A stretch of DNA of 64,000 bases, from positions 22,650 through 86,649 of IMG/VR virus record IMGVR_UViG_3300042445_001685, one strand, 5' to 3'. The stretch is from a virus. The position numbers and the translations under genes are program-made. The notes below the pieces were generated by a model that searched no databases, was not told where the DNA came from, and saw only the letters and a program-made list of their open reading frames with translations. How positions within the stretch are numbered: position 1 is the stretch's first letter; the number at the start of each line of letters is the position of its first letter. This document shows, in pieces, positions 1 through 64,000 of this stretch.

Positions 1-281
1 TCTCCAATTTGAACATCTTTCTGACCAATAATGAATTGATTGTTTTTGTCTTTAACAGTTAGAAAATTAATGATAGTATCTTTCTGTACTTCTCTTTCTT
101 GTAATTTAATTACTTTATCTTGAGTAAGTTTTAATTCTAACTTACATCCATCATATTTAATTAAATCTTTTGCTGCTAGTCTTACTACCTTAGTTGGTAG
201 TGTTACCTTGGTTGTATCTGTTTGTGAAAAAGAATTCAAGCTCAGCGTTAGAAAACTTATCAACAGTATTAATTTTTTCAT
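1..281 (-). CDS. Exported spanin-like protein, C-terminus cut by window edge
   Basis: An open frame begins with ATG at 281 and runs off the left edge, giving about 93 residues. The N-terminus is a clear signal peptide (MKKLILL..., ending near SFSQ), followed by a charged, probably helical stretch. Its first 92 bases overlap the end of the preceding gene in another frame, the arrangement seen for inner/outer spanin pairs. There is no lipobox cysteine at the expected place, so a lipoprotein o-spanin is not proven. Position next to holin and endolysin supports a role in lysis. Function is inferred from context only. Confidence 0.6.
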   Translation of the reverse strand, partial: MKKLILLISFLTLSLNSFSQTDTTKVTLPTKVVRLAAKDLIKYDGCKLELKLTQDKVIKLQEREVQKDTIINFLTVKDKNNQFIIGQKDVQIG

Positions 282-543
282 CTGTTTGTTTTTTTACAAT
301 TGTTATGGTATTATCTATGTGATGTATTTCTTTTGTAATAGAAACTACATTTTCTTTTACTGAATCGATTTTAACATCGATTTGTTTATTAATTACTTGT
401 GCTGAATCTATTTTGGTCTGTACTGAGTCGATTCTCATTTCGTAACCTTTTACATCAGTTCTAATACTGTTTGTAGTAAAAATGTTATAACCTAATAGTG
501 CAATAACAATTAATATAAGAATGTTTTGTTTATTTAGCAACAT
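190..543 (-). CDS. Putative inner-membrane spanin-like coiled-coil protein
   Basis: 117 residues: a short N-terminus, one membrane segment at about residues 7-23, then a long heptad-like region rich in Ile, Val, Asp and Lys (residues 28-95). This matches the Rz/i-spanin plan of one anchor plus a periplasmic coiled coil. The gene overlaps the holin start by 14 bases upstream and the next exported gene by 92 bases downstream. In that family the protein spans the periplasm and fuses the membranes at the end of lysis. No residue-level signature is diagnostic, so the call rests on topology and position. Confidence 0.6.
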   Translation of the reverse strand: MLLNKQNILILIVIALLGYNIFTTNSIRTDVKGYEMRIDSVQTKIDSAQVINKQIDVKIDSVKENVVSITKEIHHIDNTITIVKKQTDEKINTVDKFSNAELEFFFTNRYNQGNTTN

Positions 544-955
544 CTCTATCTCCTTTGTGTTTATCTAACTTATCCAATATCTGAGTAAGTAATTCGTTTT
601 TTACCACACCTACCATTGAGGCATTTTTTAGAATAGAAATTAACTGGAACACTAGGAAGGGAGCCATAATTGTCTCGCTTAACCAACCTGTTCCAGTGAA
701 TCCTTTTTCTATTGTTAATATAGCTGAAAGCATTACTACCCAAAATACAAATGTTCTTAGTACACTTAATGCTTTATAAGTTCTGAATCCTTCTCTTTTA
801 ACTCCAGCCCATACACCAAAGAACCCGTCAGCAAATATTACAAATGCTACTGAAAGGTATTGTTCGATGTTTTCTGCTGTTAGATTCATAAAGTATGAAC
901 CTATAAATGCGCATGCTGTTGTCAATGATAATGTAATTAAAAGTGAAGTCTTCAT
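530..955 (-). CDS. Phage holin
   Basis: 141 residues with three to four hydrophobic segments (about 5-23, 33-50, 67-85 and 92-110) and a charged C-terminus rich in Lys and Asp (LDKLDKHKGDRD). Size, topology and the VFADGFFGVWAGVKRE region resemble phage holin family 4 / toxin-secretion holins. It lies 11 bases downstream of the endolysin and overlaps the spanin-like gene, so the lysis genes are co-transcribed. It would form the membrane lesion that releases the endolysin. Confidence 0.75.
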   Translation of the reverse strand: MKTSLLITLSLTTACAFIGSYFMNLTAENIEQYLSVAFVIFADGFFGVWAGVKREGFRTYKALSVLRTFVFWVVMLSAILTIEKGFTGTGWLSETIMAPFLVFQLISILKNASMVGVVKNELLTQILDKLDKHKGDRDVAK

Positions 956-966
956 CTTATAGTTTA

Positions 967-1578
967 CTATTTAACGTATTCGTAGTACTTTTTAGTTTTT
1001 TGATTTCTGTCTTCTAACCCGTGAGTACCACCGTTAATTCTTTTCGTAAGAGCTAATATGGCTGCATCGTTAATTCCTTTGTCGCATATCTCCCACAATT
1101 TGTTTTTGTCAAAGAAGAACATTGCTGATTCAAAAGAATAAGTCGTTGCTACTAGATCTGGATTAGTCATAATTTCTGGTTTGTTTAAATACTTAGCAAA
1201 TGCTGCGTAGTTATCTTTACCAGTTAATTGAAGAGCACCTCTTCCTCTAAATTTAAAACCATCTCCTGATTTTTCATCTCCGTTACCCATTCTTGATGCG
1301 TAAACTCTATTGGCAATCTTTTCAGGATTTCTAGCGTAAGACTCTTCTAAGTTACCAGGAAAGTATTTTCCAAAGATACCTTGAAGTCCTTGTGCTGAAT
1401 AGTTTAAGTTTTCTGAGAATGCTTTAAATCCTCCTGTTTCGTGTGACGTTTGTGCAAAGAAGTGAGCCGCTCTAACTGGTGTTAGTTTGTAAAACTCCAT
1501 TGCTTTTTTCATTGTTCCAGGACCGAAAGCTCCATCTGCAGCTACTCCGATCTTTTCTTGTAAACTTTTTAAGCTCAT
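967..1578 (-). CDS. Endolysin, glycoside hydrolase family 19 (chitinase/lysozyme-like)
   Basis: 203 residues. The first ~30 residues (LQEKIGVAADGAFGPGT) look like a peptidoglycan-binding repeat. The rest is the GH19 catalytic fold: HFFAQTSHETGGF with the catalytic Glu near residue 48, then FRGRGALQLTGKDNY near 109-123 and NPDLVATTY, all typical of GH19 lysozymes. It hydrolyses the glycan strand of peptidoglycan. There is no signal peptide, so export depends on the adjacent holin. Length is normal for phage members. Confidence 0.9.
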   Translation of the reverse strand: MSLKSLQEKIGVAADGAFGPGTMKKAMEFYKLTPVRAAHFFAQTSHETGGFKAFSENLNYSAQGLQGIFGKYFPGNLEESYARNPEKIANRVYASRMGNGDEKSGDGFKFRGRGALQLTGKDNYAAFAKYLNKPEIMTNPDLVATTYSFESAMFFFDKNKLWEICDKGINDAAILALTKRINGGTHGLEDRNQKTKKYYEYVK

Positions 1579-1588
1579 AATCTAATTT

Positions 1589-1897
1589 TTATTCTTCGTT
1601 ATTTGATTTGTTTCCGTTTTTCATTGCTGCAAACTTCTCTAATACATCTGGAAGGAATGAACCTAATGTGATGTACATAAATGCATCAAAGATGTACTCG
1701 TTTAATTCTAACGCTTTACCTAGGTAACCTGTTACAAGGTCTACTGCAATTGCAATTACCATTACCATGAACGACATGAATCCAATTACAACTTTCTCGT
1801 TGTAATCATTTGATTTTTTAAAGATACTGAAAAATCCCATAAAATAATTATTTAGTTTAGTTAAGATGTAACTAATTGGTAATAACAAATTTTTCAT
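1589..1897 (-). CDS. Small membrane protein of the lysis region
   Basis: About 102 residues from ATG at 1897. The frame is open up to 1945, but that start would lie inside a terminator hairpin, so I chose the internal Met (MKNLLLP...). A third possible start is at 1840 (MGFFSIF...). Two hydrophobic segments in the C-terminal half (around VVIGFMSFMVMVIAIAVDLV and FDAFMYITLGSFL) suggest a holin- or antiholin-like membrane protein. It is the first gene of the lysis cluster. No specific family recognised. Confidence 0.6.
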   Translation of the reverse strand: MKNLLLPISYILTKLNNYFMGFFSIFKKSNDYNEKVVIGFMSFMVMVIAIAVDLVTGYLGKALELNEYIFDAFMYITLGSFLPDVLEKFAAMKNGNKSNNEE

Positions 1898-1925
1898 AGT
1901 AACTGGTTTAATTTCTAATAAATAG

Positions 1926-1954
1926 CACAAAAAAAAGAGGCACAAGGCCTCTTT
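1926..1954 (-). terminator. Intrinsic terminator upstream of the lysis genes
   Basis: A perfect 8-bp stem (AAAGAGGC with GCCTCTTT, 1934-1941 and 1947-1954) with a 5-base loop is followed on the minus strand by a run of eight or nine T. It lies just after the stop of the gene at 1976, so it should end that transcript before the lysis cluster. Confidence 0.85.
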
Positions 1955-1975
1955 GATGTTTAAGTAAAGTCTCTC

Positions 1976-2212
1976 TTACTCTCCTATATTCATGTGCTTT
2001 AATTCCTTTGGAAGGAACTCAGTATTGACATGGCCGCAGGCCTTGCACGCAAATACCGGAATAGGCATGTAGGTTGTTTGACCTGTTCCTGTAAGGATTC
2101 CACTTGCCTTTCTAATGTGAAGAGCTTCTTCAAAAAATGTATGGTTACATTTTTCGCACTCTACCGGAAGTGTTTGATCAATCGATAGATTCATTCTTGG
2201 TTGTTGTTCCAT
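1976..2212 (-). CDS. Small zinc-ribbon protein
   Basis: 78 residues with two CxxC pairs (CEKC near 19-22, CKAC near 56-59) separated by ~34 residues, the spacing of a zinc ribbon. Similar small zinc proteins occur in T4-type phages without a firm function. It overlaps the upstream gene by 22 bases and its transcript ends at the terminator at 1934-1954. DNA or RNA binding is possible but not shown. Confidence 0.65.
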   Translation of the reverse strand: MEQQPRMNLSIDQTLPVECEKCNHTFFEEALHIRKASGILTGTGQTTYMPIPVFACKACGHVNTEFLPKELKHMNIGE

Positions 2213-2469
2213 TGTTCTTGTTTTTCTTTACCACATAACTCGTCTACCTTTACCTCATCACCTGCAATTTGAAATACAGTGGCCGGGGTAAGGTTCGGAC
2301 TTTTTTTGCATATGTCTGTTGCTTTCTCTAGAAGTGTTTTCATATTACCGGCACAATCGGAAGCACGAAGTATCTCTATGATGGTCATAGTACTTCTCTG
2401 ATGTGCTGTAACGGTAAACGTTCTACCTTCTTCTAGTAACTCTTGATATTTTTTTATTGAGTCTGACAT
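2191..2469 (-). CDS. Hypothetical protein
   Basis: 92 residues, not recognised. It is mixed alpha in appearance, contains three cysteines and no signal peptide or membrane segment. It overlaps the zinc-ribbon gene by 22 bases and follows the gene at 2482 closely, so the three are probably one operon. Confidence 0.6.
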   Translation of the reverse strand: MSDSIKKYQELLEEGRTFTVTAHQRSTMTIIEILRASDCAGNMKTLLEKATDICKKSPNLTPATVFQIAGDEVKVDELCGKEKQEQWNNNQE

Positions 2470-2481
2470 ACACTTTACGTA

Positions 2482-2847
2482 TTATTTTTTCTTAGGGTAG
2501 TACTTTCTTTTTTTCTTTGGCTTTGCTGCTTCTACTACTGCTGTTACTTCTGGAGATATTTTGTTAATCTCTTCTACCAAAGTATCGTGTGCTTCTACTA
2601 CTTTTTTCATAGACTCTACCTGCTCTGTTACTTTGTCTTTCTTAGGTGCTTTCTTTGCTACAATAGGACGTAAGTCTTTATTGTACAATTCTTTAGATAA
2701 CTCTACTAACTCTTGAGCTTCTTTGTTGTTGTCAAAGTCCATTTTAAATTCTTTTAAGGGCTTTGTTCCTCTTTGCATATAGTATGCAAGGAATGCTGTT
2801 CCTGCTACTATAACTAACACTAAAATAATTGATGTTAAAATTGTCAT
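2482..2847 (-). CDS. Membrane-anchored lysine-rich protein
   Basis: 121 residues. One N-terminal membrane segment (about 4-24) is followed by a helical, highly charged body and a basic tail (KPKKKRKYYPKKK type). The basic tail suggests contact with nucleic acid or phospholipid on the cytoplasmic face; this is inference. No family recognised. Confidence 0.6.
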   Translation of the reverse strand: MTILTSIILVLVIVAGTAFLAYYMQRGTKPLKEFKMDFDNNKEAQELVELSKELYNKDLRPIVAKKAPKKDKVTEQVESMKKVVEAHDTLVEEINKISPEVTAVVEAAKPKKKRKYYPKKK

Positions 2848-2926
2848 ATGTTTGTTTATTTGTTAAATTTGCGCGTGACACCTTCGGTGAGGAGGTTTTG
2901 ACGCCCCCTCCCCTCTCGGTCCTTGC

Positions 2927-3094
2927 TTACTTGCTCTCTGCTGTTGAAGCTTTTCTATAATCTGTGATTAATTTCTTAACCTCTCCGATAGACTTTCTTG
3001 CTTGTGCTTGCGATTTTTTAGTAGTTCCGTTATGGCTTGCTACAAAACTTTGATACAATTCATCGATTTGTTCGAATAATTCTTGCTTGTTCAT
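2927..3094 (-). CDS. Histone H1-like small basic protein
   Basis: A 55-residue frame, MNKQELFEQI...TAESK, starting at 3094. The pattern 'FEQIDELYQSF' then 'ARKSIGEVKKLITDYRKAS' matches the short histone H1/Hc1-like proteins common in Bacteroidota chromosomes and phages. These bind DNA through Lys-rich helices. It lies 22 bases after groEL and may be co-transcribed with it. The 76 bases beyond its stop contain only a tiny GC-rich hairpin. Confidence 0.7.
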   Translation of the reverse strand: MNKQELFEQIDELYQSFVASHNGTTKKSQAQARKSIGEVKKLITDYRKASTAESK

Positions 3095-3116
3095 CTTTTT
3101 TTCTTTTTAATTAATA

Positions 3117-4751
3117 TTACATGAACTGAGAAGGATCGATTCCTGCTCCTTGTTCATCTTTTGGTTTTATACTTGTGATAACACACTCTGTGATTAACAT
3201 TGTTCCTGCAACTGATGCTGCATTCTCTAAAGCTAGTCTTGTTACTTTAGTTGGATCAATAATACCTTCCTCTAACATATCAACATACTCCCCTGTTCTT
3301 GGATTAAATCCAATCCATTTGTGATTGTCAAAGATGTAGTTTACTCTCTCTTCAATTACTTCTGAAGTCTCTCCTGCATTTGCTAAGATCTGTTTGAATG
3401 GCTTCTGAAGTGCTTTGATTATAATGTCAAATCCTTTTTCTTGATCTGGATGTTGAGCTACTAATGGATGCTCTGTTAAGTGGAAAGAAGCATTTAGTAA
3501 AGCAATTCCTCCTCCAGGTAAAATACCTTCTTGTAAAGCTGCTTTAGTTGCATGAAGAGCATCATCTACTCTATCTTTTTTCTCTCTCATTTCAACCTCT
3601 GTATGACCTCCAACATGAATCATAGCTACTCCTCCGATAAGTTTTGCTAATCTGTCTTGTAAGATTTCAATCTCGTAAGGTGAAACTGTATTCTCGATTT
3701 GTTCTTTTAATTGCTCAATTCTCTCTGCAATAGCTTCTTCAGTTCCTTTACCATCTACAATGGTAGTATCATCTTTACCTACTGTTACTTTTCTTGAATT
3801 ACCAAACCACTGTAAATCGAATTTGTCTAGCTTCATTCCTTTCTCCTCAGATACAACTGTACCCCCAGTAAGAGCTGCAATGTCTTCAAGCATAGCTTTC
3901 TTCTTATCTCCAAATTCAGGAGCTTTAACTGCTACTACTCTAAGAATTCCTCTCATCTTATTTACAACCAATGTCGATAAAGCCTCTCCGTCAATATCAT
4001 CTGCAATGATAAGTAAGTCTTTATTTTGTTGTGATACTGATTCCAATAAAGGAAGCATCTCTTTTACGTGCTGGATTCTTTTATCTGTGATAAGGATTAA
4101 AGGATTGTTCAATACTGAAGTCATAGTATTGTTATCTGTAACGAAGTAAGGTGACTTGTATCCTCTGTTGAATTGCATACCCTCTACAGTTTCGAGATAA
4201 GTCTCTCCTGTTTTAGATTCTTCAATAGTTACTAATCCATCTCTACCAACTTTATCCATTGCTGTTGCAATAAGATTTCCTACTTCTGGGTCATTATTAC
4301 CTGAGATTGTTGCTACTTGTTTGATTTGTTCTTCTTCTGTAACTTCTTTAGAGTACTTCTCTCTTAAGTATTCGACTACTGCTTTAGTGGCAATATCGAT
4401 TCCTCTTTTTACTTCTACTGCATTTGCATTTTGTAGCTCAGATAATCCTTGGCTATAAATTTCTCTTGCAAGTAATGTTGCTGTTGTAGTACCATCTCCA
4501 GCCAATCTAGCTGATTCGATTGCTACTTGTTTTACAGCTTGTGCTCCAGTATTCTCAATTGGATCTTCCAATTCTACTTCTTTGGCTACTGTTACACCAT
4601 CCTTTGTTGAGGTTGGATTACCTCCTTGTTGTTGAATAAATACATTCCTACCTGACGGTCCCAATGTACATACTACTGCGTCTGCTAGTTGGTTTACTCC
4701 TGATAGTAATTTCTCTCTAGCTTCTTTTGAAAAACTAATTTGTTTTGACAT
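3117..4751 (-). CDS. groL: Chaperonin GroEL (Cpn60)
   Basis: 544 residues, the normal length of GroEL. ATP-site motifs are intact: LGPSGRNV near 30-37, DGVTVAKE with Asp51, GDGTTTAT with Asp86, and the [12 protein letters not shown] region with the catalytic Asp near 397, followed by GGGIAL. The C-terminus ends in DPSQFM and lacks the Gly-Gly-Met tail of bacterial GroEL. It should form the 14-mer folding chamber with the adjacent GroES, probably to fold virion or replication proteins that the host chaperonin serves poorly. groES lies two bases upstream and one promoter drives both. Confidence 0.97.
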
Positions 4752-4753
4752 AA

Positions 4754-5059
4754 CTACTCTTGTGATTTTCTGATTGTTGCTAAAATTTCTCTGTCTGGAA
4801 GTATAAAGTATTCTTGACCTTCAAAGTCAATACGGATTGTTCCTATCTTAGGAATCAATACCACATCTCCTACACTGGCTTCTACTCTAATAAATTGTCC
4901 AAATTCAGACTGGCGTCCTGGACCTACGGAAACTACTTCACCCATTTCTGGCTTTTCTTTTCCCATATCCGGAATGATAATACTTCCGAATCTTTCTTCT
5001 CCTGATTCAACAGGCTTTACAATAACTCTGTCGCTGTTAGCTGATAACTCTTGTGACAT
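4754..5059 (-). CDS. groS: Co-chaperonin GroES (Cpn10)
   Basis: 101 residues with the Cpn10 plan: N-terminal DRVIVKPVESGEE, a mobile loop around residues 25-40 (SIIIPDMGKEKPEMGEV) with the conserved hydrophobic triplet that docks on GroEL, and a C-terminal Y-F-I-L-P-D-R-E-I-L strand. It caps the GroEL chamber. Phage-encoded GroES/GroEL pairs are rare compared with lone co-chaperonins such as T4 gp31. Confidence 0.95.
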   Translation of the reverse strand: MSQELSANSDRVIVKPVESGEERFGSIIIPDMGKEKPEMGEVVSVGPGRQSEFGQFIRVEASVGDVVLIPKIGTIRIDFEGQEYFILPDREILATIRKSQE

Positions 5060-5088
5060 AAACTTGATTTGGTTAATAACTTATTTTA

Positions 5089-5119
5089 ATAATATATGAA
5101 TAAATATCTAAGGAAACAA
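5089..5119 (-). promoter_or_regulatory. Promoter of groES-groEL
   Basis: TTG (5117-5119), a spacer of exactly 20 bases, then TATATTAT (5089-5096) on the minus strand, close to the Bacteroidota -33/-7 consensus. The groES start follows about 30 bases later. Confidence 0.75.
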
Positions 5120-5122
5120 CTT

Positions 5123-7456
5123 CTAATGACCTTCTGCAAAGTTATTTGCTATCTGTGGTGGTGCCTTTAGAGTTACTCCCGGTAGTTGTGTTGTTAATTC
5201 CATCAACTCTTGAACGTAAGGCATAAACATTTCTGCTTGATCTTCTCTTACATTTATGATCAACTGGTCATGAATCTGAGCTTGTACTCTACCGTCTATT
5301 CCTAACTCTTTTGCTTTTCTATTAATCTGAATTGCTGCTCTATTCACAACCGCTGCCGCTAAAGACTGTAACTGGTAGTTCAAGCAGTTGTTTAATCCAT
5401 TTCGATAATCTCTATACATCTGCATTACAGGATCTTTTCCGTACTGCTGTTCAAGACTCTTTCTAAATCTCCAATCCAATACTTGATCTCCAAACTTTTC
5501 AAAGATCAATTTCACTTTTGGTAAGTGTCTGATTCGTCCTACTTTATTTTGGATATACCCTAGCCTTTTTACTTGCTCTCTAGAGTTAACTCTCCACTCT
5601 TTTAATTGAGGAAAACCATCTAGGTAACCTGCTACAAGAGTATCAGCTTCTTTCTGAGATATGTTTAGAGTCTTTGCCAATGCATATGCTTCCATTCCGT
5701 AGGCAATTCCTAATGAATAAGCCTTAGCTTGATTTCTTTTTACTGGATCTAATTTCTTTAAAAAGATAGGAGATTTAGTATCAGGTGAAACACCATTTGG
5801 ATACTTTACTTTATCTTGATCTAGCTTCTCAGTTCTTATGGCAACAGTAGAATAAAAATCCCATCCGTTGTTAAAGATCTCTTGAAGATTAATATCACCT
5901 GCTACAGAAGCAAAGCAGTGAGGTTCTAGAGAAGTATAATCATTATCGATTAACTTTCTTCCTTCTCCTGCAATTAAGAACTCTCTTACTACATTTGTAT
6001 ATTTTACAAGTAGTGGAGTATCTTCTCCTTCTTCTTTAGGCTTTGGTAATTGCTGAGCATCTGAACCATATCGTCCTGATACTGTACCGTTTTGTTTATA
6101 GTAGAAGTAGTATCTTCCATCCTCTTGACCATCCAGGAATCTATCGATGTAAGTTGATTTAATCTTCAATAACTTATTATACGTTCTAAGATTATTTGCC
6201 CATTCGTATGTCTTAGATAACTCCTCTAACATATCCATATCGAATTGATCTTGACCTTTCTTAGTCTGAGTAAGAGGTTTGATTCCCATATACTTGAATG
6301 CAATCTCACCTAAGTGTTTCTTAGACTGAATATTCAAATACTCTCCTTCATTCTCTTCCTTCCACATCGACATAGAGATTCTAACAACTTCCATTTCATC
6401 TAGTAGATCTAACTCTCCTGTCAGTAAGAATTGTTTTACGTTACTCTCTTCTAACTCTTCAATAGCTTTTTTAGTTAATGAATACTTTCCAGTCTTCTCA
6501 CTTCTTTCTAATGGTAGGGAATGAAGCATGATTAAATTCTGTGCCCAGTTACCTTTATGTGAAGGAGGGTAAGTATATAGTGCTGTATCAACTACCCATT
6601 CTTTTGCTTCTGGAATAGCTAAGATGCTATTGATTACAATTCTCTTATTCGATTCTAAATCGTTTGTAATATCTTCTTTAGTCTTTTCTAGTAACGGAAG
6701 ATCTAAAGCTACTCCTAACTCTTCCATTGGAACAGTTACTTCTTTGTAAAGAGGCATTACTTCTTCTTCAAAGAAGAATTTCTCTAGTCCTTCTTCTTTT
6801 AAAACTTTTAGGAAGTGATTACAAACCCTTAAAGTTAAATCCGTATCGGCAGCAGCATACTTAGAGAGGATTGCCATATCTGCTTTAAAGATTTCGTAAA
6901 GATCTTTTGTAGTTGATCCTCCATTTGCTTTGATAGATTCTTTTAGCTCTACCTGCTCTTTGTTGGCTGCTTCTTCTACATTCAGACCTATCTCTTTCTG
7001 AATTGAGATTGCTAATGCTTTTAGTCCAAATACTCCCATGCCGGCTCCTTCTTCCTGTACTGTATGAACAAGGAGAGCTGTATCTACCCATAGATCTTCC
7101 AATAAAGATACTCCGTAATAGTTCTTAGTAATACGGCAGTCAAAAGAAGCATTGTGCATTACCAGTTTCTTACCCTTAAGCAGCGGGAGTAACTTTTTAG
7201 TAATGTCATGTGCTCCTTTTCCGCCGATAGTACATTCCTCTAATTGATTTGTTTCTGTATTCCACTTCTGAGTAGGAAGGTAGAATCCTATTCCTTCTTC
7301 TCCTGATACAGACCATCCTACAACTTGATCCCTTCTTACATTTAGTCCAGTTGTCTCAGTATCGTAGGAAATAACCTCCGACTGATTAATATGTTCGATA
7401 AGTAAATTGACAGTTTCAATACTGTCGACGTGGTAATATTTTTTTTCTATTTGCAT
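5123..7456 (-). CDS. DNA polymerase, family A, with 3'-5' exonuclease domain
   Basis: 777 residues. The exonuclease motifs are present: ExoI with Asp32 and Glu34 (DTETTGLN), ExoII HNASFD, and ExoIII YAAADTD. Polymerase motif A (DNDYTSLEPH, Asp506, Glu511), motif B (RNQAKAYSLGIAYG, Arg574, Lys578, Tyr586) and motif C follow in order. Motif C reads H-D-Q at 729-731 instead of the usual H-D-E; the metal-binding Asp730 is kept. There is no 5' nuclease domain, as in T7-type polymerases; a separate 5'-3' exonuclease lies at 48354. This should be the main replicative polymerase. A second, more divergent family A protein lies at 51843. Confidence 0.95.
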   Translation of the reverse strand: MQIEKKYYHVDSIETVNLLIEHINQSEVISYDTETTGLNVRRDQVVGWSVSGEEGIGFYLPTQKWNTETNQLEECTIGGKGAHDITKKLLPLLKGKKLVMHNASFDCRITKNYYGVSLLEDLWVDTALLVHTVQEEGAGMGVFGLKALAISIQKEIGLNVEEAANKEQVELKESIKANGGSTTKDLYEIFKADMAILSKYAAADTDLTLRVCNHFLKVLKEEGLEKFFFEEEVMPLYKEVTVPMEELGVALDLPLLEKTKEDITNDLESNKRIVINSILAIPEAKEWVVDTALYTYPPSHKGNWAQNLIMLHSLPLERSEKTGKYSLTKKAIEELEESNVKQFLLTGELDLLDEMEVVRISMSMWKEENEGEYLNIQSKKHLGEIAFKYMGIKPLTQTKKGQDQFDMDMLEELSKTYEWANNLRTYNKLLKIKSTYIDRFLDGQEDGRYYFYYKQNGTVSGRYGSDAQQLPKPKEEGEDTPLLVKYTNVVREFLIAGEGRKLIDNDYTSLEPHCFASVAGDINLQEIFNNGWDFYSTVAIRTEKLDQDKVKYPNGVSPDTKSPIFLKKLDPVKRNQAKAYSLGIAYGMEAYALAKTLNISQKEADTLVAGYLDGFPQLKEWRVNSREQVKRLGYIQNKVGRIRHLPKVKLIFEKFGDQVLDWRFRKSLEQQYGKDPVMQMYRDYRNGLNNCLNYQLQSLAAAVVNRAAIQINRKAKELGIDGRVQAQIHDQLIINVREDQAEMFMPYVQELMELTTQLPGVTLKAPPQIANNFAEGH

Positions 7457-7464
7457 AACTGATT

Positions 7465-7869
7465 TTACTTAAACATTATTGTAGAACTATAATACTCTTT
7501 CCATTTTTTCTCGGCTGCGAAAACACAATCTGTTTGTAGTACTTCTTCCCCCCATTCGTCTACTCTGGTAAGAGCTTGGTCATAAAACCTTACATAAAGT
7601 TCTATATCAGAACCATTATCTACTATCATTTTATTTAAGACAGGAGTAAGTACTGCACAAGCATACCCTTGTCTGTACTTGTAATTATCCATTCTTCTAT
7701 AGAAATCTATAGACTGCCCTACTTTAATAACCTTTCCTTTCTGTACAAGTAAGTATACAGCTTTTCTAGTCTGTCTTGACTTATAAGGCCAGTTATCTAA
7801 TCTTAACTTGTTTGGATCTTCATGTGCAGAAAAAGTATTAACCTTTTCAAAACTTTGATGGACTTTCAT
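7465..7869 (-). CDS. GIY-YIG-like nuclease domain protein
   Basis: 134 residues. The core AVYLLVQ...KVIKVGQS...YRRMDNY resembles the GIY-YIG pattern (here VYL and KVGQS), with a following Arg and a later Glu (AAEKKWKEYY). This fold usually acts as a nicking or homing endonuclease. The motif is loose, so loss of activity or a non-nuclease role is possible. It sits 8 bases upstream of the polymerase gene and is probably expressed with it. Confidence 0.55.
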   Translation of the reverse strand: MKVHQSFEKVNTFSAHEDPNKLRLDNWPYKSRQTRKAVYLLVQKGKVIKVGQSIDFYRRMDNYKYRQGYACAVLTPVLNKMIVDNGSDIELYVRFYDQALTRVDEWGEEVLQTDCVFAAEKKWKEYYSSTIMFK

Positions 7870-7896
7870 ACATAACCTTTTTTAATTTATATAATA

Positions 7897-7927
7897 TAAA
7901 GATACGAAAAGAGCTGCGGTTAAGCAA
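7897..7927 (-). promoter_or_regulatory. Promoter for the GIY-YIG gene and polymerase
   Basis: TTG (7925-7927), 20-base spacer, TATCTTTA (7897-7904) on the minus strand. The -33 TTG lies in the 5' arm of the terminator hairpin at 7907-7934. Confidence 0.75.
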
Positions 7928-7934
7928 CTCTTTT
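7907..7934 (-). terminator. Terminator that overlaps the next promoter
   Basis: Minus-strand stem of 11 pairs (AAAAGAGTTGC with GCAGCTCTTTT, one G-U) around a 6-base loop. It follows the stop of the gene at 7938. The arm contains the -33 element of the next promoter. Confidence 0.75.
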
Positions 7935-7937
7935 TTA

Positions 7938-8207
7938 TTAATATTCCCCGTAAAGGTCAAACTTTTCTGGCTCTGGAGGTGTCCAAGTAACTGTCTGTGT
8001 TTTAATAGCGTAGAGCTCTCCTTTTAAAGGTTCTAATCTATAAGCTCCTTTAAATTCTGTCGCTCTCATATAAGCCGATAGAGTTGGTACTAGTCCTTCA
8101 ATTACTCCAGGAGGAAATCCATACCACTCTCCTTTCCAATTATCACCTGGCGGTACTCTCCTTGCAATCAACTCAAGTACTTCTTCTTGTCTTGAATTAG
8201 CTTCCAT
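7938..8207 (-). CDS. Hypothetical protein after queF
   Basis: 89 residues from ATG at 8207, which overlaps the queF stop as TAATG, a translational-coupling arrangement. A longer start at 8237 is possible but less likely. Rich in Pro and aromatic residues near the C-terminus (TWTPPEPEKFDLYG). Not recognised; the last gene of the dpdA-queF operon. Confidence 0.6.
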   Translation of the reverse strand: MEANSRQEEVLELIARRVPPGDNWKGEWYGFPPGVIEGLVPTLSAYMRATEFKGAYRLEPLKGELYAIKTQTVTWTPPEPEKFDLYGEY

Positions 8208-9130
8208 TATTGGCGTAATGTTTTTTCCATTCTGCATTTTACATCTGCAAAGAAGCTTGGGATTAATTCCTTATGTGAAGCTCTTACTGGATTAATATCT
8301 AATCCTCCTCTACGAGTGTAAAGACAAGCTACCATTAATTCTTCTGGATTGTAAGCTTCTCTTAAGTGCATGTAAACCATTTCACAAATCTCTTCGTGGA
8401 AGTGACTTACTTGTCTGTGACTTACAATATATTTTGCTAATGATTCTAAATTAGGAACAACTCCTGCTTTAGGTTTAATGTGAATAAATACATCACCCCA
8501 GTCTGGTTGATTTGTTACTCTACAATTTGATCTTAAAAGATTTGATTGTATTTTGATTACTCCAATTTCGAAATCATCATCTACTTCTTCTGTTTCCAAT
8601 TGTGTAGCATCTGAATGATAAGAAGTAAATTCAATATTATCTAGATTAGCTATTTGATCCAATTGTGCATATCCTTTAAATGCATATGCTGGTCCAAAGT
8701 CTGAAGTAAACATCTCTACTTCTACATTTGTTTGTAACTTCTCAGATAAATCTCTCTTTACTCTATCTTTTAAAATTGCAATACACTCTGCTGCTGTATC
8801 TCCCATTTGAGTCATATTGAATGAATTCAAATACAATTTGATAGATTTAGACTCTACGTGAAGTTTTGAATCTGCTGGATAGTAAATTTTCAACATCCCT
8901 ACTACTGGAAGTCCTTTTGTAGTGATTGCTGATACTTCGTATGCATTCCAAACATCTCCTCCAACAAATGGTAAGTTGTTATCGTCTATTCCGTATGCTT
9001 CTCTGTTTAAGTAACGAGGAATCTCTACTAATAATTCTGGATCATAAGTATCCTTATAACCTTCTCCTCCTACTTTACCAAGATGCTTTCCGGCAATCTT
9101 TACTACTTCTGCTTGATTTAATTCTGCCAT
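8207..9130 (-). CDS. queF: 7-cyano-7-deazaguanine reductase QueF, long bimodular type
   Basis: 307 residues, the size of the E. coli-type two-module enzyme. The QueF signature ESKSIK is at 93-98, followed by LYLNSFN. The second module has the nucleophile Cys203 and the acid Asp210 in SNCRVTNQPDWG. The enzyme reduces the nitrile preQ0 to the aminomethyl preQ1 with NADPH. Here it lies in an operon with a DpdA-like transglycosylase and a formyltransferase, so the product is likely meant for DNA rather than only for tRNA queuosine. Confidence 0.95.
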   Translation of the reverse strand: MAELNQAEVVKIAGKHLGKVGGEGYKDTYDPELLVEIPRYLNREAYGIDDNNLPFVGGDVWNAYEVSAITTKGLPVVGMLKIYYPADSKLHVESKSIKLYLNSFNMTQMGDTAAECIAILKDRVKRDLSEKLQTNVEVEMFTSDFGPAYAFKGYAQLDQIANLDNIEFTSYHSDATQLETEEVDDDFEIGVIKIQSNLLRSNCRVTNQPDWGDVFIHIKPKAGVVPNLESLAKYIVSHRQVSHFHEEICEMVYMHLREAYNPEELMVACLYTRRGGLDINPVRASHKELIPSFFADVKCRMEKTLRQ

Positions 9131-9131
9131 G

Positions 9132-9656
9132 TTATTTTATATAGTTTAATATTTGTTCAACTCTTTGTTTAGGACTTCCTGATACTGTTAAGTAATCTCC
9201 TCCTAATGCTTTAATTGCTTTTAAGTTATTCTCAAATTGCTTATCGATTGCATCTCTCCATCCTTCGTTAACACTTCTTACTCCATCATCTACAGAAGCA
9301 AATTCAATAGGGAAATAAATAAAATGTGTATATTGATCCTTAACTCTCATCCAAGTATCTAAGATATAATTGTATGTACTATCAGAAATGTTTTCCATAT
9401 AAGTAGAATATACTACTAGGTCTAAATAACATCTGTCAAGTATTACATCTCCTGGCTGTAGTAAAGCCTCTAAATGAAAAGAAGAAATAGCAAGCTGTGT
9501 TTCAGAAGTTCCATCTTCGTTAATAGGAAATCCATATTTACCAACCGTTCTTGTTGATTCGTTTATAAAATTAAACTCTGGAAGTCTATCTTTTAATAAT
9601 TCGTATACAGTAGTCTTTCCTACTGATGATGCTCCTACTAATGCTATTCTTTTCAT
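9132..9656 (-). CDS. NadR-like AAA/P-loop nucleotide kinase
   Basis: About 174 residues from ATG at 9656 (a longer start at 9683 overlaps the upstream gene). Walker A is GASSVGKTT near residues 7-15. The DVILDRCYLDLVVYS segment resembles the lid and substrate region of NadR/thymidylate-kinase-like ATPases. It may phosphorylate a nucleoside or nucleotide. Its place between queF and the formyltransferase suggests a role in base modification or nucleotide supply, but the substrate is unknown. Confidence 0.75.
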   Translation of the reverse strand: MKRIALVGASSVGKTTVYELLKDRLPEFNFINESTRTVGKYGFPINEDGTSETQLAISSFHLEALLQPGDVILDRCYLDLVVYSTYMENISDSTYNYILDTWMRVKDQYTHFIYFPIEFASVDDGVRSVNEGWRDAIDKQFENNLKAIKALGGDYLTVSGSPKQRVEQILNYIK

Positions 9657-9658
9657 AA

Positions 9659-10186
9659 CTAATTTTTTAAGAAGTCTACCCAAAGACTTACTGATATACT
9701 ATGTAATATATGAAATAATTCTCCAATCTCCAACCCTTTTATAGAAACTTTTCTACTACGGAGTATCTCTCCTTCATCAACTCCTTCTGTTACTCTATGA
9801 ATAACACATCCTGAGGATTCTAATCCTAGGTCGAAAGCTTTTTGCTGAGGATCTTTTCCTTTTAGTTCTGGATATTCAGTTATAAGTCCTGGATGTCCGT
9901 TATAGATTTCAAATCGATTACAGATATATGGAGGCATAATTCTCAACCATCCATGAAGAGTTACTAAAGGATTTCCATATTGGCCAAGTATCATTGACAA
10001 TTCTTCTTCTGTAGGTTTATTCTCTACAAAGACTAAATGCTTTGATTCTAAAGCCGGATGAATCTTTCTAAGATGTTCTGGTCTTTCGTTTGTTACTATC
10101 ATATCAGGCCATCTTCCTAAAAGCTTTGACACTTCTACGATCTCTGATCCTGTTTGACTAAAGAATGCTATCCAAGGCCTACTCAT
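9659..10186 (-). CDS. Formyltransferase, candidate dPreQ1 N-formyltransferase (DpdN)
   Basis: 175 residues with the PurN/Fmt formyltransferase fold. The catalytic triad is visible: Asn96 and His98 in YNGHPG, and Asp137 in EGVDEGE, matching Asn106, His108 and Asp144 of E. coli PurN. PurN itself acts in purine synthesis, but no other purine-pathway gene lies near. The gene sits between a DpdA-like gene and queF. Published work on phage 7-deazaguanines describes a formylaminomethyl derivative and a formyltransferase named DpdN, and that context fits. A purine or nucleotide-sugar role remains possible. Confidence 0.75.
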   Translation of the reverse strand: MSRPWIAFFSQTGSEIVEVSKLLGRWPDMIVTNERPEHLRKIHPALESKHLVFVENKPTEEELSMILGQYGNPLVTLHGWLRIMPPYICNRFEIYNGHPGLITEYPELKGKDPQQKAFDLGLESSGCVIHRVTEGVDEGEILRSRKVSIKGLEIGELFHILHSISVSLWVDFLKN

Positions 10187-10364
10187 GTGATATACTTATT
10201 ATTCTACTTTCATCTACAAAGATAAAATTACCTTTTACTCTTAAACTGTACGAAGGTTTTCCTGAAGTGTTATTTACTATTCCAAATACTTCAGCATCTA
10301 TAATCTCATTATCGAGATTAATAATAACCATCTCTCCTACTTTATACTTTGCGTCCATTTGCAA
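10179..10364 (-). CDS. Small beta-rich protein (KOW/SH3-like)
   Basis: 61 residues. The pattern KYKVGEMVIINLDNEIIDAEVFGI...YSLRVKGNFIFVDESRI resembles a small SH3-like barrel. Start at 10364 or 10358. It overlaps dpdA by about 20 bases and the formyltransferase by 8, so it is part of the modification operon. Function unknown. Confidence 0.55.
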   Translation of the reverse strand: MQMDAKYKVGEMVIINLDNEIIDAEVFGIVNNTSGKPSYSLRVKGNFIFVDESRIISISHE

Positions 10365-11136
10365 ACCATCTGAATTTGTGAATGTTCTGAAGAATCATAT
10401 TCGTATCTTCTGGTACGTAATTGATTAGTTCAAATAACTTTTGAGACTCTTTTGACCATAATCCGTCTGCTCTATACTCAATTCCTTTTATACCATGTAC
10501 AACTGGATTAGAAGTATCTAAAGAATAGATCCATTTATAATCTGAGTAAAAAGAAAACTCTTGAGGTAATCCACATCCTAATAAGTGATGCTTCTTCTCT
10601 TCGTTTATTACACCGTCTCTCAACAGATCTCCTAGTAGCTTAACCCTTCCTAACATCCAGCTAACATACTTGTTAGGATGAGAAATAGTATTAGTATAGT
10701 ACGAATAGTCGAATGAAATTGCAATCATATCTACATTTGCAATCTTATCCATATACTCATAACAAGTCTTAATTTGACTATAAGTCTTTCCTTGAACAAC
10801 TCCTATTTTCTTTCCTGGAAGATTTTTATATTTGTTATTCCATTCAGTCATCTGCTTAACAGTCTTCTTTGCATCTTCTAAAGCATCTGGAACTATATAC
10901 CAATCTGGCTTTAATTCTAATACCCATCCTGCAAACTTCTCTGCATCAAAAGCTTCTTCTAATTCAAATATAGAATTATCTAAAATAATTTCTCTACCTG
11001 CTTCTTTAGCTTCTTGAAACTGTTTTAAGTATTCTGGATCTTCTTCAAATAAGTGAACAAGTGCATAGTCGTAATCAGTATGCTTTTGTACTTCTTTAAA
11101 TATACTCTTCGGTGATTCGTGTGCTATCTTAATCAT
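10342..11136 (-). CDS. dpdA: DpdA-like DNA guanine transglycosylase (TGT superfamily)
   Basis: 264 residues. Motifs line up with the tRNA-guanine transglycosylase barrel: LDNSIFEL with Asp53 (general acid position), VPDAL with Asp84, GVVQG near 112-116, ISFDYS, LLGCGLPQEF near 185-194 and SLDTSNPV with Asp207 as the likely nucleophile. Viral DpdA proteins exchange guanine in DNA for a 7-deazaguanine base. Association with queF and a formyltransferase in the same operon, and with folE, queD, queE and queC elsewhere, supports DNA rather than tRNA as substrate. The subfamily cannot be fixed by eye. Confidence 0.85.
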   Translation of the reverse strand: MIKIAHESPKSIFKEVQKHTDYDYALVHLFEEDPEYLKQFQEAKEAGREIILDNSIFELEEAFDAEKFAGWVLELKPDWYIVPDALEDAKKTVKQMTEWNNKYKNLPGKKIGVVQGKTYSQIKTCYEYMDKIANVDMIAISFDYSYYTNTISHPNKYVSWMLGRVKLLGDLLRDGVINEEKKHHLLGCGLPQEFSFYSDYKWIYSLDTSNPVVHGIKGIEYRADGLWSKESQKLFELINYVPEDTNMILQNIHKFRWFANGRKV

Positions 11137-11332
11137 TATTTTCTGGTGTTATATCTTCTAAATCTTCTACTAACCCTCCTAGCTGTGTCTGTAATGTTTC
11201 CATAACTTCTGCCAGCTGACTATCAATAGATTTCTCAACTGCTTTATAAGCCTCTGATAAAGGAATCATATCTATACCTAAAGTATCAATAAACACTTTA
11301 TGCTTTTCTAAATGGTCTAGTGCTGCTTGCAT
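11129..11332 (-). CDS. Small helical acidic protein
   Basis: 67 residues, probably all helical (MQAALDHLEKHK..., QLAEVMETLQTQLGGLVEDLED). It overlaps dpdA by 8 bases and shares one base with the upstream stop, so it is translationally coupled. Not recognised. Confidence 0.6.
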   Translation of the reverse strand: MQAALDHLEKHKVFIDTLGIDMIPLSEAYKAVEKSIDSQLAEVMETLQTQLGGLVEDLEDITPENND

Positions 11333-11844
11333 TATTTACTTCTATTAAATTTACTTAACTGCTCTTGAGTAAAAAACTGAGAAAGATCTGGTCGGAAGTA
11401 GTTTACATTCTTCATTACTTTTCTATCTCTTGTTCTATAAACAACGTAATACTCTCCAACTTTTTCGTAATGACACTCCTCACCTTGCTCACTCGATCTC
11501 TGAATGACAGTTGCTTTAGCGTCTTCTTCTGTTTGGCAAGCTTTTGATAGATTTGAAGCTTGAACTTCTTGATATGCTGGCCATATCTTATCCTTAAGGC
11601 CATGTAACATAGTACCGTTCCCAGTGGCAACATAAGTAATATCGCACAAAGCATCCAGAACCTCAACGATGTCTCCTGCTTCGCAAGCTGCTCTATATTC
11701 TTCCAATTCCTCAAGGATGAAATTGTATACAAACTCCCATTCTTTTCTTTCGGGGATAGTTGGTTCATAGTTATTAGGTTTGCCCATTACGGCGTTAAAT
11801 TCTTCTACTTCGTCAATAAAAGGTACTTTTGGATCTGTAATCAT
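11332..11844 (-). CDS. MazG-like / phosphoribosyl-ATP pyrophosphohydrolase-like NTP hydrolase
   Basis: 170 residues. The helical core has EELEEYRAACEAGDIVEVLDALCDITYV at about 48-75, giving the EExxE ... ExxD metal-binding pattern of all-alpha NTP pyrophosphatases. The C-terminal ~80 residues form an extra domain. These enzymes remove unwanted NTP or dNTP and are common in phages. It is the first gene of the dpdA-queF operon, which starts at a promoter 18 bases upstream. Confidence 0.75.
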   Translation of the reverse strand: MITDPKVPFIDEVEEFNAVMGKPNNYEPTIPERKEWEFVYNFILEELEEYRAACEAGDIVEVLDALCDITYVATGNGTMLHGLKDKIWPAYQEVQASNLSKACQTEEDAKATVIQRSSEQGEECHYEKVGEYYVVYRTRDRKVMKNVNYFRPDLSQFFTQEQLSKFNRSK

Positions 11845-11861
11845 ATCTTTTTACTTTTTTA

Positions 11862-11892
11862 TTAATATAAGAAATTGGCTCCGAAGAGCCAA
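11862..11892 (-). promoter_or_regulatory. Promoter of the dpdA-queF operon
   Basis: TTG (11890-11892), 20-base spacer, TATATTAA (11862-11869) on the minus strand. The 5' UTR is short and has no riboswitch-like hairpin, unlike folE. Confidence 0.75.
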
Positions 11893-11894
11893 CT
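11873..11894 (-). terminator. Terminator overlapping the dpdA-operon promoter
   Basis: Stem TTGGCTC with GAGCCAA (11875-11881, 11886-11892), loop TTCG, extended by A-T/G-U pairs. It follows the DUF4494-like gene and contains the TTG of the next promoter. Confidence 0.75.
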
Positions 11895-11896
11895 TA

Positions 11897-12094
11897 TTAT
11901 TCAATTACTTTTAGGATTTTAGATTGGTTAACTCCTACTACTGTAAAGTTAGACTCTCCTTCAAACTCTTTATAGATTTTTGCTTCAGCATCTGTTGCTG
12001 AAATTGCATCTACTAAATAAAGTTCTTTTACTCTTTGGATACGACCTCGGTCATTTTCGTGCTCCAATTGCACAGTTACTTGCCAATAATTCAT
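11897..12094 (-). CDS. DUF4494-like protein
   Basis: 65 residues starting MNYWQVTVQLEHEN, with a central VKELYLVDAISATDAEAKIYKEF. This matches the DUF4494 family pattern, which is found mainly in Bacteroidota and their phages, and helps place the host. Biochemical role unknown. It follows folE by 12 bases. Confidence 0.7.
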   Translation of the reverse strand: MNYWQVTVQLEHENDRGRIQRVKELYLVDAISATDAEAKIYKEFEGESNFTVVGVNQSKILKVIE

Positions 12095-12106
12095 AATGTT
12101 TGGTTT

Positions 12107-12817
12107 TTATTTACAACTATATCCTTTTACAAATTCGTAAAATTCTGCTCTTGCTGATGCTTCGTCTAAGAAACATCCTGTTAATTTTGCTGTCTTCATT
12201 GAAGCACCTTGATGCTTAATACCTCTACAGCTTACACAATTATGTCCTGCTTCAATCATAACTGCTACTCCTAGATTACCTTCACAGATCTTATCTACTG
12301 CATTATGAATTGCAACTGTTAATTGTTCTTGGATAGCTCCTCTACGAGCAAATTGCTCTACAATTCTATTCAATTTAGAAAGTCCAACTACTTTTCCATC
12401 TGCTGAAGGAACATATCCGATATGAACTCTTCCTGTGATTGTTTGGTGATGATGAGAGCACATTGAAGTAATTGGAATGTTTCCTTCGAATACTATTCCG
12501 TCATACCCATCAGAAGGGAATGCTGTGATCTTAGTCATTGGTTCAAATCGACCTGCCCATAAATCATTTACATATGCTTTTGCAACTCTCTTAGGAGTAT
12601 CAGATGAATTTGGATCATTACTCCAATCACACCCTAAAGCTGAAAGGAATTGCCCAAAAGCTACTGCAGCATTCTCGATAATAGCTTGCTTTTCTTCTTC
12701 AGTTAGTCTTGCTTCTGGACCATCTATTAATTGTTTTTTTGCTAATTGTGTTGAGATTCCATTAGCGAATCCGGCTTGTACTAATTCTGTACCGTCGATA
12801 AATTTTTTATTTGACAT
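12107..12817 (-). CDS. folE: GTP cyclohydrolase I
   Basis: 236 residues. Zinc ligands are visible: Cys120 and His123 in MCSHHHQ and Cys194 in HNCVSCRG. The LSKLNRIVEQFARRGAIQEQLT segment is the substrate-site signature. It opens GTP to dihydroneopterin triphosphate, the first step shared by folate and 7-deazaguanine synthesis. Presence of queD, queE, queC and queF in the same window points to the latter. It has its own promoter and a leader that resembles a preQ1-I riboswitch. Confidence 0.95.
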   Translation of the reverse strand: MSNKKFIDGTELVQAGFANGISTQLAKKQLIDGPEARLTEEEKQAIIENAAVAFGQFLSALGCDWSNDPNSSDTPKRVAKAYVNDLWAGRFEPMTKITAFPSDGYDGIVFEGNIPITSMCSHHHQTITGRVHIGYVPSADGKVVGLSKLNRIVEQFARRGAIQEQLTVAIHNAVDKICEGNLGVAVMIEAGHNCVSCRGIKHQGASMKTAKLTGCFLDEASARAEFYEFVKGYSCK

Positions 12818-12822
12818 ATAAG

Positions 12823-12850
12823 ATTGTTTTTATGGAGGTTCTACGACTCC
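12823..12850 (-). promoter_or_regulatory. Candidate preQ1-I riboswitch in the folE leader
   Basis: On the minus strand: stem GGAG/CTCC (12847-12850, 12834-12837), 9-base loop TCGTAGAAC, then the A-rich tail ATAAAAACAAT. The T. tengcongensis preQ1-I aptamer has loop UCGCAGUAAC and tail UUAACAAAACA. The loop-closing C that pairs with preQ1, the first loop U and the tail A-C are all kept. The tail ends a few bases before the ATG, so ligand binding could block initiation. The same element occurs before the queD operon with a different stem. P1 is short (4 pairs). Confidence 0.7.
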
Positions 12851-12857
12851 GTTTTAT

Positions 12858-12888
12858 TTAATATAACATTTTTTATTCTATCCTGCAA
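12858..12888 (-). promoter_or_regulatory. Promoter of folE
   Basis: TTG (12886-12888), 20-base spacer, TATATTAA (12858-12865). Transcription should begin almost at the riboswitch-like hairpin. Confidence 0.75.
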
Positions 12889-13284
12889 CTATTTTTTCAA
12901 ATAATCTTGAATAGTTTCTGAATCATTTCTTTCCCAAGGGTAAACAATCCACTCTGTTCCTACTTCTTTTGAATAGAAGTCTGGGGTAAATATTGCTGTT
13001 GGTTTGTAATGAAGCGTTGCAGTATACATTCCAATAGTCTTTTTTAACGTCTCTCCTGTATCACAAATGTCATCTACAACAAGAGTATCTTTATTTATTC
13101 TACTAACGAAAGGTATATGGAGCTTGTGGGAGATCATTACTGCTGGTATTAACCCTCCTCTTTGAATACCTGTTATCGATTTAATTTCTGCTCCTGATGA
13201 AGCTATTGTCTGACATAAATCTTCTACTAAGATATTAATATCATCCCAGCTTAAATAAACTTTGTTTCCTATTTTTAGTGCCAT
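12889..13284 (-). CDS. Purine phosphoribosyltransferase-like protein
   Basis: 131 residues. The PRPP-binding loop TLVVDDICDTGET (about 67-79) and upstream ITGIQRGGLIPAVMIS identify a type I phosphoribosyltransferase, closest in feel to xanthine/hypoxanthine enzymes. It could salvage purine bases, or recycle a base displaced by transglycosylation; the latter is inference from its position beside the preQ genes. It closes the queD-queE operon. Confidence 0.85.
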   Translation of the reverse strand: MALKIGNKVYLSWDDINILVEDLCQTIASSGAEIKSITGIQRGGLIPAVMISHKLHIPFVSRINKDTLVVDDICDTGETLKKTIGMYTATLHYKPTAIFTPDFYSKEVGTEWIVYPWERNDSETIQDYLKK

Positions 13285-13286
13285 AA

Positions 13287-13871
13287 CTAGTTAAGTTTTA
13301 CTTGATAATCTACAAACGTTGCTTTCTTTGGTGCTTCATTTAAGAAATAGAAAGCAAGTGTTTTATTTTTAGTTTTGATAATTTTATAGAAAGCTGTTGG
13401 TATAGCTGCACCTGCAGGTACTCTTTTAGGTACTTTGTCAAATACTATTTTTATTTCTACATTGACTGGTCCTTCTGAAAAGGCTAGAAGTCTTTCATAG
13501 TCTTCTAATAATCTCCAATGAACTCTGTTCAGTCTTTCATTCTGTAGGGTACAGTTTAAGTATGAAAATGTTTTAAGTAACATTTCTCTAGTGCAGTTAA
13601 AGTCTGCCGCTGGAGCACAATGTCCTTTGTCGTAAACATTATTTACATAATCTTTTGCATCTGAAGTATGAATTGTTTTATCTGTATAAAAATCCATTCC
13701 TTTTCTAGATGCTCCAGCACCTGTACATAGTACTTGGTACTTTACCCACAATGGTTGTTCTAGTGTCTCTGAATACATCACTTCGTAGATGTCTGTCTTT
13801 ACATAAACGCTATCTCTTAACTGTCCAAACCCTACTAACGGAAGTAAGAGTAATAATAAAAACTTCTTCAT
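13287..13871 (-). CDS. Secreted DNA/RNA non-specific endonuclease (beta-beta-alpha metal)
   Basis: About 194 residues from ATG at 13871, chosen because it follows the upstream stop directly and gives a clean signal peptide (MKKFLLLLLLPLVGFGQ). The YDKGHCAPAADF segment is the DRGH-type active site, with the catalytic His, and SYLNCTLQNERLNR supplies the metal-binding Asn. Such nucleases degrade DNA or RNA in the periplasm or medium. In a phage carrying modified DNA it might scavenge nucleotides or destroy competing DNA; that is inference. Confidence 0.85.
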   Translation of the reverse strand: MKKFLLLLLLPLVGFGQLRDSVYVKTDIYEVMYSETLEQPLWVKYQVLCTGAGASRKGMDFYTDKTIHTSDAKDYVNNVYDKGHCAPAADFNCTREMLLKTFSYLNCTLQNERLNRVHWRLLEDYERLLAFSEGPVNVEIKIVFDKVPKRVPAGAAIPTAFYKIIKTKNKTLAFYFLNEAPKKATFVDYQVKLN

Positions 13872-13872
13872 A

Positions 13873-14172
13873 TTATACCTTTGCAATTGTAATTCCTTCC
13901 ACGTCTACTATTGGTAGTTGTGAGATAATTTCATCTCCTGATACTTCTGGATCTGTTGACTCCAGTACGTAGTTTACTAATTCTTCGATAGATACTTTAT
14001 CTTTAAATCCTGTCTTACCTGAGTCGCTTGGTATTAGTACTAACTCTAATTCAAAATTTTTAGTACCGTTAAACTGTAACTTATAGTCCCAGATGTAAAG
14101 GCCATCTGCTTTTGGATATGCTTTTGATAATTCTCTGTCTCCTGCTAAATCGATTAGATCTTTTAATGTCAT
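13873..14172 (-). CDS. Hypothetical protein
   Basis: 99 residues, acidic, with no signal or membrane segment. The stretch LYIWDYKLQFNGTKNFELELVLIPSDSGKTGF looks beta-rich. It lies directly before the secreted nuclease with no gap. Not recognised. Confidence 0.6.
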   Translation of the reverse strand: MTLKDLIDLAGDRELSKAYPKADGLYIWDYKLQFNGTKNFELELVLIPSDSGKTGFKDKVSIEELVNYVLESTDPEVSGDEIISQLPIVDVEGITIAKV

Positions 14173-14183
14173 AACTTTATTTT

Positions 14184-14369
14184 TTATTTAATTGAATATT
14201 TAATTTTTCCGTCTGGTGATTGTGCTGTGATGCCTCCGTTTGTTATACTTGTTAGTTCTAGGAAGCAGCTAGTCTTAATTAAGTGCTTTACCTGTGCTGT
14301 TTGTAATTGACCCTTTCTCCATAGTGTATGAAGAGTGTACAATGTTTCTACTGTAGTTGCTGGTCTCAT
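14184..14369 (-). CDS. Small hypothetical protein after queE
   Basis: 61 residues from ATG at 14369, one base beyond the queE stop; a longer frame to 14399 would overlap queE. MRPATTVETLYTLHTLWRKG is helical and basic. Not recognised. Confidence 0.55.
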   Translation of the reverse strand: MRPATTVETLYTLHTLWRKGQLQTAQVKHLIKTSCFLELTSITNGGITAQSPDGKIKYSIK

Positions 14370-14370
14370 C

Positions 14371-15144
14371 CTACACTTCTCTTTTGTCCTCAAATGCAAT
14401 GATGTGAGGTCTCCAAGTCAATCTGTAACCATTATCTCTCACCCAATCAAACATTTTTGGATATGATTTGAATAAAGCTTCTCTTGAATCTCCAGCTGGC
14501 ATGAACCATACTTTGTCTTGAGGTATGTCTAGCATTTTAATACAAGCCATAATTTCTGCTAACGCTTCTTGATCCTCTCCATCCCATACTGGCTTTAAGT
14601 GGTAATCGGAATGATACGAGATTGATTTAGAAATTGCATCGTAGTTTAATCTTAACTTGTTATGCTGTTTGATCATTCTTTCATCTGTAACGTCTCCTTG
14701 AGGTGTGAGTACGCCAACCTTAGGGACAGAATTACTGAACTTAGGGGAGATTGATAATAGATTAATTGGGTAATCCGTTTCAAGAAAATGACTTCCTTCG
14801 GTCTCAATTGTAATGAAAATATTTCTTTCATGTGCAAAATGTGTTAATTCATTTACTAATGCTGGATGCATTGTTGGTGATCCTCCTGTTAGCATCATCT
14901 CTGTGATGTGAGGATTCTTATCGTACATGTTGATAATGTCTTGGAAACTAATATGTCCTTTTTCAGGATGAATACTTGTGTACCAAGAATCACACCATCC
15001 ACCTTCACCAAACCAACATCTGTGAGTACAGCCTGTTGTTCTGATTACTACTGTTGGATAGCCTGCTCTACTTCCTTCTGATTGTACAGCTGTATAAAGC
15101 TCTACAATTGGAAGTGTTTTGTTATAATCTTCTATTCTTTTCAT
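14371..15144 (-). CDS. queE: 7-carboxy-7-deazaguanine synthase, radical SAM
   Basis: 257 residues. N-terminal VELYTAVQSEG matches the QueE substrate loop, the GGSP motif is at MLTGGSPT, and there is a SPKFSNS segment. The cluster cysteines are Cys39, Cys43 and Cys51, i.e. CX3CX7C, which differs from the common CX3CX2C. The enzyme contracts 6-carboxytetrahydropterin to CDG. Its ATG overlaps the stop of the small gene upstream (ATGA). Confidence 0.92.
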   Translation of the reverse strand: MKRIEDYNKTLPIVELYTAVQSEGSRAGYPTVVIRTTGCTHRCWFGEGGWCDSWYTSIHPEKGHISFQDIINMYDKNPHITEMMLTGGSPTMHPALVNELTHFAHERNIFITIETEGSHFLETDYPINLLSISPKFSNSVPKVGVLTPQGDVTDERMIKQHNKLRLNYDAISKSISYHSDYHLKPVWDGEDQEALAEIMACIKMLDIPQDKVWFMPAGDSREALFKSYPKMFDWVRDNGYRLTWRPHIIAFEDKREV

Positions 15145-15272
15145 CTACCTGTTATTTGTTTTATATACATTTCTACCGCTACTACTTTCTGTCTTAGATT
15201 TAATTTAGAGTCTATTACATCCTGTAAGTATTTGTGGAACTCTTCCATTGTTAAATTAGGTTTTGCTACCAT
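15141..15272 (-). CDS. Very small protein upstream of queE
   Basis: 43 residues (MVAKPNLTMEEF...KQITGR) from ATG at 15272, overlapping the queE start by four bases. Helical and mildly basic. Kept because it fills the gap exactly with coupled stop/start; function unknown. Confidence 0.5.
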   Translation of the reverse strand: MVAKPNLTMEEFHKYLQDVIDSKLNLRQKVVAVEMYIKQITGR

Positions 15273-15273
15273 A

Positions 15274-15483
15274 CTATCCGATATCGTAATGTTCCCAAAT
15301 AGCATCGATATGCTCTCTTAACTTTTCCATAGCTGCTCTAGCTTCTTTACATAGTTGAACTAATTCCGGATCTTCTTCTCCTTTATATCCATAATGCTCA
15401 ACCCAATATCCAAATCCTTGATTATCAATTTCTCCGAATAATTGTTCTGCTTCTTCTTCTGATAGTTTAATTTTACTCTCCAT
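15274..15483 (-). CDS. Small acidic helical protein
   Basis: 69 residues, strongly acidic (MESKIKLSEEEAEQLFGEID...). It overlaps queD by 11 bases. Not recognised. Confidence 0.6.
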   Translation of the reverse strand: MESKIKLSEEEAEQLFGEIDNQGFGYWVEHYGYKGEEDPELVQLCKEARAAMEKLREHIDAIWEHYDIG

Positions 15484-15934
15484 ATATCGCTGAGTTTTTG
15501 TTATGTTCTTTAAATTCTACACTCACTACTCTTACTCTACCTTCTGTTTCTATTTGTATAAATTCAGATACTTTATCATAGATAAATTTAGCGAATTGTT
15601 CTGCTCCTGTAGCTGGAATTATTCTTAGTTGGATTATTTCTTCGTTGTGCATCTCTAATGCTTTTGGTAAGAATGGATCATCTTTTGCAATGATGTAAGT
15701 ATGGTCGAACATATGGTCCATCCATGCTTTAGGAGGCATACCATCAATAGTGTTTTTAGCTCTCTTCATTCCTCCAAAGTCCCATACCCAGTTTCTTTCG
15801 TCTAGATCTCCTTCAAAAGTAATTTTGAAAGAAATACCATAACCGTGTAGGAACCTGCAATGAGTACCTTCTGCTCTCCATTGACGAAATACTGTTGAGT
15901 ATCCATCAAAGACTTTTGTTGATTGAAATTTCAT
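15473..15934 (-). CDS. queD: 6-carboxy-5,6,7,8-tetrahydropterin synthase, QueD family
   Basis: 153 residues. Signature parts are THCRFLHGYG with catalytic Cys26 and His30, LDERNWVWDFGGMKR, DHTYII and the late PATGAEQFAKFIYD. The usual second zinc histidine of HGH is Tyr32 here, a variation I associate with an alphaproteobacterial/phage subgroup. It converts dihydroneopterin triphosphate to carboxytetrahydropterin, the QueE substrate. Third gene of an operon led by a riboswitch-like leader. Confidence 0.85.
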   Translation of the reverse strand: MKFQSTKVFDGYSTVFRQWRAEGTHCRFLHGYGISFKITFEGDLDERNWVWDFGGMKRAKNTIDGMPPKAWMDHMFDHTYIIAKDDPFLPKALEMHNEEIIQLRIIPATGAEQFAKFIYDKVSEFIQIETEGRVRVVSVEFKEHNKNSAIYGE

Positions 15935-15937
15935 TTG

Positions 15938-16087
15938 TTAAAATATTAAATTGTAAATTGTTGTCCATATAGCAACTGTTATAGCTCCTAGTAGGATCCA
16001 TACAAATGCTTTTGTGTAGTCTTTCTTAAATCTCTTTTTAGGCTTTATTCCTAAAGCTTCTTTTACGTGATCGTTTACCTGTCTCAT
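15938..16087 (-). CDS. Small single-pass membrane protein
   Basis: 49 residues (MRQVNDHVKEALGIKPKKRFKK..., then a membrane segment near 28-45). It ends four bases before queD and begins 10 bases after the gene at 16097. Not recognised. Confidence 0.55.
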   Translation of the reverse strand: MRQVNDHVKEALGIKPKKRFKKDYTKAFVWILLGAITVAIWTTIYNLIF

Positions 16088-16096
16088 AACTCTAAT

Positions 16097-16420
16097 TTAA
16101 ACTAATTCTTCGTAAATACCAACTATTTCACTTAAAATTAATACTCCGGCTCCTATTAGAAGATTAAAAGGTAGTAGGAAGTATCCGAGTATTCTTATAC
16201 CGGATTTAATAAATGAAATTGTTTGATGTAATTTTGGATCTGGAATTGCTAATAGATTTCTTCTAGCTGCTTCTTCAAGTAGTTCTTGCTGAGTTGTAAA
16301 GTTTGTATAGGTTTTGAAATCCTCAGGTGAAAGTTCTTTCTTTTTTTGTTCTAGAACTCTATCCATTATAACCGATTGTTCTGCTCTCTCTATGGAGGGC
16401 TTCTTAAAATATGTTGCCAT
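16097..16420 (-). CDS. Hypothetical protein with C-terminal membrane segment
   Basis: 107 residues: a charged helical N-terminal two thirds and a hydrophobic segment at about 75-98. First gene of the queD-queE operon, directly behind the second riboswitch-like leader. Not recognised. Confidence 0.6.
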   Translation of the reverse strand: MATYFKKPSIERAEQSVIMDRVLEQKKKELSPEDFKTYTNFTTQQELLEEAARRNLLAIPDPKLHQTISFIKSGIRILGYFLLPFNLLIGAGVLILSEIVGIYEELV

Positions 16421-16422
16421 AA

Positions 16423-16452
16423 GGTGTGTTTTTAAAGTGGTGCTACGACACT
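16423..16452 (-). promoter_or_regulatory. Candidate preQ1-I riboswitch in the queD-queE operon leader
   Basis: On the minus strand: stem AGTG/CACT (16449-16452, 16436-16439), loop TCGTAGCAC, tail TTAAAAACACACC. Compared with the folE leader, two of four stem pairs differ by compensated changes (G-C to A-U, A-U to U-A), while loop and A-rich tail are kept. The tail ends just before the ATG at 16420. A competing GTG/CAC pairing inside the same segment could be the alternative state. Confidence 0.7.
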
Positions 16453-16467
16453 GTTGTTATATGTTAA

Positions 16468-16498
16468 TAAATATAAGAAATATCTTTTTATGATCCAA
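16468..16498 (-). promoter_or_regulatory. Promoter of the queD-queE operon
   Basis: TTG (16496-16498), 20-base spacer, TATATTTA (16468-16475). The leader hairpin begins about 16 bases downstream. Confidence 0.75.
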
Positions 16499-16510
16499 CT
16501 TACTAAAGTT

Positions 16511-17629
16511 TTATACTTTTGGAATGTCTGTTTGATACCATCCATCTCCTTCATATACGTTCATAACATCTTGAAAATATTTCTCATACATAGGAGCTAC
16601 ATTCTCTAATGAGAACTTTTCTCCATACTCTCTACAAGTCTTATAATCTATTTCTCCGTTATTGACTTTTATAGTTGCTTTTAAATAATCGTCAAACGTT
16701 CTACATCTATAGCCAGTTACTCCGTTTATATTATTCTCTGCAAATGCTCCCCAGTCTGAAGTGATGGTAGGTGTTCCTGATAGAAGGTTTTCTATTTGCA
16801 CTCCTCCAAATGGTTCAACATATTGTGAAGGTAAGAAGCATCCTTTTGCATTCTTCATTAACTTTTTTCTCTTCTCAGTACCAGCATACCCTACAAACTC
16901 TACATGAGGAGGAAAGATTCCATCCTTATATGGTCCATCAGCGTCAATCTGTCCTGCTATCTTTAATTTATAACCTAAGTGTTCAGTAACCTGGATTGCT
17001 ATATTAACTCCTTTTCCATCAAAGACTCTTCCTAAATATAAGAAGTAGTCTTCTTTTTTATCGCTAAATTCGAAATCAGAAAGATCAAAATAGTTTGGAA
17101 TTACTACTTCATAGTTTTTCATATCGCAATAATTCACTCCCATCAGTCCGTAGTATGCATGATAGATTGCATAAGATTCAAATACCTTCCAATTGGCCCA
17201 ATGACCTCCGGCGTAACCTATTCCTGGTTCAACAGTTATTAAATCTGGATGTCCATCACATACTGGACGTACTCCTGATCCCCAGAATGGAAGTATGAAG
17301 TCATTCTTCTGTTTTCTCTTTCCTATTTCCTCTATAGCATTTTTATAGAAGGTTTGATAGGCTTCATCCTCTACATTGTACTTAAAGAATTTAGATTTAT
17401 AGTCGTGAGTACCATATACCTTTTTCCATACCTTATTGGTAATAACTGTTACGTTTTCCGCATATGGAGCGTCGCTCTCCTCATGTCCGTAATGGTATAT
17501 AGTATGCCCTCTCTCTCCCATCATCTTACAGAATTTCCAAGCTTTTTGTGTATAAGCACATGCTACAAATTCTCTATTAGTGATTGTATGAGGAAGTCCT
17601 AATACGTGGAATGTAAATTTATTATTCAT
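16511..17629 (-). CDS. Glycosyltransferase, GT4-like (GT-B fold)
   Basis: 372 residues. The C-terminal half has EDYFLYLGRVFDGKGVNIAI and FGGVQIENLLSGTPTITSDWGAFAENN, the E-x7-E region that binds the nucleotide-sugar phosphates in GT4 enzymes. It should transfer a sugar from an NDP-sugar. In this phage the acceptor could be a surface glycan or modified DNA; nothing in the sequence decides. Its promoter lies five bases before the ATG, so the mRNA is nearly leaderless. Confidence 0.88.
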   Translation of the reverse strand: MNNKFTFHVLGLPHTITNREFVACAYTQKAWKFCKMMGERGHTIYHYGHEESDAPYAENVTVITNKVWKKVYGTHDYKSKFFKYNVEDEAYQTFYKNAIEEIGKRKQKNDFILPFWGSGVRPVCDGHPDLITVEPGIGYAGGHWANWKVFESYAIYHAYYGLMGVNYCDMKNYEVVIPNYFDLSDFEFSDKKEDYFLYLGRVFDGKGVNIAIQVTEHLGYKLKIAGQIDADGPYKDGIFPPHVEFVGYAGTEKRKKLMKNAKGCFLPSQYVEPFGGVQIENLLSGTPTITSDWGAFAENNINGVTGYRCRTFDDYLKATIKVNNGEIDYKTCREYGEKFSLENVAPMYEKYFQDVMNVYEGDGWYQTDIPKV

Positions 17630-17634
17630 AGTTT

Positions 17635-17665
17635 TTAATATACGAAATTTATTTTAAGACTCCAA
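17635..17665 (-). promoter_or_regulatory. Promoter of the glycosyltransferase gene
   Basis: TTG (17663-17665), 20-base spacer, TATATTAA (17635-17642). It overlaps the 3' end of the gene at 17654 and leaves almost no leader before the ATG at 17629. Confidence 0.7.
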
Positions 17666-17956
17666 ACTTTTTGGATAGTATTTTTCGTACAACTCTGCTT
17701 CTTTCTTTCCACAGTCCTCACATTGAACTCCTCTTCCAACAGTGCTTAACATCTGATCGTACATTGATAGGTTATCTAGTTCTTTCATTTCTTCTTCAGT
17801 AAGATCTTCTCTTTCTAAATTATTCCACCAATCTTTTCTTCCCCATTTATCAATCATTGCTTCCATTTCAGGAACAGGAATGCACATTGTTATAAATCCG
17901 TGATAACAATTTTCTTTTTCTTCACCGCAGTGGTGACATGTTTCTAGTTTTTTCAT
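17654..17956 (-). CDS. Zinc-binding hypothetical protein
   Basis: About 100 residues from ATG at 17956, which overlaps the upstream stop (ATGA). Two CxxC pairs (CHHC near 6-9, CEDC near 81-84) may bind zinc; the middle is acidic. Not recognised. Confidence 0.65.
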   Translation of the reverse strand: MKKLETCHHCGEEKENCYHGFITMCIPVPEMEAMIDKWGRKDWWNNLEREDLTEEEMKELDNLSMYDQMLSTVGRGVQCEDCGKKEAELYEKYYPKSLES

Positions 17957-18291
17957 TTCCAAAATAATTGAACCATCATTATTGCAAAAGCTAATCCAAG
18001 ACATATAAGTGTCTTCAAAGTAAATGGTTCTTGAAACCATAAATGTGCCATATAACTAAATACTATTGCTCCTATTGAAAAGCCCATCAGTCTTGAAGGC
18101 CATAACTCTCCTCCAAAATGCGATACCATATACTTTACAGACATAATATAAAGAAAGGAAATTGGTACCCCCATTAGTGAAATAATCATTGGATGTTGTT
18201 TAAACCATTCCCATCTGAATTGTCCTTGTAGTTGTACAAATGTAAGTACTTGTGCCAGTACTCCGAAGCTAAAACCTATTATAAAATTCAT
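17953..18291 (-). CDS. Multi-pass membrane protein
   Basis: 112 residues with about four hydrophobic segments. Short overlaps with both neighbours show operon structure. No family recognised; a small transporter-like or superinfection-exclusion role is only a guess. Confidence 0.6.
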   Translation of the reverse strand: MNFIIGFSFGVLAQVLTFVQLQGQFRWEWFKQHPMIISLMGVPISFLYIMSVKYMVSHFGGELWPSRLMGFSIGAIVFSYMAHLWFQEPFTLKTLICLGLAFAIMMVQLFWK

Positions 18292-18602
18292 ATGTACTGT
18301 ATTAAGTAGTAGCTCAACTTATACCCTACAAATGCTCCAAGTGCTGAAGGTATTGGAAATACTATTAGTTTTCCTAAATCTGTAACGTATTTAGGCCTGT
18401 TTAATAGCCTACCCATAAAGGCATAGTATGCTAGATATCCCAGTAATACTGCAATGTCTGTTCTTGTTGCAATGAATACAACTAGAGTTGCTCCAATAAA
18501 GGCAAAAGTAAAATTATCTCTTACTCCTTCCCAGATTTCTTTTCTAGTGGCGTCTTTATACTCCTTAACTATTTTTTTTACTTTTGCTTTTGGTACTTTC
18601 AT
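18288..18602 (-). CDS. Membrane protein with basic N-terminus
   Basis: 104 residues. A Lys-rich N-terminus (MKVPKAKVKKIVKEYK) precedes two or three hydrophobic segments. It lies two bases after thyA. Not recognised. Confidence 0.6.
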   Translation of the reverse strand: MKVPKAKVKKIVKEYKDATRKEIWEGVRDNFTFAFIGATLVVFIATRTDIAVLLGYLAYYAFMGRLLNRPKYVTDLGKLIVFPIPSALGAFVGYKLSYYLIQYI

Positions 18603-18604
18603 TT

Positions 18605-19759
18605 CTAATTGCTTAAAGGTGCTTTAATTGCTGGATGTGATTGATAATTAAATAACAATACATCTTCTATTGATGAACAATATATTCCATCTCTAACATG
18701 AACTGTTGGTAGTGGATAAGGTTCTCTTGTTCTTGTTGGTGTTGGTTTGTAATATTCATTATCAAAGTCAGGTAATTCATTTGGGTTAAAAAATCTTTCC
18801 ATACCCGTTTCATAATTGTTACTAAACCATATATTATACCTCTCTTCATTAGTTAAATCTCTCCCAATTTGTTCTTTGGCTTGTTCAATATGATTTGAAT
18901 ACAAATGAACATCTCCTAAATTACCAATCAATTGATCAGGAACCATATTTACTTCATCTGCTAACATCATCAATAATAATCCATAAGAAGCAATGTTGAA
19001 TGGTAAACCTAAGAATGTATCTACTGAACGTTGATTCCACATTAAAGAGATTGCTCTGGTTGGTATTCCTTTACTGTCAAAATCTTCTTTAGTGTAACAA
19101 TCTGCGGTACATCTATCTTTAAATTTAATATTATATTCATTATACCTTTCTTCGTGACTCAACTCTCTTGTATAAACTTGAAATCCATAATGACAAGGTG
19201 GAAGTACCATTTGATCTAATTCTCCAACATTCCAAGCATTAACCATCATTCGTCTTGAGTCTGGATTGTTGGTAAGGTCTGCGATAAGTCTACGGATTTG
19301 GTCTACTTCATATATATTCATCCTCATATCAAAATCAGAGTTATCTATTGAGTTCCAACCTCTCCATTGTTTACCGTAGATTGGTCCTAAATTACCCCAT
19401 CTTTCAGCAAACTTATCATTTGTTTTAATAGTTTCAATAAACTCTTCCATACCCATTGGAAAGTTTCCTTTGTATGTGTTCACATAATTTTTAAAGGCAT
19501 CACCATCCCAAATATGGCAATTATTATCGACCAAATATTTTATATTAGTACTACCCTGTAAAAACCATAACAGTTCAGTTACAATTGTTTTGAATGGCAT
19601 TTTCTTAGTTGTAAGCAAAGGAAAACCATCCTTCATGTTATGTCTGATAGTATAACCGAAGATTGATTTTGTTCCTGTACCTGTTCTATCTTTCTTATCA
19701 ACACCATGTTCTAGTATTGTCTGGAGTAAGTCTGTGTATTGTTTATCTAGTTTATTCAT
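18605..19759 (-). CDS. thyA: Thymidylate synthase (ThyA) with insertions
   Basis: 384 residues, about 120 more than a typical ThyA. Catalytic Cys189 is in VLPPCHYGF, the dUMP-selective Asn255 in LPFNIASYG, and the RRMMVNAWNVGELDQM and HLYSNHIEQA motifs are intact. Extra sequence lies at about 201-236 (between QVYTREL and ISLMWNQRSVD) and near 290-345; both carry an EERYN motif, hinting at a small internal duplication. It methylates dUMP to dTMP; Asn rather than Asp argues against a dCMP hydroxymethylase. Confidence 0.95.
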   Translation of the reverse strand: MNKLDKQYTDLLQTILEHGVDKKDRTGTGTKSIFGYTIRHNMKDGFPLLTTKKMPFKTIVTELLWFLQGSTNIKYLVDNNCHIWDGDAFKNYVNTYKGNFPMGMEEFIETIKTNDKFAERWGNLGPIYGKQWRGWNSIDNSDFDMRMNIYEVDQIRRLIADLTNNPDSRRMMVNAWNVGELDQMVLPPCHYGFQVYTRELSHEERYNEYNIKFKDRCTADCYTKEDFDSKGIPTRAISLMWNQRSVDTFLGLPFNIASYGLLLMMLADEVNMVPDQLIGNLGDVHLYSNHIEQAKEQIGRDLTNEERYNIWFSNNYETGMERFFNPNELPDFDNEYYKPTPTRTREPYPLPTVHVRDGIYCSSIEDVLLFNYQSHPAIKAPLSN

Positions 19760-19943
19760 TCAAATACTTATTAAACATTTCTTTTGCTTTTTCTATATTG
19801 TTAGTATCTTCTTCTAGAATAGCTAGAATAATAAAGTTTGCTTCTTCTTCAGTACATTTTTCAATTATGTCAATGTATACTTCTACATCAACTCCTAATT
19901 CATCTGCGATGGCCATATCCATCATGTCAAATAGTCCTGCCAT
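19752..19943 (-). CDS. Small acidic helical protein
   Basis: 63 residues, acidic and helical (ELGVDVEVYIDIIEKCTEEEANFI). Overlaps the thyA start by eight bases. Not recognised; a phage regulatory peptide is possible. Confidence 0.6.
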   Translation of the reverse strand: MAGLFDMMDMAIADELGVDVEVYIDIIEKCTEEEANFIILAILEEDTNNIEKAKEMFNKYLNE

Positions 19944-19946
19944 ACT

Positions 19947-20165
19947 TTAGTTTTTTATATTTTCTTCTAAATGCCATAAGATGCCTTCAAACTTATCTCT
20001 AATGTGGGTATATTGGTAGTAAGGCATTCCTTCGTCCTGTAATCTTTTTACATAAAGTCTTACTAATTTATAAGCATTCATACGATGTGCTAGCGTCTCA
20101 CATGAATTGATTACTTTCTCAATCCAAATTTCAATATCTACTGGTGTGTTACTTTCTGCTGCCAT
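19947..20165 (-). CDS. Small hypothetical protein
   Basis: 72 residues, helical, no membrane or signal segment. Shares one base with the upstream stop. Not recognised. Confidence 0.6.
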   Translation of the reverse strand: MAAESNTPVDIEIWIEKVINSCETLAHRMNAYKLVRLYVKRLQDEGMPYYQYTHIRDKFEGILWHLEENIKN

Positions 20166-20383
20166 TATAATCTACTAAATTTTAATACTCTAGTTGCTTC
20201 TACTGCTTCCATAAATTGTTTATGTGCTGAGTTCTGTGAAGGCTTTCTTCCAGATGGAGTTGTTATCTTCTTTACTGCTCTAGGCTTTCCTTGCTCTCCC
20301 CAATGAATGAAATAATGTCCTGCATCTTTTATAAATGCAATTTCATTTCCATTCACCGTCACTGTCAATAATGTTTTTACCAT
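20165..20383 (-). CDS. Small basic hypothetical protein
   Basis: 72 residues; N-terminal beta-like strands (LLTVTVNGNEIAFIKDAGHYFIHW) then a basic segment. Overlaps the upstream gene by seven bases. Not recognised. Confidence 0.6.
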   Translation of the reverse strand: MVKTLLTVTVNGNEIAFIKDAGHYFIHWGEQGKPRAVKKITTPSGRKPSQNSAHKQFMEAVEATRVLKFSRL

Positions 20384-20751
20384 TTTACTTTAACGTATAA
20401 ATTGTCTAATATGTTTTGTTTTTTACCTCTGATTGTATCTTCAAGGTCTGCTCTTTGTTTTGATACTTCTTCTTTGATTCTCTGTACAGCACGCTCTGTT
20501 ACTTTCTTATCAAGGTTAAGAGGGTAGATTTGTTTTGTATTTACAATTTCTGCTTTCTCTATATCGATGATCAGATCAAGGTGAAGGCAAGGTACTTGAA
20601 TAAAGTATTTAGCTACCTCTGGATCTTTAAGGGGTGTTTCTGCTTTAGGATGATAAAGCAATTTAAGTATATTTCTATACCCTCTTAAGTCTTCTTGAGT
20701 TAATTGTTGTCTAAATTTCTTAGCAATCTTAATTCTAGTTCTTCTAAACAT
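20377..20751 (-). CDS. Basic hypothetical protein
   Basis: 124 residues, Lys/Arg-rich, mostly helical. First gene of the transcript that leads to thyA, 26 bases after its promoter. Nucleic-acid binding is plausible from composition only. Confidence 0.6.
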   Translation of the reverse strand: MFRRTRIKIAKKFRQQLTQEDLRGYRNILKLLYHPKAETPLKDPEVAKYFIQVPCLHLDLIIDIEKAEIVNTKQIYPLNLDKKVTERAVQRIKEEVSKQRADLEDTIRGKKQNILDNLYVKVKW

Positions 20752-20776
20752 AACCTTTTTGTTTTTAATTAATACT

Positions 20777-20807
20777 TAAAGATAAGAAAAAAGACTCACA
20801 TATGCAA
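20777..20807 (-). promoter_or_regulatory. Promoter of the thyA operon
   Basis: TTG (20805-20807), 20-base spacer, TATCTTTA (20777-20784). Confidence 0.75.
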
Positions 20808-20815
20808 GCCTTTTT
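20786..20815 (-). terminator. Terminator overlapping the thyA-operon promoter
   Basis: Minus-strand hairpin AAAAAGGCTTG.../...TGAGTCTTTTT with several G-U pairs, after the stop of the phosphoesterase at 20820. The TTG of the promoter lies in the 5' arm. Confidence 0.6.
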
Positions 20816-20819
20816 CTAT

Positions 20820-21521
20820 TTATTTTACAAATAATATATTACTTTCAGAATCCCATTCTATATTCCAAGGCTTCTGAGTATATTCGTATCTTTCGTCTAA
20901 TACTGAGGCATTTATATAATGTATGCCGTCAATAGTCTCAACTCCATATCCTGAATGAATATGTCCACAGACATGGATCTTTGGTCTAAATCTCTGAATT
21001 CTTTCTGCTAATAATTCACATCCTAAATTGTCCCAAGGTCTTCCTTCTACTGTATCAACAGAACCCCAAGCCGGGCCGTGTGTGATTAAGATGTCTGTGT
21101 TGTCAGGAATTGCTTCCCACTTGCCTGATAATTCAAGACTGTTTCTTTGTAAATTAAATGCCCATGAATAGAATTCTGGTTGCCAAGGTGATCCGTAAAT
21201 CTTAATGCTCTTATCTGTTGCTAAGTCATATATCTCGTATGCCTCGTCTTGCAGATAGATTATGTTTGGAAATTTAGATAACCATTCTTTTACATCTTCA
21301 GGATGGTTTTGAAACATTCTATCATGATTACCTGCTATGAACACTTTCTTATCGTAGCCTGGAATTGAATCATACCAGTGTAAGAAATCAAAGATATCAT
21401 TCTTATTGTATCCTGAGTTCATAATATCACCAGCATGGATTAGTAAATCACCACCAGGTAAATCTGAATATGGTATTTGTCCTTGCCGTGTATGTGTATC
21501 TGATATGAATGTTATTTTCAT
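20820..21521 (-). CDS. Calcineurin-like metallophosphoesterase
   Basis: 233 residues with the full metal-binding set: SDTH near 7-10, HAGD near 30-33, GNHD near 64-67, THGP near 148-151 and CGHIHSGYG near 194-202. This order is that of the MPPED/UPF0046-like branch. It hydrolyses phosphoesters, perhaps cyclic nucleotides or 2',3'-cyclic ends. A second phosphoesterase lies at 27253. Confidence 0.88.
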   Translation of the reverse strand: MKITFISDTHTRQGQIPYSDLPGGDLLIHAGDIMNSGYNKNDIFDFLHWYDSIPGYDKKVFIAGNHDRMFQNHPEDVKEWLSKFPNIIYLQDEAYEIYDLATDKSIKIYGSPWQPEFYSWAFNLQRNSLELSGKWEAIPDNTDILITHGPAWGSVDTVEGRPWDNLGCELLAERIQRFRPKIHVCGHIHSGYGVETIDGIHYINASVLDERYEYTQKPWNIEWDSESNILFVK

Positions 21522-21751
21522 TATAGTTTTTTGTTTTTAAAGTTCTGCCAAGATTCATCTTCATCTAGAAATTTCTCAATAAGAAAATATATACCTACTA
21601 CCACAGCAGCAATATTAAGTAAGGGAATGAGTAAATAAGGTAGTGGTTCTAAAAATTCTTTTACAGCCCCTCCATCTCTTTTAACTAAAAAATAAACACC
21701 TACTATTGATATTAGTAGAGGTAAAACGTAAAGTAATAAAATCCAAATCAT
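21521..21751 (-). CDS. Small two-pass membrane protein
   Basis: 76 residues with hydrophobic segments at about 2-22 and 38-60 and a charged tail. Shares one base with the phosphoesterase stop/start. Not recognised. Confidence 0.6.
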   Translation of the reverse strand: MIWILLLYVLPLLISIVGVYFLVKRDGGAVKEFLEPLPYLLIPLLNIAAVVVGIYFLIEKFLDEDESWQNFKNKKL

Positions 21752-21774
21752 ATCTTTTGCTTTTAAATTATACC

Positions 21775-21805
21775 TAAATATATGAAATTATATTTGGCTT
21801 TCCAA
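21775..21805 (-). promoter_or_regulatory. Promoter for the 21751 gene and phosphoesterase
   Basis: TTG (21803-21805), 20-base spacer, TATATTTA (21775-21782), overlapping the 3' end of the SGNH hydrolase gene. Confidence 0.75.
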
Positions 21806-22264
21806 ACTTTTCATTATAATTTTATAAACTTTTTTACCCTTATGTGGATCTCCTTTTCCAATTGCCGGATGTATTATTGTTCCTGGAAATTGTTTGTAGT
21901 ACCTGTCTAGAGTACTTTGGTTCATTCTTCTTACTGTACCCCAACCCCATGAGCCTTGAATGATAAAAAGACGAGCATTTGGAAAAGTTCTCTTAATAGT
22001 ATTTAATAAAACATCTATACCTCTGTCCTTGTATCCATCGTTTACTCCTATGCATACACATACGCTTTTAACTGCAGGAGATACAGGGTATTTAAGTGTC
22101 TTCCTATTCAATTTAACAACACCTATACCTGATTGGCATAACTGTTTTACTTGTTTAATTTCAGTTGAATGCCTGGCCAGTAGGTATGTTTGCGAATCAC
22201 CTATTAGGATATGTTCCTGACTAAAACTAAATATTGTAAATAGTAAAAGTAAATATTTTATCAT
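21788..22264 (-). CDS. Secreted SGNH/GDSL hydrolase
   Basis: 158 residues: a short signal peptide (MIKYLLLLFTIFSFSQ), block I GDSQ with the Ser nucleophile, block III GVNDG, and a late DPHKG that could give the Asp-His pair. The family deacylates or de-esterifies lipids, glycans or peptidoglycan O-acetyl groups. Export by a phage suggests remodelling of the host envelope or capsule, by inference. ATG overlaps the preceding stop. Confidence 0.8.
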   Translation of the reverse strand: MIKYLLLLFTIFSFSQEHILIGDSQTYLLARHSTEIKQVKQLCQSGIGVVKLNRKTLKYPVSPAVKSVCVCIGVNDGYKDRGIDVLLNTIKRTFPNARLFIIQGSWGWGTVRRMNQSTLDRYYKQFPGTIIHPAIGKGDPHKGKKVYKIIMKSLESQI

Positions 22265-22407
22265 TTATCTTTTTTTGGTTCATCTTCTCCAAACAAATCC
22301 TCTCCTTTATAGTCTGGATGTTTTGTATGCATTTCATCTATTCCTCTAACCCATAGTGCTACTATTCCAATTAGCACAAATATTCCTATAGTAATTAATC
22401 CCACCAT
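22261..22407 (-). CDS. Small single-pass membrane protein
   Basis: 48 residues: membrane segment at about 3-19 (GLITIGIFVLIGIVALW), then an acidic and Lys-rich tail. It overlaps both neighbours by a few bases. Not recognised. Confidence 0.5.
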   Translation of the reverse strand: MVGLITIGIFVLIGIVALWVRGIDEMHTKHPDYKGEDLFGEDEPKKDK

Positions 22408-23012
22408 CCTTCAATATTTTCTTCCATTATTCTAAACAGTAATTTTCTTGCTCTGTCGTGATTTATATGAGCAATATTCATTGCGATAATTCTTTTTATT
22501 TCAGATTCATCTCTATCATCTAAAGTAAATGGTCCTTCACCTTTTAACACTCTCTTATAGACTAAAGGATACTTTTTAAAGAACTCATCATAATTTTCCC
22601 ATATCTCTTCTGAATTATATAAAGATGATCCTTCACGATCCTCACAAGGTGTAAACCAAACTCTGTCCTTATGGTAATCCATATACTCCATTAAATAAGG
22701 CTCATCTTGACATGCTTGAATTAATTTAACACATATTCTCATATTACGAGCATCTTGCTGTGCTCGAGTATGAAAATCTCTTCTTCCAATATAATTGGCT
22801 TGAGCTTTCAACTTATGTTTCATTACTTCATAAATGTAATGCCCGTCCCAATTTCTATCTTTCCATATAATTGGAAACCAGTAAATAAGATTTTGAATAC
22901 CCCATTTAATTTCTTTATGTAAGTATTTACCATCATGTTCCCACCACAGATATATTCTTCTAAAGAAGTTTGGTCTTGGTTGGTTTTTTAAATCTTCAAA
23001 AAAATCTTCCAT
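22395..23012 (-). CDS. Hypothetical phage protein rich in Trp and His
   Basis: 205 residues, rich in aromatic residues. I have the impression of a widely shared phage protein (WKDRNWDGHYIYEVM..., WENYDEFFKKYPLVY), but no function is known to me. No membrane or signal segment. Overlaps the small membrane gene downstream by 13 bases. Confidence 0.65.
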   Translation of the reverse strand: MEDFFEDLKNQPRPNFFRRIYLWWEHDGKYLHKEIKWGIQNLIYWFPIIWKDRNWDGHYIYEVMKHKLKAQANYIGRRDFHTRAQQDARNMRICVKLIQACQDEPYLMEYMDYHKDRVWFTPCEDREGSSLYNSEEIWENYDEFFKKYPLVYKRVLKGEGPFTLDDRDESEIKRIIAMNIAHINHDRARKLLFRIMEENIEGWWD

Positions 23013-23017
23013 AATTT

Positions 23018-23947
23018 TTATACTGTATGTTCAATTTGTACTCTTACACAATTCTGAGGTAATCTATGGATGTGTCTGTAGTTGTTTATGTAACCCATCA
23101 TATTTGCACTACCAACTGCATTTGCAGAATGTATTACAACATCAACAACAGGAGATCCATCAAGCCACTGATTGACCAACCATTTAGTGCAATCCATTCC
23201 AGTTTTCTCTTCAATGTTATCATAATTTAATTCGTAGTTGTGATACACGTTTGAGTGCCATTCAGCCATTGCTGAAGGTCCTAAATCATGATCTAATGAA
23301 ATTATATCAATGTTTTCTAACCCGTAATAAGTAATTTGATCTACAAATTGTTCATAGTTTCTAACTACTTTCCAAGTTGGATCAACTGGTGTTCTTACGT
23401 CGTCTAGGTATATTTTTATTTTATTCATATCAACAGTATTTTCAATACAAGTACAATCTGTTAAATTGTCATTACAGTCTTTACATTGCAGTTTAGGTTC
23501 TTCTTTAGGAATGATGATTTTGTATTTACCCTTTAAACATTCTTTAGCATTTGGACAACTATCATAATTCCATTCACAATTAAGACAAACACCTAATTCT
23601 TGTTTAATCTCAACAAACTCACAACTCTGATTCTTAACAAACCATTCTAGGAATTTATCATCAATAGCTTGTACACCATCTTTGATTAACTCTTGGTCTG
23701 TTGTTAGAATGATTTTTCTCCAATCTCTTCTATCAAACAATCCTTGAGCATCTACTAATTTTGGAGTTGCTTGTATAAGGTAAATTCCATCAGTACACCA
23801 TTCTCTTTCTTTAATTTCTTCATCAGAAGTGATATAGATATTTTGAGTATTCTTTCTCCATTGAAGTCTGTGTAATTCTAATACACCATCTTTGTTGTAA
23901 GATAATCTACTTGAATTTTCCGTTGGTAATACGTGTATGTTTTTCAT
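23018..23947 (-). CDS. Fusion: N-terminal phage domain plus cyclic-phosphate-processing receiver domain
   Basis: 309 residues. Residues 1 to ~115 form a phage-type domain (MKNIHVLPTENSSRL...). Residues ~118-175 contain 9 or more Cys in CxxC-like pairs, a probable zinc knuckle. From ~175 on, KIYLDDVRTP, IISLDHDLGP and the TGMDCTKWLV segment match the cyclic-phosphate-processing receiver domain linked to RNA repair. An RNA ligase and a kinase lie in the next operon, which supports an RNA-end-processing role. Confidence 0.7.
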   Translation of the reverse strand: MKNIHVLPTENSSRLSYNKDGVLELHRLQWRKNTQNIYITSDEEIKEREWCTDGIYLIQATPKLVDAQGLFDRRDWRKIILTTDQELIKDGVQAIDDKFLEWFVKNQSCEFVEIKQELGVCLNCEWNYDSCPNAKECLKGKYKIIIPKEEPKLQCKDCNDNLTDCTCIENTVDMNKIKIYLDDVRTPVDPTWKVVRNYEQFVDQITYYGLENIDIISLDHDLGPSAMAEWHSNVYHNYELNYDNIEEKTGMDCTKWLVNQWLDGSPVVDVVIHSANAVGSANMMGYINNYRHIHRLPQNCVRVQIEHTV

Positions 23948-23970
23948 AACCTTTACTTTAAATTAATATC

Positions 23971-24001
23971 TAAATATACGAAATTTATTTTGATAAAACA
24001 A
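23971..24001 (-). promoter_or_regulatory. Promoter for the receiver-domain gene operon
   Basis: TTG (23999-24001), 20-base spacer, TATATTTA (23971-23978). Confidence 0.75.
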
Positions 24002-24347
24002 ACAATTCGTATACAGAATTTTCTGTATTAAATTTAATATAATCTTCTCTTTGTTCTACAATTTCTGTTACTGGTGTTGTTTGCCAAGTGAATGAAGGTC
24101 CGAATGGAGACATTAATAAACTTCTTCCAACAGCAATGTCTTTAAAGTCTGCTTTGTATCTTCCTTCTTCATCAAACTCTAACCATTTTATTCCTACTGA
24201 TGTTTTAGTTAGTTGATCTCTTTCTCGAACTAATTTGTATTTTGGTTCTAGTTCTTTTCCGAAGATGGACTTAAATGCTTCATCTAGATCAAATGTACCT
24301 TGCTCATTTTGAGTTAGTAATATTTTTGGCTGTGCTCCTCCTATCAT
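23985..24347 (-). CDS. Hypothetical protein
   Basis: About 120 residues from ATG at 24347 (overlaps the upstream stop as ATGA; the longer frame to 24431 is unlikely). Beta-rich C-terminus (WQTTPVTEIVEQREDYIKFNTENSVYELFVL). Not recognised. Confidence 0.6.
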   Translation of the reverse strand: MIGGAQPKILLTQNEQGTFDLDEAFKSIFGKELEPKYKLVRERDQLTKTSVGIKWLEFDEEGRYKADFKDIAVGRSLLMSPFGPSFTWQTTPVTEIVEQREDYIKFNTENSVYELFVLSK

Positions 24348-24577
24348 AATCCTTTTTCTTTTTTGAATCGTTCTAATACACCATCCTGCAATACCAGTCC
24401 TTTCTCTCCTGCCACTCTTTCTACTAACCATATTGCAAACTCAGCAGCAAATTCTTCTGCTATTTTTTCGCATTCCATAGCATTATCTTCTGCTACATCT
24501 TTATCGTATGTGTTGGATAACATCCCGCTACCCATAAAGCAGTACATTCTAGGTAAAAACTTTTCTTTTAGTGTCAT
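24344..24577 (-). CDS. Small helical protein
   Basis: 77 residues, acidic and helical in the middle (DVAEDNAMECEKIAEEFAAEFA type). One base separates it from the glucosaminidase stop. Not recognised. Confidence 0.6.
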   Translation of the reverse strand: MTLKEKFLPRMYCFMGSGMLSNTYDKDVAEDNAMECEKIAEEFAAEFAIWLVERVAGEKGLVLQDGVLERFKKEKGL

Positions 24578-24578
24578 A

Positions 24579-25139
24579 TTAAAATTTACTTTTTAAATCT
24601 TGTTTCTTAATAATCTGTTTCAATCTTTGAACGTATGTTGGATCCTCAGCATAGTTCTGTCTTAAGTATTCAAAATACTCTCCTTCAGTTTTAATACTTC
24701 TTAAGTAAGATGAATAATACAAAGCATAATCGATAACTGATTCTTGCCACGAATCGTAATACGCATGATTTCTGTTTGTACCTTTTGCTAAATTAGCTCT
24801 TAACTTAGCTTCTTTCATACCGAACATGTTATTGTTCTCTAGAAAGATAGTTGATTTAAAATGCCCTGATTCTAATTTAGCTTGTGCTAGAATGATGTGA
24901 GGGTATCTAAAATTTAACTCTGTAATCTTTTCAATTAGTTTTTCTTCTGAGAACTCATTATATTCTCTAATTACTATTAATTTGTCTTCTTGAGATAAAT
25001 TTTGTACCTCATTTGCTGGATTAGATGTGAATCCAAATAATAGTATTAATCCTACTGCTGCTCCTAAACCTGTTAATGTTTTGTTACTTACATTAACTTT
25101 TTCCGGTAACAATGTTTCTTCATTAAATTTGTAGTACAT
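24579..25139 (-). CDS. Membrane-anchored glucosaminidase (GH73-like)
   Basis: 186 residues. A membrane segment at about 23-42 anchors a domain with ILAQAKLESGHF (catalytic Glu near 88), ENNNMFGMK and YDSWQESVIDYALYYS, the pattern of Bacteroidota GH73/mannosyl-glycoprotein glucosaminidases. It cleaves GlcNAc-MurNAc bonds in peptidoglycan. A second muralytic enzyme beside the endolysin suggests use at a different stage, such as DNA entry or wall remodelling. Confidence 0.85.
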   Translation of the reverse strand: MYYKFNEETLLPEKVNVSNKTLTGLGAAVGLILLFGFTSNPANEVQNLSQEDKLIVIREYNEFSEEKLIEKITELNFRYPHIILAQAKLESGHFKSTIFLENNNMFGMKEAKLRANLAKGTNRNHAYYDSWQESVIDYALYYSSYLRSIKTEGEYFEYLRQNYAEDPTYVQRLKQIIKKQDLKSKF

Positions 25140-25165
25140 AACCTTTTTGTTTTAATTATTATACC

Positions 25166-25196
25166 TAAATATATGAAAAAAGAGTTGAACTAGCAA
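25166..25196 (-). promoter_or_regulatory. Promoter of the glucosaminidase gene
   Basis: TTG (25194-25196), 20-base spacer, TATATTTA (25166-25173). Confidence 0.75.
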
Positions 25197-25203
25197 CTCT
25201 TTT
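25178..25203 (-). terminator. Terminator after RNA ligase, overlapping the next promoter
   Basis: Perfect 10-bp stem AAAAGAGTTG/CAACTCTTTT with a 6-base loop, followed by TT. The promoter TTG lies in the 5' arm. Confidence 0.8.
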
Positions 25204-25213
25204 AGTAATTATT

Positions 25214-26344
25214 TTAATGTGAATCTCCTACATCATGCTTCTCTCCGTAGATCAAATAGTCTGGATTGATTACCTTTGCTACTTTCTTTCTATCACCTGA
25301 GGTATGTTTGATTACAATTCCTTCATGTGGTACTTTTGTTCCTTCAATGAAGTTATTAAATACAAACATGTCTTGAACTTCTTGATTCCAAGTTCCGGTG
25401 TAAAGTACTTCTACGTGAGGTAAGTGTAACATATTGATTATTTCATATTGAGCTGAATCTGTTGAGAGATATTCGTTATCCATTTTTAAATCAAATCCTA
25501 CGAACTCAATATCTTTCAAACCATATTCATAGTTCTTTTGAATACCGGCTCCATAAATTTCTCCGTAAAGAATAATTCCATCACCTACATGATAAGTTCC
25601 AAGAATATCACATAGGTCCCAAAGTTTTTCTTTAATACTATATTTTTCAGCTATTGTTCTCCAAACATCAGTTGAGTAAAATCCTTGTGAGTCACTTCCT
25701 TTTTCACAGTTATGTGATCCATAAATGTATTCATAATCAATCCACTCATCAGCAAGTCTAAAGAATTTTTTTACTTTATCCCAGAATGATAACTTACCTT
25801 TCTTTACAATACCGTATCTAGCATTTGTACCATGAATCTTTCTAGTGATTTGAACCATATCTTCTTCAGTGAACATTCCTGCTACGTTTTTAAGATTCGG
25901 GAATTTGTAGTAGATGTGGAAGTTTTGATTGTCTCTCCACTTAATCTTTCTACCTGAAGCCAATTGAATTTGTTTAACTGGTGGTTCATATTTTACAATA
26001 CCAAATTTTTCCATCATGTCATCTCCATCTTGGTATCTGTCTCCATATCCTGGAATGTATTTAGTTGGGATGATTAGACATTCAGAATAAACTCCTCTTA
26101 ATTTTACAGTTCTTACTCTACCTCCTTTTCTTAGGTAAGAAGTAACTCCCATTTTTTCAGAAAATGCTTCTGGAATTACTGCATCTGTAGTTGCAATAAC
26201 TGTTAAGTCACCTTCTTTAAATTCACCTTTTTTAGTGATAGCATTCCATCCTCCAACAATTACTTGTTCAATGTTGTCAGCATTTGGGATTGCTTTAATT
26301 TCGTTGATTGTTGCTACAAAGCAAACACTATTTTGATTTTCCAT
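25214..26344 (-). CDS. RNA ligase, Rnl5/DraRnl-like
   Basis: 376 residues. An N-terminal OB-like domain (1-130) precedes the nucleotidyltransferase: KIHGTN with the adenylated Lys169, EIYGAGIQ near 257, FVGFDLK near 278, EGIVIK near 340 and KVINPDYL. The N-terminal OB domain is a mark of the Deinococcus-type ligase. It seals nicks in RNA. A kinase gene lies upstream, so together they can repair cleaved tRNAs. Confidence 0.9.
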   Translation of the reverse strand: MENQNSVCFVATINEIKAIPNADNIEQVIVGGWNAITKKGEFKEGDLTVIATTDAVIPEAFSEKMGVTSYLRKGGRVRTVKLRGVYSECLIIPTKYIPGYGDRYQDGDDMMEKFGIVKYEPPVKQIQLASGRKIKWRDNQNFHIYYKFPNLKNVAGMFTEEDMVQITRKIHGTNARYGIVKKGKLSFWDKVKKFFRLADEWIDYEYIYGSHNCEKGSDSQGFYSTDVWRTIAEKYSIKEKLWDLCDILGTYHVGDGIILYGEIYGAGIQKNYEYGLKDIEFVGFDLKMDNEYLSTDSAQYEIINMLHLPHVEVLYTGTWNQEVQDMFVFNNFIEGTKVPHEGIVIKHTSGDRKKVAKVINPDYLIYGEKHDVGDSH

Positions 26345-26456
26345 TTTCTTTAATTTTGTTACACATAATACATTTAACTTCTTTCAATACTAACCTTGTC
26401 CCTCGATAATTTATTTTCCAAAATTCTCTGAAGTCATGTTTGCATTCTTTTTTCAT
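26328..26456 (-). CDS. Very small zinc-finger-like protein
   Basis: 42 residues (MKKECKHDFREFW...) with C-x-H and a later CxxC (CIMC). It overlaps the kinase stop by four bases and the ligase start by 17, which argues for real translation. Function unknown. Confidence 0.5.
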   Translation of the reverse strand: MKKECKHDFREFWKINYRGTRLVLKEVKCIMCNKIKENGKSK

Positions 26457-26854
26457 AACTGTACCTCGAATCTATTTTTCATTTGTACTAATTTTTCTTC
26501 TGGGACTCCATGCTCATTTACTCCTCCATGTCTATTTTCTACAATTAAAGAATAAACTCTGTATCCGTATTTTTCTGCTAGATCATAGTATGGTTGCATT
26601 TCCCATTCCTGAGTGAATGTATTTGATACTATAATTTTTTCATCAGGATTTATTCCGTTCCAATTTGACATTGACTCTTCAACTACTTGTCTACACCATT
26701 CATGAGCTGCTTTTAAATTTGAAGCATTGAATTCATATTCTCCTTTCTCATTAAGAAAGAAATGATCTGCTTCATACCAAGAACCCCCTATACAATTTGC
26801 AAATGTTGATTTACCTGCTCCAGGTAATCCTCTTAATAAAAATAACTCTTTCAT
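26453..26854 (-). CDS. Polynucleotide-kinase-like P-loop protein
   Basis: 133 residues. Walker A GLPGAGKST near 9-17, then WYEADHFF with an Asp in the position of the PNK general base, and a later Arg-rich lid-like stretch (NRHGGVNEHGVP). It likely phosphorylates a 5'-OH end of RNA or DNA. It sits directly upstream of the RNA ligase, as in T4 Pnkp/Rnl1 repair. Confidence 0.75.
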   Translation of the reverse strand: MKELFLLRGLPGAGKSTFANCIGGSWYEADHFFLNEKGEYEFNASNLKAAHEWCRQVVEESMSNWNGINPDEKIIVSNTFTQEWEMQPYYDLAEKYGYRVYSLIVENRHGGVNEHGVPEEKLVQMKNRFEVQL

Positions 26855-26855
26855 A

Positions 26856-26996
26856 CTATTCTCTTTTATCAGATAAATACTTTAAATAAAATGCCCATAC
26901 TAAGTAGAATGTAGCTCTATCAATTTCTCCTGTCCATGTTGCTCCTACAGCCAAACCTGTACTTATTGCTGAGGCTATTAGTAGTGTTGTTTTCAT
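26856..26996 (-). CDS. Very small exported or membrane protein
   Basis: 46 residues (MKTTLLIASAIST...) with an N-terminal hydrophobic segment and a charged C-terminus. It fits the gap between two genes tightly. Not recognised. Confidence 0.5.
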   Translation of the reverse strand: MKTTLLIASAISTGLAVGATWTGEIDRATFYLVWAFYLKYLSDKRE

Positions 26997-26999
26997 ATT

Positions 27000-27269
27000 T
27001 TATATTTTTATAATATTATTTACTACTAATGCTCCTATGGCGTAACCTAAAGCTAAAGCAAAGGCCATTTTTATACGTTCATTCCAGAATTTAGATTCTA
27101 CCATATAACCTGCAAACGGTAAAGCTAGAAATGGACCAATAAAAGCAAAAAATACCATTCCTATTGTATTAGCTTCTGCTGTAAAGCGAATATAGAATGT
27201 TGAACAAATCTCTATAATTAAAGCACTTGTAAAAATTATTCCATATTTTATATTAGATTCTTTTCTCAT
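27000..27269 (-). CDS. Multi-pass membrane protein
   Basis: 89 residues with three hydrophobic segments. Overlaps the phosphoesterase gene by 17 bases. Not recognised. Confidence 0.6.
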   Translation of the reverse strand: MRKESNIKYGIIFTSALIIEICSTFYIRFTAEANTIGMVFFAFIGPFLALPFAGYMVESKFWNERIKMAFALALGYAIGALVVNNIIKI

Positions 27270-27903
27270 GATGATCCTTTGGCAACTCTAACTTTCTTAT
27301 TGGCTGTTTTTCCATCAACGATAATACTTCGTCTAATGAAATTGGCTCTAAACCGTTTCCATCTACTCCAACATCCATTGCTTTACCCTCTGCTACTCTT
27401 ATATCTGCCGGTAAATGAACGTGTCCATGTAAGTGAATTACTCCGATGTTCATATCATGCCATGACGCAATTGGATAGTGCATACAAACAAAAGTAAACT
27501 TTTCAGTTGTTGCTTTGTTGATTGGTCTTCTTACTTCTAATCTCAAGTATTGCTGTACTGAAGAAAATAGTCTTTGAATACCTTCCTTGTTTCTTTCAAT
27601 GTGGTGATCATGGTTTCCAAGTACCAAGTGAATGTTTTTACAGTTGATTTGACTTCTGAATTCTTCAATCTTATCAAATCCTCCAAAGCTAAAATCCCCT
27701 AAGTGAATTAGAATATCATCTTCACCAACCATGTTGTTGATGTTATCCACCAAAGTCTTATTCATAGAGGCAAGTGAATCGAATTCTCTTGTCAAGTTTG
27801 AAGACTCAGTCCAGTTTGTAGTAGCACTGCAAATGTTTGAATGTGAGTAATGTGTGTCTGATGTAAAGAACAATTGTTGTCCTTTTTCTAATACTAGTTT
27901 CAT
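27253..27903 (-). CDS. Metallophosphoesterase
   Basis: 216 residues with SDTHYSH near 15-21, LGDFSFGG near 67-74, LGNHDHH near 95-101, CMHYP and HLHGHVH near 156-162: a complete calcineurin-type active site of the YfcE-like branch. Heading the operon with kinase and RNA ligase, it may remove 2',3'-cyclic or 3'-phosphate ends before ligation; that link is inference from gene order. Confidence 0.88.
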   Translation of the reverse strand: MKLVLEKGQQLFFTSDTHYSHSNICSATTNWTESSNLTREFDSLASMNKTLVDNINNMVGEDDILIHLGDFSFGGFDKIEEFRSQINCKNIHLVLGNHDHHIERNKEGIQRLFSSVQQYLRLEVRRPINKATTEKFTFVCMHYPIASWHDMNIGVIHLHGHVHLPADIRVAEGKAMDVGVDGNGLEPISLDEVLSLMEKQPIRKLELPKDHHEKRI

Positions 27904-27920
27904 GTCTTATTAATTATACC

Positions 27921-27951
27921 TAAATATACGAATAAAAGCCTGCCGAAGCAA
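27921..27951 (-). promoter_or_regulatory. Promoter of the RNA-repair operon
   Basis: TTG (27949-27951), 20-base spacer, TATATTTA (27921-27928). Confidence 0.75.
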
Positions 27952-27957
27952 GCTTTT
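27934..27957 (-). terminator. Hairpin terminator overlapping the RNA-repair promoter
   Basis: Ten-pair stem AAAAGCTTGC/GCAGGCTTTT with TTCG loop, downstream of the structured RNA. The promoter TTG is inside the 5' arm. Confidence 0.75.
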
Positions 27958-27971
27958 TGTTAATTATTTTT

Positions 27972-28285
27972 AAAAAAATTGTTGCTGGGATGTAAAGCAT
28001 ATAGACGATGTCGAATGCAAAATCAAGGTCAAAGACCTTCCTTACCACAAAGGCAAGGACAAGAACTAAGTCTCAAAGTTGTTAGCCAATTACCTCTTTC
28101 GAGCAGACCTGTCTAACGGTTGAGTTCTATCTCAGTTTTGTAAAGTTTGTAAGGAAGCGAGTGTTAAAGGGCACCTGGCCATTAAATGTAGTTGATTTGC
28201 TATCATATAGTTTTATATTTAAAACTCCACTATCCCAGCATAAAGCTTTGGAGGATCGGCTTGTGCTTACCTCCTTAGCACCAAA
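27972..28285 (-). ncRNA. Structured non-coding RNA of unknown class, about 310 nt
   Basis: No credible protein lies in these bases. On the minus strand a 9-bp helix (TGCTGGGAT at 28232-28240 with ATCCCAGCA at 27983-27991) closes a domain of about 240 nt and is followed by a run of seven T, as in a terminated small RNA. Inside are hairpins AGTTTTA/TAAAACT, CTC-GAAA-GAG, CCTTGCC/GGTAAGG and AAGGTC/GACCTT. At the 5' end a hairpin (GTGCT/AGCAC, 28263-28281) holds loop AAGGAGGTA, whose GGAGG can pair with CCTCC at 28250-28254 as a pseudoknot. I recognise no tmRNA, RNase P, group I intron or GOLLD signature. It may be processed from the upstream mRNA, since no promoter separates them. Confidence 0.6.
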
Positions 28286-29197
28286 TTATTGTAACTGTTT
28301 TAAGAACATATCAACCACTGGCTGAAATCTAGAATCAATATCAATCTTCATATTAGCAGCTTCTTTGATTCTTTCTTGACGTTTTGCTTCAAATTCATTA
28401 GAAGCTTTTCTAAAATCAGCTCTCCATTTCTCCAACCCTGCATTGTAGTCAGCATCCTGTTTGCCGTTTATCTCATTCAATTCAGCTTGAATTTCTGCTC
28501 TTTCATTAGCAATACGAGCATTTTCAGTTGTTACTGAGTTCTTTACTTTAGATTTAAAGTAGTTAACTTTTTGCTCATAGTTTCTATGAAGACTAGCTAA
28601 CTCTTCGTGAATTGCAAGTAACCCTTCTGAGGTGTGGTGAATAGAAACTTTCATAGGAGTTTTCTTTCCTACTTCGATTTCCATAAACTCTAAAGTCTTA
28701 ATGGTAGGTAATTCACTTCTTAATTTATCTAATTTACCTCCTTTGTGGATAAATTGTCCAATATGTGAAGCGTAAGCTTCTGCTTCTAAGTATTCGTTAT
28801 ACTCTGCTGTAGTCAATTGAGACCATCCCCATTCCTCATCTATTAAGGAAGGTAATTCTTTAGTTGCAGTTTTAGGTCTTTCTGGAGCTAGGATAGTATA
28901 GTCAAAGTCCTCAAATTGGATCTCTTTGATTAATTCGTCTTTTGCTTTGATGTTCTCCATCAAGAAGGCTTGTGTAGCAGATAGTCTTGCTTTTTCTGTT
29001 AACAGTTCTACTGTATTTGCAGGCATTGGATTACCCTGAGTCTCAGTATAGGTCTCTGAGCCAATTACTAATGTTTTAGAAACATTATTAACATCTGCTA
29101 ATTTATTAGAAATTTCTTTTGCTCTTTGATTGCACAAGTTTGAGATTGATTGTGCTTGAGACATTGATAACCCTTTTGTAGATAACGAATTTTTCAT
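28286..29197 (-). CDS. Hypothetical coiled-coil protein
   Basis: 303 residues, highly helical, with long charged stretches (residues 185-290, NEFEAKRQERIKEAANMK type). No signal peptide. Could be a structural or scaffold-like protein, but nothing decides. Own promoter upstream; the structured RNA follows its stop directly. Confidence 0.7.
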   Translation of the reverse strand: MKNSLSTKGLSMSQAQSISNLCNQRAKEISNKLADVNNVSKTLVIGSETYTETQGNPMPANTVELLTEKARLSATQAFLMENIKAKDELIKEIQFEDFDYTILAPERPKTATKELPSLIDEEWGWSQLTTAEYNEYLEAEAYASHIGQFIHKGGKLDKLRSELPTIKTLEFMEIEVGKKTPMKVSIHHTSEGLLAIHEELASLHRNYEQKVNYFKSKVKNSVTTENARIANERAEIQAELNEINGKQDADYNAGLEKWRADFRKASNEFEAKRQERIKEAANMKIDIDSRFQPVVDMFLKQLQ

Positions 29198-29226
29198 ATG
29201 ATAACTTTTTAATTTTGATTTATACT

Positions 29227-29257
29227 CTAATATAAGAAGAAAGGTTCAGGTTTCCAA
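29227..29257 (-). promoter_or_regulatory. Promoter of the coiled-coil gene
   Basis: TTG (29255-29257), 20-base spacer, TATATTAG (29227-29234). Confidence 0.7.
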
Positions 29258-29265
29258 ACCTTTCT
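29238..29265 (-). terminator. Terminator overlapping the coiled-coil gene promoter
   Basis: Nine-pair stem AGAAAGGTT/AACCTTTCT on the minus strand, after the gene at 29277, followed by TCTT. Confidence 0.7.
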
Positions 29266-29276
29266 CCGAATATTTC

Positions 29277-29510
29277 TTATTGGTGATGTTTGATATACCT
29301 CCCATGTCTGTCTACTCTGACATTCATTCTTGTTAAATCAAAATACCAATTGTTAAACTTACCCAAGCGAGATTTCTGTCTTGCTTGTAGGTTTGCAGAT
29401 TTTTCTGCTTCTTCTCGTCCGTTCTCTGTTGTTTCAACAAAAAACGTGGGAGCCTGAACACCAGTCATGCTGGTTGGAACTACTCTCCAAATTCTCAATT
29501 TCTGAGTCAT
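29277..29510 (-). CDS. Small basic hypothetical protein
   Basis: 77 residues from ATG at 29510 (MTQKLRIWRVV...); a start at 29528 is less likely. Basic, with a His-rich end. It is the distal end of the tRNA transcript. Not recognised. Confidence 0.5.
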   Translation of the reverse strand: MTQKLRIWRVVPTSMTGVQAPTFFVETTENGREEAEKSANLQARQKSRLGKFNNWYFDLTRMNVRVDRHGRYIKHHQ

Positions 29511-29577
29511 AATACTTGAACTAGTCAAGTACTACATTGGAGATGAGGGAATTGCTCTCATATTGGATAAACTTTAG

Positions 29578-29651
29578 TGTCCTATACAGGATTCGAACCT
29601 GTGACCTTCTCGTTATGAGCGAGCTGCTCTAACCGGCTGAGCTAAAAGGAC
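29578..29651 (-). tRNA. tRNA with CAT anticodon (Met or Ile2)
   Basis: Full cloverleaf on the minus strand with loop CTCATAA and T-loop TTCGAAT. Acceptor stem has one T-T mismatch at pair 6. Met, fMet and lysidine-modified Ile cannot be separated by eye. Confidence 0.9.
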
Positions 29652-29656
29652 AATTT

Positions 29657-29728
29657 GTAGCGTAGCGTGGACTCGAACCACCCCCCAGGCTTATGAGACC
29701 TAGATGCAACCTTTACACCTTAACGCAA
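29657..29728 (-). tRNA. Second tRNA with CAT anticodon, weak acceptor stem
   Basis: Anticodon loop CTCATAA and T-loop TTCGAGT are clear. The acceptor stem shows two T-T mismatches and the T-stem one G-G, so it may be degenerate or need editing. Confidence 0.7.
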
Positions 29729-29736
29729 TTTATAAG

Positions 29737-29809
29737 CGGTCTGCACGGGGATCGAACCCGCAATCTTCGCAGTGACAGTGCGACGTGTTACCAATAACAC
29801 CTCCAGACC
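29737..29809 (-). tRNA. tRNA-Asp (GTC)
   Basis: Loop CTGTCAC, acceptor GGTCTGG/GCAGACC, T-loop TTCGATC. Confidence 0.92.
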
Positions 29810-29863
29810 AAAATGCCCGTCTGTTCCGAGCTGTCAACCACCAGCTGTTATACAGCTGTATAG

Positions 29864-29935
29864 TGGAGCTACCGGGATTCGAACCCGGAATAACAGAATG
29901 CAAATCTATCGTGATGCCAATTTCACTATAGCCCC
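29864..29935 (-). tRNA. tRNA-Ala (TGC)
   Basis: Loop TTTGCAT, acceptor GGGGCTA/TAGCTCC with one G-U, T-loop TTCGAAT. Identity from anticodon. Confidence 0.82.
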
Positions 29936-30010
29936 AGTTACTCGTCTTTCCGAGTCGTCAAATCTAGAAGCTGATTAAGCTATTCCTCCTAATACGAATA
30001 AAGAGCTCTG

Positions 30011-30082
30011 TACTGCGTACGGGATTCGAACCCGTGCCTTATCATAGAAAGTGATACGTGTTTACCCCTTCACTAACGCAGC
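30011..30082 (-). tRNA. tRNA-Glu (TTC)
   Basis: Loop CTTTCTA, stem TATCA/TGATA, acceptor GCTGCGT/ACGCAGT. Confidence 0.92.
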
Positions 30083-30088
30083 AATTTG

Positions 30089-30160
30089 AGCGGCTAGAGA
30101 GAATCGAACTCTCATCTTTAGATTGGAAGTCTAAAGTAATGACCATTATACGATAGCCGC
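30089..30160 (-). tRNA. tRNA-Gly (TCC)
   Basis: Loop CTTCCAA, stem TTTAGA/TCTAAA, perfect acceptor GCGGCTA/TAGCCGC. Confidence 0.92.
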
Positions 30161-30165
30161 AGTTG

Positions 30166-30239
30166 AGCTTCTGGACGGGATCGAACCGACTCTATTCTGG
30201 GTTACAAATCCAGTGCACCACCATTTGTGCGTCAGAAGC
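30166..30239 (-). tRNA. tRNA-Thr (TGT)
   Basis: Loop TTTGTAA, perfect acceptor GCTTCTG/CAGAAGC, T-loop TTCGATC. Confidence 0.9.
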
Positions 30240-30245
30240 AAATTT

Positions 30246-30350
30246 AAACTATTAGAGGCTATTGGGAGTCATCAGTGGCAGCCTTTCACCGTAAACTCGG
30301 CTTCCCAATCTTATCTGCACATCTATCTAACTTTTTACGCATAATAGTTT
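30246..30350 (-). ncRNA. Folded non-tRNA spacer RNA, 105 nt
   Basis: Closed by a perfect 9-bp stem (AAACTATTA at 30342-30350 with TAATAGTTT at 30246-30254). Inside, ATTGGGA/TCCCAAT (30303-30309, 30261-30267) and AGCC/GGCT stack further. No anticodon or T-loop. Part of the tRNA transcript; role unknown. Confidence 0.5.
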
Positions 30351-30359
30351 ATATTTTAA

Positions 30360-30431
30360 TTAGAGCCGGGCTATGAATCCGTTCTGCAGGTTAGCCCCTG
30401 CTGCTTTAACCTTTATAAGCTAACTCTAATT
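30360..30431 (-). tRNA. Degenerate or atypical tRNA-like element
   Basis: Acceptor TTAGAGT/GCTCTAA and a D-arm GCTT/AAGC are formed. The anticodon arm GCAGG/CCTGC leaves a 6-base loop without a proper U33, and the T-loop reads TTCATAG with T instead of the conserved A. Amino acid identity cannot be read. Confidence 0.5.
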
Positions 30432-30434
30432 TTG

Positions 30435-30508
30435 TACCCAAGGAGGGACTCGAACCCTCAATATCTAGATCCTAAGTCTAGCGTGTCTGCCAATTCCACC
30501 ACTCGGGC
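30435..30508 (-). tRNA. tRNA-Leu (TAG)
   Basis: Loop CTTAGGA, Leu-type D-arm (GTGGTGGAATTGGCAGACAC), short variable region, acceptor with G-U pairs. Confidence 0.85.
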
Positions 30509-30603
30509 ATTTGCCGCATGTGCGGCCACTTATCAATCGGTAGCTCCCTCTCGTTGTCCATCTGTGGGTGTAACACATTTGGTAGAGGGTCGAACCTTCA
30601 ATG

Positions 30604-30674
30604 AGGTCGGTGTTGGAATCGAACCAACGTTACAGAGTTTGCAATCCTGCGCCTAACCATTCGGCCAACCGACC
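30604..30674 (-). tRNA. tRNA-Cys (GCA)
   Basis: Loop TTGCAAA, perfect acceptor GGTCGGT/ACCGACC. Between 30509 and 30603 I see only a GCCGCA/TGCGGC hairpin and no tRNA. Confidence 0.92.
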
Positions 30675-30679
30675 AATTT

Positions 30680-30743
30680 AAACATCTAGCCTGACCTGCC
30701 AGACAGTACGTGTCGTCGATCGTGCGTTACGTAGTAGATGTTT
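30680..30743 (-). ncRNA. Folded leader of the first tRNA transcript, 64 nt
   Basis: A perfect 9-bp stem (AAACATCTA at 30735-30743 with TAGATGTTT at 30680-30688) closes a GC-richer interior. It lies directly after the promoter at 30762, so it forms the 5' end of the precursor. Confidence 0.5.
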
Positions 30744-30761
30744 TATCTTCTTTCTTATACT

Positions 30762-30792
30762 TAAAGATATGAACTTTATTTCTTTCTAGCAA
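30762..30792 (-). promoter_or_regulatory. Promoter of the first tRNA cluster
   Basis: TTG (30790-30792), 20-base spacer, TATCTTTA (30762-30769). The TTG sits in a hairpin AACTTTTTT/AAAAAAGTT that follows the HNH gene. Confidence 0.75.
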
Positions 30793-30801
30793 CTTTTTTT
30801 A

Positions 30802-31308
30802 CTAAAAAAATAAAAAAGTTTCCCATTCCTTTGGTATGTGTGTCATAGTTCTCATTAACATTAAATAGTGAGGTCTTTTTGGTTCTGGAATTTCCTTACC
30901 GTATTCCTCTAATGTTAAATCTGCTTTCTCATGATTACATGGTCTGCAGGCTGTTACTAAATTATCCCAAGCATCTTTTCCTCCTTTTGATTGAGGTATA
31001 ACATGGTCAAGTGTTAGTGTTCTTTGATTTGAACATCCGCAGTAAACACATTCGTAATTATCTCTTCTATAAATATTCTCTCTTGTTAGAGCTACTTTTT
31101 GAATATTATGTTTTACATATGTAAATACTCTAATAATAGAAGGTTTATAAATTGTTAATTCTGGGTTATACAGATTAAATGTTTCTGGATGTTCAGCTAT
31201 TACTTCAGCATTACCTTTATAAGAAATCACGAAAGCTCTTTCTGTACTTATAACTGATCTTGCGATAAAGCTGGCATCTACTACTAGTGCTTTTTGATAC
31301 TTACTCAT
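30802..31308 (-). CDS. HNH endonuclease
   Basis: 168 residues. ECVYCGCSNQRTLTLDHVIPQSKGGKD...NLVTACRPCN gives the HNH/McrA-type zinc and metal site (about 90-130), with a probable beta-rich N-terminal domain. It lies between two tRNA blocks, a common place for homing-type nucleases, which may have split or moved the array. Confidence 0.88.
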   Translation of the reverse strand: MSKYQKALVVDASFIARSVISTERAFVISYKGNAEVIAEHPETFNLYNPELTIYKPSIIRVFTYVKHNIQKVALTRENIYRRDNYECVYCGCSNQRTLTLDHVIPQSKGGKDAWDNLVTACRPCNHEKADLTLEEYGKEIPEPKRPHYLMLMRTMTHIPKEWETFLFF

Positions 31309-31340
31309 GATTTACTTTTTTTAATGAAACAATATATTTG

Positions 31341-31411
31341 CGCGAACCCTAGGAATCGAACCCAGCCGTCGAGGTTTTGGAGACCTGACCGACACCTTGT
31401 CTGTGGAACGC
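31341..31411 (-). tRNA. tRNA-Trp (CCA)
   Basis: Loop CTCCAAA and T-loop TTCGATT. The acceptor has two adjacent T-T mismatches at pairs 4 and 5. Confidence 0.85.
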
Positions 31412-31483
31412 ATTTGTAGGGTATCGCTTAACCTACCTAGATTAGCCTCATCTACTTAACCCTTATGAGGGACGATTTTTTTG

Positions 31484-31555
31484 AACCCATACCTGGACTT
31501 GAACCAGGACTGAAACGTTAGAAGCGTTTAGTTCTTCCGATTAAACTATACGGGC
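31484..31555 (-). tRNA. tRNA-Arg (TCT)
   Basis: Loop CTTCTAA, stem AAACG/CGTTT, acceptor GCCCGTA/TATGGGT with G-U pairs. The spacer 31412-31483 folds into small hairpins (CCCT/AGGG, TAGAT/ATCTA). Confidence 0.9.
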
Positions 31556-31560
31556 AGTTG

Positions 31561-31632
31561 AGGTCTTAGTAGGAGTCGAACCTACGTTCTATCGTTCGTA
31601 GCGATAAGTTTTTCCAATTAAACTATAAGACC
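31561..31632 (-). tRNA. tRNA-Arg (ACG)
   Basis: Loop CTACGAA, stem TATCG/CGATA, perfect acceptor GGTCTTA/TAAGACC. Inosine at A34 would extend decoding to CGC and CGA. Confidence 0.92.
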
Positions 31633-31636
31633 AAAT

Positions 31637-31706
31637 AAGAGAGGCTTTATTTAAGCTACTTTCTGCTATGCAACAGGGTAGGCAATTAGTCCTACATCTC
31701 TCTCTT
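31637..31706 (-). ncRNA. Cloverleaf-like spacer RNA without anticodon signals
   Basis: Closing stem AAGAGAG/CTCTCTT (7 bp) holds three hairpins: GTAGG/CCTAC, CTGTT/AGCAG and GCTT/AAGC. The outline mimics a cloverleaf, but no T-loop consensus is present. Confidence 0.45.
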
Positions 31707-31708
31707 TG

Positions 31709-31788
31709 TACCCCTGACTGGAGTCGAACCAGCAAGCCTGAGCGCCAAGTTTTAAGCCTGGTGTGTTTACCATTTTCACCACAGGGAT
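31709..31788 (-). tRNA. tRNA-Leu (TAA)
   Basis: Loop CTTAAAA, stem CCAGG/CTTGG, class II variable arm, acceptor ATCCCTG/CAGGGGT. Confidence 0.88.
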
Positions 31789-31795
31789 ATGTTTG

Positions 31796-31868
31796 TGTGA
31801 AAGATGGGACTCGAACCCACAATCTCCTGAACCACAATCAGACGCTTTACCAATTCAGCTACAATCAC
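31796..31868 (-). tRNA. tRNA-His (GTG)
   Basis: Loop TTGTGGT, extra G at -1 available, T-loop TTCGAGT. Two adjacent T-T mismatches in the acceptor (pairs 5 and 6). Confidence 0.85.
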
Positions 31869-31875
31869 CATATTG

Positions 31876-31945
31876 TACCGACTACAAGTTACGCTCTTGT
31901 CTGAGAATACTTATGAGATATTCTCGATCCTAGATCAAGTCGGTA
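31876..31945 (-). ncRNA. tRNA-mimic cloverleaf with a CAT-type anticodon loop
   Basis: An 8-bp closing stem (TACCGACT/AGTCGGTA) holds three arms in tRNA order: GATC/GATC, an 8-bp arm with the 7-base loop CTCATAA identical to the CAT tRNAs of this array, and ACAAG/CTTGT with a 7-base loop AGCGTAA. The T-loop consensus TTCRANY is absent. 31946-32075 has a GATAGGG/CCCTATC hairpin and nothing else I can name. Confidence 0.5.
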
Positions 31946-32075
31946 GTTGATAGGGAACCTCTTACCCTATCGCTGTACTATCTGATTTTAAAGTGTCTTA
32001 CCACGGGGCCCCGTTCGTACTTCCTTCTCCTGCATTCCTTAGATGCGTTGTGAGGACGGTGAGGAGGTTTTTTTG

Positions 32076-32158
32076 AGGAAAGCAGAGGTATCGAACCCCA
32101 TGCCCGAAGGCACGATACGCTTAGCAAGCGGTCTCAACTCCTAGTTGATTTACTTTCC
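32076..32158 (-). tRNA. tRNA-Ser (GCT)
   Basis: Loop TTGCTAA, class II variable arm with TTCG loop, acceptor GGAAAGT/GCTTTCC. Confidence 0.88.
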
Positions 32159-32163
32159 CTTTG

Positions 32164-32237
32164 TAGGTAATATAGGAATCGAACCTATAACCTCTCACGT
32201 ATCAGGCGAGTGCTCTAACCAATTGAGCTAATTACCT
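32164..32237 (-). tRNA. tRNA-Ile (GAT)
   Basis: Loop CTGATAC, stem CTCGC/GTGAG, perfect acceptor AGGTAAT/ATTACCT. Confidence 0.9.
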
Positions 32238-32244
32238 ATTTTTG

Positions 32245-32388
32245 TGCTCATAGCTGGAATCGAACCAACCTCGATAAGTCACTTACTCCAACCAACTGCT
32301 ACTTGTTACGTACCTTGAGCTTTTACGATTGACCGTCACGTTATCCCACTTCAGGTTGGGGAGCTACCACACTACCTGTTATACGAGC
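32245..32388 (-). tRNA. Oversized tRNA-like element, 144 nt
   Basis: The acceptor ends (GCTCGTA/TATGAGC) and a canonical T-arm (GTTGG-TTCGATT-CCAGC) are intact, but about 70 extra bases lie between. A second, weaker 5' acceptor candidate (GCTCA) occurs internally. Either an insertion or intron in a tRNA, or a 3' tRNA preceded by a spacer that mimics its acceptor. Anticodon unclear. Confidence 0.5.
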
Positions 32389-32397
32389 ATTTAATTG

Positions 32398-32469
32398 CGG
32401 GCCTGGGAGGAATCGAACCTCCATAAGATGATTAACAGTCATCCGTAATAACCTTTATACGACAAACCC
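32398..32469 (-). tRNA. tRNA-Asn (GTT)
   Basis: Loop CTGTTAA, stem GATGA/TCATC, acceptor GGGTTTG/CAGGCCC. Confidence 0.92.
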
Positions 32470-32474
32470 GGTTG

Positions 32475-32547
32475 TGGACCCTACAGGAATCGAACCTGTT
32501 CCTCTAGTTCTTCAGACTAGCGTACGCACCAGCTATACAAAAGGTCC
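32475..32547 (-). tRNA. tRNA-Phe (GAA)
   Basis: Loop CTGAAGA, stem CTAGT/ACTAG, acceptor GGACCTT/AGGGTCC. Confidence 0.92.
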
Positions 32548-32552
32548 AATTG

Positions 32553-32635
32553 TGGGATACTGTGGAATCGAACCACACGCTTCTTACAGCAACGATTTTA
32601 CAGACCGCTTATCACACCAGTGACTGAAGCATCCC
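32553..32635 (-). tRNA. tRNA-Tyr (GTA)
   Basis: Loop CTGTAAA, class II variable arm, acceptor GGGATGC/GTATCCC. Confidence 0.9.
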
Positions 32636-32641
32636 AATTTG

Positions 32642-32713
32642 ATCATTCTACAGGAATCGAACCTGCTTCTCCACCCTCCACGGGCAGCGTAGTCACCAAT
32701 CTACCAAGAACGA
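32642..32713 (-). tRNA. tRNA with unusual anticodon loop CGTGGAG (possibly TGG, Pro-like)
   Basis: Acceptor, D-arm and T-arm are sound. The 7-base anticodon loop is CGTGGAG, so position 33 is G, not the near-universal U, and the anticodon by position is TGG. A normal tRNA-Pro(TGG) exists at 33086, so this one may have another role. Confidence 0.7.
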
Positions 32714-32719
32714 AACTAT

Positions 32720-32799
32720 AACAAGCTTTCATCGGCAAATTACTAACTCATAATAGACTCCATATAGTCTTGAAAATACTTGCCGGTATTTTACTTGCT
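32720..32799 (-). ncRNA. Spacer RNA with predicted pseudoknot
   Basis: Closing helix AGCAAG/CTTGTT. A hairpin AAAATAC/GTATTTT carries loop CGGCAA, which is perfectly complementary to TTGCCG about 40 bases downstream; AGACT/AGTCT lies between. The 6-bp loop pairing suggests a defined tertiary fold. Confidence 0.5.
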
Positions 32800-32812
32800 A
32801 CCCAGAATTTTG

Positions 32813-32883
32813 TACCTCGTGATAGAATCGAACTATCGCCCTTTGCATGTAAAACAAATACGCTACCATTACGCCAACGAGGC
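32813..32883 (-). tRNA. tRNA-Val (TAC)
   Basis: Loop TTTACAT, stem TTTGT/GCAAA, acceptor GCCTCGT/ACGAGGT. Confidence 0.9.
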
Positions 32884-32937
32884 AAATCTAATTCTACGCT
32901 TCGGTCTAAAAGCCCTTCTATGAATTAGTAACAGTCT
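32881..32937 (-). repeat. Spacer repeat copy 1 (flanks tRNA-Lys)
   Basis: Bases 32881-32903 and 32915-32937 (23 nt each) are identical to 33015-33037 and 33056-33078; the middle differs (11 versus 18 nt). On the RNA, CTAATTC/GAATTAG closes the element. Confidence 0.8.
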
Positions 32938-32944
32938 TCTTTTG

Positions 32945-33017
32945 TACCCCCGGCTGGCCTCGAACCAGCTACCCCCGAGTTAAAAGCCCGGTGCCCGTCC
33001 ACATGAGCTTCGAAGGC
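32945..33017 (-). tRNA. tRNA-Lys (TTT)
   Basis: Loop CTTTTAA, stem CCGGG/CTCGG, acceptor GCCTTCG/CGGGGGT with several G-U pairs. Confidence 0.9.
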
Positions 33018-33078
33018 AAATCTAATTCTACGCTTCGAGGACTTACTCGCGTGGTCTTCTATGAATTAGTAACAGTCT
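33015..33078 (-). repeat. Spacer repeat copy 2
   Basis: Second copy of the element at 32881-32937: identical 23-nt ends, an 18-nt unrelated middle. The pair brackets tRNA-Lys and could mediate gain or loss of tRNAs by recombination. Confidence 0.8.
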
Positions 33079-33085
33079 CTTCTCG

Positions 33086-33161
33086 TCTGGTAGGCAGGAT
33101 TCGAACCTGCGTGCTCTAGCGTCCAAGGCCAGCGAGATAAACCGGACTCCTCTACTACCAG
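33086..33161 (-). tRNA. tRNA-Pro (TGG)
   Basis: Loop CTTGGAC with U33, stem CTGGC/GCTAG, perfect acceptor CTGGTAG/CTACCAG. 33162-33376 holds no convincing gene; a short open frame there runs through this tRNA and I do not accept it. Confidence 0.85.
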
Positions 33162-33376
33162 TGGTGAAGGGATTATTTTTTTAAAGTAGAATTCGCCCAT
33201 CTCAAAACTACTGTAATTTCCGTAAGCAAAGCCATCGGGCTGATTCCCTGTACTCATGTCTTGCATCGTTTTCTCCATATGGATTTCTCCACTACTTACT
33301 GATAATGCTTTCTTTACTAACCGTCCTACTTACTGATCAAGTGTTGGGATAGGCTTTCATTACTTACAATTATTTG

Positions 33377-33448
33377 TTGGCTTACTAGGATTCGAACCTA
33401 GACTAAAACAGTCAAAGTGTTTTGTGCTAACCGTTACACTATAAGCCA
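33377..33448 (-). tRNA. tRNA-Gln (TTG)
   Basis: Loop CTTTGAC, stem AAACA/TGTTT, perfect acceptor TGGCTTA/TAAGCCA. Confidence 0.92.
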
Positions 33449-33454
33449 ATATTG

Positions 33455-33538
33455 AGGAAGACGTGGGACTCGAACCCACAACAGTATTACCTGCTACCAC
33501 TTTTCAAGAGTGGCTCCTGATCCAGCCGGATGCCTTCC
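33455..33538 (-). tRNA. tRNA-Ser (TGA)
   Basis: Loop CTTGAAA, stem CCACT/AGTGG, class II variable arm, acceptor GGAAGGC/GTCTTCC. Confidence 0.9.
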
Positions 33539-33588
33539 CTATGCTTTATCCAATATGTCAATGAACTCTTATTCTTTATTTCTGTACC

Positions 33589-33619
33589 TAAAGATACGAT
33601 TTTTTTTTCTTTCTAGCAA
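33589..33619 (-). promoter_or_regulatory. Promoter of the second tRNA cluster
   Basis: TTG (33617-33619), 20-base spacer, TATCTTTA (33589-33596). Spacer sequence is nearly identical to that of the promoter at 30762. Confidence 0.75.
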
Positions 33620-33636
33620 CTTTTTTTTAATAAAAA

Positions 33637-33661
33637 ACCCGAATCTTTTTTTGATCCGGGT
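33637..33661 (-). terminator. Intrinsic terminator before the second tRNA cluster
   Basis: Stem CCCGGATC/GATTCGGG with an A7 loop, followed on the minus strand by TTTTTT. Ends the 47-residue gene transcript. Confidence 0.85.
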
Positions 33662-33697
33662 ACCTTACTTATAATATGTATTTTATACTATATCATA

Positions 33698-33841
33698 TCA
33701 TACCCCGGTACCTCCTTGTTTCGGTTCGTTATTATATCCAGCAAAGCCTAAAATGACATCCCCACATAACGAATCCGACCACGTATTCAATGCTCTTGTC
33801 GCTGTGCTAAGTTGTTGATGTATGTTTTGAATTGCTTTCAT
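33698..33841 (-). CDS. Small hypothetical protein
   Basis: 47 residues (MKAIQNIHQQLST...QGGTGV) from ATG at 33841, 20 bases after a promoter and followed by a strong terminator, so it is a stand-alone transcript. N-terminal half helical, C-terminus Gly-rich. Not recognised. Confidence 0.6.
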   Translation of the reverse strand: MKAIQNIHQQLSTATRALNTWSDSLCGDVILGFAGYNNEPKQGGTGV

Positions 33842-33860
33842 TTTATTTGCTTTCTATATA

Positions 33861-33891
33861 TAAATATATGAACTTTTCCATTCCAGTCCAA
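33861..33891 (-). promoter_or_regulatory. Promoter of the 47-residue gene
   Basis: TTG (33889-33891), 20-base spacer, TATATTTA (33861-33868). Confidence 0.75.
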
Positions 33892-33930
33892 CTATATTTT
33901 AATTTTTTTTCTTTGTGTTTTTATATATTA

Positions 33931-33961
33931 TAAATATACGAACTTTTATTTTATAAAACAA
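33931..33961 (-). promoter_or_regulatory. Second, tandem promoter
   Basis: TTG (33959-33961), 20-base spacer, TATATTTA (33931-33938), 70 bases upstream of the previous promoter. Its -33 box overlaps one end of a 15-bp inverted repeat. Confidence 0.7.
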
Positions 33962-34326
33962 CTACTGTTCTTTGGATTAATTTATCCGTTTATTAATTTT
34001 TTTTTCTTAACTGGCTCACATCCATCATTGTTAATTGACGTAAGTTTTTGTTCTAATTTGTCTACTCTGGAGTCTGTATAGGAAATACAGTCTGAGTGTA
34101 GTTTGTTTACTCGATCAACTTCCTGATCAATTCTACGATTTACTAATTCATCGTTTCTAGAAATCCAGTTCTGTATTTCAGTTAACTCTTTTTCTTGCTT
34201 TGCTACTTTGCTTGCTGTTCTAAACGCTACCACAACCCCCCATGCAAGGAGAGCTATACCAACCCCTAAAACAAATGCTAAAATTTGTTCCATAATTTAT
34301 AATTTTTATTTCAAAGAACAGTAGTT
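33960..34326. repeat. 15-bp inverted repeat flanking one gene
   Basis: AACTACTGTTCTTTG at 33960-33974 recurs as its exact reverse complement at 34312-34326. The pair brackets the gene at 33982-34293, which sits alone between tRNA-like genes. Confidence 0.7.
33982..34293 (-). CDS. Membrane-anchored coiled-coil protein
   Basis: 103 residues: a membrane segment at 4-24, then a long helix to about residue 90 and a basic end (KKKKLING). Topology is like that of the spanin-like protein at 190. It is enclosed by a 15-bp inverted repeat and interrupts the tRNA block. Not recognised. Confidence 0.6.
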   Translation of the reverse strand: MEQILAFVLGVGIALLAWGVVVAFRTASKVAKQEKELTEIQNWISRNDELVNRRIDQEVDRVNKLHSDCISYTDSRVDKLEQKLTSINNDGCEPVKKKKLING

Positions 34327-34335
34327 TAATTTTGT

Positions 34336-34432
34336 AGTCAGGACAGGATTCGAACCTGCTCCAGCTTTGCCATAAATAGTATATTTCAACTAAACCTTGG
34401 GGAGGTGCCACCAACCAATGGTCTCCTGACTG
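34336..34432 (-). tRNA. Atypical long tRNA-like element
   Basis: Perfect acceptor AGTCAGG/CCTGACT and T-arm GCAGG-TTCGAAT-CCTGT. The interior is about 20 bases too long; an anticodon arm GTTTA/TATAC with loop GTTGAAA (TGA) is possible but has one mismatch. Identity uncertain. Confidence 0.55.
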
Positions 34433-34437
34433 TTTGG

Positions 34438-34524
34438 AATCGGTGAGGGATTCGAACCCTCATCCCGCTTAGAAGCGGTGTTACCCTCTGTCGGTATTCA
34501 TTCCCGATTACACCAACCGATTCT
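34438..34524 (-). tRNA. Atypical long tRNA-like element
   Basis: Perfect acceptor AATCGGT/ACCGATT and T-arm GAGGG-TTCGAAT-CCCTC. A 5-bp GGTGT/ACACC arm encloses an extra TCGG/CCGA hairpin; the anticodon hairpin CCGC/GCGG leaves a 6-base loop TTCTAA. If read with one mismatch, TCT (Arg). Confidence 0.55.
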
Positions 34525-34527
34525 TTT

Positions 34528-34648
34528 TTTACCAACCTTGGTCTTTCAGGGTTTCTGATTGAGTGCAATAAGTGGCGCCTTCCTACTATAAACCCTTGTT
34601 CGGAAATTAATACACTCTACCTCTCAATTAACAGCGAGCATTGGTAAA
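34528..34648 (-). ncRNA. Folded non-tRNA RNA upstream of the atypical tRNAs
   Basis: Closed by an 8-bp stem (TTTACCAA at 34641-34648, TTGGTAAA at 34528-34535) with inner GAGTG/CACTC. No promoter seen directly upstream; probably transcribed with the lipoprotein gene. Confidence 0.45.
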
Positions 34649-34846
34649 TTACTTTGTAGTTGCAGCGTCGATTGAATCTTGTACTGCTTCTGTTGCGATA
34701 ATTGCAGCCTCTTGAGTTGTATCAACTGCTACTGAATCAACTACTACTGCTGTTGAGTCTACTGTTGAGGTTTCAGCTGTGTTTACTTTGTTACAAGAAA
34801 CTAATACTGTTGCTACTAATGCTAATGCTAAAAATACTTTTTTCAT
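34649..34846 (-). CDS. Small lipoprotein
   Basis: 65 residues: signal peptide with lipobox LVSC (Cys18), then a low-complexity mature part rich in Val, Ser, Thr, Asp and Ala (STVDSTAVVVDSVAVDTT type). Should be lipidated and placed in the outer membrane of the host. Could alter the surface or superinfection; not recognised. Confidence 0.75.
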   Translation of the reverse strand: MKKVFLALALVATVLVSCNKVNTAETSTVDSTAVVVDSVAVDTTQEAAIIATEAVQDSIDAATTK

Positions 34847-34875
34847 TTTTATTTTCTTTTGTTGTTAATAATACT

Positions 34876-34906
34876 TAAAGATAAGAACTTTAATTCAATT
34901 GAGCAA
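34876..34906 (-). promoter_or_regulatory. Promoter of the lipoprotein gene
   Basis: TTG (34904-34906), 20-base spacer, TATCTTTA (34876-34883). Confidence 0.75.
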
Positions 34907-34914
34907 CTTTTTTA

Positions 34915-35304
34915 TTAAAAAGATACTGTTGATAAAACTTTAATAACTGTAGTTTCTGGATCAAAATCTTTATCTAAATGTTTTGCAACAATTAAATCAA
35001 TTGATGCTCCGTTTTTTTGCTCAACCCATAATTCTTTTACAAATTTTGTTGAATTGATTTCATTTGTATCCGCATCTCTTGTGATTGTGAATACTGCTAC
35101 TTTTGCTTGAGTTGGTCTCATATTATTTGGTATTAAATTTGAATGTGAATAATTAATTGTTGAATTTCCTGATAAGGTTAGTCCAGATGTTACTTCTAAT
35201 TTTGTTGATGGATTAATATTACCCATTCCTACTGTTCCGAGGTTTGTGTTGATAGTTGTTCCTGAATATCCGTTTATTGTTGCTGTTCCTGTTGCTTCAA
35301 ACAT
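34915..35304 (-). CDS. Small virion-like protein with tail-fibre signature
   Basis: 129 residues. The GNINPSTKLEVTSGLTLSGNSTINY stretch is typical of repeats in phage tail fibres. Beta-rich, no signal peptide. Could be a short fibre or decoration subunit, or a relic of a larger fibre. It follows queC by five bases. Confidence 0.55.
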   Translation of the reverse strand: MFEATGTATINGYSGTTINTNLGTVGMGNINPSTKLEVTSGLTLSGNSTINYSHSNLIPNNMRPTQAKVAVFTITRDADTNEINSTKFVKELWVEQKNGASIDLIVAKHLDKDFDPETTVIKVLSTVSF

Positions 35305-35308
35305 AATC

Positions 35309-36199
35309 TTAATTGTTATGGTTATTTAATACTTTTGTTACTTCTGTTACTACATGTTCCCATGTTACTGGTCCTGTTTCGTCTGCGTAAGGAGCTGGAT
35401 CAGGTCTTCCTAATTTAATAAATGCTTCTACTCTTTCAACTGATGAAGCTGATTTATAATCTGAGAACCATTCTTCAAATTTTTCAAATGTTACTGGGTC
35501 ATGGTATACCATTTTAATTGGTTTGTAAGATGTATTAGTTCTTGAATAAACTTCATCAAAGTCTAATCCTAACTCTTTACATAATACTTCTCCGTCTTGT
35601 AAGATAGTAAATTTATCTCCTTCTAAGTAAGGTGTAAAATACCCTACTCTTTCTGCTTCCCAGTTACCCATTCTAAAAGCTGCATCATCTGCATCTCTAA
35701 ATTCTTGTCTACAGTCTGGATAAATTGCATGATCACCTGCATGGATACCCATTGCAATATCACAAGTCTCTCCTGTTCTATTTGCAACTGATAAAGCTAC
35801 TGCTTGAGTAATAGAAGCAAATATTTTGTTTCTGTTAGGAACAACTGTTGCTTTCATATTATCTTCTGCATAGTGACCTTCTGGTACATCTTCACCTCCT
35901 GTTACTAAAGCTGAATCTAGTAAATCAACTAATCCTTTTAATTGGATTTGGCGATACATAACTTCATTGTAGTTTTTTCCTACTACCGTAATTGTACCTA
36001 ATTGATCTTGTTCCGCTTTTTCAGAGCAACCATTAAGGTACTCTACTAATGATTGAGCTCTCTCTAACTCTACTCTGTGTTTTTGACCATAGTCAAAGCT
36101 AATAGCTGTAACTGTGTCATACTCTTTTAGACATCTAAGTAATAAGGTACTTGAGTCCATTCCTCCTGATAAGGATACTACAACATGTTTTTTAGACAT
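35309..36199 (-). CDS. queC: 7-cyano-7-deazaguanine (preQ0) synthase
   Basis: 296 residues, longer than the usual ~230. The ATP pyrophosphatase loop SLSGGMDSSTL is at 9-19, with ISFDYGQKH near 34-42 and VPNRNKIFASI. It converts CDG to preQ0 with ammonia and ATP. The C-terminal CX8-9CX2CX2C zinc site of bacterial QueC is absent: the region before VERVEAFIKLGRPDP has no cysteines. So it is a variant enzyme, apart from the other que genes. Confidence 0.9.
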   Translation of the reverse strand: MSKKHVVVSLSGGMDSSTLLLRCLKEYDTVTAISFDYGQKHRVELERAQSLVEYLNGCSEKAEQDQLGTITVVGKNYNEVMYRQIQLKGLVDLLDSALVTGGEDVPEGHYAEDNMKATVVPNRNKIFASITQAVALSVANRTGETCDIAMGIHAGDHAIYPDCRQEFRDADDAAFRMGNWEAERVGYFTPYLEGDKFTILQDGEVLCKELGLDFDEVYSRTNTSYKPIKMVYHDPVTFEKFEEWFSDYKSASSVERVEAFIKLGRPDPAPYADETGPVTWEHVVTEVTKVLNNHNN

Positions 36200-36226
36200 A
36201 ATTTATAATTTTAAATAAGCCAGGTA

Positions 36227-36250
36227 TTTTAAGCGTATAGGCAAACGCTT
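36227..36250 (-). terminator. Weak hairpin between the 64-residue gene and queC
   Basis: Stem AAGCGT/ACGCTT (36231-36236, 36245-36250) with an 8-base loop and AAAA after it on the minus strand. It may attenuate rather than end transcription into queC. Confidence 0.4.
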
Positions 36251-36445
36251 TTAGTTTTCTCTTAATTCAAATTCTAATTCAGGATCACCGACTTTGTCAT
36301 AACTGAATTCCCAATCTAAATCGCTATCGAATGTTTCCCAGAAAAGATCTTCATTTTCTTTATACATTGTTAATTGTTCGTCAGTAAGATTTACTTCATA
36401 AACATTAACATCTGTTACAGTTTCGTATTTTCTTAATGTAGCCAT
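36251..36445 (-). CDS. Small acidic protein
   Basis: 64 residues, strongly acidic toward the C-terminus (ENEDLFWETFDSDLDWEFS). Possible DNA mimic by composition, but there is no family match I recognise. Confidence 0.55.
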   Translation of the reverse strand: MATLRKYETVTDVNVYEVNLTDEQLTMYKENEDLFWETFDSDLDWEFSYDKVGDPELEFELREN

Positions 36446-36450
36446 AACTT

Positions 36451-36696
36451 TTATAATTGATAACTTTGACGATCTCCTAAGGAAGGTTCTACTTCTGATT
36501 GTTCAGTTTTAAAATACTCTTGTAAAAATTCCCTCTTATAAAGCATTACCTTTCCTTTGTATCGAGTATTTGAAATTTCTCTAGTTCCTACTTCCTGTTT
36601 TGCTTTAAGAGCTGCTTTATATACTTTGTCTCCTAACTCTTGTCCTGCAGCATAACCTAAGTAATCGTATAAAGATATTAATCCTCTTTCTTCCAT
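36451..36696 (-). CDS. Small hypothetical protein
   Basis: 81 residues, helical, mixed charge, no membrane segment. First gene of the transcript leading to queC, 19 bases after the promoter at 36715. Not recognised. Confidence 0.6.
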   Translation of the reverse strand: MEERGLISLYDYLGYAAGQELGDKVYKAALKAKQEVGTREISNTRYKGKVMLYKREFLQEYFKTEQSEVEPSLGDRQSYQL

Positions 36697-36827
36697 AACG
36701 ATTTAATTCTGTATTTAATATACGAAATACTTCCTCCTACTGCAACAAAAAATGCAGAAATGTTTAGTAAATTAGGATGCCAATGCTCTCCACATAGTCC
36801 CAACGCATGTTTAAATGTCTCTACCAT
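36678..36827 (-). CDS. Small membrane protein
   Basis: 49 residues (MVETFKHALGLCGEHWHPN...). A membrane segment at about 21-37 and a basic tail. The promoter at 36715 lies inside it and its end overlaps the next gene by 19 bases in another frame. I recall similar CGEHWHPN peptides in other phages, without function. Confidence 0.55.
   Translation of the reverse strand: MVETFKHALGLCGEHWHPNLLNISAFFVAVGGSISYIKYRIKSLWKKED
36715..36745 (-). promoter_or_regulatory. Promoter for the 36696 gene and queC
   Basis: TTG (36743-36745), 20-base spacer, TATATTAA (36715-36722), inside a small gene. Confidence 0.7.
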
Positions 36828-36837
36828 ACTCTCTTTC

Positions 36838-37146
36838 TTAATCGATAGTAGTCATTGTTCGCATCTTTTGCTCAATAGAGTTCCAAGTTTCAATATATTC
36901 CTTTATTGTCTTGAAATGTTTATTTTCATTAAAGTTTAGTAACTCTTTTGAAACTGTTTTTAATGCATGATTGAATGTGGCTGGATAGCTTACAGTTCTT
37001 AGGTATGCTTTATCGTCTTTACCTCTGTTTACTCTTTCATAAACTGTGTAACCTCCTGATGGAGAATGTGTAATGAAGAATGGCTCCATGATTGGATCCT
37101 CGATAAGGGTATCGCCTGCCGGTATTGTATCTGGATTACGTAACAT
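36838..37146 (-). CDS. Hypothetical protein
   Basis: 102 residues. N-terminal Pro-rich part, then beta strands (FFITHSPSGGYTVYERV) and a helical end. No membrane segment. Not recognised. Confidence 0.6.
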   Translation of the reverse strand: MLRNPDTIPAGDTLIEDPIMEPFFITHSPSGGYTVYERVNRGKDDKAYLRTVSYPATFNHALKTVSKELLNFNENKHFKTIKEYIETWNSIEQKMRTMTTID

Positions 37147-37158
37147 TTGTTTTGATTT

Positions 37159-37425
37159 TTAGTTTAAAATTAATTCTTTTAATTCTTCTACCCCTAGTCT
37201 TCCAGATGCAGCTTTTACTTCTACTCCGTCTTGAAGAACTACTGTGTGAGGAATTCCTCTTACCTTATGCTGACCTGATAAGTTTTCTGTATCTTCCTCT
37301 ACATTAATTTCTAAGAAAGTAATCTCATCACTTTCTAACTCTTCTCTTACTTTTGTAAATGTAGGTCCATATACTTTACACGGACCACACCAATTAGCAT
37401 AAAACTTAATTACCTGCTTTGCCAT
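37159..37425 (-). CDS. trx: Thioredoxin
   Basis: 88 residues, slightly short. The active site WCGPC is at 12-16 and the cis-Pro is in GIPHTVV near 58. It should reduce disulfides; the class I ribonucleotide reductase in this window needs such a donor. Confidence 0.92.
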   Translation of the reverse strand: MAKQVIKFYANWCGPCKVYGPTFTKVREELESDEITFLEINVEEDTENLSGQHKVRGIPHTVVLQDGVEVKAASGRLGVEELKELILN

Positions 37426-37564
37426 ATGCTCCTTTTGATTTGTAGTGATCAGCTTTGCTGAATTTACTTTGTGATTGTTCTTGTTTAGGAACTGATGTTC
37501 TTCCTAAGGTTGGAATCCATTCCATTAGTTGAGTATAAATACTCTTTGCTGAATTTTTAGACAT
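37406..37564 (-). CDS. Small basic protein overlapping thioredoxin
   Basis: 52 residues (MSKNSAKSIYTQLMEWIPTL...), basic C-terminus. Overlaps the thioredoxin start by 20 bases in another frame and follows a promoter, which supports expression. Not recognised. Confidence 0.55.
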   Translation of the reverse strand: MSKNSAKSIYTQLMEWIPTLGRTSVPKQEQSQSKFSKADHYKSKGAYGKAGN

Positions 37565-37586
37565 ATCCTTTATTTTTGATTATACT

Positions 37587-37617
37587 ATAATATAGGTATT
37601 TTAATTGAGAAATACAA
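37587..37617 (-). promoter_or_regulatory. Promoter of the small gene and thioredoxin
   Basis: TTG (37615-37617), 20-base spacer, TATATTAT (37587-37594). It lacks the TTC that usually precedes the -7 box. Confidence 0.65.
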
Positions 37618-37824
37618 CTATTTCTCTACCTTTTTTATACCTCCCCACTTGAGCATATTGTTTATTCTATTTTCTAAGGTAATAAAATCTCCTACCTCTA
37701 CACAGTATTTAAGTTGACTCAATTGAAACTCTCTAGTACTATTAGGCTGTTCTTCGTCCCAATATTCTGGATCTAGTTCGTACTTCTGTTTTTTGTATGT
37801 AATAGTATATTCTTTACCTTTCAT
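37618..37824 (-). CDS. Small hypothetical protein
   Basis: 68 residues, mixed charge. Its promoter ends four bases before the ATG, so the message is probably leaderless. Not recognised. Confidence 0.6.
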   Translation of the reverse strand: MKGKEYTITYKKQKYELDPEYWDEEQPNSTREFQLSQLKYCVEVGDFITLENRINNMLKWGGIKKVEK

Positions 37825-37828
37825 ATGA

Positions 37829-37859
37829 TAAAGATACGAAATTTATTACATTTCTCCAA
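37829..37859 (-). promoter_or_regulatory. Promoter giving a leaderless message
   Basis: TTG (37857-37859), 20-base spacer, TATCTTTA (37829-37836); ATG at 37824. Confidence 0.7.
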
Positions 37860-38301
37860 CAGCTTCTACTAAAGCTTTTTTAACTGCTCCTGAGAATGAT
37901 GTTTTATTAAATGGTAAATTATCGTCGTTCAAATCTAAGAAAGTCGATTGAACTGTAGTGTTTGCTTCTCCTTGACCCCAATATTCTTCTCCTTTTACTA
38001 ATAGTCTTAATTTTACAATAGTAATTTTTTTAGTTTTAGAGAATGGTCCTAAAGAGGTATTTGTGGAAGGTGCTTCAACTGATAACACTTCTACTTCAAC
38101 TGGAGTTCCATCTTCACATATATCGTATTTTTCAGATAGAATTTCTTCAGTCATTTGTTTAATTCCGAATACAACTCTTTCTTTTTTCATTTCTGGTGCT
38201 TCAACTTGTGAAGACACTTTTGTTACTTTATAACATTCTTTAGTAGCTGTATCAGCTGATACTAGAAATACTAATGCTAATAATAAAAATAATTTTTTCA
38301 T
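37846..38301 (-). CDS. Exported protein linked to the CsgG-like region
   Basis: 151 residues: signal peptide (MKKLFLLLALVFLVSA), then a mature domain with two Cys and beta-rich character (KTKKITIVKLRLLVKGEEYWGQG). It is the last gene of a run of exported proteins that includes a CsgG-like lipoprotein, so a periplasmic partner of that channel is possible. No family recognised. Confidence 0.65.
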   Translation of the reverse strand: MKKLFLLLALVFLVSADTATKECYKVTKVSSQVEAPEMKKERVVFGIKQMTEEILSEKYDICEDGTPVEVEVLSVEAPSTNTSLGPFSKTKKITIVKLRLLVKGEEYWGQGEANTTVQSTFLDLNDDNLPFNKTSFSGAVKKALVEAVGEM

Positions 38302-38315
38302 AATACTAAACTGTT

Positions 38316-38384
38316 TTATCTTCCAAAAAGGAAATTTGATACCTTATCGTAAAACCTTTCAAATAATTGATTTAATTTTTTCAT
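38316..38384 (-). CDS. Tiny peptide gene
   Basis: 22 residues (MKKLNQLFERFYDKVSNFLF...), amphipathic and basic. It starts three bases after the upstream stop, which fits the tight packing here; otherwise unsupported. Confidence 0.35.
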   Translation of the reverse strand: MKKLNQLFERFYDKVSNFLFGR

Positions 38385-38386
38385 AA

Positions 38387-39814
38387 TTAAAATGTTAATT
38401 TACCTCCTGTTAATATTTGGTAATTTAAAAATTCTTTACCTGCTTCGTATACTCCTGTAAAACTTACATTAAACTTAAATGTCTTAGTTATTTTTAAATC
38501 CCATGAATTAAATGGTACTACTATTATACCTGCATCCCACCATTTACCTTCATAGAACTGAGTGAATGGAGAGTAAACTCCTAATACTAGTACGCTAGTA
38601 CTAACTCTATCACTTAGTTTAAAACTACTATGTGCTCCACCTACAGCAGATAGGTTTAGTAGAGATCTTTCTCCCATTTTACCCGCTGTAAAATTAACAC
38701 CAAACATTCCTGTTAGTTTATTATTTACTTTATAAGATTCTAATACGGTAGTTGTACTAAAGAAGTTTTTATCAAAATCCATCATAATAGATTGAGCACC
38801 TACTGTATTTAATTTTTTAGATTTATTAATCCAAGACTTATAAAAAGTAACGTTCAAATTATTAACACCTGAAGTAAAATTAAATAATACTCCTTTAATT
38901 CTAGTTCCCCTAGTATTGGCGTGAGTTATACTTCCTACAAATCTAAAATTCTGAGTTTGATCAGTATTTGCAATAGCTACTATATCCCCAGAAGCAATTA
39001 AACTTCCTACACTCTTAGCTGCATTGTTAGATTTTTTACCACCACCTGATGTTCCTCCGCCTGAACTTCCTCCGTCAGCTGATCCTCCATCTACAGAGTT
39101 CGATAAAGAGTTAGCTAAGTTGTTACTACTCCCGCTTGACCCTTCTACAGACGACTCAGACGTAGGACTTCCTGTCGAAGCTGGTTGATTTGGATTTGTA
39201 GTGTCTCCTCCTTGCTGAGGTGTTCCTGTTGAAGATCCTGTAGGTGTTCCTCCAGAAGGGTTAGGATTGGTTTGGCTTCCTTGATTTTGGTTACCTGTTG
39301 GGCTTGTTCCAGCAGTTCCTGTATTTGTTCCTGAATTGGTATTTGAATCGGATTTTTTTTCATCTTTTGAGTTTTGGTTAGTACTACCTCCTTCACTTTG
39401 TGAAGAATTTGTTACGCCTCCGGCTGTAGCTGTCATAGAGCTTCCCATAGATCCTCCTATGGTTGCTATGGATTGAGCTACGTTTGTTACTGATATTACA
39501 TTTGTAACAACAGTTAATGTATTAGCGACTGTTATATTAGTTATACTATTTACAATTGCTGTAGTTACTGATTCACAAGGTGAGTTAGAATTTTGTTGAG
39601 ATACTTGAGCTATCCAGTTATCAAAGACTCCTGAGGAGAAATCATTTGCGGAAAATGTACTTTGGTTATCGAAGTAGTTTACCATTACCCCTCCACCGGC
39701 TGGTACGTAAATACTCTTTGATACTAGGGTACAAGGATCTTTGTAGGTATAGGTGTACTGGCCCCAGGAGGTCAGGACTGAAAATAGTGAAAATAATAAT
39801 ATCCATTTTTTCAT
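38387..39814 (-). CDS. Outer-membrane beta-barrel protein with a low-complexity linker
   Basis: 475 residues. Signal peptide (MKKWILLFSLFSVLTSWGQ); residues ~135-265 are extremely rich in Ser, Thr, Asn, Gly, Gln and Pro; residues ~270-475 have alternating strands and end in GGKLTF, a terminal Phe typical of outer-membrane barrels. The gene follows a CsgG-like lipoprotein gene by one base. It probably sits in the host outer membrane and shows the linker outside or in the periplasm. Not recognised as a named family. Confidence 0.65.
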   Translation of the reverse strand: MKKWILLFSLFSVLTSWGQYTYTYKDPCTLVSKSIYVPAGGGVMVNYFDNQSTFSANDFSSGVFDNWIAQVSQQNSNSPCESVTTAIVNSITNITVANTLTVVTNVISVTNVAQSIATIGGSMGSSMTATAGGVTNSSQSEGGSTNQNSKDEKKSDSNTNSGTNTGTAGTSPTGNQNQGSQTNPNPSGGTPTGSSTGTPQQGGDTTNPNQPASTGSPTSESSVEGSSGSSNNLANSLSNSVDGGSADGGSSGGGTSGGGKKSNNAAKSVGSLIASGDIVAIANTDQTQNFRFVGSITHANTRGTRIKGVLFNFTSGVNNLNVTFYKSWINKSKKLNTVGAQSIMMDFDKNFFSTTTVLESYKVNNKLTGMFGVNFTAGKMGERSLLNLSAVGGAHSSFKLSDRVSTSVLVLGVYSPFTQFYEGKWWDAGIIVVPFNSWDLKITKTFKFNVSFTGVYEAGKEFLNYQILTGGKLTF

Positions 39815-40524
39815 TAACTACGAAATATCCCCTTTTTAATCATTTTACTTACTACTCTTGAAGAAGCAGTTTCTAATGACTTTTTGGTAGATACTCCGAT
39901 TGTTGATTGATTGAATTTTGTATCGTCGAGTCCGTCTAGTAGATTTGCTTTCTTCACTGTAACTGCTTCACCGGAACCTGATCCAGTAATTATTTCACCA
40001 GTTTGTGCATCCACAAATCTTATCTGTAACCCTATTATTGTTTTTTGTTTTATTTCTATTCCGTTGCCTCCTATTTCTTCATCTTCTCCAACTGAGAAAT
40101 CATATACTTCAATGTATACAAAATATCTAGCTAAAACAACATTTCCTTTGACAACTATTTTATTTGATGAGATTCCTTTTGCTGATGCTTTATCTTGAGC
40201 AATCATGTTTTGTTTTATCTCATTTCTTTCTTCTGTAAATACAAATCTATTTGTTGATTCTAAATACTCTAATACAATATTTGAAACCCCTAAACCAACT
40301 CTTTTGTCTTTTAATTCAGGATACATTTCATATAACTCTTCATTAATACCAATTTTTAATATTTGAATTGGTATTTGAATAGTATCAGTATAATCAGATA
40401 CAACTTCTAGAGACTGTTTCTTTTCGAAATCAGCCTTATACTCTTCAGTTTTAGTAGATCCTACCTTTTGGGCACAACCTACTATACTGAAAGCTAGAAA
40501 TAATATTGTGAATAATCTTACCAA
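39814..40524 (-). CDS. CsgG-like outer-membrane lipoprotein
   Basis: 236 residues. Lipobox IVGC (Cys17). The mature part has GLGVSNIVLEYLESTNRFVFTEERNEIKQNMIAQ, VVKGNVVLARY, GLQIRFVDAQTGEIITGSGSGEA and a C-terminal helical end, the order of CsgG/HfaB secretion-channel proteins. In bacteria CsgG forms a nonameric pore exporting curli subunits. Curli-type CsgG genes are known in some marine T4-like phages, with unclear role. Here it may help export the neighbouring surface proteins. Confidence 0.75.
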   Translation of the reverse strand: MVRLFTILFLAFSIVGCAQKVGSTKTEEYKADFEKKQSLEVVSDYTDTIQIPIQILKIGINEELYEMYPELKDKRVGLGVSNIVLEYLESTNRFVFTEERNEIKQNMIAQDKASAKGISSNKIVVKGNVVLARYFVYIEVYDFSVGEDEEIGGNGIEIKQKTIIGLQIRFVDAQTGEIITGSGSGEAVTVKKANLLDGLDDTKFNQSTIGVSTKKSLETASSRVVSKMIKKGIFRS

Positions 40525-40841
40525 GGTTCTTCTTCTGTTTTTGGTTTAGCTGGAGCAGGTGCTGCTTGAACAGGTGCTGCTTGTTGCTTAACGTTGTTAG
40601 AGTTTGAATTGTTTGATTGTTGTTTTTGTTGGTTAGTGTTATTGTTTTGTAAGTTAATAACAACAGGTGCTGCAGCTGGAGCTGCTACTTCAGTTTTTGG
40701 TTCTTCTTTATCTTCAGAGTGACCTCCAAATAGTTGTGTTGATAACCAAATACCTCCTCCACCAATTACTGTAGTTAATGTTCCAATAATTGTTTTTTTC
40801 AATCCTGACCAAGTACCGTCGTTGTTTGTTTCTTCTGACAT
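40518..40841 (-). CDS. Membrane-anchored protein with Asn/Gln- and Ala/Pro-rich tail
   Basis: 107 residues: one hydrophobic segment at ~15-38, then a periplasmic or surface tail of low complexity (NNNTNQQKQQSNNSNSNN type). Overlaps the CsgG-like start by seven bases. Function unknown. Confidence 0.6.
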   Translation of the reverse strand: MSEETNNDGTWSGLKKTIIGTLTTVIGGGGIWLSTQLFGGHSEDKEEPKTEVAAPAAAPVVINLQNNNTNQQKQQSNNSNSNNVKQQAAPVQAAPAPAKPKTEEEPW

Positions 40842-40844
40842 AGC

Positions 40845-41576
40845 TTATTTTTTTATTATTTTAAATGTTTTTGCGAAGTTCTTACTTCTTATATTTAATA
40901 AATAGTTACCACTTGGGTAAGCAGTTAAATCTCCATAAGTAGTATTAGGTCCTTTTGCAAAACGCTCTTTCCTTATATTTAGAAGATTACCTCCCATATC
41001 GAAGATTATGATTTCATAATCCCCACTTACCGGTAAAGACATCTCCATTGTTACAATTCCGTCTGTAGGTACTGGGTATGCTCTTCCATGGATTCCATCT
41101 TCATCTAATGGTGCTGCATTTCTATTATAGTTGATATATCCATCCGTATTAGTTACAGCGATATCCCACCCCTGTACATCTCCTGCTGTCTTTCTTCCTA
41201 CTGTTATAGGAGTCTGAGCCCAGTTAGTACTAAGTACTGTGAATTTTAATATGAATAGTTCTGTTGGATTTGTTATAGAATGCTGTCCATGAGTCTTATC
41301 ATACCCACCCCATCTTACTTTTCCACTTCCAGTATCCATTGTATATGTTAACCAGGTCTGTGCTTTTTCAGATAAGATTATTTCTGAGAATTGTAAGATG
41401 CTTTGGTCATAATTTAAAGCAAACTCTAAACTCCCTAATACATTTCCATTTGTTTGAATTGTTACAGGAAGGTCTATAGTATTAGATGGAGACACTGTAA
41501 TCCCAGGTACTTGAAACTGTACCTGAGAATATAGTGAATTTATTGATAATAGTGCTATGATTATATAGCGTAACAT
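40845..41576 (-). CDS. Secreted cohesin-like protein with T9SS sorting domain
   Basis: 243 residues. Signal peptide (MLRYIIIALLSINSLYSQ). Residues ~20-150 resemble a cohesin fold (VPGITVSPSNTIDLPVTIQT, GSLEFALNYDQSILQFSEI). Residues ~165-243 match the type A C-terminal sorting domain of the type IX secretion system (AYPVPTDG..., YEIIIFDMGGNLL, AYPSGNYLLNIRSKNF..KIIKK). T9SS occurs only in Bacteroidota, so the phage probably uses the host machine to place this protein on the cell surface. Two neighbours carry dockerin-like modules that could bind it. Confidence 0.8.
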   Translation of the reverse strand: MLRYIIIALLSINSLYSQVQFQVPGITVSPSNTIDLPVTIQTNGNVLGSLEFALNYDQSILQFSEIILSEKAQTWLTYTMDTGSGKVRWGGYDKTHGQHSITNPTELFILKFTVLSTNWAQTPITVGRKTAGDVQGWDIAVTNTDGYINYNRNAAPLDEDGIHGRAYPVPTDGIVTMEMSLPVSGDYEIIIFDMGGNLLNIRKERFAKGPNTTYGDLTAYPSGNYLLNIRSKNFAKTFKIIKK

Positions 41577-41577
41577 A

Positions 41578-42669
41578 TTAGTTATGTCCTGTTCCGTTTG
41601 CGTCTCCTAATACTAGTAGGTAGTAATTGGCTGCTGTTGTATTGTTGATGTTAGCTGATAAGAACGTAGCTACCCCTGGAATTGTTGCTGATAAACTTGT
41701 TGTAGCTGCTGCAATTTGAGTGTATTGAGCTTCTGTAAAGAATAAGATATCAGGATTGTTTGGGTAAGCTGTTAGACCTTGAGCCAATCTAGAGAATAAT
41801 GTATATGAATCTGAAATTGTAATTCCATTTGCTTGGTTAGGGTTAGCAGTATAGAATTGAATTCCAGTTGGTGTTTGTAATCCTGTAGCAATTTGAGCCA
41901 TCATATCAGCATCTGCTGCAGATAAAGCTGCTGGAGCTGTAATACCTGGATTTACTTTTACTCTAATTTGCCAGTAGTTTTGATCTAAGTTAGTTGTGAA
42001 TTCTGCTACTCCTGTTGAAGCCGCTGTATTAACAGTCATTACATCTACCCAAGTTGTTCCGTTTGAAGATTTTTGTAATACAACCGGTATATCTGAAGCT
42101 GGGTTAGTTGGGCTGTTTAAGAATGTAGCAGCATATTCAAATACGGGTTCTGTGAACGCACCTCCGTAGTTATGTAATCCTAATGTTGTATCAGTTCCAT
42201 TTGCTAGGGTACCATAAGCAGGATAAGCTGTTGCTCCTGAGAATGACATAGTAGTTACAGCTCCATTAGTATAACCTGCTTTAAATGGTAAAGCTATATT
42301 GAACATTGCTCCGTCAGCAATATTGAAAGCAACATCTGCTCCGGTGTAAACCCATGTAACTGTTACATTTCCTTCAGTAGCGTTTACTAATGTTTGGAAG
42401 TAACTGTTTGTTTCGGTCCCAGTGTATGTTACTGTCGGAGAAGCAAATACGTTTTTGTCGTACCAAAATCTGTACTGTAATGCTTTGATAGCTGTAGAAC
42501 CAGCGTTATCATAGTAAATTGCAACGTTTGTAGGTGTTGCTCCAATTGGTGCTAGGTTGTAACTAGCGTCAAATATCAAGTAAGGCTTAGTAGCATCAGG
42601 TGCGGTAGTTTGTGCAAATCCTGTTAATGATACTAAAACTACACCTAATACTAAAAGTAATTTTTTCAT
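41578..42669 (-). CDS. Secreted protein with cohesin-like and dockerin-like modules
   Basis: 363 residues. Signal peptide ending at GFAQ. The first half reads like a cohesin-type beta-sandwich (ALQYRFWYDKNVFASPTVTY). The last ~95 residues (ANGITISDSYTLFSRL..., FFTEAQYTQI, IPGV) match the C-terminus of the next gene, a dockerin-like module common in Bacteroidota surface proteins. It ends at LGDANGTGHN. It lacks a T9SS tail and may be held on the surface by the cohesin-like neighbour. It is preceded by a CTATTTATAA element and a long leader. Confidence 0.7.
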   Translation of the reverse strand: MKKLLLVLGVVLVSLTGFAQTTAPDATKPYLIFDASYNLAPIGATPTNVAIYYDNAGSTAIKALQYRFWYDKNVFASPTVTYTGTETNSYFQTLVNATEGNVTVTWVYTGADVAFNIADGAMFNIALPFKAGYTNGAVTTMSFSGATAYPAYGTLANGTDTTLGLHNYGGAFTEPVFEYAATFLNSPTNPASDIPVVLQKSSNGTTWVDVMTVNTAASTGVAEFTTNLDQNYWQIRVKVNPGITAPAALSAADADMMAQIATGLQTPTGIQFYTANPNQANGITISDSYTLFSRLAQGLTAYPNNPDILFFTEAQYTQIAAATTSLSATIPGVATFLSANINNTTAANYYLLVLGDANGTGHN

Positions 42670-42730
42670 TTCTTTTGTTTTTAAGTTATTTTTATTTCAC
42701 AACCTGGTGCTTATGCACTCTCATACCTTT

Positions 42731-42738
42731 TATAAATA
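42731..42738 (-). promoter_or_regulatory. Late-promoter-like motif
   Basis: TATTTATA preceded by C on the minus strand, no TTG at the -33 distance; 62 bases before the secreted protein gene. The leader contains a perfect GTGC-ATAA-GCAC hairpin. Confidence 0.45.
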
Positions 42739-42747
42739 GTCGCAACT

Positions 42748-43749
42748 TTAGTTGCTATATCCTAATCTTGTTATATAGTAACTCGAAACTCCTCCTGATA
42801 TAGGATTGTTTATTGTTACTGATTGTACCCCTGGGATTGTTGTTTTTAAGTTTAATGCACTTCCACTAATTGAACTCCATTGGGATGATGTAAATATCCT
42901 ACTATCAGGAGGTGATGCTGCAAACGAGTTTATTAATCCATTTCTTCTAGCAAATATTGTGTAAGTATCTGATATTGTTACTCTACCGTCATTATTAACA
43001 TCAAATCTAAAAAAGTCTCTACTTCTTAAAGCTAGTGTTCCTAAAGTTACATTATTTGAAATCTGTGCATCACTTACTTGTAATGTAGGTAAAGTTGGAG
43101 GAGTAAATGTTATGTAGTATTCTATAGAAGGATTTGTTGGTGTTGAAAATACATATCTTCCTGTAGCATCTGTTGTCGCTGTTGTTACTAAAGCCCAAGG
43201 AGTAAAAGTTACTACATAATCAAATTCTATCACATATGGAAGTGCTTGATTATTAGGTAAATCATTCCATCTACCTGCTCCTACAAATTGAACATAATCT
43301 TCATTACCTGCGTTATTAGGTTCACCTGGATTCCATGATTGATAAGAATAGGGTTCTCCTGTTACCCATCTCCATTGACCCTCGACTGCTTCATCTGTTA
43401 ATCCTATCCATCCTGAAGGCCATAGGTTGAATAAAAAGTTATTTTCAGCTGCTGATGTTACAGTTACTAAATAACCTCCCATATTGGCACATGCCTGTCT
43501 TGCATCTGTCCAGAAAGCACTTCCAGTTGATCTGTAATAGGAATGTCCGTTATAGTTTTGTTGAGATGTAAATCCTGTCAAAGTAGGTGTTGTTCTACTA
43601 TACAACTGTACTTGTACACCCGGTATTCCTACAGCGTTTGATCCGTAGATATAACCGGAGTGCGTAAAGGTTTGACCGTACGTAGATAGAATACCCCCTA
43701 GTATTAGTAGAGGGTATAACATTTTTACTATTTTGGCTAGTATATTCAT
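42748..43749 (-). CDS. Secreted C-type lectin with dockerin-like module
   Basis: About 333 residues from ATG at 43749 (the frame is open to 43794, inside the next gene). Signal peptide ending near TYGQ. Residues 30-55 look like a carboxypeptidase-regulatory beta domain. Residues ~65-178 are a C-type lectin domain: WIGLTDEAVEGQWRWV, the EPN sugar/calcium triplet at 143-145 and WND at 161-163; the disulfide cysteines are mostly absent. Residues 248-262 (DVNNDGRVTISD) form a dockerin-type calcium loop, and the rest matches the C-terminus of the gene at 41578. EPN favours mannose-type sugars. Confidence 0.82.
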   Translation of the reverse strand: MNILAKIVKMLYPLLILGGILSTYGQTFTHSGYIYGSNAVGIPGVQVQLYSRTTPTLTGFTSQQNYNGHSYYRSTGSAFWTDARQACANMGGYLVTVTSAAENNFLFNLWPSGWIGLTDEAVEGQWRWVTGEPYSYQSWNPGEPNNAGNEDYVQFVGAGRWNDLPNNQALPYVIEFDYVVTFTPWALVTTATTDATGRYVFSTPTNPSIEYYITFTPPTLPTLQVSDAQISNNVTLGTLALRSRDFFRFDVNNDGRVTISDTYTIFARRNGLINSFAASPPDSRIFTSSQWSSISGSALNLKTTIPGVQSVTINNPISGGVSSYYITRLGYSN

Positions 43750-43753
43750 TTCA

Positions 43754-43761
43754 TATAAATA
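43754..43761 (-). promoter_or_regulatory. Late-promoter-like motif
   Basis: GCTATTTATA, four bases before the ATG at 43749, which would give a nearly leaderless message. Confidence 0.45.
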
Positions 43762-43762
43762 G

Positions 43763-44218
43763 CTATTCTTCTGTGATCTCTGCTCGGTTTCCATCTACTG
43801 CAATTTCATGCCAGTGAACTCTTCCTTCTTGAATTGCTTTTTTAATATTCTTTTGTTTTCCCATTAGAAATGCATTTCCTGATTTTACTTCAATGAAATG
43901 TACTTCGCATTTAGTTTTACTTTCTGTGTTGGTAAACCCTACATAGTCAATTGGCATTCCAAGGAATACTACATCTTCTGCTGGTATAGGGAACTTTGTC
44001 ATAAAAGGTACAAAGTGTTCAATTGTCTTACCCCAATTAACTGCTGAAGATCTAAATGTAGAATCTTTCTTTACTTTTGCTTTCTCAATTATATGAGCTG
44101 CTGCTGTTTCTTCAATTTGTTTTCTCAACTGTGCTACCTCTTGTACATACTCTCTCAGTTTTACAGTTAGTAGAAAAATTACAGTTGCTAGGAATAGTGA
44201 AATAAATAATTGTATCAT
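43763..44218 (-). CDS. Holliday-junction-resolvase-like endonuclease (PF10107 type)
   Basis: 151 residues. N-terminal membrane or hydrophobic segment and short coiled coil, then DSTFRSSAVNWGKTIEHFVPFM, FLGMPIDYVGF and VHFIEVKSGNAFL, the PD-(D/E)XK-type core of the Endonuc_Holl family. It probably cuts branched DNA during recombination or packaging. Confidence 0.8.
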   Translation of the reverse strand: MIQLFISLFLATVIFLLTVKLREYVQEVAQLRKQIEETAAAHIIEKAKVKKDSTFRSSAVNWGKTIEHFVPFMTKFPIPAEDVVFLGMPIDYVGFTNTESKTKCEVHFIEVKSGNAFLMGKQKNIKKAIQEGRVHWHEIAVDGNRAEITEE

Positions 44219-44230
44219 ATTTTTTTAATT

Positions 44231-45940
44231 TTATCCATCACAGCTTAAACAGTCTTCAGAAGTTCTACTTCCGATATCTCCGTTTATGACAGAATCAGTT
44301 CTTAGATAATATAACGTTTTTAATCCAAGTTTCCAAGCTGTCTGGTGAACAAGGTTTATGAACTTAGGACTATCACTTGGATCGAATGCTAAATTTAATG
44401 ATTGAGCCTGGTCTACGTACTTCTGTCTTACTGAAGCTTGTTCTACTAAAGCTAGTTGGTTTATTTCTGCAAATGTTAAGAATACTTCTTTATCTTCAAA
44501 CGGCATAATGTCTTCAGGTAGATTTGCAATTGATCCTCTATCCTTTAAAATCTGTTGCCATACCTCTTCTGTATTGTGTCCTTTGTCTTCTAAATACTTT
44601 TCTAATACTGGATTCTTTCTAATGAAAGTTCCTTTAGATGAATTGAAAGTATAAACGTTAGCTGGAATTGGTTCAATACCTGCCGATACTCCTCCTGAGA
44701 TTGTTGAGTTGGAAACTGTTGGAGCAATTGCAATTAAATGCGTATTTCTCATTCCTGTTCCTTTACACCAGATTGGTTCCCCATACTCTTCAGCTAACTT
44801 TCTAGAAGCAGCTTCTGCTTGTGTTTTAATTTGAGAGAATATTCTGTTTGTCCAAGAAGTAGATGCAATTGAATTAAATGGTAATCCTTTTGATTGTAAG
44901 AATGAATGCCATCCTAAAACTCCTAATCCTAATGCTCTTCCTTTTTTAGCAGAACGGTGTGCTCTAATCATAGAGTCCTTACCATTTGTCTTAACTAAGA
45001 ATTCTTCTAGTACTCCATCTAAGAAGTAGATTGCTGTCTCAACTAAGTCAGTATCTTTCCACTCATCGTATCTTGTTAAGTTCAAAGAAGATAAACAACA
45101 AACAAATGAATGCTCTTCATCGGTATGTAATGCAATCTCCGAACAGATATTAGTCATTGTAACATCTAAGTTATTCTTTACGTATGCCTGAGGGTTAGCG
45201 TTGTTAACATTATCTTTAAACATAATATAAGGCTCTCCTGTCTCAACTCTTGATTTAAGAATCTCAACCCATAGTTCCATTGCTTCTGGATCTCTATGCT
45301 CTAATCTCTGCATAAATTTATCATCAATAGAAACACATTGGTGTAAATTTAAACACTGACGGTTTGGATCTCCTTGAGGTCTTCTAATACGTAAAAACTC
45401 TTTTATATCTTCGTGATTGATATCTAAGTTCACAGAAGCTGCTCCTCTACGAACTGATCCTTGATTTGTAGCAATGATAGTTGAATCATAAATCTTAGCC
45501 CAAGGCACAATTCCTTCTGAGTTACCAGTATCGCCATTTGCGATCTTTTTTCCTCTTCCTCTAACTCTTCCTAATCCAATTCCTACTCCTCCTCCTAAAG
45601 AGGTAAGTCTCATCAGTTCTGCATTGGTTAATCCTATACCTCTGATTGAATCAGGAGTATCTATACCGAAACATGAGATTGGTAATCCTTTGTCAGTTCC
45701 AGTGTTTGATAGTACTGGTGAAGCTAGGTTTAACCAACCCTTCCACATATACTTGAAAAACTTATTTGCTAGATCAGGACGATCTAATCTTTTAGCTACT
45801 GCATCAGCAACTCTTCTGTATGCTTTCTTTGGATTTTCATCAGGTAATAAGTACCCGTTTGAAATTGTTGCCAAAGATACTTCATTCATCCATTCTGGAT
45901 AATCTACACCTGGTTTCCAGGTACTGTAATCTACTCCCAT
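44231..45940 (-). CDS. nrdA: Ribonucleoside-diphosphate reductase alpha subunit (class I)
   Basis: 569 residues, short because the N-terminal ATP cone is missing. Active-site parts are present: PVLSN...PISCFGID with Cys90, NICSEIAL, FVCCLSSLNL, and the C-terminal redox pair CLSC two residues from the end. Reduces NDP to dNDP with NrdB. Without the ATP cone it should escape overall dATP inhibition. Upstream of it lies nrdB, nine bases away. Confidence 0.95.
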   Translation of the reverse strand: MGVDYSTWKPGVDYPEWMNEVSLATISNGYLLPDENPKKAYRRVADAVAKRLDRPDLANKFFKYMWKGWLNLASPVLSNTGTDKGLPISCFGIDTPDSIRGIGLTNAELMRLTSLGGGVGIGLGRVRGRGKKIANGDTGNSEGIVPWAKIYDSTIIATNQGSVRRGAASVNLDINHEDIKEFLRIRRPQGDPNRQCLNLHQCVSIDDKFMQRLEHRDPEAMELWVEILKSRVETGEPYIMFKDNVNNANPQAYVKNNLDVTMTNICSEIALHTDEEHSFVCCLSSLNLTRYDEWKDTDLVETAIYFLDGVLEEFLVKTNGKDSMIRAHRSAKKGRALGLGVLGWHSFLQSKGLPFNSIASTSWTNRIFSQIKTQAEAASRKLAEEYGEPIWCKGTGMRNTHLIAIAPTVSNSTISGGVSAGIEPIPANVYTFNSSKGTFIRKNPVLEKYLEDKGHNTEEVWQQILKDRGSIANLPEDIMPFEDKEVFLTFAEINQLALVEQASVRQKYVDQAQSLNLAFDPSDSPKFINLVHQTAWKLGLKTLYYLRTDSVINGDIGSRTSEDCLSCDG

Positions 45941-45949
45941 AAAATTAAA

Positions 45950-46927
45950 TTAAAATGCGTTGTCCCAATCCATATGCCCTTTGGCATAATTCGTTACTCT
46001 TGATGCAAAGAAATCTGTATGCTGTTTACCTGCTACTACAGCATCAAACCATAACATTTGTTTCAAAGCTCCTTTATCGATTTGATCTGAAGGTATTAAT
46101 GGTTTTAATCCTAAATCTCCCATCTTAGTGTTTACTCTGTGTTTAATAAAGTTTTTAAGGTCGTTTTTAGATAAGTTCTCTAAATCTCCCATTTCAAATA
46201 CTTTATCAATAAAATTGAATTCTAATTCTAAAGCAAGCGTTGCCGCTTCTCTAATATCGTTAATAAGTCTTTCTGTTTTTAATTCTGGATATTCTTCCAT
46301 TAAGGTTCTGAATAACCAACAACCTGCTTCTGAGTGAAGTGATTCATCTCTTACAGACCATTCTACTATTTGCCCTACTCCTTTTAATTTGTTTCTCATT
46401 TTAAATGATAACAATACTGCAAAAGAAGAGAATAGATTTACTCCTTCAGTAAATGCTGAGAATATAGCAAGTGATCTAGCTGCTTCATGCCAATCTGTTT
46501 CTCCTGCATTTCCATCTCTAACATCCATTAAAGATTGAATTTTAGCTGCAGTTGATTCATCTTCTAAGAATTCTGCAAAATTATCTAATCCTAATTGCTC
46601 GTTTAGTAAAGCATATGCTTCGGCATGGATTGTTTCGAAAGCTCCAAACGTAACTGCCATCATAATAACTTCCGGTTTTCTAAACCATTTTGTTACTAAA
46701 GATGTCCAGTAATCATTTACAACTGTCTCTGTTTGAGCAAACCCTTTTAGGATTCCTCCTATAAGGTTTTTTTCGTGCGGTTTAAGGTTTGAATTCCAAT
46801 CTGTTACGTCCTGTGACATTGGAACTTCTGTATGTAACCAGTGCGCTTGGTGCGCTTTAAGCCAGTAATCGTGTGCTTGTGGGTATTCAAATGGTTTGTA
46901 AACTATGCGTTCGTCTTTTAGACTCAT
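45950..46927 (-). CDS. nrdB: Ribonucleoside-diphosphate reductase beta subunit
   Basis: 325 residues. Di-iron ligands are visible in ETIHAEAY (Glu, His and the radical Tyr four residues on), EGVNLF and RDESLHSEAG, with an N-terminal WLHTEVPMSQDVTDW. A Tyr-radical type enzyme is expected. Confidence 0.95.
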   Translation of the reverse strand: MSLKDERIVYKPFEYPQAHDYWLKAHQAHWLHTEVPMSQDVTDWNSNLKPHEKNLIGGILKGFAQTETVVNDYWTSLVTKWFRKPEVIMMAVTFGAFETIHAEAYALLNEQLGLDNFAEFLEDESTAAKIQSLMDVRDGNAGETDWHEAARSLAIFSAFTEGVNLFSSFAVLLSFKMRNKLKGVGQIVEWSVRDESLHSEAGCWLFRTLMEEYPELKTERLINDIREAATLALELEFNFIDKVFEMGDLENLSKNDLKNFIKHRVNTKMGDLGLKPLIPSDQIDKGALKQMLWFDAVVAGKQHTDFFASRVTNYAKGHMDWDNAF

Positions 46928-46980
46928 ATTCGCTTTTTTTAAAAGGGTTATAGATTATGACTGTAGAAATAAATAGGCTT

Positions 46981-48333
46981 CTAGCTTGGAACTTGAGACT
47001 CTAATTCGAAGAACTTATTAGCAATATCTTTGTAACTTCCTCTTGGTTTGTCTCCTGATTCGTCTATTAACATGTGACCTAATATCTCAATATGTCCATT
47101 ATTTGTATCAACTTTTGCATCCCAAGTCATACCGTCCATTCCGTATCTGTTCTTCATAACGTGAATTCTTCCTGTGCCTAAAACCTTATCTTCTTTCATT
47201 CTTGATAAAGATAAACATACATCGGCAACCATCATCTTATCGTAAGAACCTGCTGCTTTATCTCCTTCAATAACTGAATCCTTAGCACCCATTCTATTAA
47301 CTTGAGATGGTGTTAGAATAGGTATTTGTAGTTCCTTAGCTAGTCCTTTTGTTGCAATAAATACATCATCAATTTCATCTTTTCTCTCTGTGAAACGAGA
47401 TTTTGAAGGTGCTTTTAGGTAATCGACATAGTCAATAACAATCATATCCGGTTTATGATCCATATCGATACATTTCTGGATATGAGATTTAATTGTGTTA
47501 ATTGAAGCTCCTTTTGGTGGATACTCTTTTACAATAAGTTTTCCTTTCAATTTACCTACAATCTTCTCAACTTCTCCTCTATGTTTATTTACTTCTTCAA
47601 TTCCATATCCTGTAAAGTAACAGTCAAAACGTTTACCTACATAATCCTCTCCAAGCTCTAAAGTATAGTAATTTACATTGTAACCTAGTAGTACTGCATG
47701 TGCTGCAGCTGCAACCATCGTCCAAGATTTACCTCCTCCAGGATTTCCAAACATAATAACTAAATCTCCAGGTCCGAATCCTCCTCCAATAGTCTCATTC
47801 ATAATCGGCCAAGGTGTTGGAATAGTTGGTCTATAGTTTTCTCTATAACGACTCTCTACATCTTTATTATACTCATGACCCATATTCTTATCCATACCAG
47901 CTCTCATAGCTCTTTCAATCAATCCTCTAATACCGTCAAAGTCTCCTTGGTTTAAAAGATCTGCTGAGTTTAATAATGCTGCTTTAAGTTCCTGGTTTTT
48001 GGCAAAGGTAGTAAATTCCTCTACAACGTATGCTAAATCTTCTTGAGTTGCTTCATAACAATTTCTCAATTCTGATTTAACTGCTACTTGTAAAATATCA
48101 TTCTCTACTTTCTGTAATTCGATTTTTAATGCTTCTAATGAAATTGTAGTATGATATTTGTCGTAATACTTAATTGTAGTTTCTAGAATCCATTTATGTG
48201 CATCTGAATCGAAGTAATCTGGCCTTAACAAATCTCTTGTGTTAAGTAGAAATTTCTTGTCTGTTAATAATGCTCCTAATACTTTTAACTGGAATCCTTT
48301 TCCGTAGGAAGATAATTTTGCTAATGATGTCAT
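46981..48333 (-). CDS. Replicative DNA helicase, DnaB family
   Basis: 450 residues. N-terminal helical domain, Walker A FGNPGGGKSWT near 190-200, VIDYVDYL as Walker B, TPSQVNR and MKNRYGMDG as later motifs. It should unwind DNA at the fork with the family A polymerase. No primase gene is seen in the window. Confidence 0.93.
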   Translation of the reverse strand: MTSLAKLSSYGKGFQLKVLGALLTDKKFLLNTRDLLRPDYFDSDAHKWILETTIKYYDKYHTTISLEALKIELQKVENDILQVAVKSELRNCYEATQEDLAYVVEEFTTFAKNQELKAALLNSADLLNQGDFDGIRGLIERAMRAGMDKNMGHEYNKDVESRYRENYRPTIPTPWPIMNETIGGGFGPGDLVIMFGNPGGGKSWTMVAAAAHAVLLGYNVNYYTLELGEDYVGKRFDCYFTGYGIEEVNKHRGEVEKIVGKLKGKLIVKEYPPKGASINTIKSHIQKCIDMDHKPDMIVIDYVDYLKAPSKSRFTERKDEIDDVFIATKGLAKELQIPILTPSQVNRMGAKDSVIEGDKAAGSYDKMMVADVCLSLSRMKEDKVLGTGRIHVMKNRYGMDGMTWDAKVDTNNGHIEILGHMLIDESGDKPRGSYKDIANKFFELESQVPS

Positions 48334-48353
48334 GTAACTTATTTTATTATAAC

Positions 48354-49376
48354 TTATTTTTTATATGTTGAAAGCGGTCTGAATAATTCAAGCCATCCCT
48401 CAACGTTTTTGTTTAGAGCTTCGATTTGATCTGCCTCTAACATGTTTAAAAAAGTAACAGCCTGTAATGCCGGTGTTGGCTCTTTTATCTTATCTAATAT
48501 ATGAACTATTTCGTAATCTCCCAACCTTGGCTGTAAAAGATTCATCAATTCATAGTTAGTTTTTACCTTTTCCCATTCATATATGATTTTTGCAAAAACT
48601 TTCTTATCCTGTAATCCTTTTTCACAAACTTCATAAATATCTTCTAAAGAAAAGCCCGGTTTGTTTACTAATCCCGGAAATTCTTTTATAAGTGTTTTAG
48701 GGCCTAATCCTTTTATTCCTGTAAGGTTATCTGAGTTATCACCTAAAAGTGCTTTCATTATTAGATAATTCTCAGGAATCATACCTATTTCTTCCAGTAC
48801 CTCTTTTTTTCCATAGGTTTTTTTCTTGATAGGGGAATAAACTTCTATATTTTCGTCCACTATTTGTAAAAAATCCTTATCAGAAGAAACGATTGTTACC
48901 TTTTTATTATTAGCTCCAAACTTCTGAGCTAGATAAGATATAGTATCATCTGCTTCTATTTTGTCTATAGAGATTAAGTTGATAGGAAGACATTGTAAGT
49001 ACTCTACTAGTCTATGCATTTGCATAGTCATTGATGCGTACTCATCTTCTTTATCATCGAACAGTTCCCAATTGGTAATCCTTTTAATATTTCTATTTGC
49101 TTTATATTCAGGATCAATATTCTTTCTACTTGAGGAAGAAGCTTGTCCGTCAAACACACAAATGATTCTAGTAGGGTCAATTGTTCTCATCAAAAACCCT
49201 AACGATCTCAAGAAACCAACAAGACCACCGGTGTGATGGCCTTGGGGATTCATTGATTGTAGCATTGCAAAAGACCTTATAAAGGTGTTCATGCTGTCTA
49301 CTATTAAAACATGGTCGTTTAGTTTTCTGTCTGGTTTTTGTTCGATTTTATTTAGTATATCTAAATAATTACTCAT
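48354..49376 (-). CDS. 5'-3' exonuclease (T4 RNase H / flap-type)
   Basis: 340 residues. LIVDSMNTFIRSF, IICVFDGQASSSSRK, IEADDTISYLA, VSSDKDFLQIV and the helix-hairpin-helix LTGIKGLGPKTL give the full metal site. Removes RNA primers and flaps, complementing the polymerase that lacks a 5' nuclease domain. Confidence 0.92.
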   Translation of the reverse strand: MSNYLDILNKIEQKPDRKLNDHVLIVDSMNTFIRSFAMLQSMNPQGHHTGGLVGFLRSLGFLMRTIDPTRIICVFDGQASSSSRKNIDPEYKANRNIKRITNWELFDDKEDEYASMTMQMHRLVEYLQCLPINLISIDKIEADDTISYLAQKFGANNKKVTIVSSDKDFLQIVDENIEVYSPIKKKTYGKKEVLEEIGMIPENYLIMKALLGDNSDNLTGIKGLGPKTLIKEFPGLVNKPGFSLEDIYEVCEKGLQDKKVFAKIIYEWEKVKTNYELMNLLQPRLGDYEIVHILDKIKEPTPALQAVTFLNMLEADQIEALNKNVEGWLELFRPLSTYKK

Positions 49377-50448
49377 CGATCATCTCTATATCAGTTCTAA
49401 CATCTTCTCCTACTTCAGCTTCAATTGTTACTGTAAAGTCTGTTGACCCTAAAGTATTAGCCCAAGATCCTTTATGTGCATCTTTATATGCATCAATTGC
49501 TTTCTTATCGTCAGCAATAAATCCATGGCTTGTCATAATGATTGCTCCTCTAGACTGTATTCCATCGATATGATTCTTTTCTATCTGAACTTTTGTTCTT
49601 TTAGCAAATTCATATTCCTTTCCTTTGTTTACAGCTTTGATTTTAGAAGTACCTGAGTTGGTAATGTTTCCAAATGTAATGATAACTGTTGCGTCATACC
49701 ACATTGTCTTTCCTCCTTTATTCTCCAATCGAGGTTGACCCATTGGATGTTCAGGTTTTGCAGTCCAGACTTTGTTAATAGCTACTAAAGTGTTTGTATA
49801 CTTACTAGCTTCTTTTCTTGATAACATAATTTTTTGATTTACGTTATTTCCGAATTGAGTAGACATTGCTCCAGCATTCCATTCATTATTATTCTTATTT
49901 GATCTTACTGATAAATCACTTGGAACTGATCCAACTGAATCCCATAAGAACAATAGGTCATAAGGTAGGTTTCCTTTCTTTTGTTCATCTACTAAGTCTA
50001 GAATGTATTCTGCTACATCTTCAATAGTGTTTAAGGTACCTCTATCAGCATATAAGAAAAATCCTTTGTAGTCAGTAATCTCTCCTGTATCCTCATCGAA
50101 TATTTCCTCTACTTCTAATCCCATCATTTGAGCATGTGGCCATGACCATTTCATCTCTGTAATAATGAATACTGGAAGTACTCGTCTTTTCTGAGCATTA
50201 ACTGCTGCTTCTAAAAGTAAAGTAGTTTTTCCTGTATCAGAATGTCCTCTTAGTAACGTAATATGCCCCATAGGAATTCCTTTAAGGGATGTTACTTCTG
50301 TGAAAGCATCTGAGACTTTAATCCAGTCTTGAGATTTAAACTTTACTGAGGTATTTGAAAATCCTTTATTTTTTTTGAAGTTGTCAAGACTAAAACCGCC
50401 TTTGATTATTTCGCTAGCGGTTTTTGCTGTTTCTTTTTTAACTGCCAT
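49369..50448 (-). CDS. uvsX: UvsX/RecA-like recombinase
   Basis: 359 residues. Walker A GHSDTGKTT near 69-77, Walker B LLFLWDSVG near 165-173, and an L2-like region with NNNEWNAGAMSTQFG. Catalyses strand exchange; overlaps the exonuclease gene by eight bases. T4-type UvsX rather than bacterial RecA from length and context. Confidence 0.9.
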   Translation of the reverse strand: MAVKKETAKTASEIIKGGFSLDNFKKNKGFSNTSVKFKSQDWIKVSDAFTEVTSLKGIPMGHITLLRGHSDTGKTTLLLEAAVNAQKRRVLPVFIITEMKWSWPHAQMMGLEVEEIFDEDTGEITDYKGFFLYADRGTLNTIEDVAEYILDLVDEQKKGNLPYDLLFLWDSVGSVPSDLSVRSNKNNNEWNAGAMSTQFGNNVNQKIMLSRKEASKYTNTLVAINKVWTAKPEHPMGQPRLENKGGKTMWYDATVIITFGNITNSGTSKIKAVNKGKEYEFAKRTKVQIEKNHIDGIQSRGAIIMTSHGFIADDKKAIDAYKDAHKGSWANTLGSTDFTVTIEAEVGEDVRTDIEMIDE

Positions 50449-50450
50449 TC

Positions 50451-51302
50451 TTAGTTGAATAATTCGTCAAATTTATTTACTGTACTTTTGTTACCCTCTA
50501 CTGCTGTTTCTAAAGTAAAGTCAGTTTTGTTACTTCCTAAAGCTTTGTCTAAGTCAGTTGGTTCTGCAGCTGCTGGAGCTGGAGCTACTGGTGCAATTGA
50601 TTCTGCTGGAATGTTTGCTGGTGAAGCTACTTCTTCTCCTGGGTTCAAGTACTCTTGTAATTTTTTCTTGATGAATTCATAGTCGTACTGAGTTTGTACT
50701 TCTAAGGCATTTGGTTGTTCTTTTAACCATAAATCAACTTGTGTATTATCATCTGATAATGGAGTTTGTTTAGGTTTAATACGAACTGTAGTTGTTGGGA
50801 ATTGACCTGGTCCTGCTGCTGGTGTGTTTTCAACAACCATATCCCATCCATTGATTACATCTGTGAAGTCTCCAATGTCTTCATCTTCTGCTAAAGCAAG
50901 TAATGCTTTGTAGATGTTAACTCCGAATGACCAAAGACGTACTCCTTTATCTTCTTCACCTCTTACAATAACAGGAGCAAAAAATCTTGACTTAGGAGAT
51001 AACTTTCCAGATAATGACCAGTTGTCTTTATCAGAAGTCTTTCTTAATTCTTTTACAAATTCTTCGATTGGATCTTGTTTGCCGTAATTCGACAATGACA
51101 TCATAGGGAACTTTCCTATGTTGTAGTGTAGTTTCAATTCTGTGAAAGGATCTGCAGCGTTAAATGCTGAAGGAACTATTCTAATTGTTGATTTTCCGTT
51201 TGCAGGTCTCCAATAGATTTTGTCGAAGTCTACTTTCTCACGGTCTTGATTTCCGGTGCTGTTTAGAGCGGCCAGTTTTGCTTTGATAGCATTAATGTCC
51301 AT
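50451..51302 (-). CDS. Single-stranded DNA-binding protein, gp32-like
   Basis: 283 residues. The DFDKIYWRPANGKSTIRIVPS N-terminal part and the LHYNIGK / YGKQDPIEEF core match gp32-like SSBs; the C-terminus is acidic and ends KFDELFN, as used for partner binding. No zinc Cys/His set as in T4 gp32. Confidence 0.82.
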   Translation of the reverse strand: MDINAIKAKLAALNSTGNQDREKVDFDKIYWRPANGKSTIRIVPSAFNAADPFTELKLHYNIGKFPMMSLSNYGKQDPIEEFVKELRKTSDKDNWSLSGKLSPKSRFFAPVIVRGEEDKGVRLWSFGVNIYKALLALAEDEDIGDFTDVINGWDMVVENTPAAGPGQFPTTTVRIKPKQTPLSDDNTQVDLWLKEQPNALEVQTQYDYEFIKKKLQEYLNPGEEVASPANIPAESIAPVAPAPAAAEPTDLDKALGSNKTDFTLETAVEGNKSTVNKFDELFN

Positions 51303-51336
51303 AATGTAACTGATTTTAATTAAAACTTTTATCTAT

Positions 51337-51367
51337 ATAATATAAGAAGAATATTTTAGTATTCCAA
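51337..51367 (-). promoter_or_regulatory. Promoter of the SSB-uvsX-replication operon
   Basis: TTG (51365-51367), 20-base spacer, TATATTAT (51337-51344), with TTCT before the -7 box. Confidence 0.75.
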
Positions 51368-51823
51368 CTATAATTCTATTATTCTAAATAATTTTGTGTT
51401 GACTCTTTTCAATTCTGCTCCTTTTGTTAATAGTATACAGTTTTGATAGTCATTCCAATTCACCTTGTAGTTTGTATCTAAGATTCCTCCATTTAGAGAT
51501 TCTATTAGACGGTTTAGTGAATTGATTGTGTATAGGGTATTTGATTCCTTTTTTCTATGTACTAAAATAGTATTTTCTAAGAAATTAGAAACGTTTCCAA
51601 ATTCCACATTATATGTGCAAATATATTCGTCTTGGCTCTTTGAATAAAGAACGAAGATTTTATTATAAATGATCTTGTATTTGGTCTGTATTGTACTTAA
51701 TATCCCTTCTAATTGTTGTTCTGAAGAGAAAGTACAAAATAACTTATTGCTCATGTCGGCTGCATTAAAATTGTATTCGATATCGTAATCGAACATTACT
51801 GGCGCTACATCATTTTGTATCAT
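51368..51823 (-). CDS. Hypothetical protein
   Basis: 151 residues, beta/alpha mix, no signal peptide. It lies after the second polymerase gene. The ATG almost touches a TATTTATA motif. Not recognised. Confidence 0.6.
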   Translation of the reverse strand: MIQNDVAPVMFDYDIEYNFNAADMSNKLFCTFSSEQQLEGILSTIQTKYKIIYNKIFVLYSKSQDEYICTYNVEFGNVSNFLENTILVHRKKESNTLYTINSLNRLIESLNGGILDTNYKVNWNDYQNCILLTKGAELKRVNTKLFRIIEL

Positions 51824-51824
51824 T

Positions 51825-51832
51825 TATAAATA
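51825..51832 (-). promoter_or_regulatory. Late-promoter-like motif
   Basis: CATATTTATA ending one base before the ATG at 51823. Confidence 0.35.
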
Positions 51833-51842
51833 TGTTTTTATT

Positions 51843-53168
51843 TTATAAAACTAAGTTATTACTGTATTTGAATTTTATAGGGTATTTTCCTCCCTGATTC
51901 ATTATCTTTTCTAAGGATTCTAATGTTTCTTTTCCGTCTGATTTATCGAAGTCAAATACAAAGGCATCATAAGTATATAGTGCTAGCTTGCTTTCTTTAT
52001 TTTGAAGGAACATAAGCACATCTTTTAATATAAGAATATTTCTTGAGGTTTCCAAGCTTTGCATCATATAGTTCATAAGCTTCTGAGGATGCATATCTGG
52101 AAGGTCTTGTGTGAATCTTTTTCCTGATATTGGATCTTCTACATATCCTTGTTCTTTAAATTGCTTCCAAAGACCGTTTATATAATTCTGAATCTTATCG
52201 AAGATTTCTAGGAAAGCATATTCAGGTGGAATCTTTCCATAAATGGCATGAAAGTTAATTTGTTTTGCTTTTGCATATTCATCTTCAGCTATTTCATCTT
52301 TACCGAAGTAAAGTCTAGCCAATTGAACGTGAGCTGATTCGTCTGTTAATTCATATCCTATTTGTTCGCATAATAGTCTTAAATGATATCCATCAAAGTC
52401 CATTTCTACAAATACATCGTTCTGAGGAATGATTGCTTTTCTAAATTCAGGTGCTTTTGGTATTGCTGCAAAATTTACTGAGTTAAAAGCATTTGTTGGA
52501 CGAGAAGTCGTATTATATAGATTGTACGAAGTATAAATAATATTATTATCAATACTATAAACAGGATTACTTGGTTTAAATAATTCTAGAAAGGATTGGT
52601 AGGTTACTCTTAAACCGGTTCTCTCAATCATAAAGAAAACAGACGTTGCAGTTTTATTGTAGAAATCAAAGCCATTGGGTATTGCAATCTGCAATATCTT
52701 TTGTAATGATTTATAATTCTCTTCACATTTCTCAAATAACTTTGATATTGGAATTATAGCATTTATTTCTTTAAAATCATGAAAGCGATTATAATACCAA
52801 TTACAAGTTGAATTAGATCTTGGAAGTTCTAGTCTATTATAAGAAGTCATTGAATAAAGTAAAGAAAGATCTATAACATTCGGTAATACAAAGTGATACA
52901 TCAATTCTTTCTTGTCAAATGTATAAAGTGTTGTGTATGCTTTTAGAATATCAGAGACACAATCTTTCGTTACGTTTAATCCTTCGTCATGACTTATTGG
53001 AATAATATAACCTTCGTAATGATCTAAAGGTCTTACATAGACTGCTACGGTAGTGGTAAGAAGTGGATGGTAGTTATCGTTTGAAGAAATAACTTCTACA
53101 TAACCTCCTTTCTTTCCTAAGTCTTTTAGAAGCTCAATTTGCTCCTCTGTCTCTACTATATAAAACAT
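51843..53168 (-). CDS. Second, divergent family A DNA polymerase-like protein
   Basis: 441 residues. Polymerase motif A (VEMDFDGYHLRLL, near 255), motif B (AKQINFHAIYGKIPPEY, near 303) and a motif C-like LYTYDAFVFDF near 406 occur in family A order. The HDE of motif C is replaced by YDA; the Asp may be kept. The N-terminal ~230 residues show no intact 3'-5' exonuclease motifs. It could be a repair or specialised polymerase, or an inactive accessory. Own promoter upstream. Confidence 0.75.
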   Translation of the reverse strand: MFYIVETEEQIELLKDLGKKGGYVEVISSNDNYHPLLTTTVAVYVRPLDHYEGYIIPISHDEGLNVTKDCVSDILKAYTTLYTFDKKELMYHFVLPNVIDLSLLYSMTSYNRLELPRSNSTCNWYYNRFHDFKEINAIIPISKLFEKCEENYKSLQKILQIAIPNGFDFYNKTATSVFFMIERTGLRVTYQSFLELFKPSNPVYSIDNNIIYTSYNLYNTTSRPTNAFNSVNFAAIPKAPEFRKAIIPQNDVFVEMDFDGYHLRLLCEQIGYELTDESAHVQLARLYFGKDEIAEDEYAKAKQINFHAIYGKIPPEYAFLEIFDKIQNYINGLWKQFKEQGYVEDPISGKRFTQDLPDMHPQKLMNYMMQSLETSRNILILKDVLMFLQNKESKLALYTYDAFVFDFDKSDGKETLESLEKIMNQGGKYPIKFKYSNNLVL

Positions 53169-53185
53169 TTATTATAACCTTTTCT

Positions 53186-53216
53186 TTAATATAAGAAAAA
53201 AGGCCTGCAAAAGCAA
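53186..53216 (-). promoter_or_regulatory. Promoter of the second polymerase gene
   Basis: TTG (53214-53216), 20-base spacer, TATATTAA (53186-53193). Confidence 0.75.
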
Positions 53217-53221
53217 GCCTT
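53200..53221 (-). terminator. Terminator overlapping the second-polymerase promoter
   Basis: Stem AAGGCTTGC/GCAGGCCTT with TTTT loop, followed by TTTT; ends the baseplate transcript and holds the TTG of the promoter. Confidence 0.85.
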
Positions 53222-53225
53222 ATTT

Positions 53226-54197
53226 TTATTCTTTTGTATCGAAATTTGCCTTTCGAGAATTTTCTAAATCTACTAGCGGATCCTTTACTGTTGTTGTAAA
53301 TGTGTCTGGAGTGATTATCTGTTTAGGACGTGTTGGTGGTACAAGGTACGCAAAGTCTCTTACAACCCTACTAATACCTGGCATTTGTTTTTCCAATGCA
53401 ACTACTGTATTAAGATTCTTAGTTGCTGCTCCTTCATACTTGTAGTTACCAAACATTATATCTTCTGCTGGCTCTTGTATATTCCAAGGTACTTCTACAT
53501 ACCTTCTATTAGGCAATTGTTTTTTAAGCTCTACATAATCCGGTTTTGTTACTTCTACGATTTTTTGTGTTACTGGATCTTGTACAAAATATCTTTTCAT
53601 CTCTCCCATTACAATTTCACTTGTAGTCGGCCTTTTTCTAATTACTCCTCCCTTTAATGCTTTAAGCAGTAATGGACTTAAGGTTGCAAAAGCTTCTCCT
53701 AGTAAATCAAAATCTCCTCTCTGTCTTACTTTCTCTAACTCTTCACCCATTTGCTCTGGAGAGCTTCCTGCGTAGTATTTCTTTTTGAAAGTCTCTATAT
53801 AACTTCCTGTGTAAGCTTCTCCTGTTGATTTAATAATAAATTCTCCACCGTTAGTTGACTTAGGTTTTCTGTATCTAGATTTCGGCAAGTACCAAGCTCC
53901 TTTTCTCTTTACTTCTGGTGAAGGAGGAGGAGGTGCTGGCGGTGGCGGTGGAATGATTTCCGGTGTAGGGATAGGCGGTGGCGGTGTTAATTCATATCGT
54001 CTTGCAAAGTCTTTTGTTAATACTCCAAATTTTTCAGCTCTAAATAAAGCATCTCTTTCTGCAGTCTCAACTCCCATTGAAAGAGTATATAAATCCTGTG
54101 TAATTTCCACACCGTCGCCATAAGTAGTTACTATAATAGTATCTCTATTAATTCTGGATAATACTGTGAATTTATTTACCTGTATTTTCTCTGCCAT
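53226..54197 (-). CDS. Proline-rich virion-associated protein
   Basis: 323 residues. The N-terminal ~75 residues look beta-rich, then a run of Pro (about 73-95, PPPPAPPPP type) links to a basic helical domain. Position at the end of the tail and baseplate block suggests a structural or assembly role. Not recognised. Confidence 0.65.
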   Translation of the reverse strand: MAEKIQVNKFTVLSRINRDTIIVTTYGDGVEITQDLYTLSMGVETAERDALFRAEKFGVLTKDFARRYELTPPPPIPTPEIIPPPPPAPPPPSPEVKRKGAWYLPKSRYRKPKSTNGGEFIIKSTGEAYTGSYIETFKKKYYAGSSPEQMGEELEKVRQRGDFDLLGEAFATLSPLLLKALKGGVIRKRPTTSEIVMGEMKRYFVQDPVTQKIVEVTKPDYVELKKQLPNRRYVEVPWNIQEPAEDIMFGNYKYEGAATKNLNTVVALEKQMPGISRVVRDFAYLVPPTRPKQIITPDTFTTTVKDPLVDLENSRKANFDTKE

Positions 54198-54209
54198 ACT
54201 GCTTTATTA

Positions 54210-57020
54210 TTAAGCTGGTCCCCAGTATTCAAAATGCCATAACTCATCTACTCCGTTTACATCTGATAGTCTCCAGGGGTTGTACCATCCGTGTTTAGCT
54301 CCTAGTGTAGCCATTTGTTTATAGATAGGTGTTTTTCTTCCATCTTGATTTCTCTTTGGATCGCCGCTTCCTCCTACAATTTGGTAAAGATTACCAAAGT
54401 CTAATGCTCCTCCCCATCCATGTGGCGATGAACCTGGTTTTGCTACAGTCTTACCTGAACCTAATCCGGCTTGATGTACCTGACTTCTGTAAGCACTTGT
54501 TAATCTGTAGGAAATACCTGCTGCTTTCATATCTGCTTTCCAAGCTTTCCACGCTCTGGCTGCTGCTGGGTGTAGCATATATTCTGGTTGTCCTGTTGCA
54601 GGGTTCTTGTAATAACTCTTTGCTCCTCCGTCTCCTGTAAATACAAGCAGTTTAGTATTAGACTGGTTTAGTAGTCCATTCTGTCCTCCATTTGCCTTAG
54701 AGTTAGCAACAAGTGGTGCTGCATTGTAACTTCCTGCTCCTACTTTTTTAGGATTAATAACTGGTGCTGGGTCAGCTCCTGGTGTTATAGGTCCTGGTGG
54801 TGTATAGTTTGCTTCTGTTGCTGCTTCTGTTTTTGGAGAAGGTGCTGTGTATGGTGGTATTTGCTGTGGGGTTCTAGCTGCTTGCTGTAACTGTGCTAGT
54901 AAATAAAACTGTGTTGTTACTGAGGTTTCCCAAGTATTATTAGTTCCTACAGAATGTTCTAACCCTGTTATAATGTATCCAAATTTATCGTTATACTTGT
55001 CTGGTAAGATTCCTTTCGATATTCTAAAAGTTGAGGCTATTTTAAGTCCTCCAATTCCATCAAGTTTCAATGTAAGCTCAACCGGTATAATACCCGGTGC
55101 TGCATCTGTACCTGAGCCTGGTTTTCTTATTACGTTTTCTACTGTGTACTGTTGATGTTCTGTTTTTGAAGCGTTTAGCTCGTCTTTTTTATACCCTCCA
55201 CCTTCGAAATCTGTAAAGAACTTTTTTATACTATCTTTCCAGTCTAGTAGATTTTTCTCTTCTTCCTCTTTTACTTCTGTTTCGTCTTTCTTATTTTTAG
55301 GTGTAACATCTTTAGTGACAATAATCCTATCTATAATATTAGGATTCCACTTCAGTATATTTTCTACATTTTCAGTATAGTTCTGAGTTGTTCCTTGTGC
55401 TGCAATTGCTATTTGGGAGGCTGTTTCGTTACTTATCTTACTACTTATTCCTACTTCTCTAAAAATACTGTCTATACCTACAAGGGTTAATTCTACAGGC
55501 GGTGATTTAGGTGTTAGGTTTCTATCTACTACATAGAATGTTCCTCCATTCTCTTCTTCGTCATAAGCTACGTCAAAATCGTTTATACCCCCTAATGCGT
55601 CAGCTAGTCCATCTAGTATACTCTTTAGTACATCTAGAAAACTTTTATTAAATTTTCCATCTGAGTCTAATGCTTCGTCGAATTTAGTTTTCAGGTAAGG
55701 TGTAGCAATAAGTATATTCAGTACATCTCTGTCTGCACCCTCTCCTAAAGACGTAATTGATCCATGTACAGGTGCTAATACCCCCAATCCTTCATCATTA
55801 GGCACGATAAGTACACATACTGTAGGATCTGGTGAAAAATGTTTAGGGCCAGTTACGAACTCAGCACGATTAGCAGGATCTATATTAAACTTAGTCATAG
55901 TAGCATTCTTACTTCCTGGTGCTTTTGTAAGGTCTTTTACTGCTACCCAATTATTATAAATGTCCAGAATAGTTCGTAAAGAAACCCAATGCATAGGTGT
56001 TTCTGTATCTGAAAACCAGCTATCGTCTATTTCAACTGCTGAGAAGAATATTGCAAACTCCTGTAAAGGGGTTGTAAATGTTGGTGCAATTCCCTGTAAA
56101 CTTGGCTTAAGTACTAGGGTTGTTCCTTTTAGTGCAGCTAATTTAGCTAGAAAATAGTGAAAAACACTTTTTCTTTGTTCTTTTCCCGCTTCACTTTCTT
56201 TAGGTTCCATCTCACTTGGTGGGAACATATAAGATGGAGATGTTTTCATTGATATTGATTCTAATACCTCTCCTGCCGATGTAATACTAACTGTACAGTC
56301 GTACCCTCCATTTGAATTATAATTCCAAGAAAAATTCTTACAATAACCTACCATTCCGTCGTAGTTGTAATTACTCTTTTCCCGTACCTCCTTAATTGCG
56401 TCTGTTATATTAGACATTTCTTGATTACTTCTAAAGAATAATCCTGGTGATACTGTCTCTATGGTTTTCTGTAATTCTCCTGAGTTGTTAATGTACAGTG
56501 AATGTCCCCATTCAAGTAACATTGTAAATCCTGGTCTTAGGTAAAGTCTTTCCATTACTTCAAACTCTTCTAAAGACCACACAGAAAAACTAACCTCTGC
56601 CTCTCTTAAAGTTCCGTAGGTATTTTTGGACTTAACAGTCATAGAGGTAATACCCCCCATAGGTCTATAACCTGTACTGGGTCTCAGTAGGTATGCTTTG
56701 TCCGAATTTACATTTCCTGAGGTATCTATTCCTTCTCTTAATCCACCACCTGGTCTTAGTACTCCTCCAAGAAGTACGTTATCTTTTGCTAAACCGTGAC
56801 CTCCTCTTATATCTTTTCTTCCTTCTTGTCTTCTAAATTGAGCTACTTCTGCATCACTCAATGTATTAACACCAGACGATAGCTTTACCCATCCAGTCTT
56901 AGCATTCATATACATCAAGTCATCATCAGTTCTACCTGATGTTTTACCTATGATTTTTTTTCTTGCTTCAAGCTGTTGTGCGACTCCTGAGCTTATTCCT
57001 GCTCCTATCTCTATTGCCAT
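54210..57020 (-). CDS. Baseplate hub protein with C-terminal M15 peptidase
   Basis: 936 residues. The first ~250 residues (AEVSFSVWSLEEFEVMERLYLRPGFTMLLEWGHS) fit a gp27-like hub. The last ~130 residues are a D-Ala-D-Ala-carboxypeptidase/endolysin domain: LTSAYRS, SSPHGWGGALDF (zinc His and Asp) and WHFEYWG. It should sit at the tail tip and cut peptidoglycan cross-links during DNA entry. A Pro/Thr-rich linker (~735-790) joins the parts. Confidence 0.82.
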   Translation of the reverse strand: MAIEIGAGISSGVAQQLEARKKIIGKTSGRTDDDLMYMNAKTGWVKLSSGVNTLSDAEVAQFRRQEGRKDIRGGHGLAKDNVLLGGVLRPGGGLREGIDTSGNVNSDKAYLLRPSTGYRPMGGITSMTVKSKNTYGTLREAEVSFSVWSLEEFEVMERLYLRPGFTMLLEWGHSLYINNSGELQKTIETVSPGLFFRSNQEMSNITDAIKEVREKSNYNYDGMVGYCKNFSWNYNSNGGYDCTVSITSAGEVLESISMKTSPSYMFPPSEMEPKESEAGKEQRKSVFHYFLAKLAALKGTTLVLKPSLQGIAPTFTTPLQEFAIFFSAVEIDDSWFSDTETPMHWVSLRTILDIYNNWVAVKDLTKAPGSKNATMTKFNIDPANRAEFVTGPKHFSPDPTVCVLIVPNDEGLGVLAPVHGSITSLGEGADRDVLNILIATPYLKTKFDEALDSDGKFNKSFLDVLKSILDGLADALGGINDFDVAYDEEENGGTFYVVDRNLTPKSPPVELTLVGIDSIFREVGISSKISNETASQIAIAAQGTTQNYTENVENILKWNPNIIDRIIVTKDVTPKNKKDETEVKEEEEKNLLDWKDSIKKFFTDFEGGGYKKDELNASKTEHQQYTVENVIRKPGSGTDAAPGIIPVELTLKLDGIGGLKIASTFRISKGILPDKYNDKFGYIITGLEHSVGTNNTWETSVTTQFYLLAQLQQAARTPQQIPPYTAPSPKTEAATEANYTPPGPITPGADPAPVINPKKVGAGSYNAAPLVANSKANGGQNGLLNQSNTKLLVFTGDGGAKSYYKNPATGQPEYMLHPAAARAWKAWKADMKAAGISYRLTSAYRSQVHQAGLGSGKTVAKPGSSPHGWGGALDFGNLYQIVGGSGDPKRNQDGRKTPIYKQMATLGAKHGWYNPWRLSDVNGVDELWHFEYWGPA

Positions 57021-57325
57021 TATCTTGATCTATTTACCTCGCTATATAACTGTAATATTCTTTCTTTATTAGCAGGAATTCGTAACTGTACACCTGGCTC
57101 TACTATTAGAGAGGCTCTTTCTGAGTTATTTGCAGATGCAATTATCCACCATAGAGTATGGTCGTTATAAAATTGCTGAGCTAATGTATCGTACCTGTCT
57201 CCTCCTGTTGATATAACATAAAAATCTTCTTCAGATAAAGGAACTTCGGGGTAAATAGCATTTACCTTATACCTCACATTGTCTGTAGTTACTGTTTCTC
57301 TTATGTTTCTATATCTATCTGCCAT
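57020..57325 (-). CDS. LysM-like baseplate protein (gp53 / gpX type)
   Basis: 101 residues. YVISTGGDRYDTLAQQFYNDHTLWWIIASANN...LRIP is the tail-type LysM pattern used in baseplate wedge or hub proteins. Shares one base with the hub gene. Confidence 0.8.
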   Translation of the reverse strand: MADRYRNIRETVTTDNVRYKVNAIYPEVPLSEEDFYVISTGGDRYDTLAQQFYNDHTLWWIIASANNSERASLIVEPGVQLRIPANKERILQLYSEVNRSR

Positions 57326-57335
57326 TTATTTCTTT

Positions 57336-59255
57336 TTAAAAAAACGGTTTTGATCCGTTTAGAGGTGCTGGGCTTGTAAAGTAATGTTTTAATCCTGTTT
57401 GTGGAGCAAAATCGTGAATTGGTTTAAATGAAATACTACAATCTAAAGTCATTGGTAACTCTTGTTGATCATCATCTATTCCACCTTCCGGGTTTTGCAT
57501 TGCTATCTCCCACATATAATCTGTTTGCCAAGTATACTTCACTGATGTTATTATACCTGGTATTTGACTAAAATACGAACCAATTGTCAGACGAGCAAGC
57601 GTACCTCTCATAAAATTTGATCCACCTCCATATGTTGGTGCTGTAGCTGATGCTAAATAAACCATTTTTCTATAAAGAGGTTTCATTTCTGCTCTAGATT
57701 GAGCTGATATTTTAAACCCTACTGAGATATCTCTTTTAAATCCTTTGTATGTAAAGAATTCTTCTGCTCTACCTACGTATTGATGTGAATCCCAATCTCC
57801 TGAGTAACTATCATCTATACTGTCAATGTGTGCTCTAAAATGTAAAAACTTAGTTTCGTCTGGAGTTATTATTTCGAAATAAAACTTAGCTAAATCTCTT
57901 GCTGCATTTGTTCCATCTATTCTAGAGTTACTAACATCTAGAGCATTTAGTTCATCTATCTTATCTCTGTCTATAGTTGAATAACTAACTGCACCTGTAT
58001 TCTTACCTTGATTTCCTAAATTAATTCTAGTTTCTTTATTAATTGTAGGACTTGAATAATTAAAAGAAGTTGGACCTGTTCTAAAATCACTTACATTTCT
58101 ATTAACACTATTTGCATCAACAACTTTATCGTTACCTGAACCTGTTATAGGTCTACTTTTTATTTCAGAATTTGGACTTGTAAAATTTCTAAGAGGGATA
58201 GATCCTGCTGAAGCTCCAAGGACTGTCTCTTGTGTGGTGTTACCTGCATAGGTACTTCCGCTAGAGTACTTATTTTCTAAATTATTATCTTTAAAAGAAA
58301 ATCCACTGCCCACCACATTTGTGTTAGGGATACTTTTTATTGTACTTTGAGGATTTTTTAAATCTCTATTAGGTGATGCAGTTGTTTCTATTCCAGGGAT
58401 TGTCAGTGGAGTTCCTGTATTAGGACTAAGTATCTCAATTCCTGATACACTTACTATTGATCCTGAAGGCTTTACTCTTGTCCTATCGGTTATCTCTGGA
58501 GAGGAAAATTTACTCTGGCTAATTACGGTGTTATCATCTCTACTTACAAGATTTTCTCTTACTCCAAGACTTGTGTAGGGTCTCCACCCTTCTATTCCTA
58601 CATTATCTTCTATTATAGAAGTACCTTGTTGAGAATATATTCTATTCTCTCCTTGAGGAATTGGTGAATTTATTTTTTCATCATAACCTAAACTACTGGT
58701 ATTAATTAACTGATCTGTCTTTTCATCGTACATATCAGAATTAATATACATAGGTATTTGTGCACCATTAAGTGCATAAGGTGCTCCCTCTACTCCTCCT
58801 GCTCCAAAGAAAGCAGCAAAACCTGATGGCTGTACTCCTTCTGGATCTGGACGTAAGTATGTATCTGTTCTAAATCCTTTTAAGAAATGCGTACCTGTTC
58901 CATTTACTGGAACTTGAGCTAGAGTTGATCCTACAATTTTAGCTGTACTTACTAAAGTATTTCCTGCTTGCTGTAAAACAGCTCCTACTGTGGTTTTTCC
59001 TTTTGACTTTGCCTTTTTTATTCTATCTCCAACATTTATCTGTTGAAGTAAAGCTTCGTTTCCTAGGTACTTTAATCCAGGACGGTCAATAAGCATTTGG
59101 GCAATACGGGAAGTGTCATCTATACGCTTAGTTATTTGCATACCCGTTTGATTACTAGAAGGAGGGTCGTTTACATCCTTAGTAATATAGGGTTTATCGC
59201 TTCCATAACGAAGACTTTTAAGGTCTGTCTGGAGATTTAATAGTCCGTTTGCCAT
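57336..59255 (-). CDS. Baseplate / tail-tube-associated structural protein
   Basis: 639 residues. A long Ser/Thr/Asn-rich, low-order region (about 60-440) precedes a compact C-terminal domain (LHFRAHIDSIDDSYSGDWDSHQYVG..., PLYRKMVYLAS, IPGIITSVKYTW). I recall this C-terminal block from baseplate or tube-initiator proteins of T4-like phages, possibly the gp48/gp54 role. Exact assignment is uncertain. Confidence 0.65.
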   Translation of the reverse strand: MANGLLNLQTDLKSLRYGSDKPYITKDVNDPPSSNQTGMQITKRIDDTSRIAQMLIDRPGLKYLGNEALLQQINVGDRIKKAKSKGKTTVGAVLQQAGNTLVSTAKIVGSTLAQVPVNGTGTHFLKGFRTDTYLRPDPEGVQPSGFAAFFGAGGVEGAPYALNGAQIPMYINSDMYDEKTDQLINTSSLGYDEKINSPIPQGENRIYSQQGTSIIEDNVGIEGWRPYTSLGVRENLVSRDDNTVISQSKFSSPEITDRTRVKPSGSIVSVSGIEILSPNTGTPLTIPGIETTASPNRDLKNPQSTIKSIPNTNVVGSGFSFKDNNLENKYSSGSTYAGNTTQETVLGASAGSIPLRNFTSPNSEIKSRPITGSGNDKVVDANSVNRNVSDFRTGPTSFNYSSPTINKETRINLGNQGKNTGAVSYSTIDRDKIDELNALDVSNSRIDGTNAARDLAKFYFEIITPDETKFLHFRAHIDSIDDSYSGDWDSHQYVGRAEEFFTYKGFKRDISVGFKISAQSRAEMKPLYRKMVYLASATAPTYGGGSNFMRGTLARLTIGSYFSQIPGIITSVKYTWQTDYMWEIAMQNPEGGIDDDQQELPMTLDCSISFKPIHDFAPQTGLKHYFTSPAPLNGSKPFF

Positions 59256-59262
59256 TTATTTT

Positions 59263-59487
59263 TTATCCTGGTAGGTTATTCATATAAGGAAGTCCTTGTC
59301 CTGATGGAGACACTATTGGTACTTGTCCGTCTAAGTCTAAACTAGAAGGTGATTGATCAATCGCTGGTGTGTTATTGATTGATGATTGATTGTGTAGTGT
59401 TGAATTTGGATTAGCACTTGGTATAGTTGCTGGGGTTGTTCCCTGTAATCCTAAGTTCGATGATGGTAATAAGTCTAATAGTCCCAT
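59263..59487 (-). CDS. Small Pro/Ser/Asn-rich virion-region protein
   Basis: 74 residues, low complexity (SSLDLDGQVPIVSPSGQG type). Preceded by a late-promoter-like motif. Not recognised. Confidence 0.55.
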   Translation of the reverse strand: MGLLDLLPSSNLGLQGTTPATIPSANPNSTLHNQSSINNTPAIDQSPSSLDLDGQVPIVSPSGQGLPYMNNLPG

Positions 59488-59506
59488 ATTAATTGTTTTA
59501 ATTTAT

Positions 59507-59514
59507 TATAAATA
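59507..59514 (-). promoter_or_regulatory. Late-promoter-like motif
   Basis: ACTATTTATAATAA on the minus strand, 19 bases before the ATG at 59487; no -33 TTG. Confidence 0.5.
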
Positions 59515-59520
59515 GTTTAT

Positions 59521-62343
59521 TTATGAAGATTTATAACTTCCGAGTACTTGTGCTCTACCGACTTTGTTAGTGTCTAAGTATACGTTTCCTCCTGCTTTTA
59601 CTACTGCTATAAGTTCTGTTAATTTAGCTTCTACTGCTGCCATGGATCCTTCTTCTGATTTTCCTTTAGCTTCTCCTACACTATCTCCTCCGCCAAATAT
59701 TGCTGCTACTCCACCTGCTACTGCTGCTAGTCCTGTTACGGCTATTAATGCCGGTATTGCCATTGGTCCTGCAATTGCGATAGCTGCAAGTCCTGCTGCT
59801 ATTCCAAATAACGCCGGCCCTAGTAACATCATTGGTAGTATATTTTCCATTGTAACTGCTCCCATCATTGTTACAAACCCCTCTGCTACTGCTCCTACTA
59901 GTGTTGCTAGTCCTGCAAAAACTGCTGTAACTACTGTTCCGAATGCTTCAATTCCTGGTGCTGCTAAGTTAAGTGCTGCTCCTAATGCAAGTGCCCCTAC
60001 TGCTACTGCTGCTAATCCTATTAACCCATAGCCTGTCATCATAGATTCCCCAAATGCCTCTAATCCTTTTCCTAGTACCTCCAATCCCATTGATATAGGC
60101 TTAGCAGTTGCTGCTAGTAAAAGTCCTGCTGCTATACCCGGTATCATTGCAATCAACCCTATTGAAGTTGTTATTAATCCCAACGCTCCTAGAAGTACAG
60201 TTCCTTTACCCATTTCCGATATACCTGTTCCTAAACCTATTAAAGATTCTTTAAGCTTCTCTCCATCTATCTGCTCAATTAACTTTGCTCCTAATACTCC
60301 AGGTATCATCGCTATAAGACCTATAGAGGACGGTATTAAATTAACTGCTCCAAAAAGTACTTCCATGTTTCCGAAAGCTTTTATACCTTCGGCTATATTT
60401 TGCATTTTCTCTTTGAACTTTTCCCCTGTTCCTGAGCTGGATGCTTTATCTGTTGCTCCGGATACATCTTGAGCTTTATCAGCGATAAGGTCTTTTGTCT
60501 TATCTCCTCCTGCTCCTTTAAATCCTCCTACTAATTTATCTTTCAGTCCTCCTAAACCATCTTTCAATCCTCCTCCTTTGAACAAACCTGTTAGACCTGA
60601 TAGTGCTTTTGCCCCTAACTGGTACATTGATCCAAAAGCTTTCCCTACTCCTGATACTGCTACTCCTAAAAAGTTAGCTGCTACTACTGCTAGTAATATT
60701 GCTTTCCCTATAGGGTTTCCTACTACCATTGCAATAAGTTTTGCTACAGGTGTTATAACGAACATTAAAGCATCTACTAAGTTAACAACTACGTCTAAGA
60801 CTGGTGCGAAAGCTTCTGCTAACTTTTGCATACCTACTTGCATCTTTTCTTGAACGTCCATTGCTTTTGACTGTTCTAGGGTAACTCCTCTTGCTTTGGC
60901 AATTTGCTCGTCAGTCATGTTCTTCATTGCCTCTTGCGTTAGTACGCTTTTAGCAAGTTGATCTCTAGACATACCCATTGCTTTAGCTAAGCTTTCTTGT
61001 TCAAGACGGTTCATGTTAGCGTACTCTACTGCTGATGCTCCGTTTTTACTTAGTTCGTTAGCTACTCCTTCTAAGTCGTTATTTAATGCAAGTTCTCTTG
61101 CTTTAGATAAATTTATATTTTTTCCAGTGAGTAACTGTGCTTCTAATTCTGCAGATATAGAATCTTCAAAATTAAGAAAGCTTCCTGCAATGTCGTCTAG
61201 TTCGTTTAAGCTTAACCCTAATCCCCTAGCTGCTACTGCAGCTGCTCCTATCTTTTTCTCACTATTCCCTAAAGAAGCTGTTATACTATCCGAGGCACTT
61301 AGTACGTCCTGTAAGACTACTCCGTGTGCTATTCCTGCTCGATTTGCACCATTAAATGCATTTACTGTATCGTAAATTCCCTGTCCTACCTGGTCTGCTG
61401 ACTTACCTGTGGTTTGCATCAACATTCCCATTCTTCCTGCTTGTTCAGCTGAAAGTCCTAATAGGTTCTTAGCTTCTGCTATTTGTCCGATTTGGTCTGG
61501 AGTAAATACTAGTGTTGCAGAAACTCCCCACTGTTTTGTTAGTTCTGCTGCAGTTTCTAAAAACTGTGCTGATGTTGCTAATCTATCGTTAACTCCCGCA
61601 ATAGATGTTTCGTATTGTCCGGTTAATCGTTGTACATCTACAGTTGCCTTATTTACCCTCATAAAGCCGCTCCAGATAGCACCTATCATTGCTAAAGGAT
61701 CAAAAAGACCTTCAAGTAACTGCTTACCTACCATTTTACCTGCAATTCCCATAGTCTGGAATTTGCTAGCACCATTTGCAGCTGCTTTTCTCATCTCCTG
61801 ATCAATCTCATCTGCTTTTAAGAATTGACCTATTCCTGGTATTTTACCTAAAGCCGATACAAGTTTACCTGTGAGCCCTACTTTCTTTTCTATGCTTATA
61901 AGAGATTGCCTATCTGCTTCAAGAATCCGTTCTTGTAAATCTAAAGCTGCTTGAGCATCACCAAAGGCTTTCTCCTGCTGCTTTGTCATCTTCTTACCTA
62001 TATCCTCTGCTAACTGCTTTGTGTAAGCGTATTTTCTTTCTAATTCTAATTTCCTTTCTGCAATTGTTTGTAATTGCTTTTCTAAATTTTTAGAAGTAGT
62101 TAATCCTTGAGAAATTCTATAATGATTTTTTACTAAGTCTTCAGAAGTCTTAGCTGCTGCTGCCATTGCTCGTGTGAAGTCTTTTGTTGCAACCGTCATA
62201 ACAGTGGCATCTACTCCGTCAAATGCAGATTCAACAGCTTGTTTAAACACTTCTCCTAGATTAGCAGATACTGATTTAAGTGTATCTTCTATGTAGGTTG
62301 CTGTATCCTGTACGTCTTTTTGCGATTGTTTATTTAACGCCAT
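59521..62343 (-). CDS. Tail tape measure protein
   Basis: 940 residues. Long helical N-terminus (about 1-200), then Ala/Gly-rich hydrophobic stretches (about 530-880) as in tape measure proteins that later reach the membrane. It is the largest gene of the tail block and directly follows the gp26-like pair. By the usual 1.5 A per residue rule the tail would be near 140 nm. Confidence 0.88.
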   Translation of the reverse strand: MALNKQSQKDVQDTATYIEDTLKSVSANLGEVFKQAVESAFDGVDATVMTVATKDFTRAMAAAAKTSEDLVKNHYRISQGLTTSKNLEKQLQTIAERKLELERKYAYTKQLAEDIGKKMTKQQEKAFGDAQAALDLQERILEADRQSLISIEKKVGLTGKLVSALGKIPGIGQFLKADEIDQEMRKAAANGASKFQTMGIAGKMVGKQLLEGLFDPLAMIGAIWSGFMRVNKATVDVQRLTGQYETSIAGVNDRLATSAQFLETAAELTKQWGVSATLVFTPDQIGQIAEAKNLLGLSAEQAGRMGMLMQTTGKSADQVGQGIYDTVNAFNGANRAGIAHGVVLQDVLSASDSITASLGNSEKKIGAAAVAARGLGLSLNELDDIAGSFLNFEDSISAELEAQLLTGKNINLSKARELALNNDLEGVANELSKNGASAVEYANMNRLEQESLAKAMGMSRDQLAKSVLTQEAMKNMTDEQIAKARGVTLEQSKAMDVQEKMQVGMQKLAEAFAPVLDVVVNLVDALMFVITPVAKLIAMVVGNPIGKAILLAVVAANFLGVAVSGVGKAFGSMYQLGAKALSGLTGLFKGGGLKDGLGGLKDKLVGGFKGAGGDKTKDLIADKAQDVSGATDKASSSGTGEKFKEKMQNIAEGIKAFGNMEVLFGAVNLIPSSIGLIAMIPGVLGAKLIEQIDGEKLKESLIGLGTGISEMGKGTVLLGALGLITTSIGLIAMIPGIAAGLLLAATAKPISMGLEVLGKGLEAFGESMMTGYGLIGLAAVAVGALALGAALNLAAPGIEAFGTVVTAVFAGLATLVGAVAEGFVTMMGAVTMENILPMMLLGPALFGIAAGLAAIAIAGPMAIPALIAVTGLAAVAGGVAAIFGGGDSVGEAKGKSEEGSMAAVEAKLTELIAVVKAGGNVYLDTNKVGRAQVLGSYKSS

Positions 62344-62358
62344 TAATGGAGATTTTAT

Positions 62359-62366
62359 TATAAATA
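62359..62366 (-). promoter_or_regulatory. Late-promoter-like motif
   Basis: GCTATTTATAATAA, 15 bases before the tape measure ATG. Confidence 0.5.
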
Positions 62367-62369
62367 GCT

Positions 62370-62394
62370 AAAGCTCCTATTATCTAGGAGCCTT
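62370..62394 (-). terminator. Hairpin between the chaperone gene and tape measure gene
   Basis: Ten-pair stem AAGGCTCCTA/TAGGAGCTTT on the minus strand, one G-U, loop GATAA, overlapping the stop of the upstream gene and leading into the late-type motif. Weak T-run, so it may only attenuate. Confidence 0.5.
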
Positions 62395-62658
62395 TGTACT
62401 ATAGTCTGGTGCTTTTATATGCCCGTTTTGTAATACTGATGTCTTACCGGACTGTTGTTGCTGTTGTTGATTTTGTTTTTGATAATGCTCTACCATAGTT
62501 CTATGAATATACTTTCTTAACCAAATTGGAAATTCGTATACTGATTCAAAAGAATAACCTCCTTGTCCATTAAAAACTATGTCATGTAGTTGTGCAAAAA
62601 GTCCGGCTCTATAATCCGGAGTCAGGCCAAAGAAAGCTAACCCCAATTGGGATATCAA
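62380..62658 (-). CDS. Tail-assembly protein, possibly the +1 frameshift extension of the gp26-like gene
   Basis: 92 codons overlapping the upstream gene by 50 bases in the +1 frame. There is no ATG before codon ~55; the only start near the 5' end is TTG at 62658. The sequence A-AGG-AGG-GGT-TG just before offers a Shine-Dalgarno-like stretch and a GGGG slip site. This resembles the G/GT chaperone arrangement located before tape measure genes. Gln-rich near the C-terminus. Confidence 0.65.
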   Translation of the reverse strand: MISQLGLAFFGLTPDYRAGLFAQLHDIVFNGQGGYSFESVYEFPIWLRKYIHRTMVEHYQKQNQQQQQQSGKTSVLQNGHIKAPDYSTKAPR

Positions 62659-63349
62659 CCCCTCCTTCAGGTCCGTCTTCTGGGAAGAATTTTAAATCAA
62701 TATCTGGTTGTACTTGTCTAACATGTTCTCTAAATGCTCTAGAGTCTCTTGCTAATAAGTAGTTATCTACAAAATCTCTAATTGCTTTAGGTGTTGAATC
62801 TCCCTCTACTGAAGTAATCATTCTTTTTAATCTTGTTGAAAGTTCAGGAGAAGCATCTTTTGTTAGTTTCTTTAATCCTTTTACTTCTTGATCAATAATT
62901 TGCTCATCTGCATGAGTAAGTAATTTAAAAGTAACAGATGTTCCTGATGCTGGCATTGTAAATGCAAACTCATTCTTACCTCCTTTTAAAGCGTCGTAGT
63001 TAATCTCTTTAGGTTTTAATTCTGCAAGATCGATTACTTCTTTTCGTCCTTTGTATTCAAATTCATAATCTTTTCCGTACCCTAATACTCTAGAAGCAAT
63101 TAAGATTGCATTCTTATCCCCTACTAAAAGATCTCCATAGTTAATTGGAGTTATAATAAGAGACTGTAGTAATTTATCAATAACTACTCCTTGTTGGATA
63201 TAATTTTGATTTGTTAGAATATCTTCTTCACGAGCTGTCATGTATTTCATTTCGATCTTACCTGATGCTAGTTCAGAATCTTTTGGATAAAGTAATCCTT
63301 TTGATGGCAATTCTACCATTTCGGTAGGAAATTTTTGCTTTTGTTCCAT
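62609..63349 (-). CDS. T4 gp26-like baseplate / tail-assembly protein
   Basis: 246 residues. The N-terminus (VELPSKGLLYPKDSELASGKIEMKYMTAREEDIL) is the T4_baseplate (gp26/gp51-type) family pattern, and a C-terminal helical region follows (RDFVDNYLLARDSRAFREHV). It either builds the hub or works as tape measure chaperone. The next gene overlaps its end in another frame. Confidence 0.82.
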   Translation of the reverse strand: MEQKQKFPTEMVELPSKGLLYPKDSELASGKIEMKYMTAREEDILTNQNYIQQGVVIDKLLQSLIITPINYGDLLVGDKNAILIASRVLGYGKDYEFEYKGRKEVIDLAELKPKEINYDALKGGKNEFAFTMPASGTSVTFKLLTHADEQIIDQEVKGLKKLTKDASPELSTRLKRMITSVEGDSTPKAIRDFVDNYLLARDSRAFREHVRQVQPDIDLKFFPEDGPEGGVDIPIGVSFLWPDSGL

Positions 63350-63381
63350 AAATTTTATTTGTTAGTAACTTTTTCTATATA

Positions 63382-63412
63382 TAAATATACGAATAAAACT
63401 TTTTTAAAACAA
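63382..63412 (-). promoter_or_regulatory. Promoter of the gp26-like gene
   Basis: TTG (63410-63412), 20-base spacer, TATATTTA (63382-63389). Confidence 0.75.
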
Positions 63413-63414
63413 CA

Positions 63415-63436
63415 AAGCCTGACTATTGCCAGGCTT
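63415..63436 (-). terminator. Terminator after the tail tube gene
   Basis: Stem AAGCCTG/CAGGCTT, 8-base loop, followed by TGTTGTTTT on the minus strand. It lies just upstream of the next promoter. Confidence 0.8.
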
Positions 63437-63458
63437 GTTAATTTTTATTTTAATGTTA

Positions 63459-63947
63459 TTAGTAATTTAATACACAATAATCCATTGCTACTTCTATTGC
63501 TATTTCTACTACTCCGTCAGCAGAAGTCCAGTCAAATTGTCCAAAATCTCCTTTTATTAAGAAAGCTCCTTTAATAATCCACTCCCCTACGATATCTCCT
63601 ACAGGACCTAGAATGTTTAAAGTTAAATCTTTCTTATAGAAATCTGAATATCCAGCTCTACCTGTTACTGATTCGTATCCTAAACGAGCCCACTCCATTA
63701 CAGCTTGTGCTCCAGAAGGAGTAATTGGTGAATATAAGGTCATAGCCATATTTTCCCAGTTTCTTTTTCCTCTTATTTTTCTGTAAGAGTTTATGTGATC
63801 AAGTTTGATCTCATTGTCTGAGAAGGTAGGTGCTTTTACGTTTTTAATCATAAAAGCTGGGATATTGTCTATATACATTACGAACCTGTGCTGAACCATT
63901 GGTTCGAAGGCTCTGAACATTATTTCGTTTGGATCTAATACTGCCAT
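63459..63947 (-). CDS. Tail tube protein, T4 gp19-like
   Basis: 162 residues. FEPMVQHRFVMYIDNIPAFMIKNVKAPTF, the LYSPITPSGAQAVMEWARLGYE segment and VVEIAIEVAMDYCVL follow the gp19 tube fold. It forms the inner tube of a contractile tail, supporting a myovirus. Confidence 0.92.
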   Translation of the reverse strand: MAVLDPNEIMFRAFEPMVQHRFVMYIDNIPAFMIKNVKAPTFSDNEIKLDHINSYRKIRGKRNWENMAMTLYSPITPSGAQAVMEWARLGYESVTGRAGYSDFYKKDLTLNILGPVGDIVGEWIIKGAFLIKGDFGQFDWTSADGVVEIAIEVAMDYCVLNY

Positions 63948-63968
63948 TTTATTGTTTACTTATTTAAT

Positions 63969-63976
63969 TATAAATA
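63969..63976 (-). promoter_or_regulatory. Late-promoter-like motif
   Basis: GATATTTATAATTA, 21 bases before the tail tube ATG at 63947. Confidence 0.5.
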
Positions 63977-64000
63977 TCTGTGTTTCTAAATATTATACAA

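Follow-up and report, generated by a model that had tools for sequence, protein, structure and literature searches.

A recurrent cassette of cohesin, dockerin-like, lectin and T9SS-tail modules in large phages of Bacteroidota

The stretch of DNA considered in this study (the window, 64,000 nucleotides) comes from a relative of the T4-like Flavobacterium phage immuto. It carries on its minus strand, at positions 37846 to 43749, a cassette in which every gene is present as an open frame. The features are collected in Table 1. The original prediction described five adjacent exported proteins; those genes are confirmed, but the set is larger, with gp016 lying inside it and gp019 belonging to it as well. 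I will refer to the gp013 homologue as the head protein and to gp014 and gp015 as the scaffold, since in many relatives the latter two are one fused protein. Signal peptides were called by eye, not by a predictor, and in this way are seen in the head, scaffold, gp017, gp018 and gp019 proteins.

Table 1. Features of the cassette, in coordinates of the window.
Feature	Position	Strand	Basis
Head protein (gp013 homologue): lectin on X-dockerin-like module	42748..43749	-	Lectin_C match, alignment A5, head swapping
gp014: predicted cohesin fold, X module, dockerin-like end	41578..42669	-	fused-homologue model
gp015: cohesin and T9SS tail	40845..41576	-	PF00963, PF18962
gp016: single membrane span, terminal Trp	40518..40841	-	locus recurrence, C-terminal Trp
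gp017: exported, borderline CsgG-like	39814..40524	-	PF03783
gp018: C-terminal 12-strand barrel (modelled)	38387..39814	-	structure model
gp019: exported 151-aa gp017 paralogue	37846..38301	-	hhalign, locus recurrence
TATTTAT, 69 nt upstream of gp014; candidate element of a late promoter for the operon	42732..42738	-	
TATTTAT, 12 nt before lectin start	43755..43761	-	
TATTTAT, 63 nt before gp016, within gp015	40898..40904	-	

After its signal peptide, the head protein consists of an X/CNA-B-like module with an inserted C-type lectin domain and then a dockerin-like module that keeps the first Ca2+ loop. The EPN-type C-type lectin proposed at the outset is borne out by the match to Lectin_C (PF00059, E 9.1e-17) and by EPN and WND motifs, which are present in 22/22 proteins of the lectin head cluster. 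Matches to SdrD_B (E 2.3e-4) and Dockerin_1 (E 0.03) are both below cut-off, and D250, N252 and D261 are invariant in all 31 head sequences of alignment A5. Different head types exchange on the constant X-dockerin, eight clusters being found among 51 unique proteins. The domains recognized by Pfam are C-type lectin, LamG, PA14 and GEVED, with Ig-type and similar matches besides; the heads of loci L071 and L097 look nidogen-like by eye only, with no Pfam support. None of 88 head proteins has a T9SS tail. The listed Pfam matches of the heads contain no catalytic hydrolase family (apart from Laminin_G_3, whose name refers to a lectin/glucanase superfamily) and none of the plant-wall enzymes that are the dockerin cargo of a cellulosome. 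RVT_1, a sign of a diversity-generating retroelement, was not found in the phage's own record, itself a fragment.

The order of modules in gp014 is signal peptide, cohesin fold, X-like Ig module and a dockerin-like C-terminus with a degenerate first loop. The protein has no Pfam match; the cohesin fold of its N-terminal half is assigned from the structure model of a fused homologue. Two cohesin folds are predicted there (best Z 14.6 and 14.2), the gp014-equivalent part matching cohesins over residues 27-183 with a best Z of 14.2. Absence of such folds had been named as a result that would refute the surface-complex reading; it did not occur, the cohesin folds being seen in the predicted structure. 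The cohesin-X-dockerin order is that of PDB 3kcp, the alignment to which covers 235 residues at Z 13.4, though with an rmsd of 9.3. The second cohesin protein, gp015, was predicted to carry a T9SS sorting tail and does so, with matches to Cohesin (PF00963, E 4.8e-10) and Por_Secre_tail (PF18962, E 2.1e-8). The tail, an export signal and possibly a surface anchor, occurs in 46/48 separate gp015 homologues (the other two are truncated open reading frames) and 53/53 fused proteins, and in 0/45 homologues of gp014; the scaffold of locus L106 is without it.

The dockerin-like C-terminus that gp014 was thought to share with the lectin protein is indeed common to both, residues 181-358 of the former aligning with 174-348 of the 348-aa lectin protein (phmmer E 5.9e-13), but in gp014 the first Ca2+ loop is missing from it. 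The loop-1 pattern, counted over whole proteins but with its columns invariant in alignments A3 and A5, is found in 49/49 heads, 36/36 fused proteins and 0/21 split gp014 proteins. The second-loop pattern GD[AVL]N is found in 35/36 fused proteins, 21/21 gp014 and 0/49 heads. Dockerin_1 matches at E<=0.01 were obtained for 18/38 proteins in one Pfam scan and 1/31 heads in another, and the profile of the cassette dockerin family matches the ScaB dockerin 4uyp with E 7.9e-4. The label of a working dockerin is weak for gp014, and because of the loop it lacks, a three-part chain is doubtful in this phage.

Of the remaining proteins, gp016 has one membrane span (by eye), an acidic tail rich in Ala, Pro, Asn and Gln, and Trp as its last residue, as do 55/55 and 61/61 unique homologues. 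Its matches in PHROGs ("Zot-like toxin", E 0.0011, and "hol-like chemotaxis", E 0.0021) fall on the membrane span and biased tail and are uninformative; PHROGs gave no informative match for any cassette protein. The barrel predicted in gp018 appears in its structure model (pLDDT 62, pTM 0.51; barrel blocks 64-87) as a C-terminal 12-strand barrel of outer-membrane type, preceded by a signal peptide, a small N-terminal domain with two Cys, a long helix and a low-complexity linker. The model matches the NalP autotransporter (Z 21.5) and FapF (Z 16.0), along with other 12-strand barrels, and in the modelled match the N-terminal helix (pLDDT 58-73) would align with the pore helix. Its best PDB sequence match, mL77 (E 0.012), lies in a low-complexity stretch, as for the most part do residues 98-232, the site of the only PADLOC match among seven window proteins (PD-T4-6, E 0.0084).

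The case of gp017 is less clear. In alignment A1 it is 67-86% identical to 19 relatives. The CsgG-like lipoprotein originally seen here passes the Pfam cut-off just barely (PF03783, E 1.9e-4, 21.3 bits against 20.8), with PF03783 at E<=0.01 in 4/20 homologues; but profile comparison with 13 true CsgG proteins (11 from Flavobacteriaceae and those of E. coli and HTVC008M) gave a probability of 6.6%, and a PDB sequence search returned no match at E<=0.1. The CsgG identity is thus borderline, and the lipoprotein label is weak, the lipobox pattern being found in 16/56 unique homologues. gp019 is a paralogue of gp017 without two of its segments (hhalign of A1 against A4: probability 96%, E 3.9e-9). 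The formally significant match of its profile to ribosomal protein S1 in the PDB search (E 7.7e-5, positions 35-82) is taken for chance. Profile comparison of the cassette proteins with true CsgG, CsgF and CsgE gave nothing significant (the match of the CsgF N-terminus to gp018, probability 4%, E 0.009, was set aside). Profiles A1-A5 match none of ten HTVC008M proteins, curli genes included, and no curlin family appears in the Pfam matches of the window proteins and head proteins scanned.

The gene set was expected to cluster in other phages, and it does so in many. Viral scans gave 301 matches to gp017 and 349 to the scaffold, of which 80 of each were kept. All six components are present in 41/41 nonredundant loci chosen by scaffold. 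In the 41 chosen by gp017, a set that shares some contigs with the other and is not independent of it, the cohesin, gp014 part, gp018 and gp019 are again universal, gp016 is counted in 40 (it is scored absent from L034, though otherwise listed there) and the head protein in 39, being out of reach in two loci. gp019 is found in every locus of both sets. Such conservation shows that the cassette recurs beyond chance. Its carriers, with records of up to 308 kb, are diverse: the immuto capsid protein has matches in 21/47 records, the best at 83% along its entire length and the lowest at 26% along a part of it. In cell genomes (397 and 395 searched), gp017 was found only on a phage-like contig of one genome, and the scaffold profile matched 27 other genomes of 199 only at its positions 507-629, which correspond to the T9SS tail. 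Host-origin searches, which score only part of the candidates in a genome, revealed no cellular home among the genomes covered. The cassette of about six genes is common to many large viruses that infect Flavobacterium-type bacteria. The literature searched, which takes in few subscription papers or preprints, contained no report of a cohesin-dockerin-T9SS set in a phage.

In immuto, the late motif precedes 18/29 late and 12/65 early gene starts. Among cassettes it lies upstream of 17/17 split gp014 genes (1.0 expected) and 23/35 fused genes (3.8 expected), counts in which aligned relatives are not independent, and more weakly in more distant loci (14/65, 4.1 expected). It is also upstream of 14/29 endolysin genes and of some replication genes (7/44, 1.4 expected). 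By a rule of 60 nt with a gap of 15 or more, it precedes 0/3 cassette starts in immuto; the motifs before the lectin (gap under 15) and gp014 (more than 60 nt away) are seen in the sequence itself, outside the rule. The immuto cassette is located among replication and nucleotide genes. A GH19 endolysin is nearby in 30/56 loci (26/41 of those chosen by gp017, 24/41 of the second set), a family of small membrane-type proteins within the cassette in 23/56, a Phage_holin_4_1 protein nearby in 11/56 and an Endonuclease_NS nuclease gene in 8/56. Since the late-gene motif often stands ahead of the gene that opens the cassette, and GH19 endolysin genes are often near, the cassette is probably expressed late.

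Beyond the modules, conservation, head swapping and absence from sampled cells that were computed, I infer a pairing of cohesin with dockerin, routes of export and a purpose (receptor masking, aggregation or egress). The chances seem about even that a late phage operon causes the infected Bacteroidota cell to display a modular glycan-binding scaffold through the host T9SS. Sec would export the cassette proteins, and the scaffold would cross the outer membrane via the host T9SS by its C-terminal tail and stay on the surface. The exchangeable lectin, having no such tail, would join a scaffold cohesin through its X-dockerin and leave either with the scaffold through the T9SS or via a phage envelope unit, made up of gp016 in the inner membrane and gp017, gp019 and the gp018 barrel at the outer. 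Displayed heads would recognize sugars on the surface of host-type cells and thereby mask receptors on the infected cell as well as on its debris, so that superinfection would be reduced and fewer progeny lost; they might also hold neighbouring cells together. I offer more tentatively the larger claim that large Bacteroidota phages share horizontally a dedicated machine whose cohesin-dockerin contacts attach exchangeable lectins, themselves without a T9SS tail, to a T9SS-exported scaffold; the programmable glycan coat thus given to the dying host would govern superinfection and what becomes of the progeny.

The coat might serve superinfection exclusion only, by hiding the receptor. Protection of receptors by a phage is known from the Llp-type protein of T5, and swapping sugar-binding heads would fit varied host glycans, as would the nearby Endonuclease_NS genes fit exclusion. 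However, late-type motifs suggest that the cassette acts once the period in which exclusion is most important has passed, and this phage has no known receptor; I consider exclusion by itself somewhat unlikely. Those same motifs and the nearby endolysins led me to add to the readings first offered another, also unlikely and a little more so, that gp017, gp018 and gp019, together with gp016, assist in breaking through the outer membrane when the cell lyses, the lectin scaffold keeping progeny off debris or being secondary. The nearby endolysin and holin genes, the membrane-type genes within the cassette and the motif common with endolysin genes speak for it, as does the lysis role proposed for phage CsgG in Melnitz (PMC9004378). 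Yet neither a T9SS tail nor cohesins nor exchangeable lectin heads are required for lysis, such an endolysin is out of reach in 15/41 of the loci chosen by gp017, and endolysins and a holin are annotated at other places in the immuto genome.

It is improbable that the cassette is a curli-like (type VIII) system, with gp017 as CsgG channel, gp018 and gp019 in place of CsgF and CsgE, and secreted proteins forming fibres as in pelagiphages, which carry CsgG and CsgF with curlin repeats (PMC9599517). The marginal PF03783 match and the resemblance of the modelled barrel to FapF, among others, are what one would expect of it; the failed comparisons with true Csg proteins, HTVC008M and curlin families are not. 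Still less probable is an adhesin linked to released virions or their surroundings that aids sticking to surfaces or hosts. The late-type motif would suit it, and hypervariable regions of phages from the gut have been predicted to contain C-type lectin folds (PMC9853417), but signal peptides and a T9SS tail would remove the proteins from the cytoplasm, where tailed virions assemble, and the cassette is away from the structural genes of immuto.

The displayed scaffold, if real, has partial counterparts in known systems. In Ruminococcus flavefaciens the binding protein CttA bears an X-dockerin and ScaE is a surface-anchored cohesin, a combination like that proposed for the cassette. The cassette has the same cohesin-X-dockerin order as the Coh-X-Doc end of the cellulosome scaffoldin CipA of Clostridium thermocellum. 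It differs from a cellulosome in being phage-encoded, in having no enzyme found, in its T9SS tail instead of an SLH or sortase anchor, and in heads without the second-loop GDxN and a gp014 without the first loop. RemA and SprB are T9SS-secreted cell-surface adhesins of Flavobacteria and have in common with the cassette a C-terminal sorting tail and lectin-type adhesion, whereas in the cassette lectin and tail are on separate proteins, probably joined by cohesin-dockerin contact. Autotransporters and FapF have a 12-strand barrel like the one modelled for gp018, whose N-terminal helix would align with their pore helix, but gp018 has a disordered linker of about 150 residues between helix and barrel.

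Phage-built structures on infected cells are known mainly from the curli genes of pelagiphages, the purpose of which is debated. The pelagiphage and Melnitz curli operons (PMC7029224, PMC9599517, PMC9004378) are also phage-encoded export operons for adhesive surface proteins, and they and the cassette are both absent from the host, as far as the cell genomes searched show for the cassette, and common to distant phage lineages; the cassette, without a curlin family or significant CsgG or CsgF match, has cohesin-dockerin and T9SS parts instead. It looks like a second solution, unrelated to curli, for a need that the two may share, and it stays together in all or almost all of the loci studied that have sufficient flanking sequence. 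The question is testable because the cassette occurs in a cultured phage-host pair, immuto and Flavobacterium sp. LMO8. If the proposal is true, it would extend cohesin-dockerin assembly to viruses, mean that phages use the T9SS for proteins of their own, and constitute a new kind of viral engineering of the host surface.

The viral record that holds the window is 86.6 kb long in total. The named phage closest to it is the 160-kb Immutovirus member Flavobacterium phage vB_FspM_immuto, which infects Flavobacterium sp. LMO8; immuto's annotation includes T4-like gp20 and gp23 and labels the cassette genes lectin, cohesin or hypothetical protein. The segment compared (listed in the table) is 86% identical to immuto over 99% of its length, and the gene order is shared, except for a nuclease gene that precedes the lectin in immuto only. 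Transcription starts at the high-coordinate end, and the genes, numbered as in immuto, follow one another as lectin protein, gp014, gp015, gp016, gp017, gp018 and gp019. This Endonuclease_NS gene, which adjoins the lectin in immuto and is absent from the window, is found close to the cassette in 8 of 56 loci, and most of the encoded proteins have a signal peptide, as judged by eye. The window also carries 23 clustered tRNA genes and a QueC homologue; immuto has queuosine and DpdA-like genes, as well as a run of genes for glycosyltransferases and sugar modification that is possibly another route to a change of the host surface.

Positions of the features discussed (nucleotides, or residues where marked aa)
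Sequence	Position	Strand	Feature
Window	29577-34522		tRNA gene cluster
Window	35309-36199		QueC homologue
Window	38300-49400		segment compared with immuto
Window	40518-40841		gp016
immuto (L107)	29172-39988		glycosyltransferase and sugar-modification genes
L002	10443-11021		Endonuclease_NS gene (example)
L063	7129-7584	-	small exported-type protein (example)
HTVC008M (L119)	10638-11963		PA14-like/curlin-type protein
L201	10060-10063		stop codon dividing scaffold
L034	27-183 aa		first cohesin fold (model)
L034	404-538 aa		second cohesin fold (model)
L034	30-306 aa		region aligned to PDB 3kcp

The original prediction included a C-type lectin, a cohesin and a T9SS tail, and Pfam confirms all three. 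Pfam gives no match for gp014, whose C-terminal half is common to it and the lectin protein. The dockerin-like C-terminus predicted for this pair stands as regards the likeness of the two halves, but not in full, since the dockerin's first Ca2+ loop is found in 0 of 21 split gp014 proteins, as against 36/36 fused proteins and 49/49 head proteins; judged from these sequences, Immutovirus gp014 has lost it. The scaffold (gp014 plus gp015) is two proteins in Immutovirus, both of which have a signal peptide by eye. Outside the Immutovirus type, many relatives encode it as a single ORF of roughly 630-670 aa (53 such ORFs in the first 104 loci). In one locus (L201) the scaffold is interrupted by a stop codon at a point where the frame stays open in relatives, and no signal peptide is seen by eye on the second part.

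The structure model of a fused homologue (L034, 630 aa; pLDDT 77, pTM 0.62) contains two folds that match cellulosomal cohesins (best Z 14.2 and 14.6, respectively), an Ig-like module and dockerin-like helices predicted to sit between them, and a terminal beta domain that coincides with the Pfam T9SS tail. A cohesin-X-dockerin piece of the C. thermocellum scaffoldin (PDB 3kcp) aligns with Z 13.4 and rmsd 9.3, so the likeness is one of module order and not of one rigid body. The sequence profile of the scaffold family matches 4uyp, the ScaB dockerin (E 7.9e-4); its match to T9SS tails is weak (8glk, E 0.015).

The head, the protein at the lectin position, joins a constant C-terminal X-dockerin to a binding part that varies. 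Among 51 unique heads, the binding part is a plain C-type lectin in 22, a C-type lectin interrupted by a LamG/ConA domain in 15 and a lectin accompanied by Ig repeats in 4; five small clusters, PA14 and GEVED included, make up the remainder. Pfam Lectin_C is found in 24 of 31 heads in one set and 28 of 38 in another, and the EPN and WND motifs are retained in 41/41 proteins of the three lectin clusters. A T9SS tail was sought in 88 head proteins and found in none. A parallel to head swapping would be a hypothetical protein of pelagiphage HTVC008M in which, by eye, a PA14-like N-terminal part is followed by curlin-type repeats; this would give a curli fibre a tip that binds sugar.

Within the envelope unit (gp016-gp019), gp016 has a single membrane span by eye and a C-terminal Trp in 55/55 and 61/61 unique homologues; this end, which reads ESW, DPW, DSW or EPW in 55/55 unique proteins, looks like a partner docking motif. 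The CsgG-like protein that had been predicted fared less well: a Pfam match just over the cut-off favors it, but the link of gp017 to CsgG is weak in further comparisons. A paralogue of gp017 is gp019 (hhalign probability 96%, E 3.9e-9). The predicted barrel was recovered in the model of gp018 (pLDDT 62), where a small N-terminal domain, a helix and a disordered stretch precede 12 strands. Autotransporter translocators rank first among the structures matched (NalP, Z 21.5), and their pore helix lines up with the helix of gp018. Since FapF, NanC and KdgM also match the model, a 12-strand outer-membrane barrel is a safe description of the predicted fold, and an autotransporter is not.

Scans of viral contigs gave 27 loci for gp015 and, from the best 80 of 301 matches, 56 nonredundant loci for gp017. 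In the 41 of these adequately flanked, the cohesin, the gp014 part, gp018 and gp019 are present in 41/41, gp016 in 40 and the head in 39 (not found in L058 and L085). From the best 80 of 349 scaffold matches, 76 loci had the ORF, 45 of them at least 7 kb downstream, and 41 were nonredundant; gp016-gp019, the T9SS tail and a head protein each occur in 41/41, bearing out the expected clustering in other phages. The largest contig with a scaffold match (L153, 434 kb) has a flank too short to show whether the other cassette genes are present, and a 308-kb record (L061) has the complete set. In the Immutovirus type the head gene comes ahead of gp014; most fused-type loci have it after gp018 or gp019. 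The phage backbones carrying the cassette differ: the immuto capsid protein is matched in 21 of 47 records, which may be fragments, from 83% identity at full length down to 26% over part or short pieces. Among named phages (50,697 records), cassette matches are confined to four immuto records. A gp017 scan of 84,980 species genomes found two loci, one (L105) on a viral-like contig where genes for a tail-collar protein and a GH19 endolysin were recognised by eye and the immuto capsid protein has a match (E 4e-11), the other (L106) on a contig of 12.6 kb that by eye encodes a GH19-type endolysin. No gp017 was found in the 397 Flavobacteriaceae and 395 Bacteroidota genomes sampled, apart from the one that contains L106. 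The system originally noticed is real and conserved.

As to timing, I derived the motif TATTTAT from immuto, where, with a gap of at least 15 nt, it precedes 18 of the 29 late gene starts and 12 of the 65 early ones (Fisher p 7e-5; late and early assigned by genome region). Across related, hence non-independent, loci it lies no more than 120 nt from the first scaffold gene in 17/17 split (1.0 expected) and 23/35 fused cases (3.8 expected), and upstream of gp016 in 19/52 (1.9 expected), head genes in 11/42 (1.6) and endolysin genes in 14/29 (1.6). Its presence at the first genes and absence upstream of gp017 (0/55), gp018 (0/50) and gp019 (0/48) form the pattern of an operon read from the first genes. 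Contrary to a late reading are its occurrence before 7/44 replication or nucleotide genes (1.4 expected) and the counts in more distant loci, 14/65 at the scaffold gene (4.1 expected) and 3/58 at gp016 (1.7). Of 56 loci, 30 have a GH19 endolysin near the cassette, and 23 have a member of a small membrane-type protein family inside it. In 25 of the 56 a small exported-type protein adjoins the cassette, often on the opposite strand, with an HExxH motif in 25/25.

C-terminal T9SS tails have a known role in export, and because the scaffold ends in one, it would be exported by T9SS. The folded lectin, I infer, would pass together with it; the portion of PMC10202324 consulted does not address export of carried partners. 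The cassette may serve host-sugar masking, the holding of neighbours or egress. For pelagiphage curli, "sibling capture" has been proposed (PMC7029224, in extract), and Melnitz cultures showed no clumping although csgGF is present (PMC9004378, in extract), which cautions against assuming aggregation. A literature search returned no report of the cassette as a whole. Its parts are already known, and phage-made surface assemblies are known as an idea from pelagiphages; the most fitting description of the whole is a phage surface-display cassette made of cohesin-dockerin and T9SS parts.
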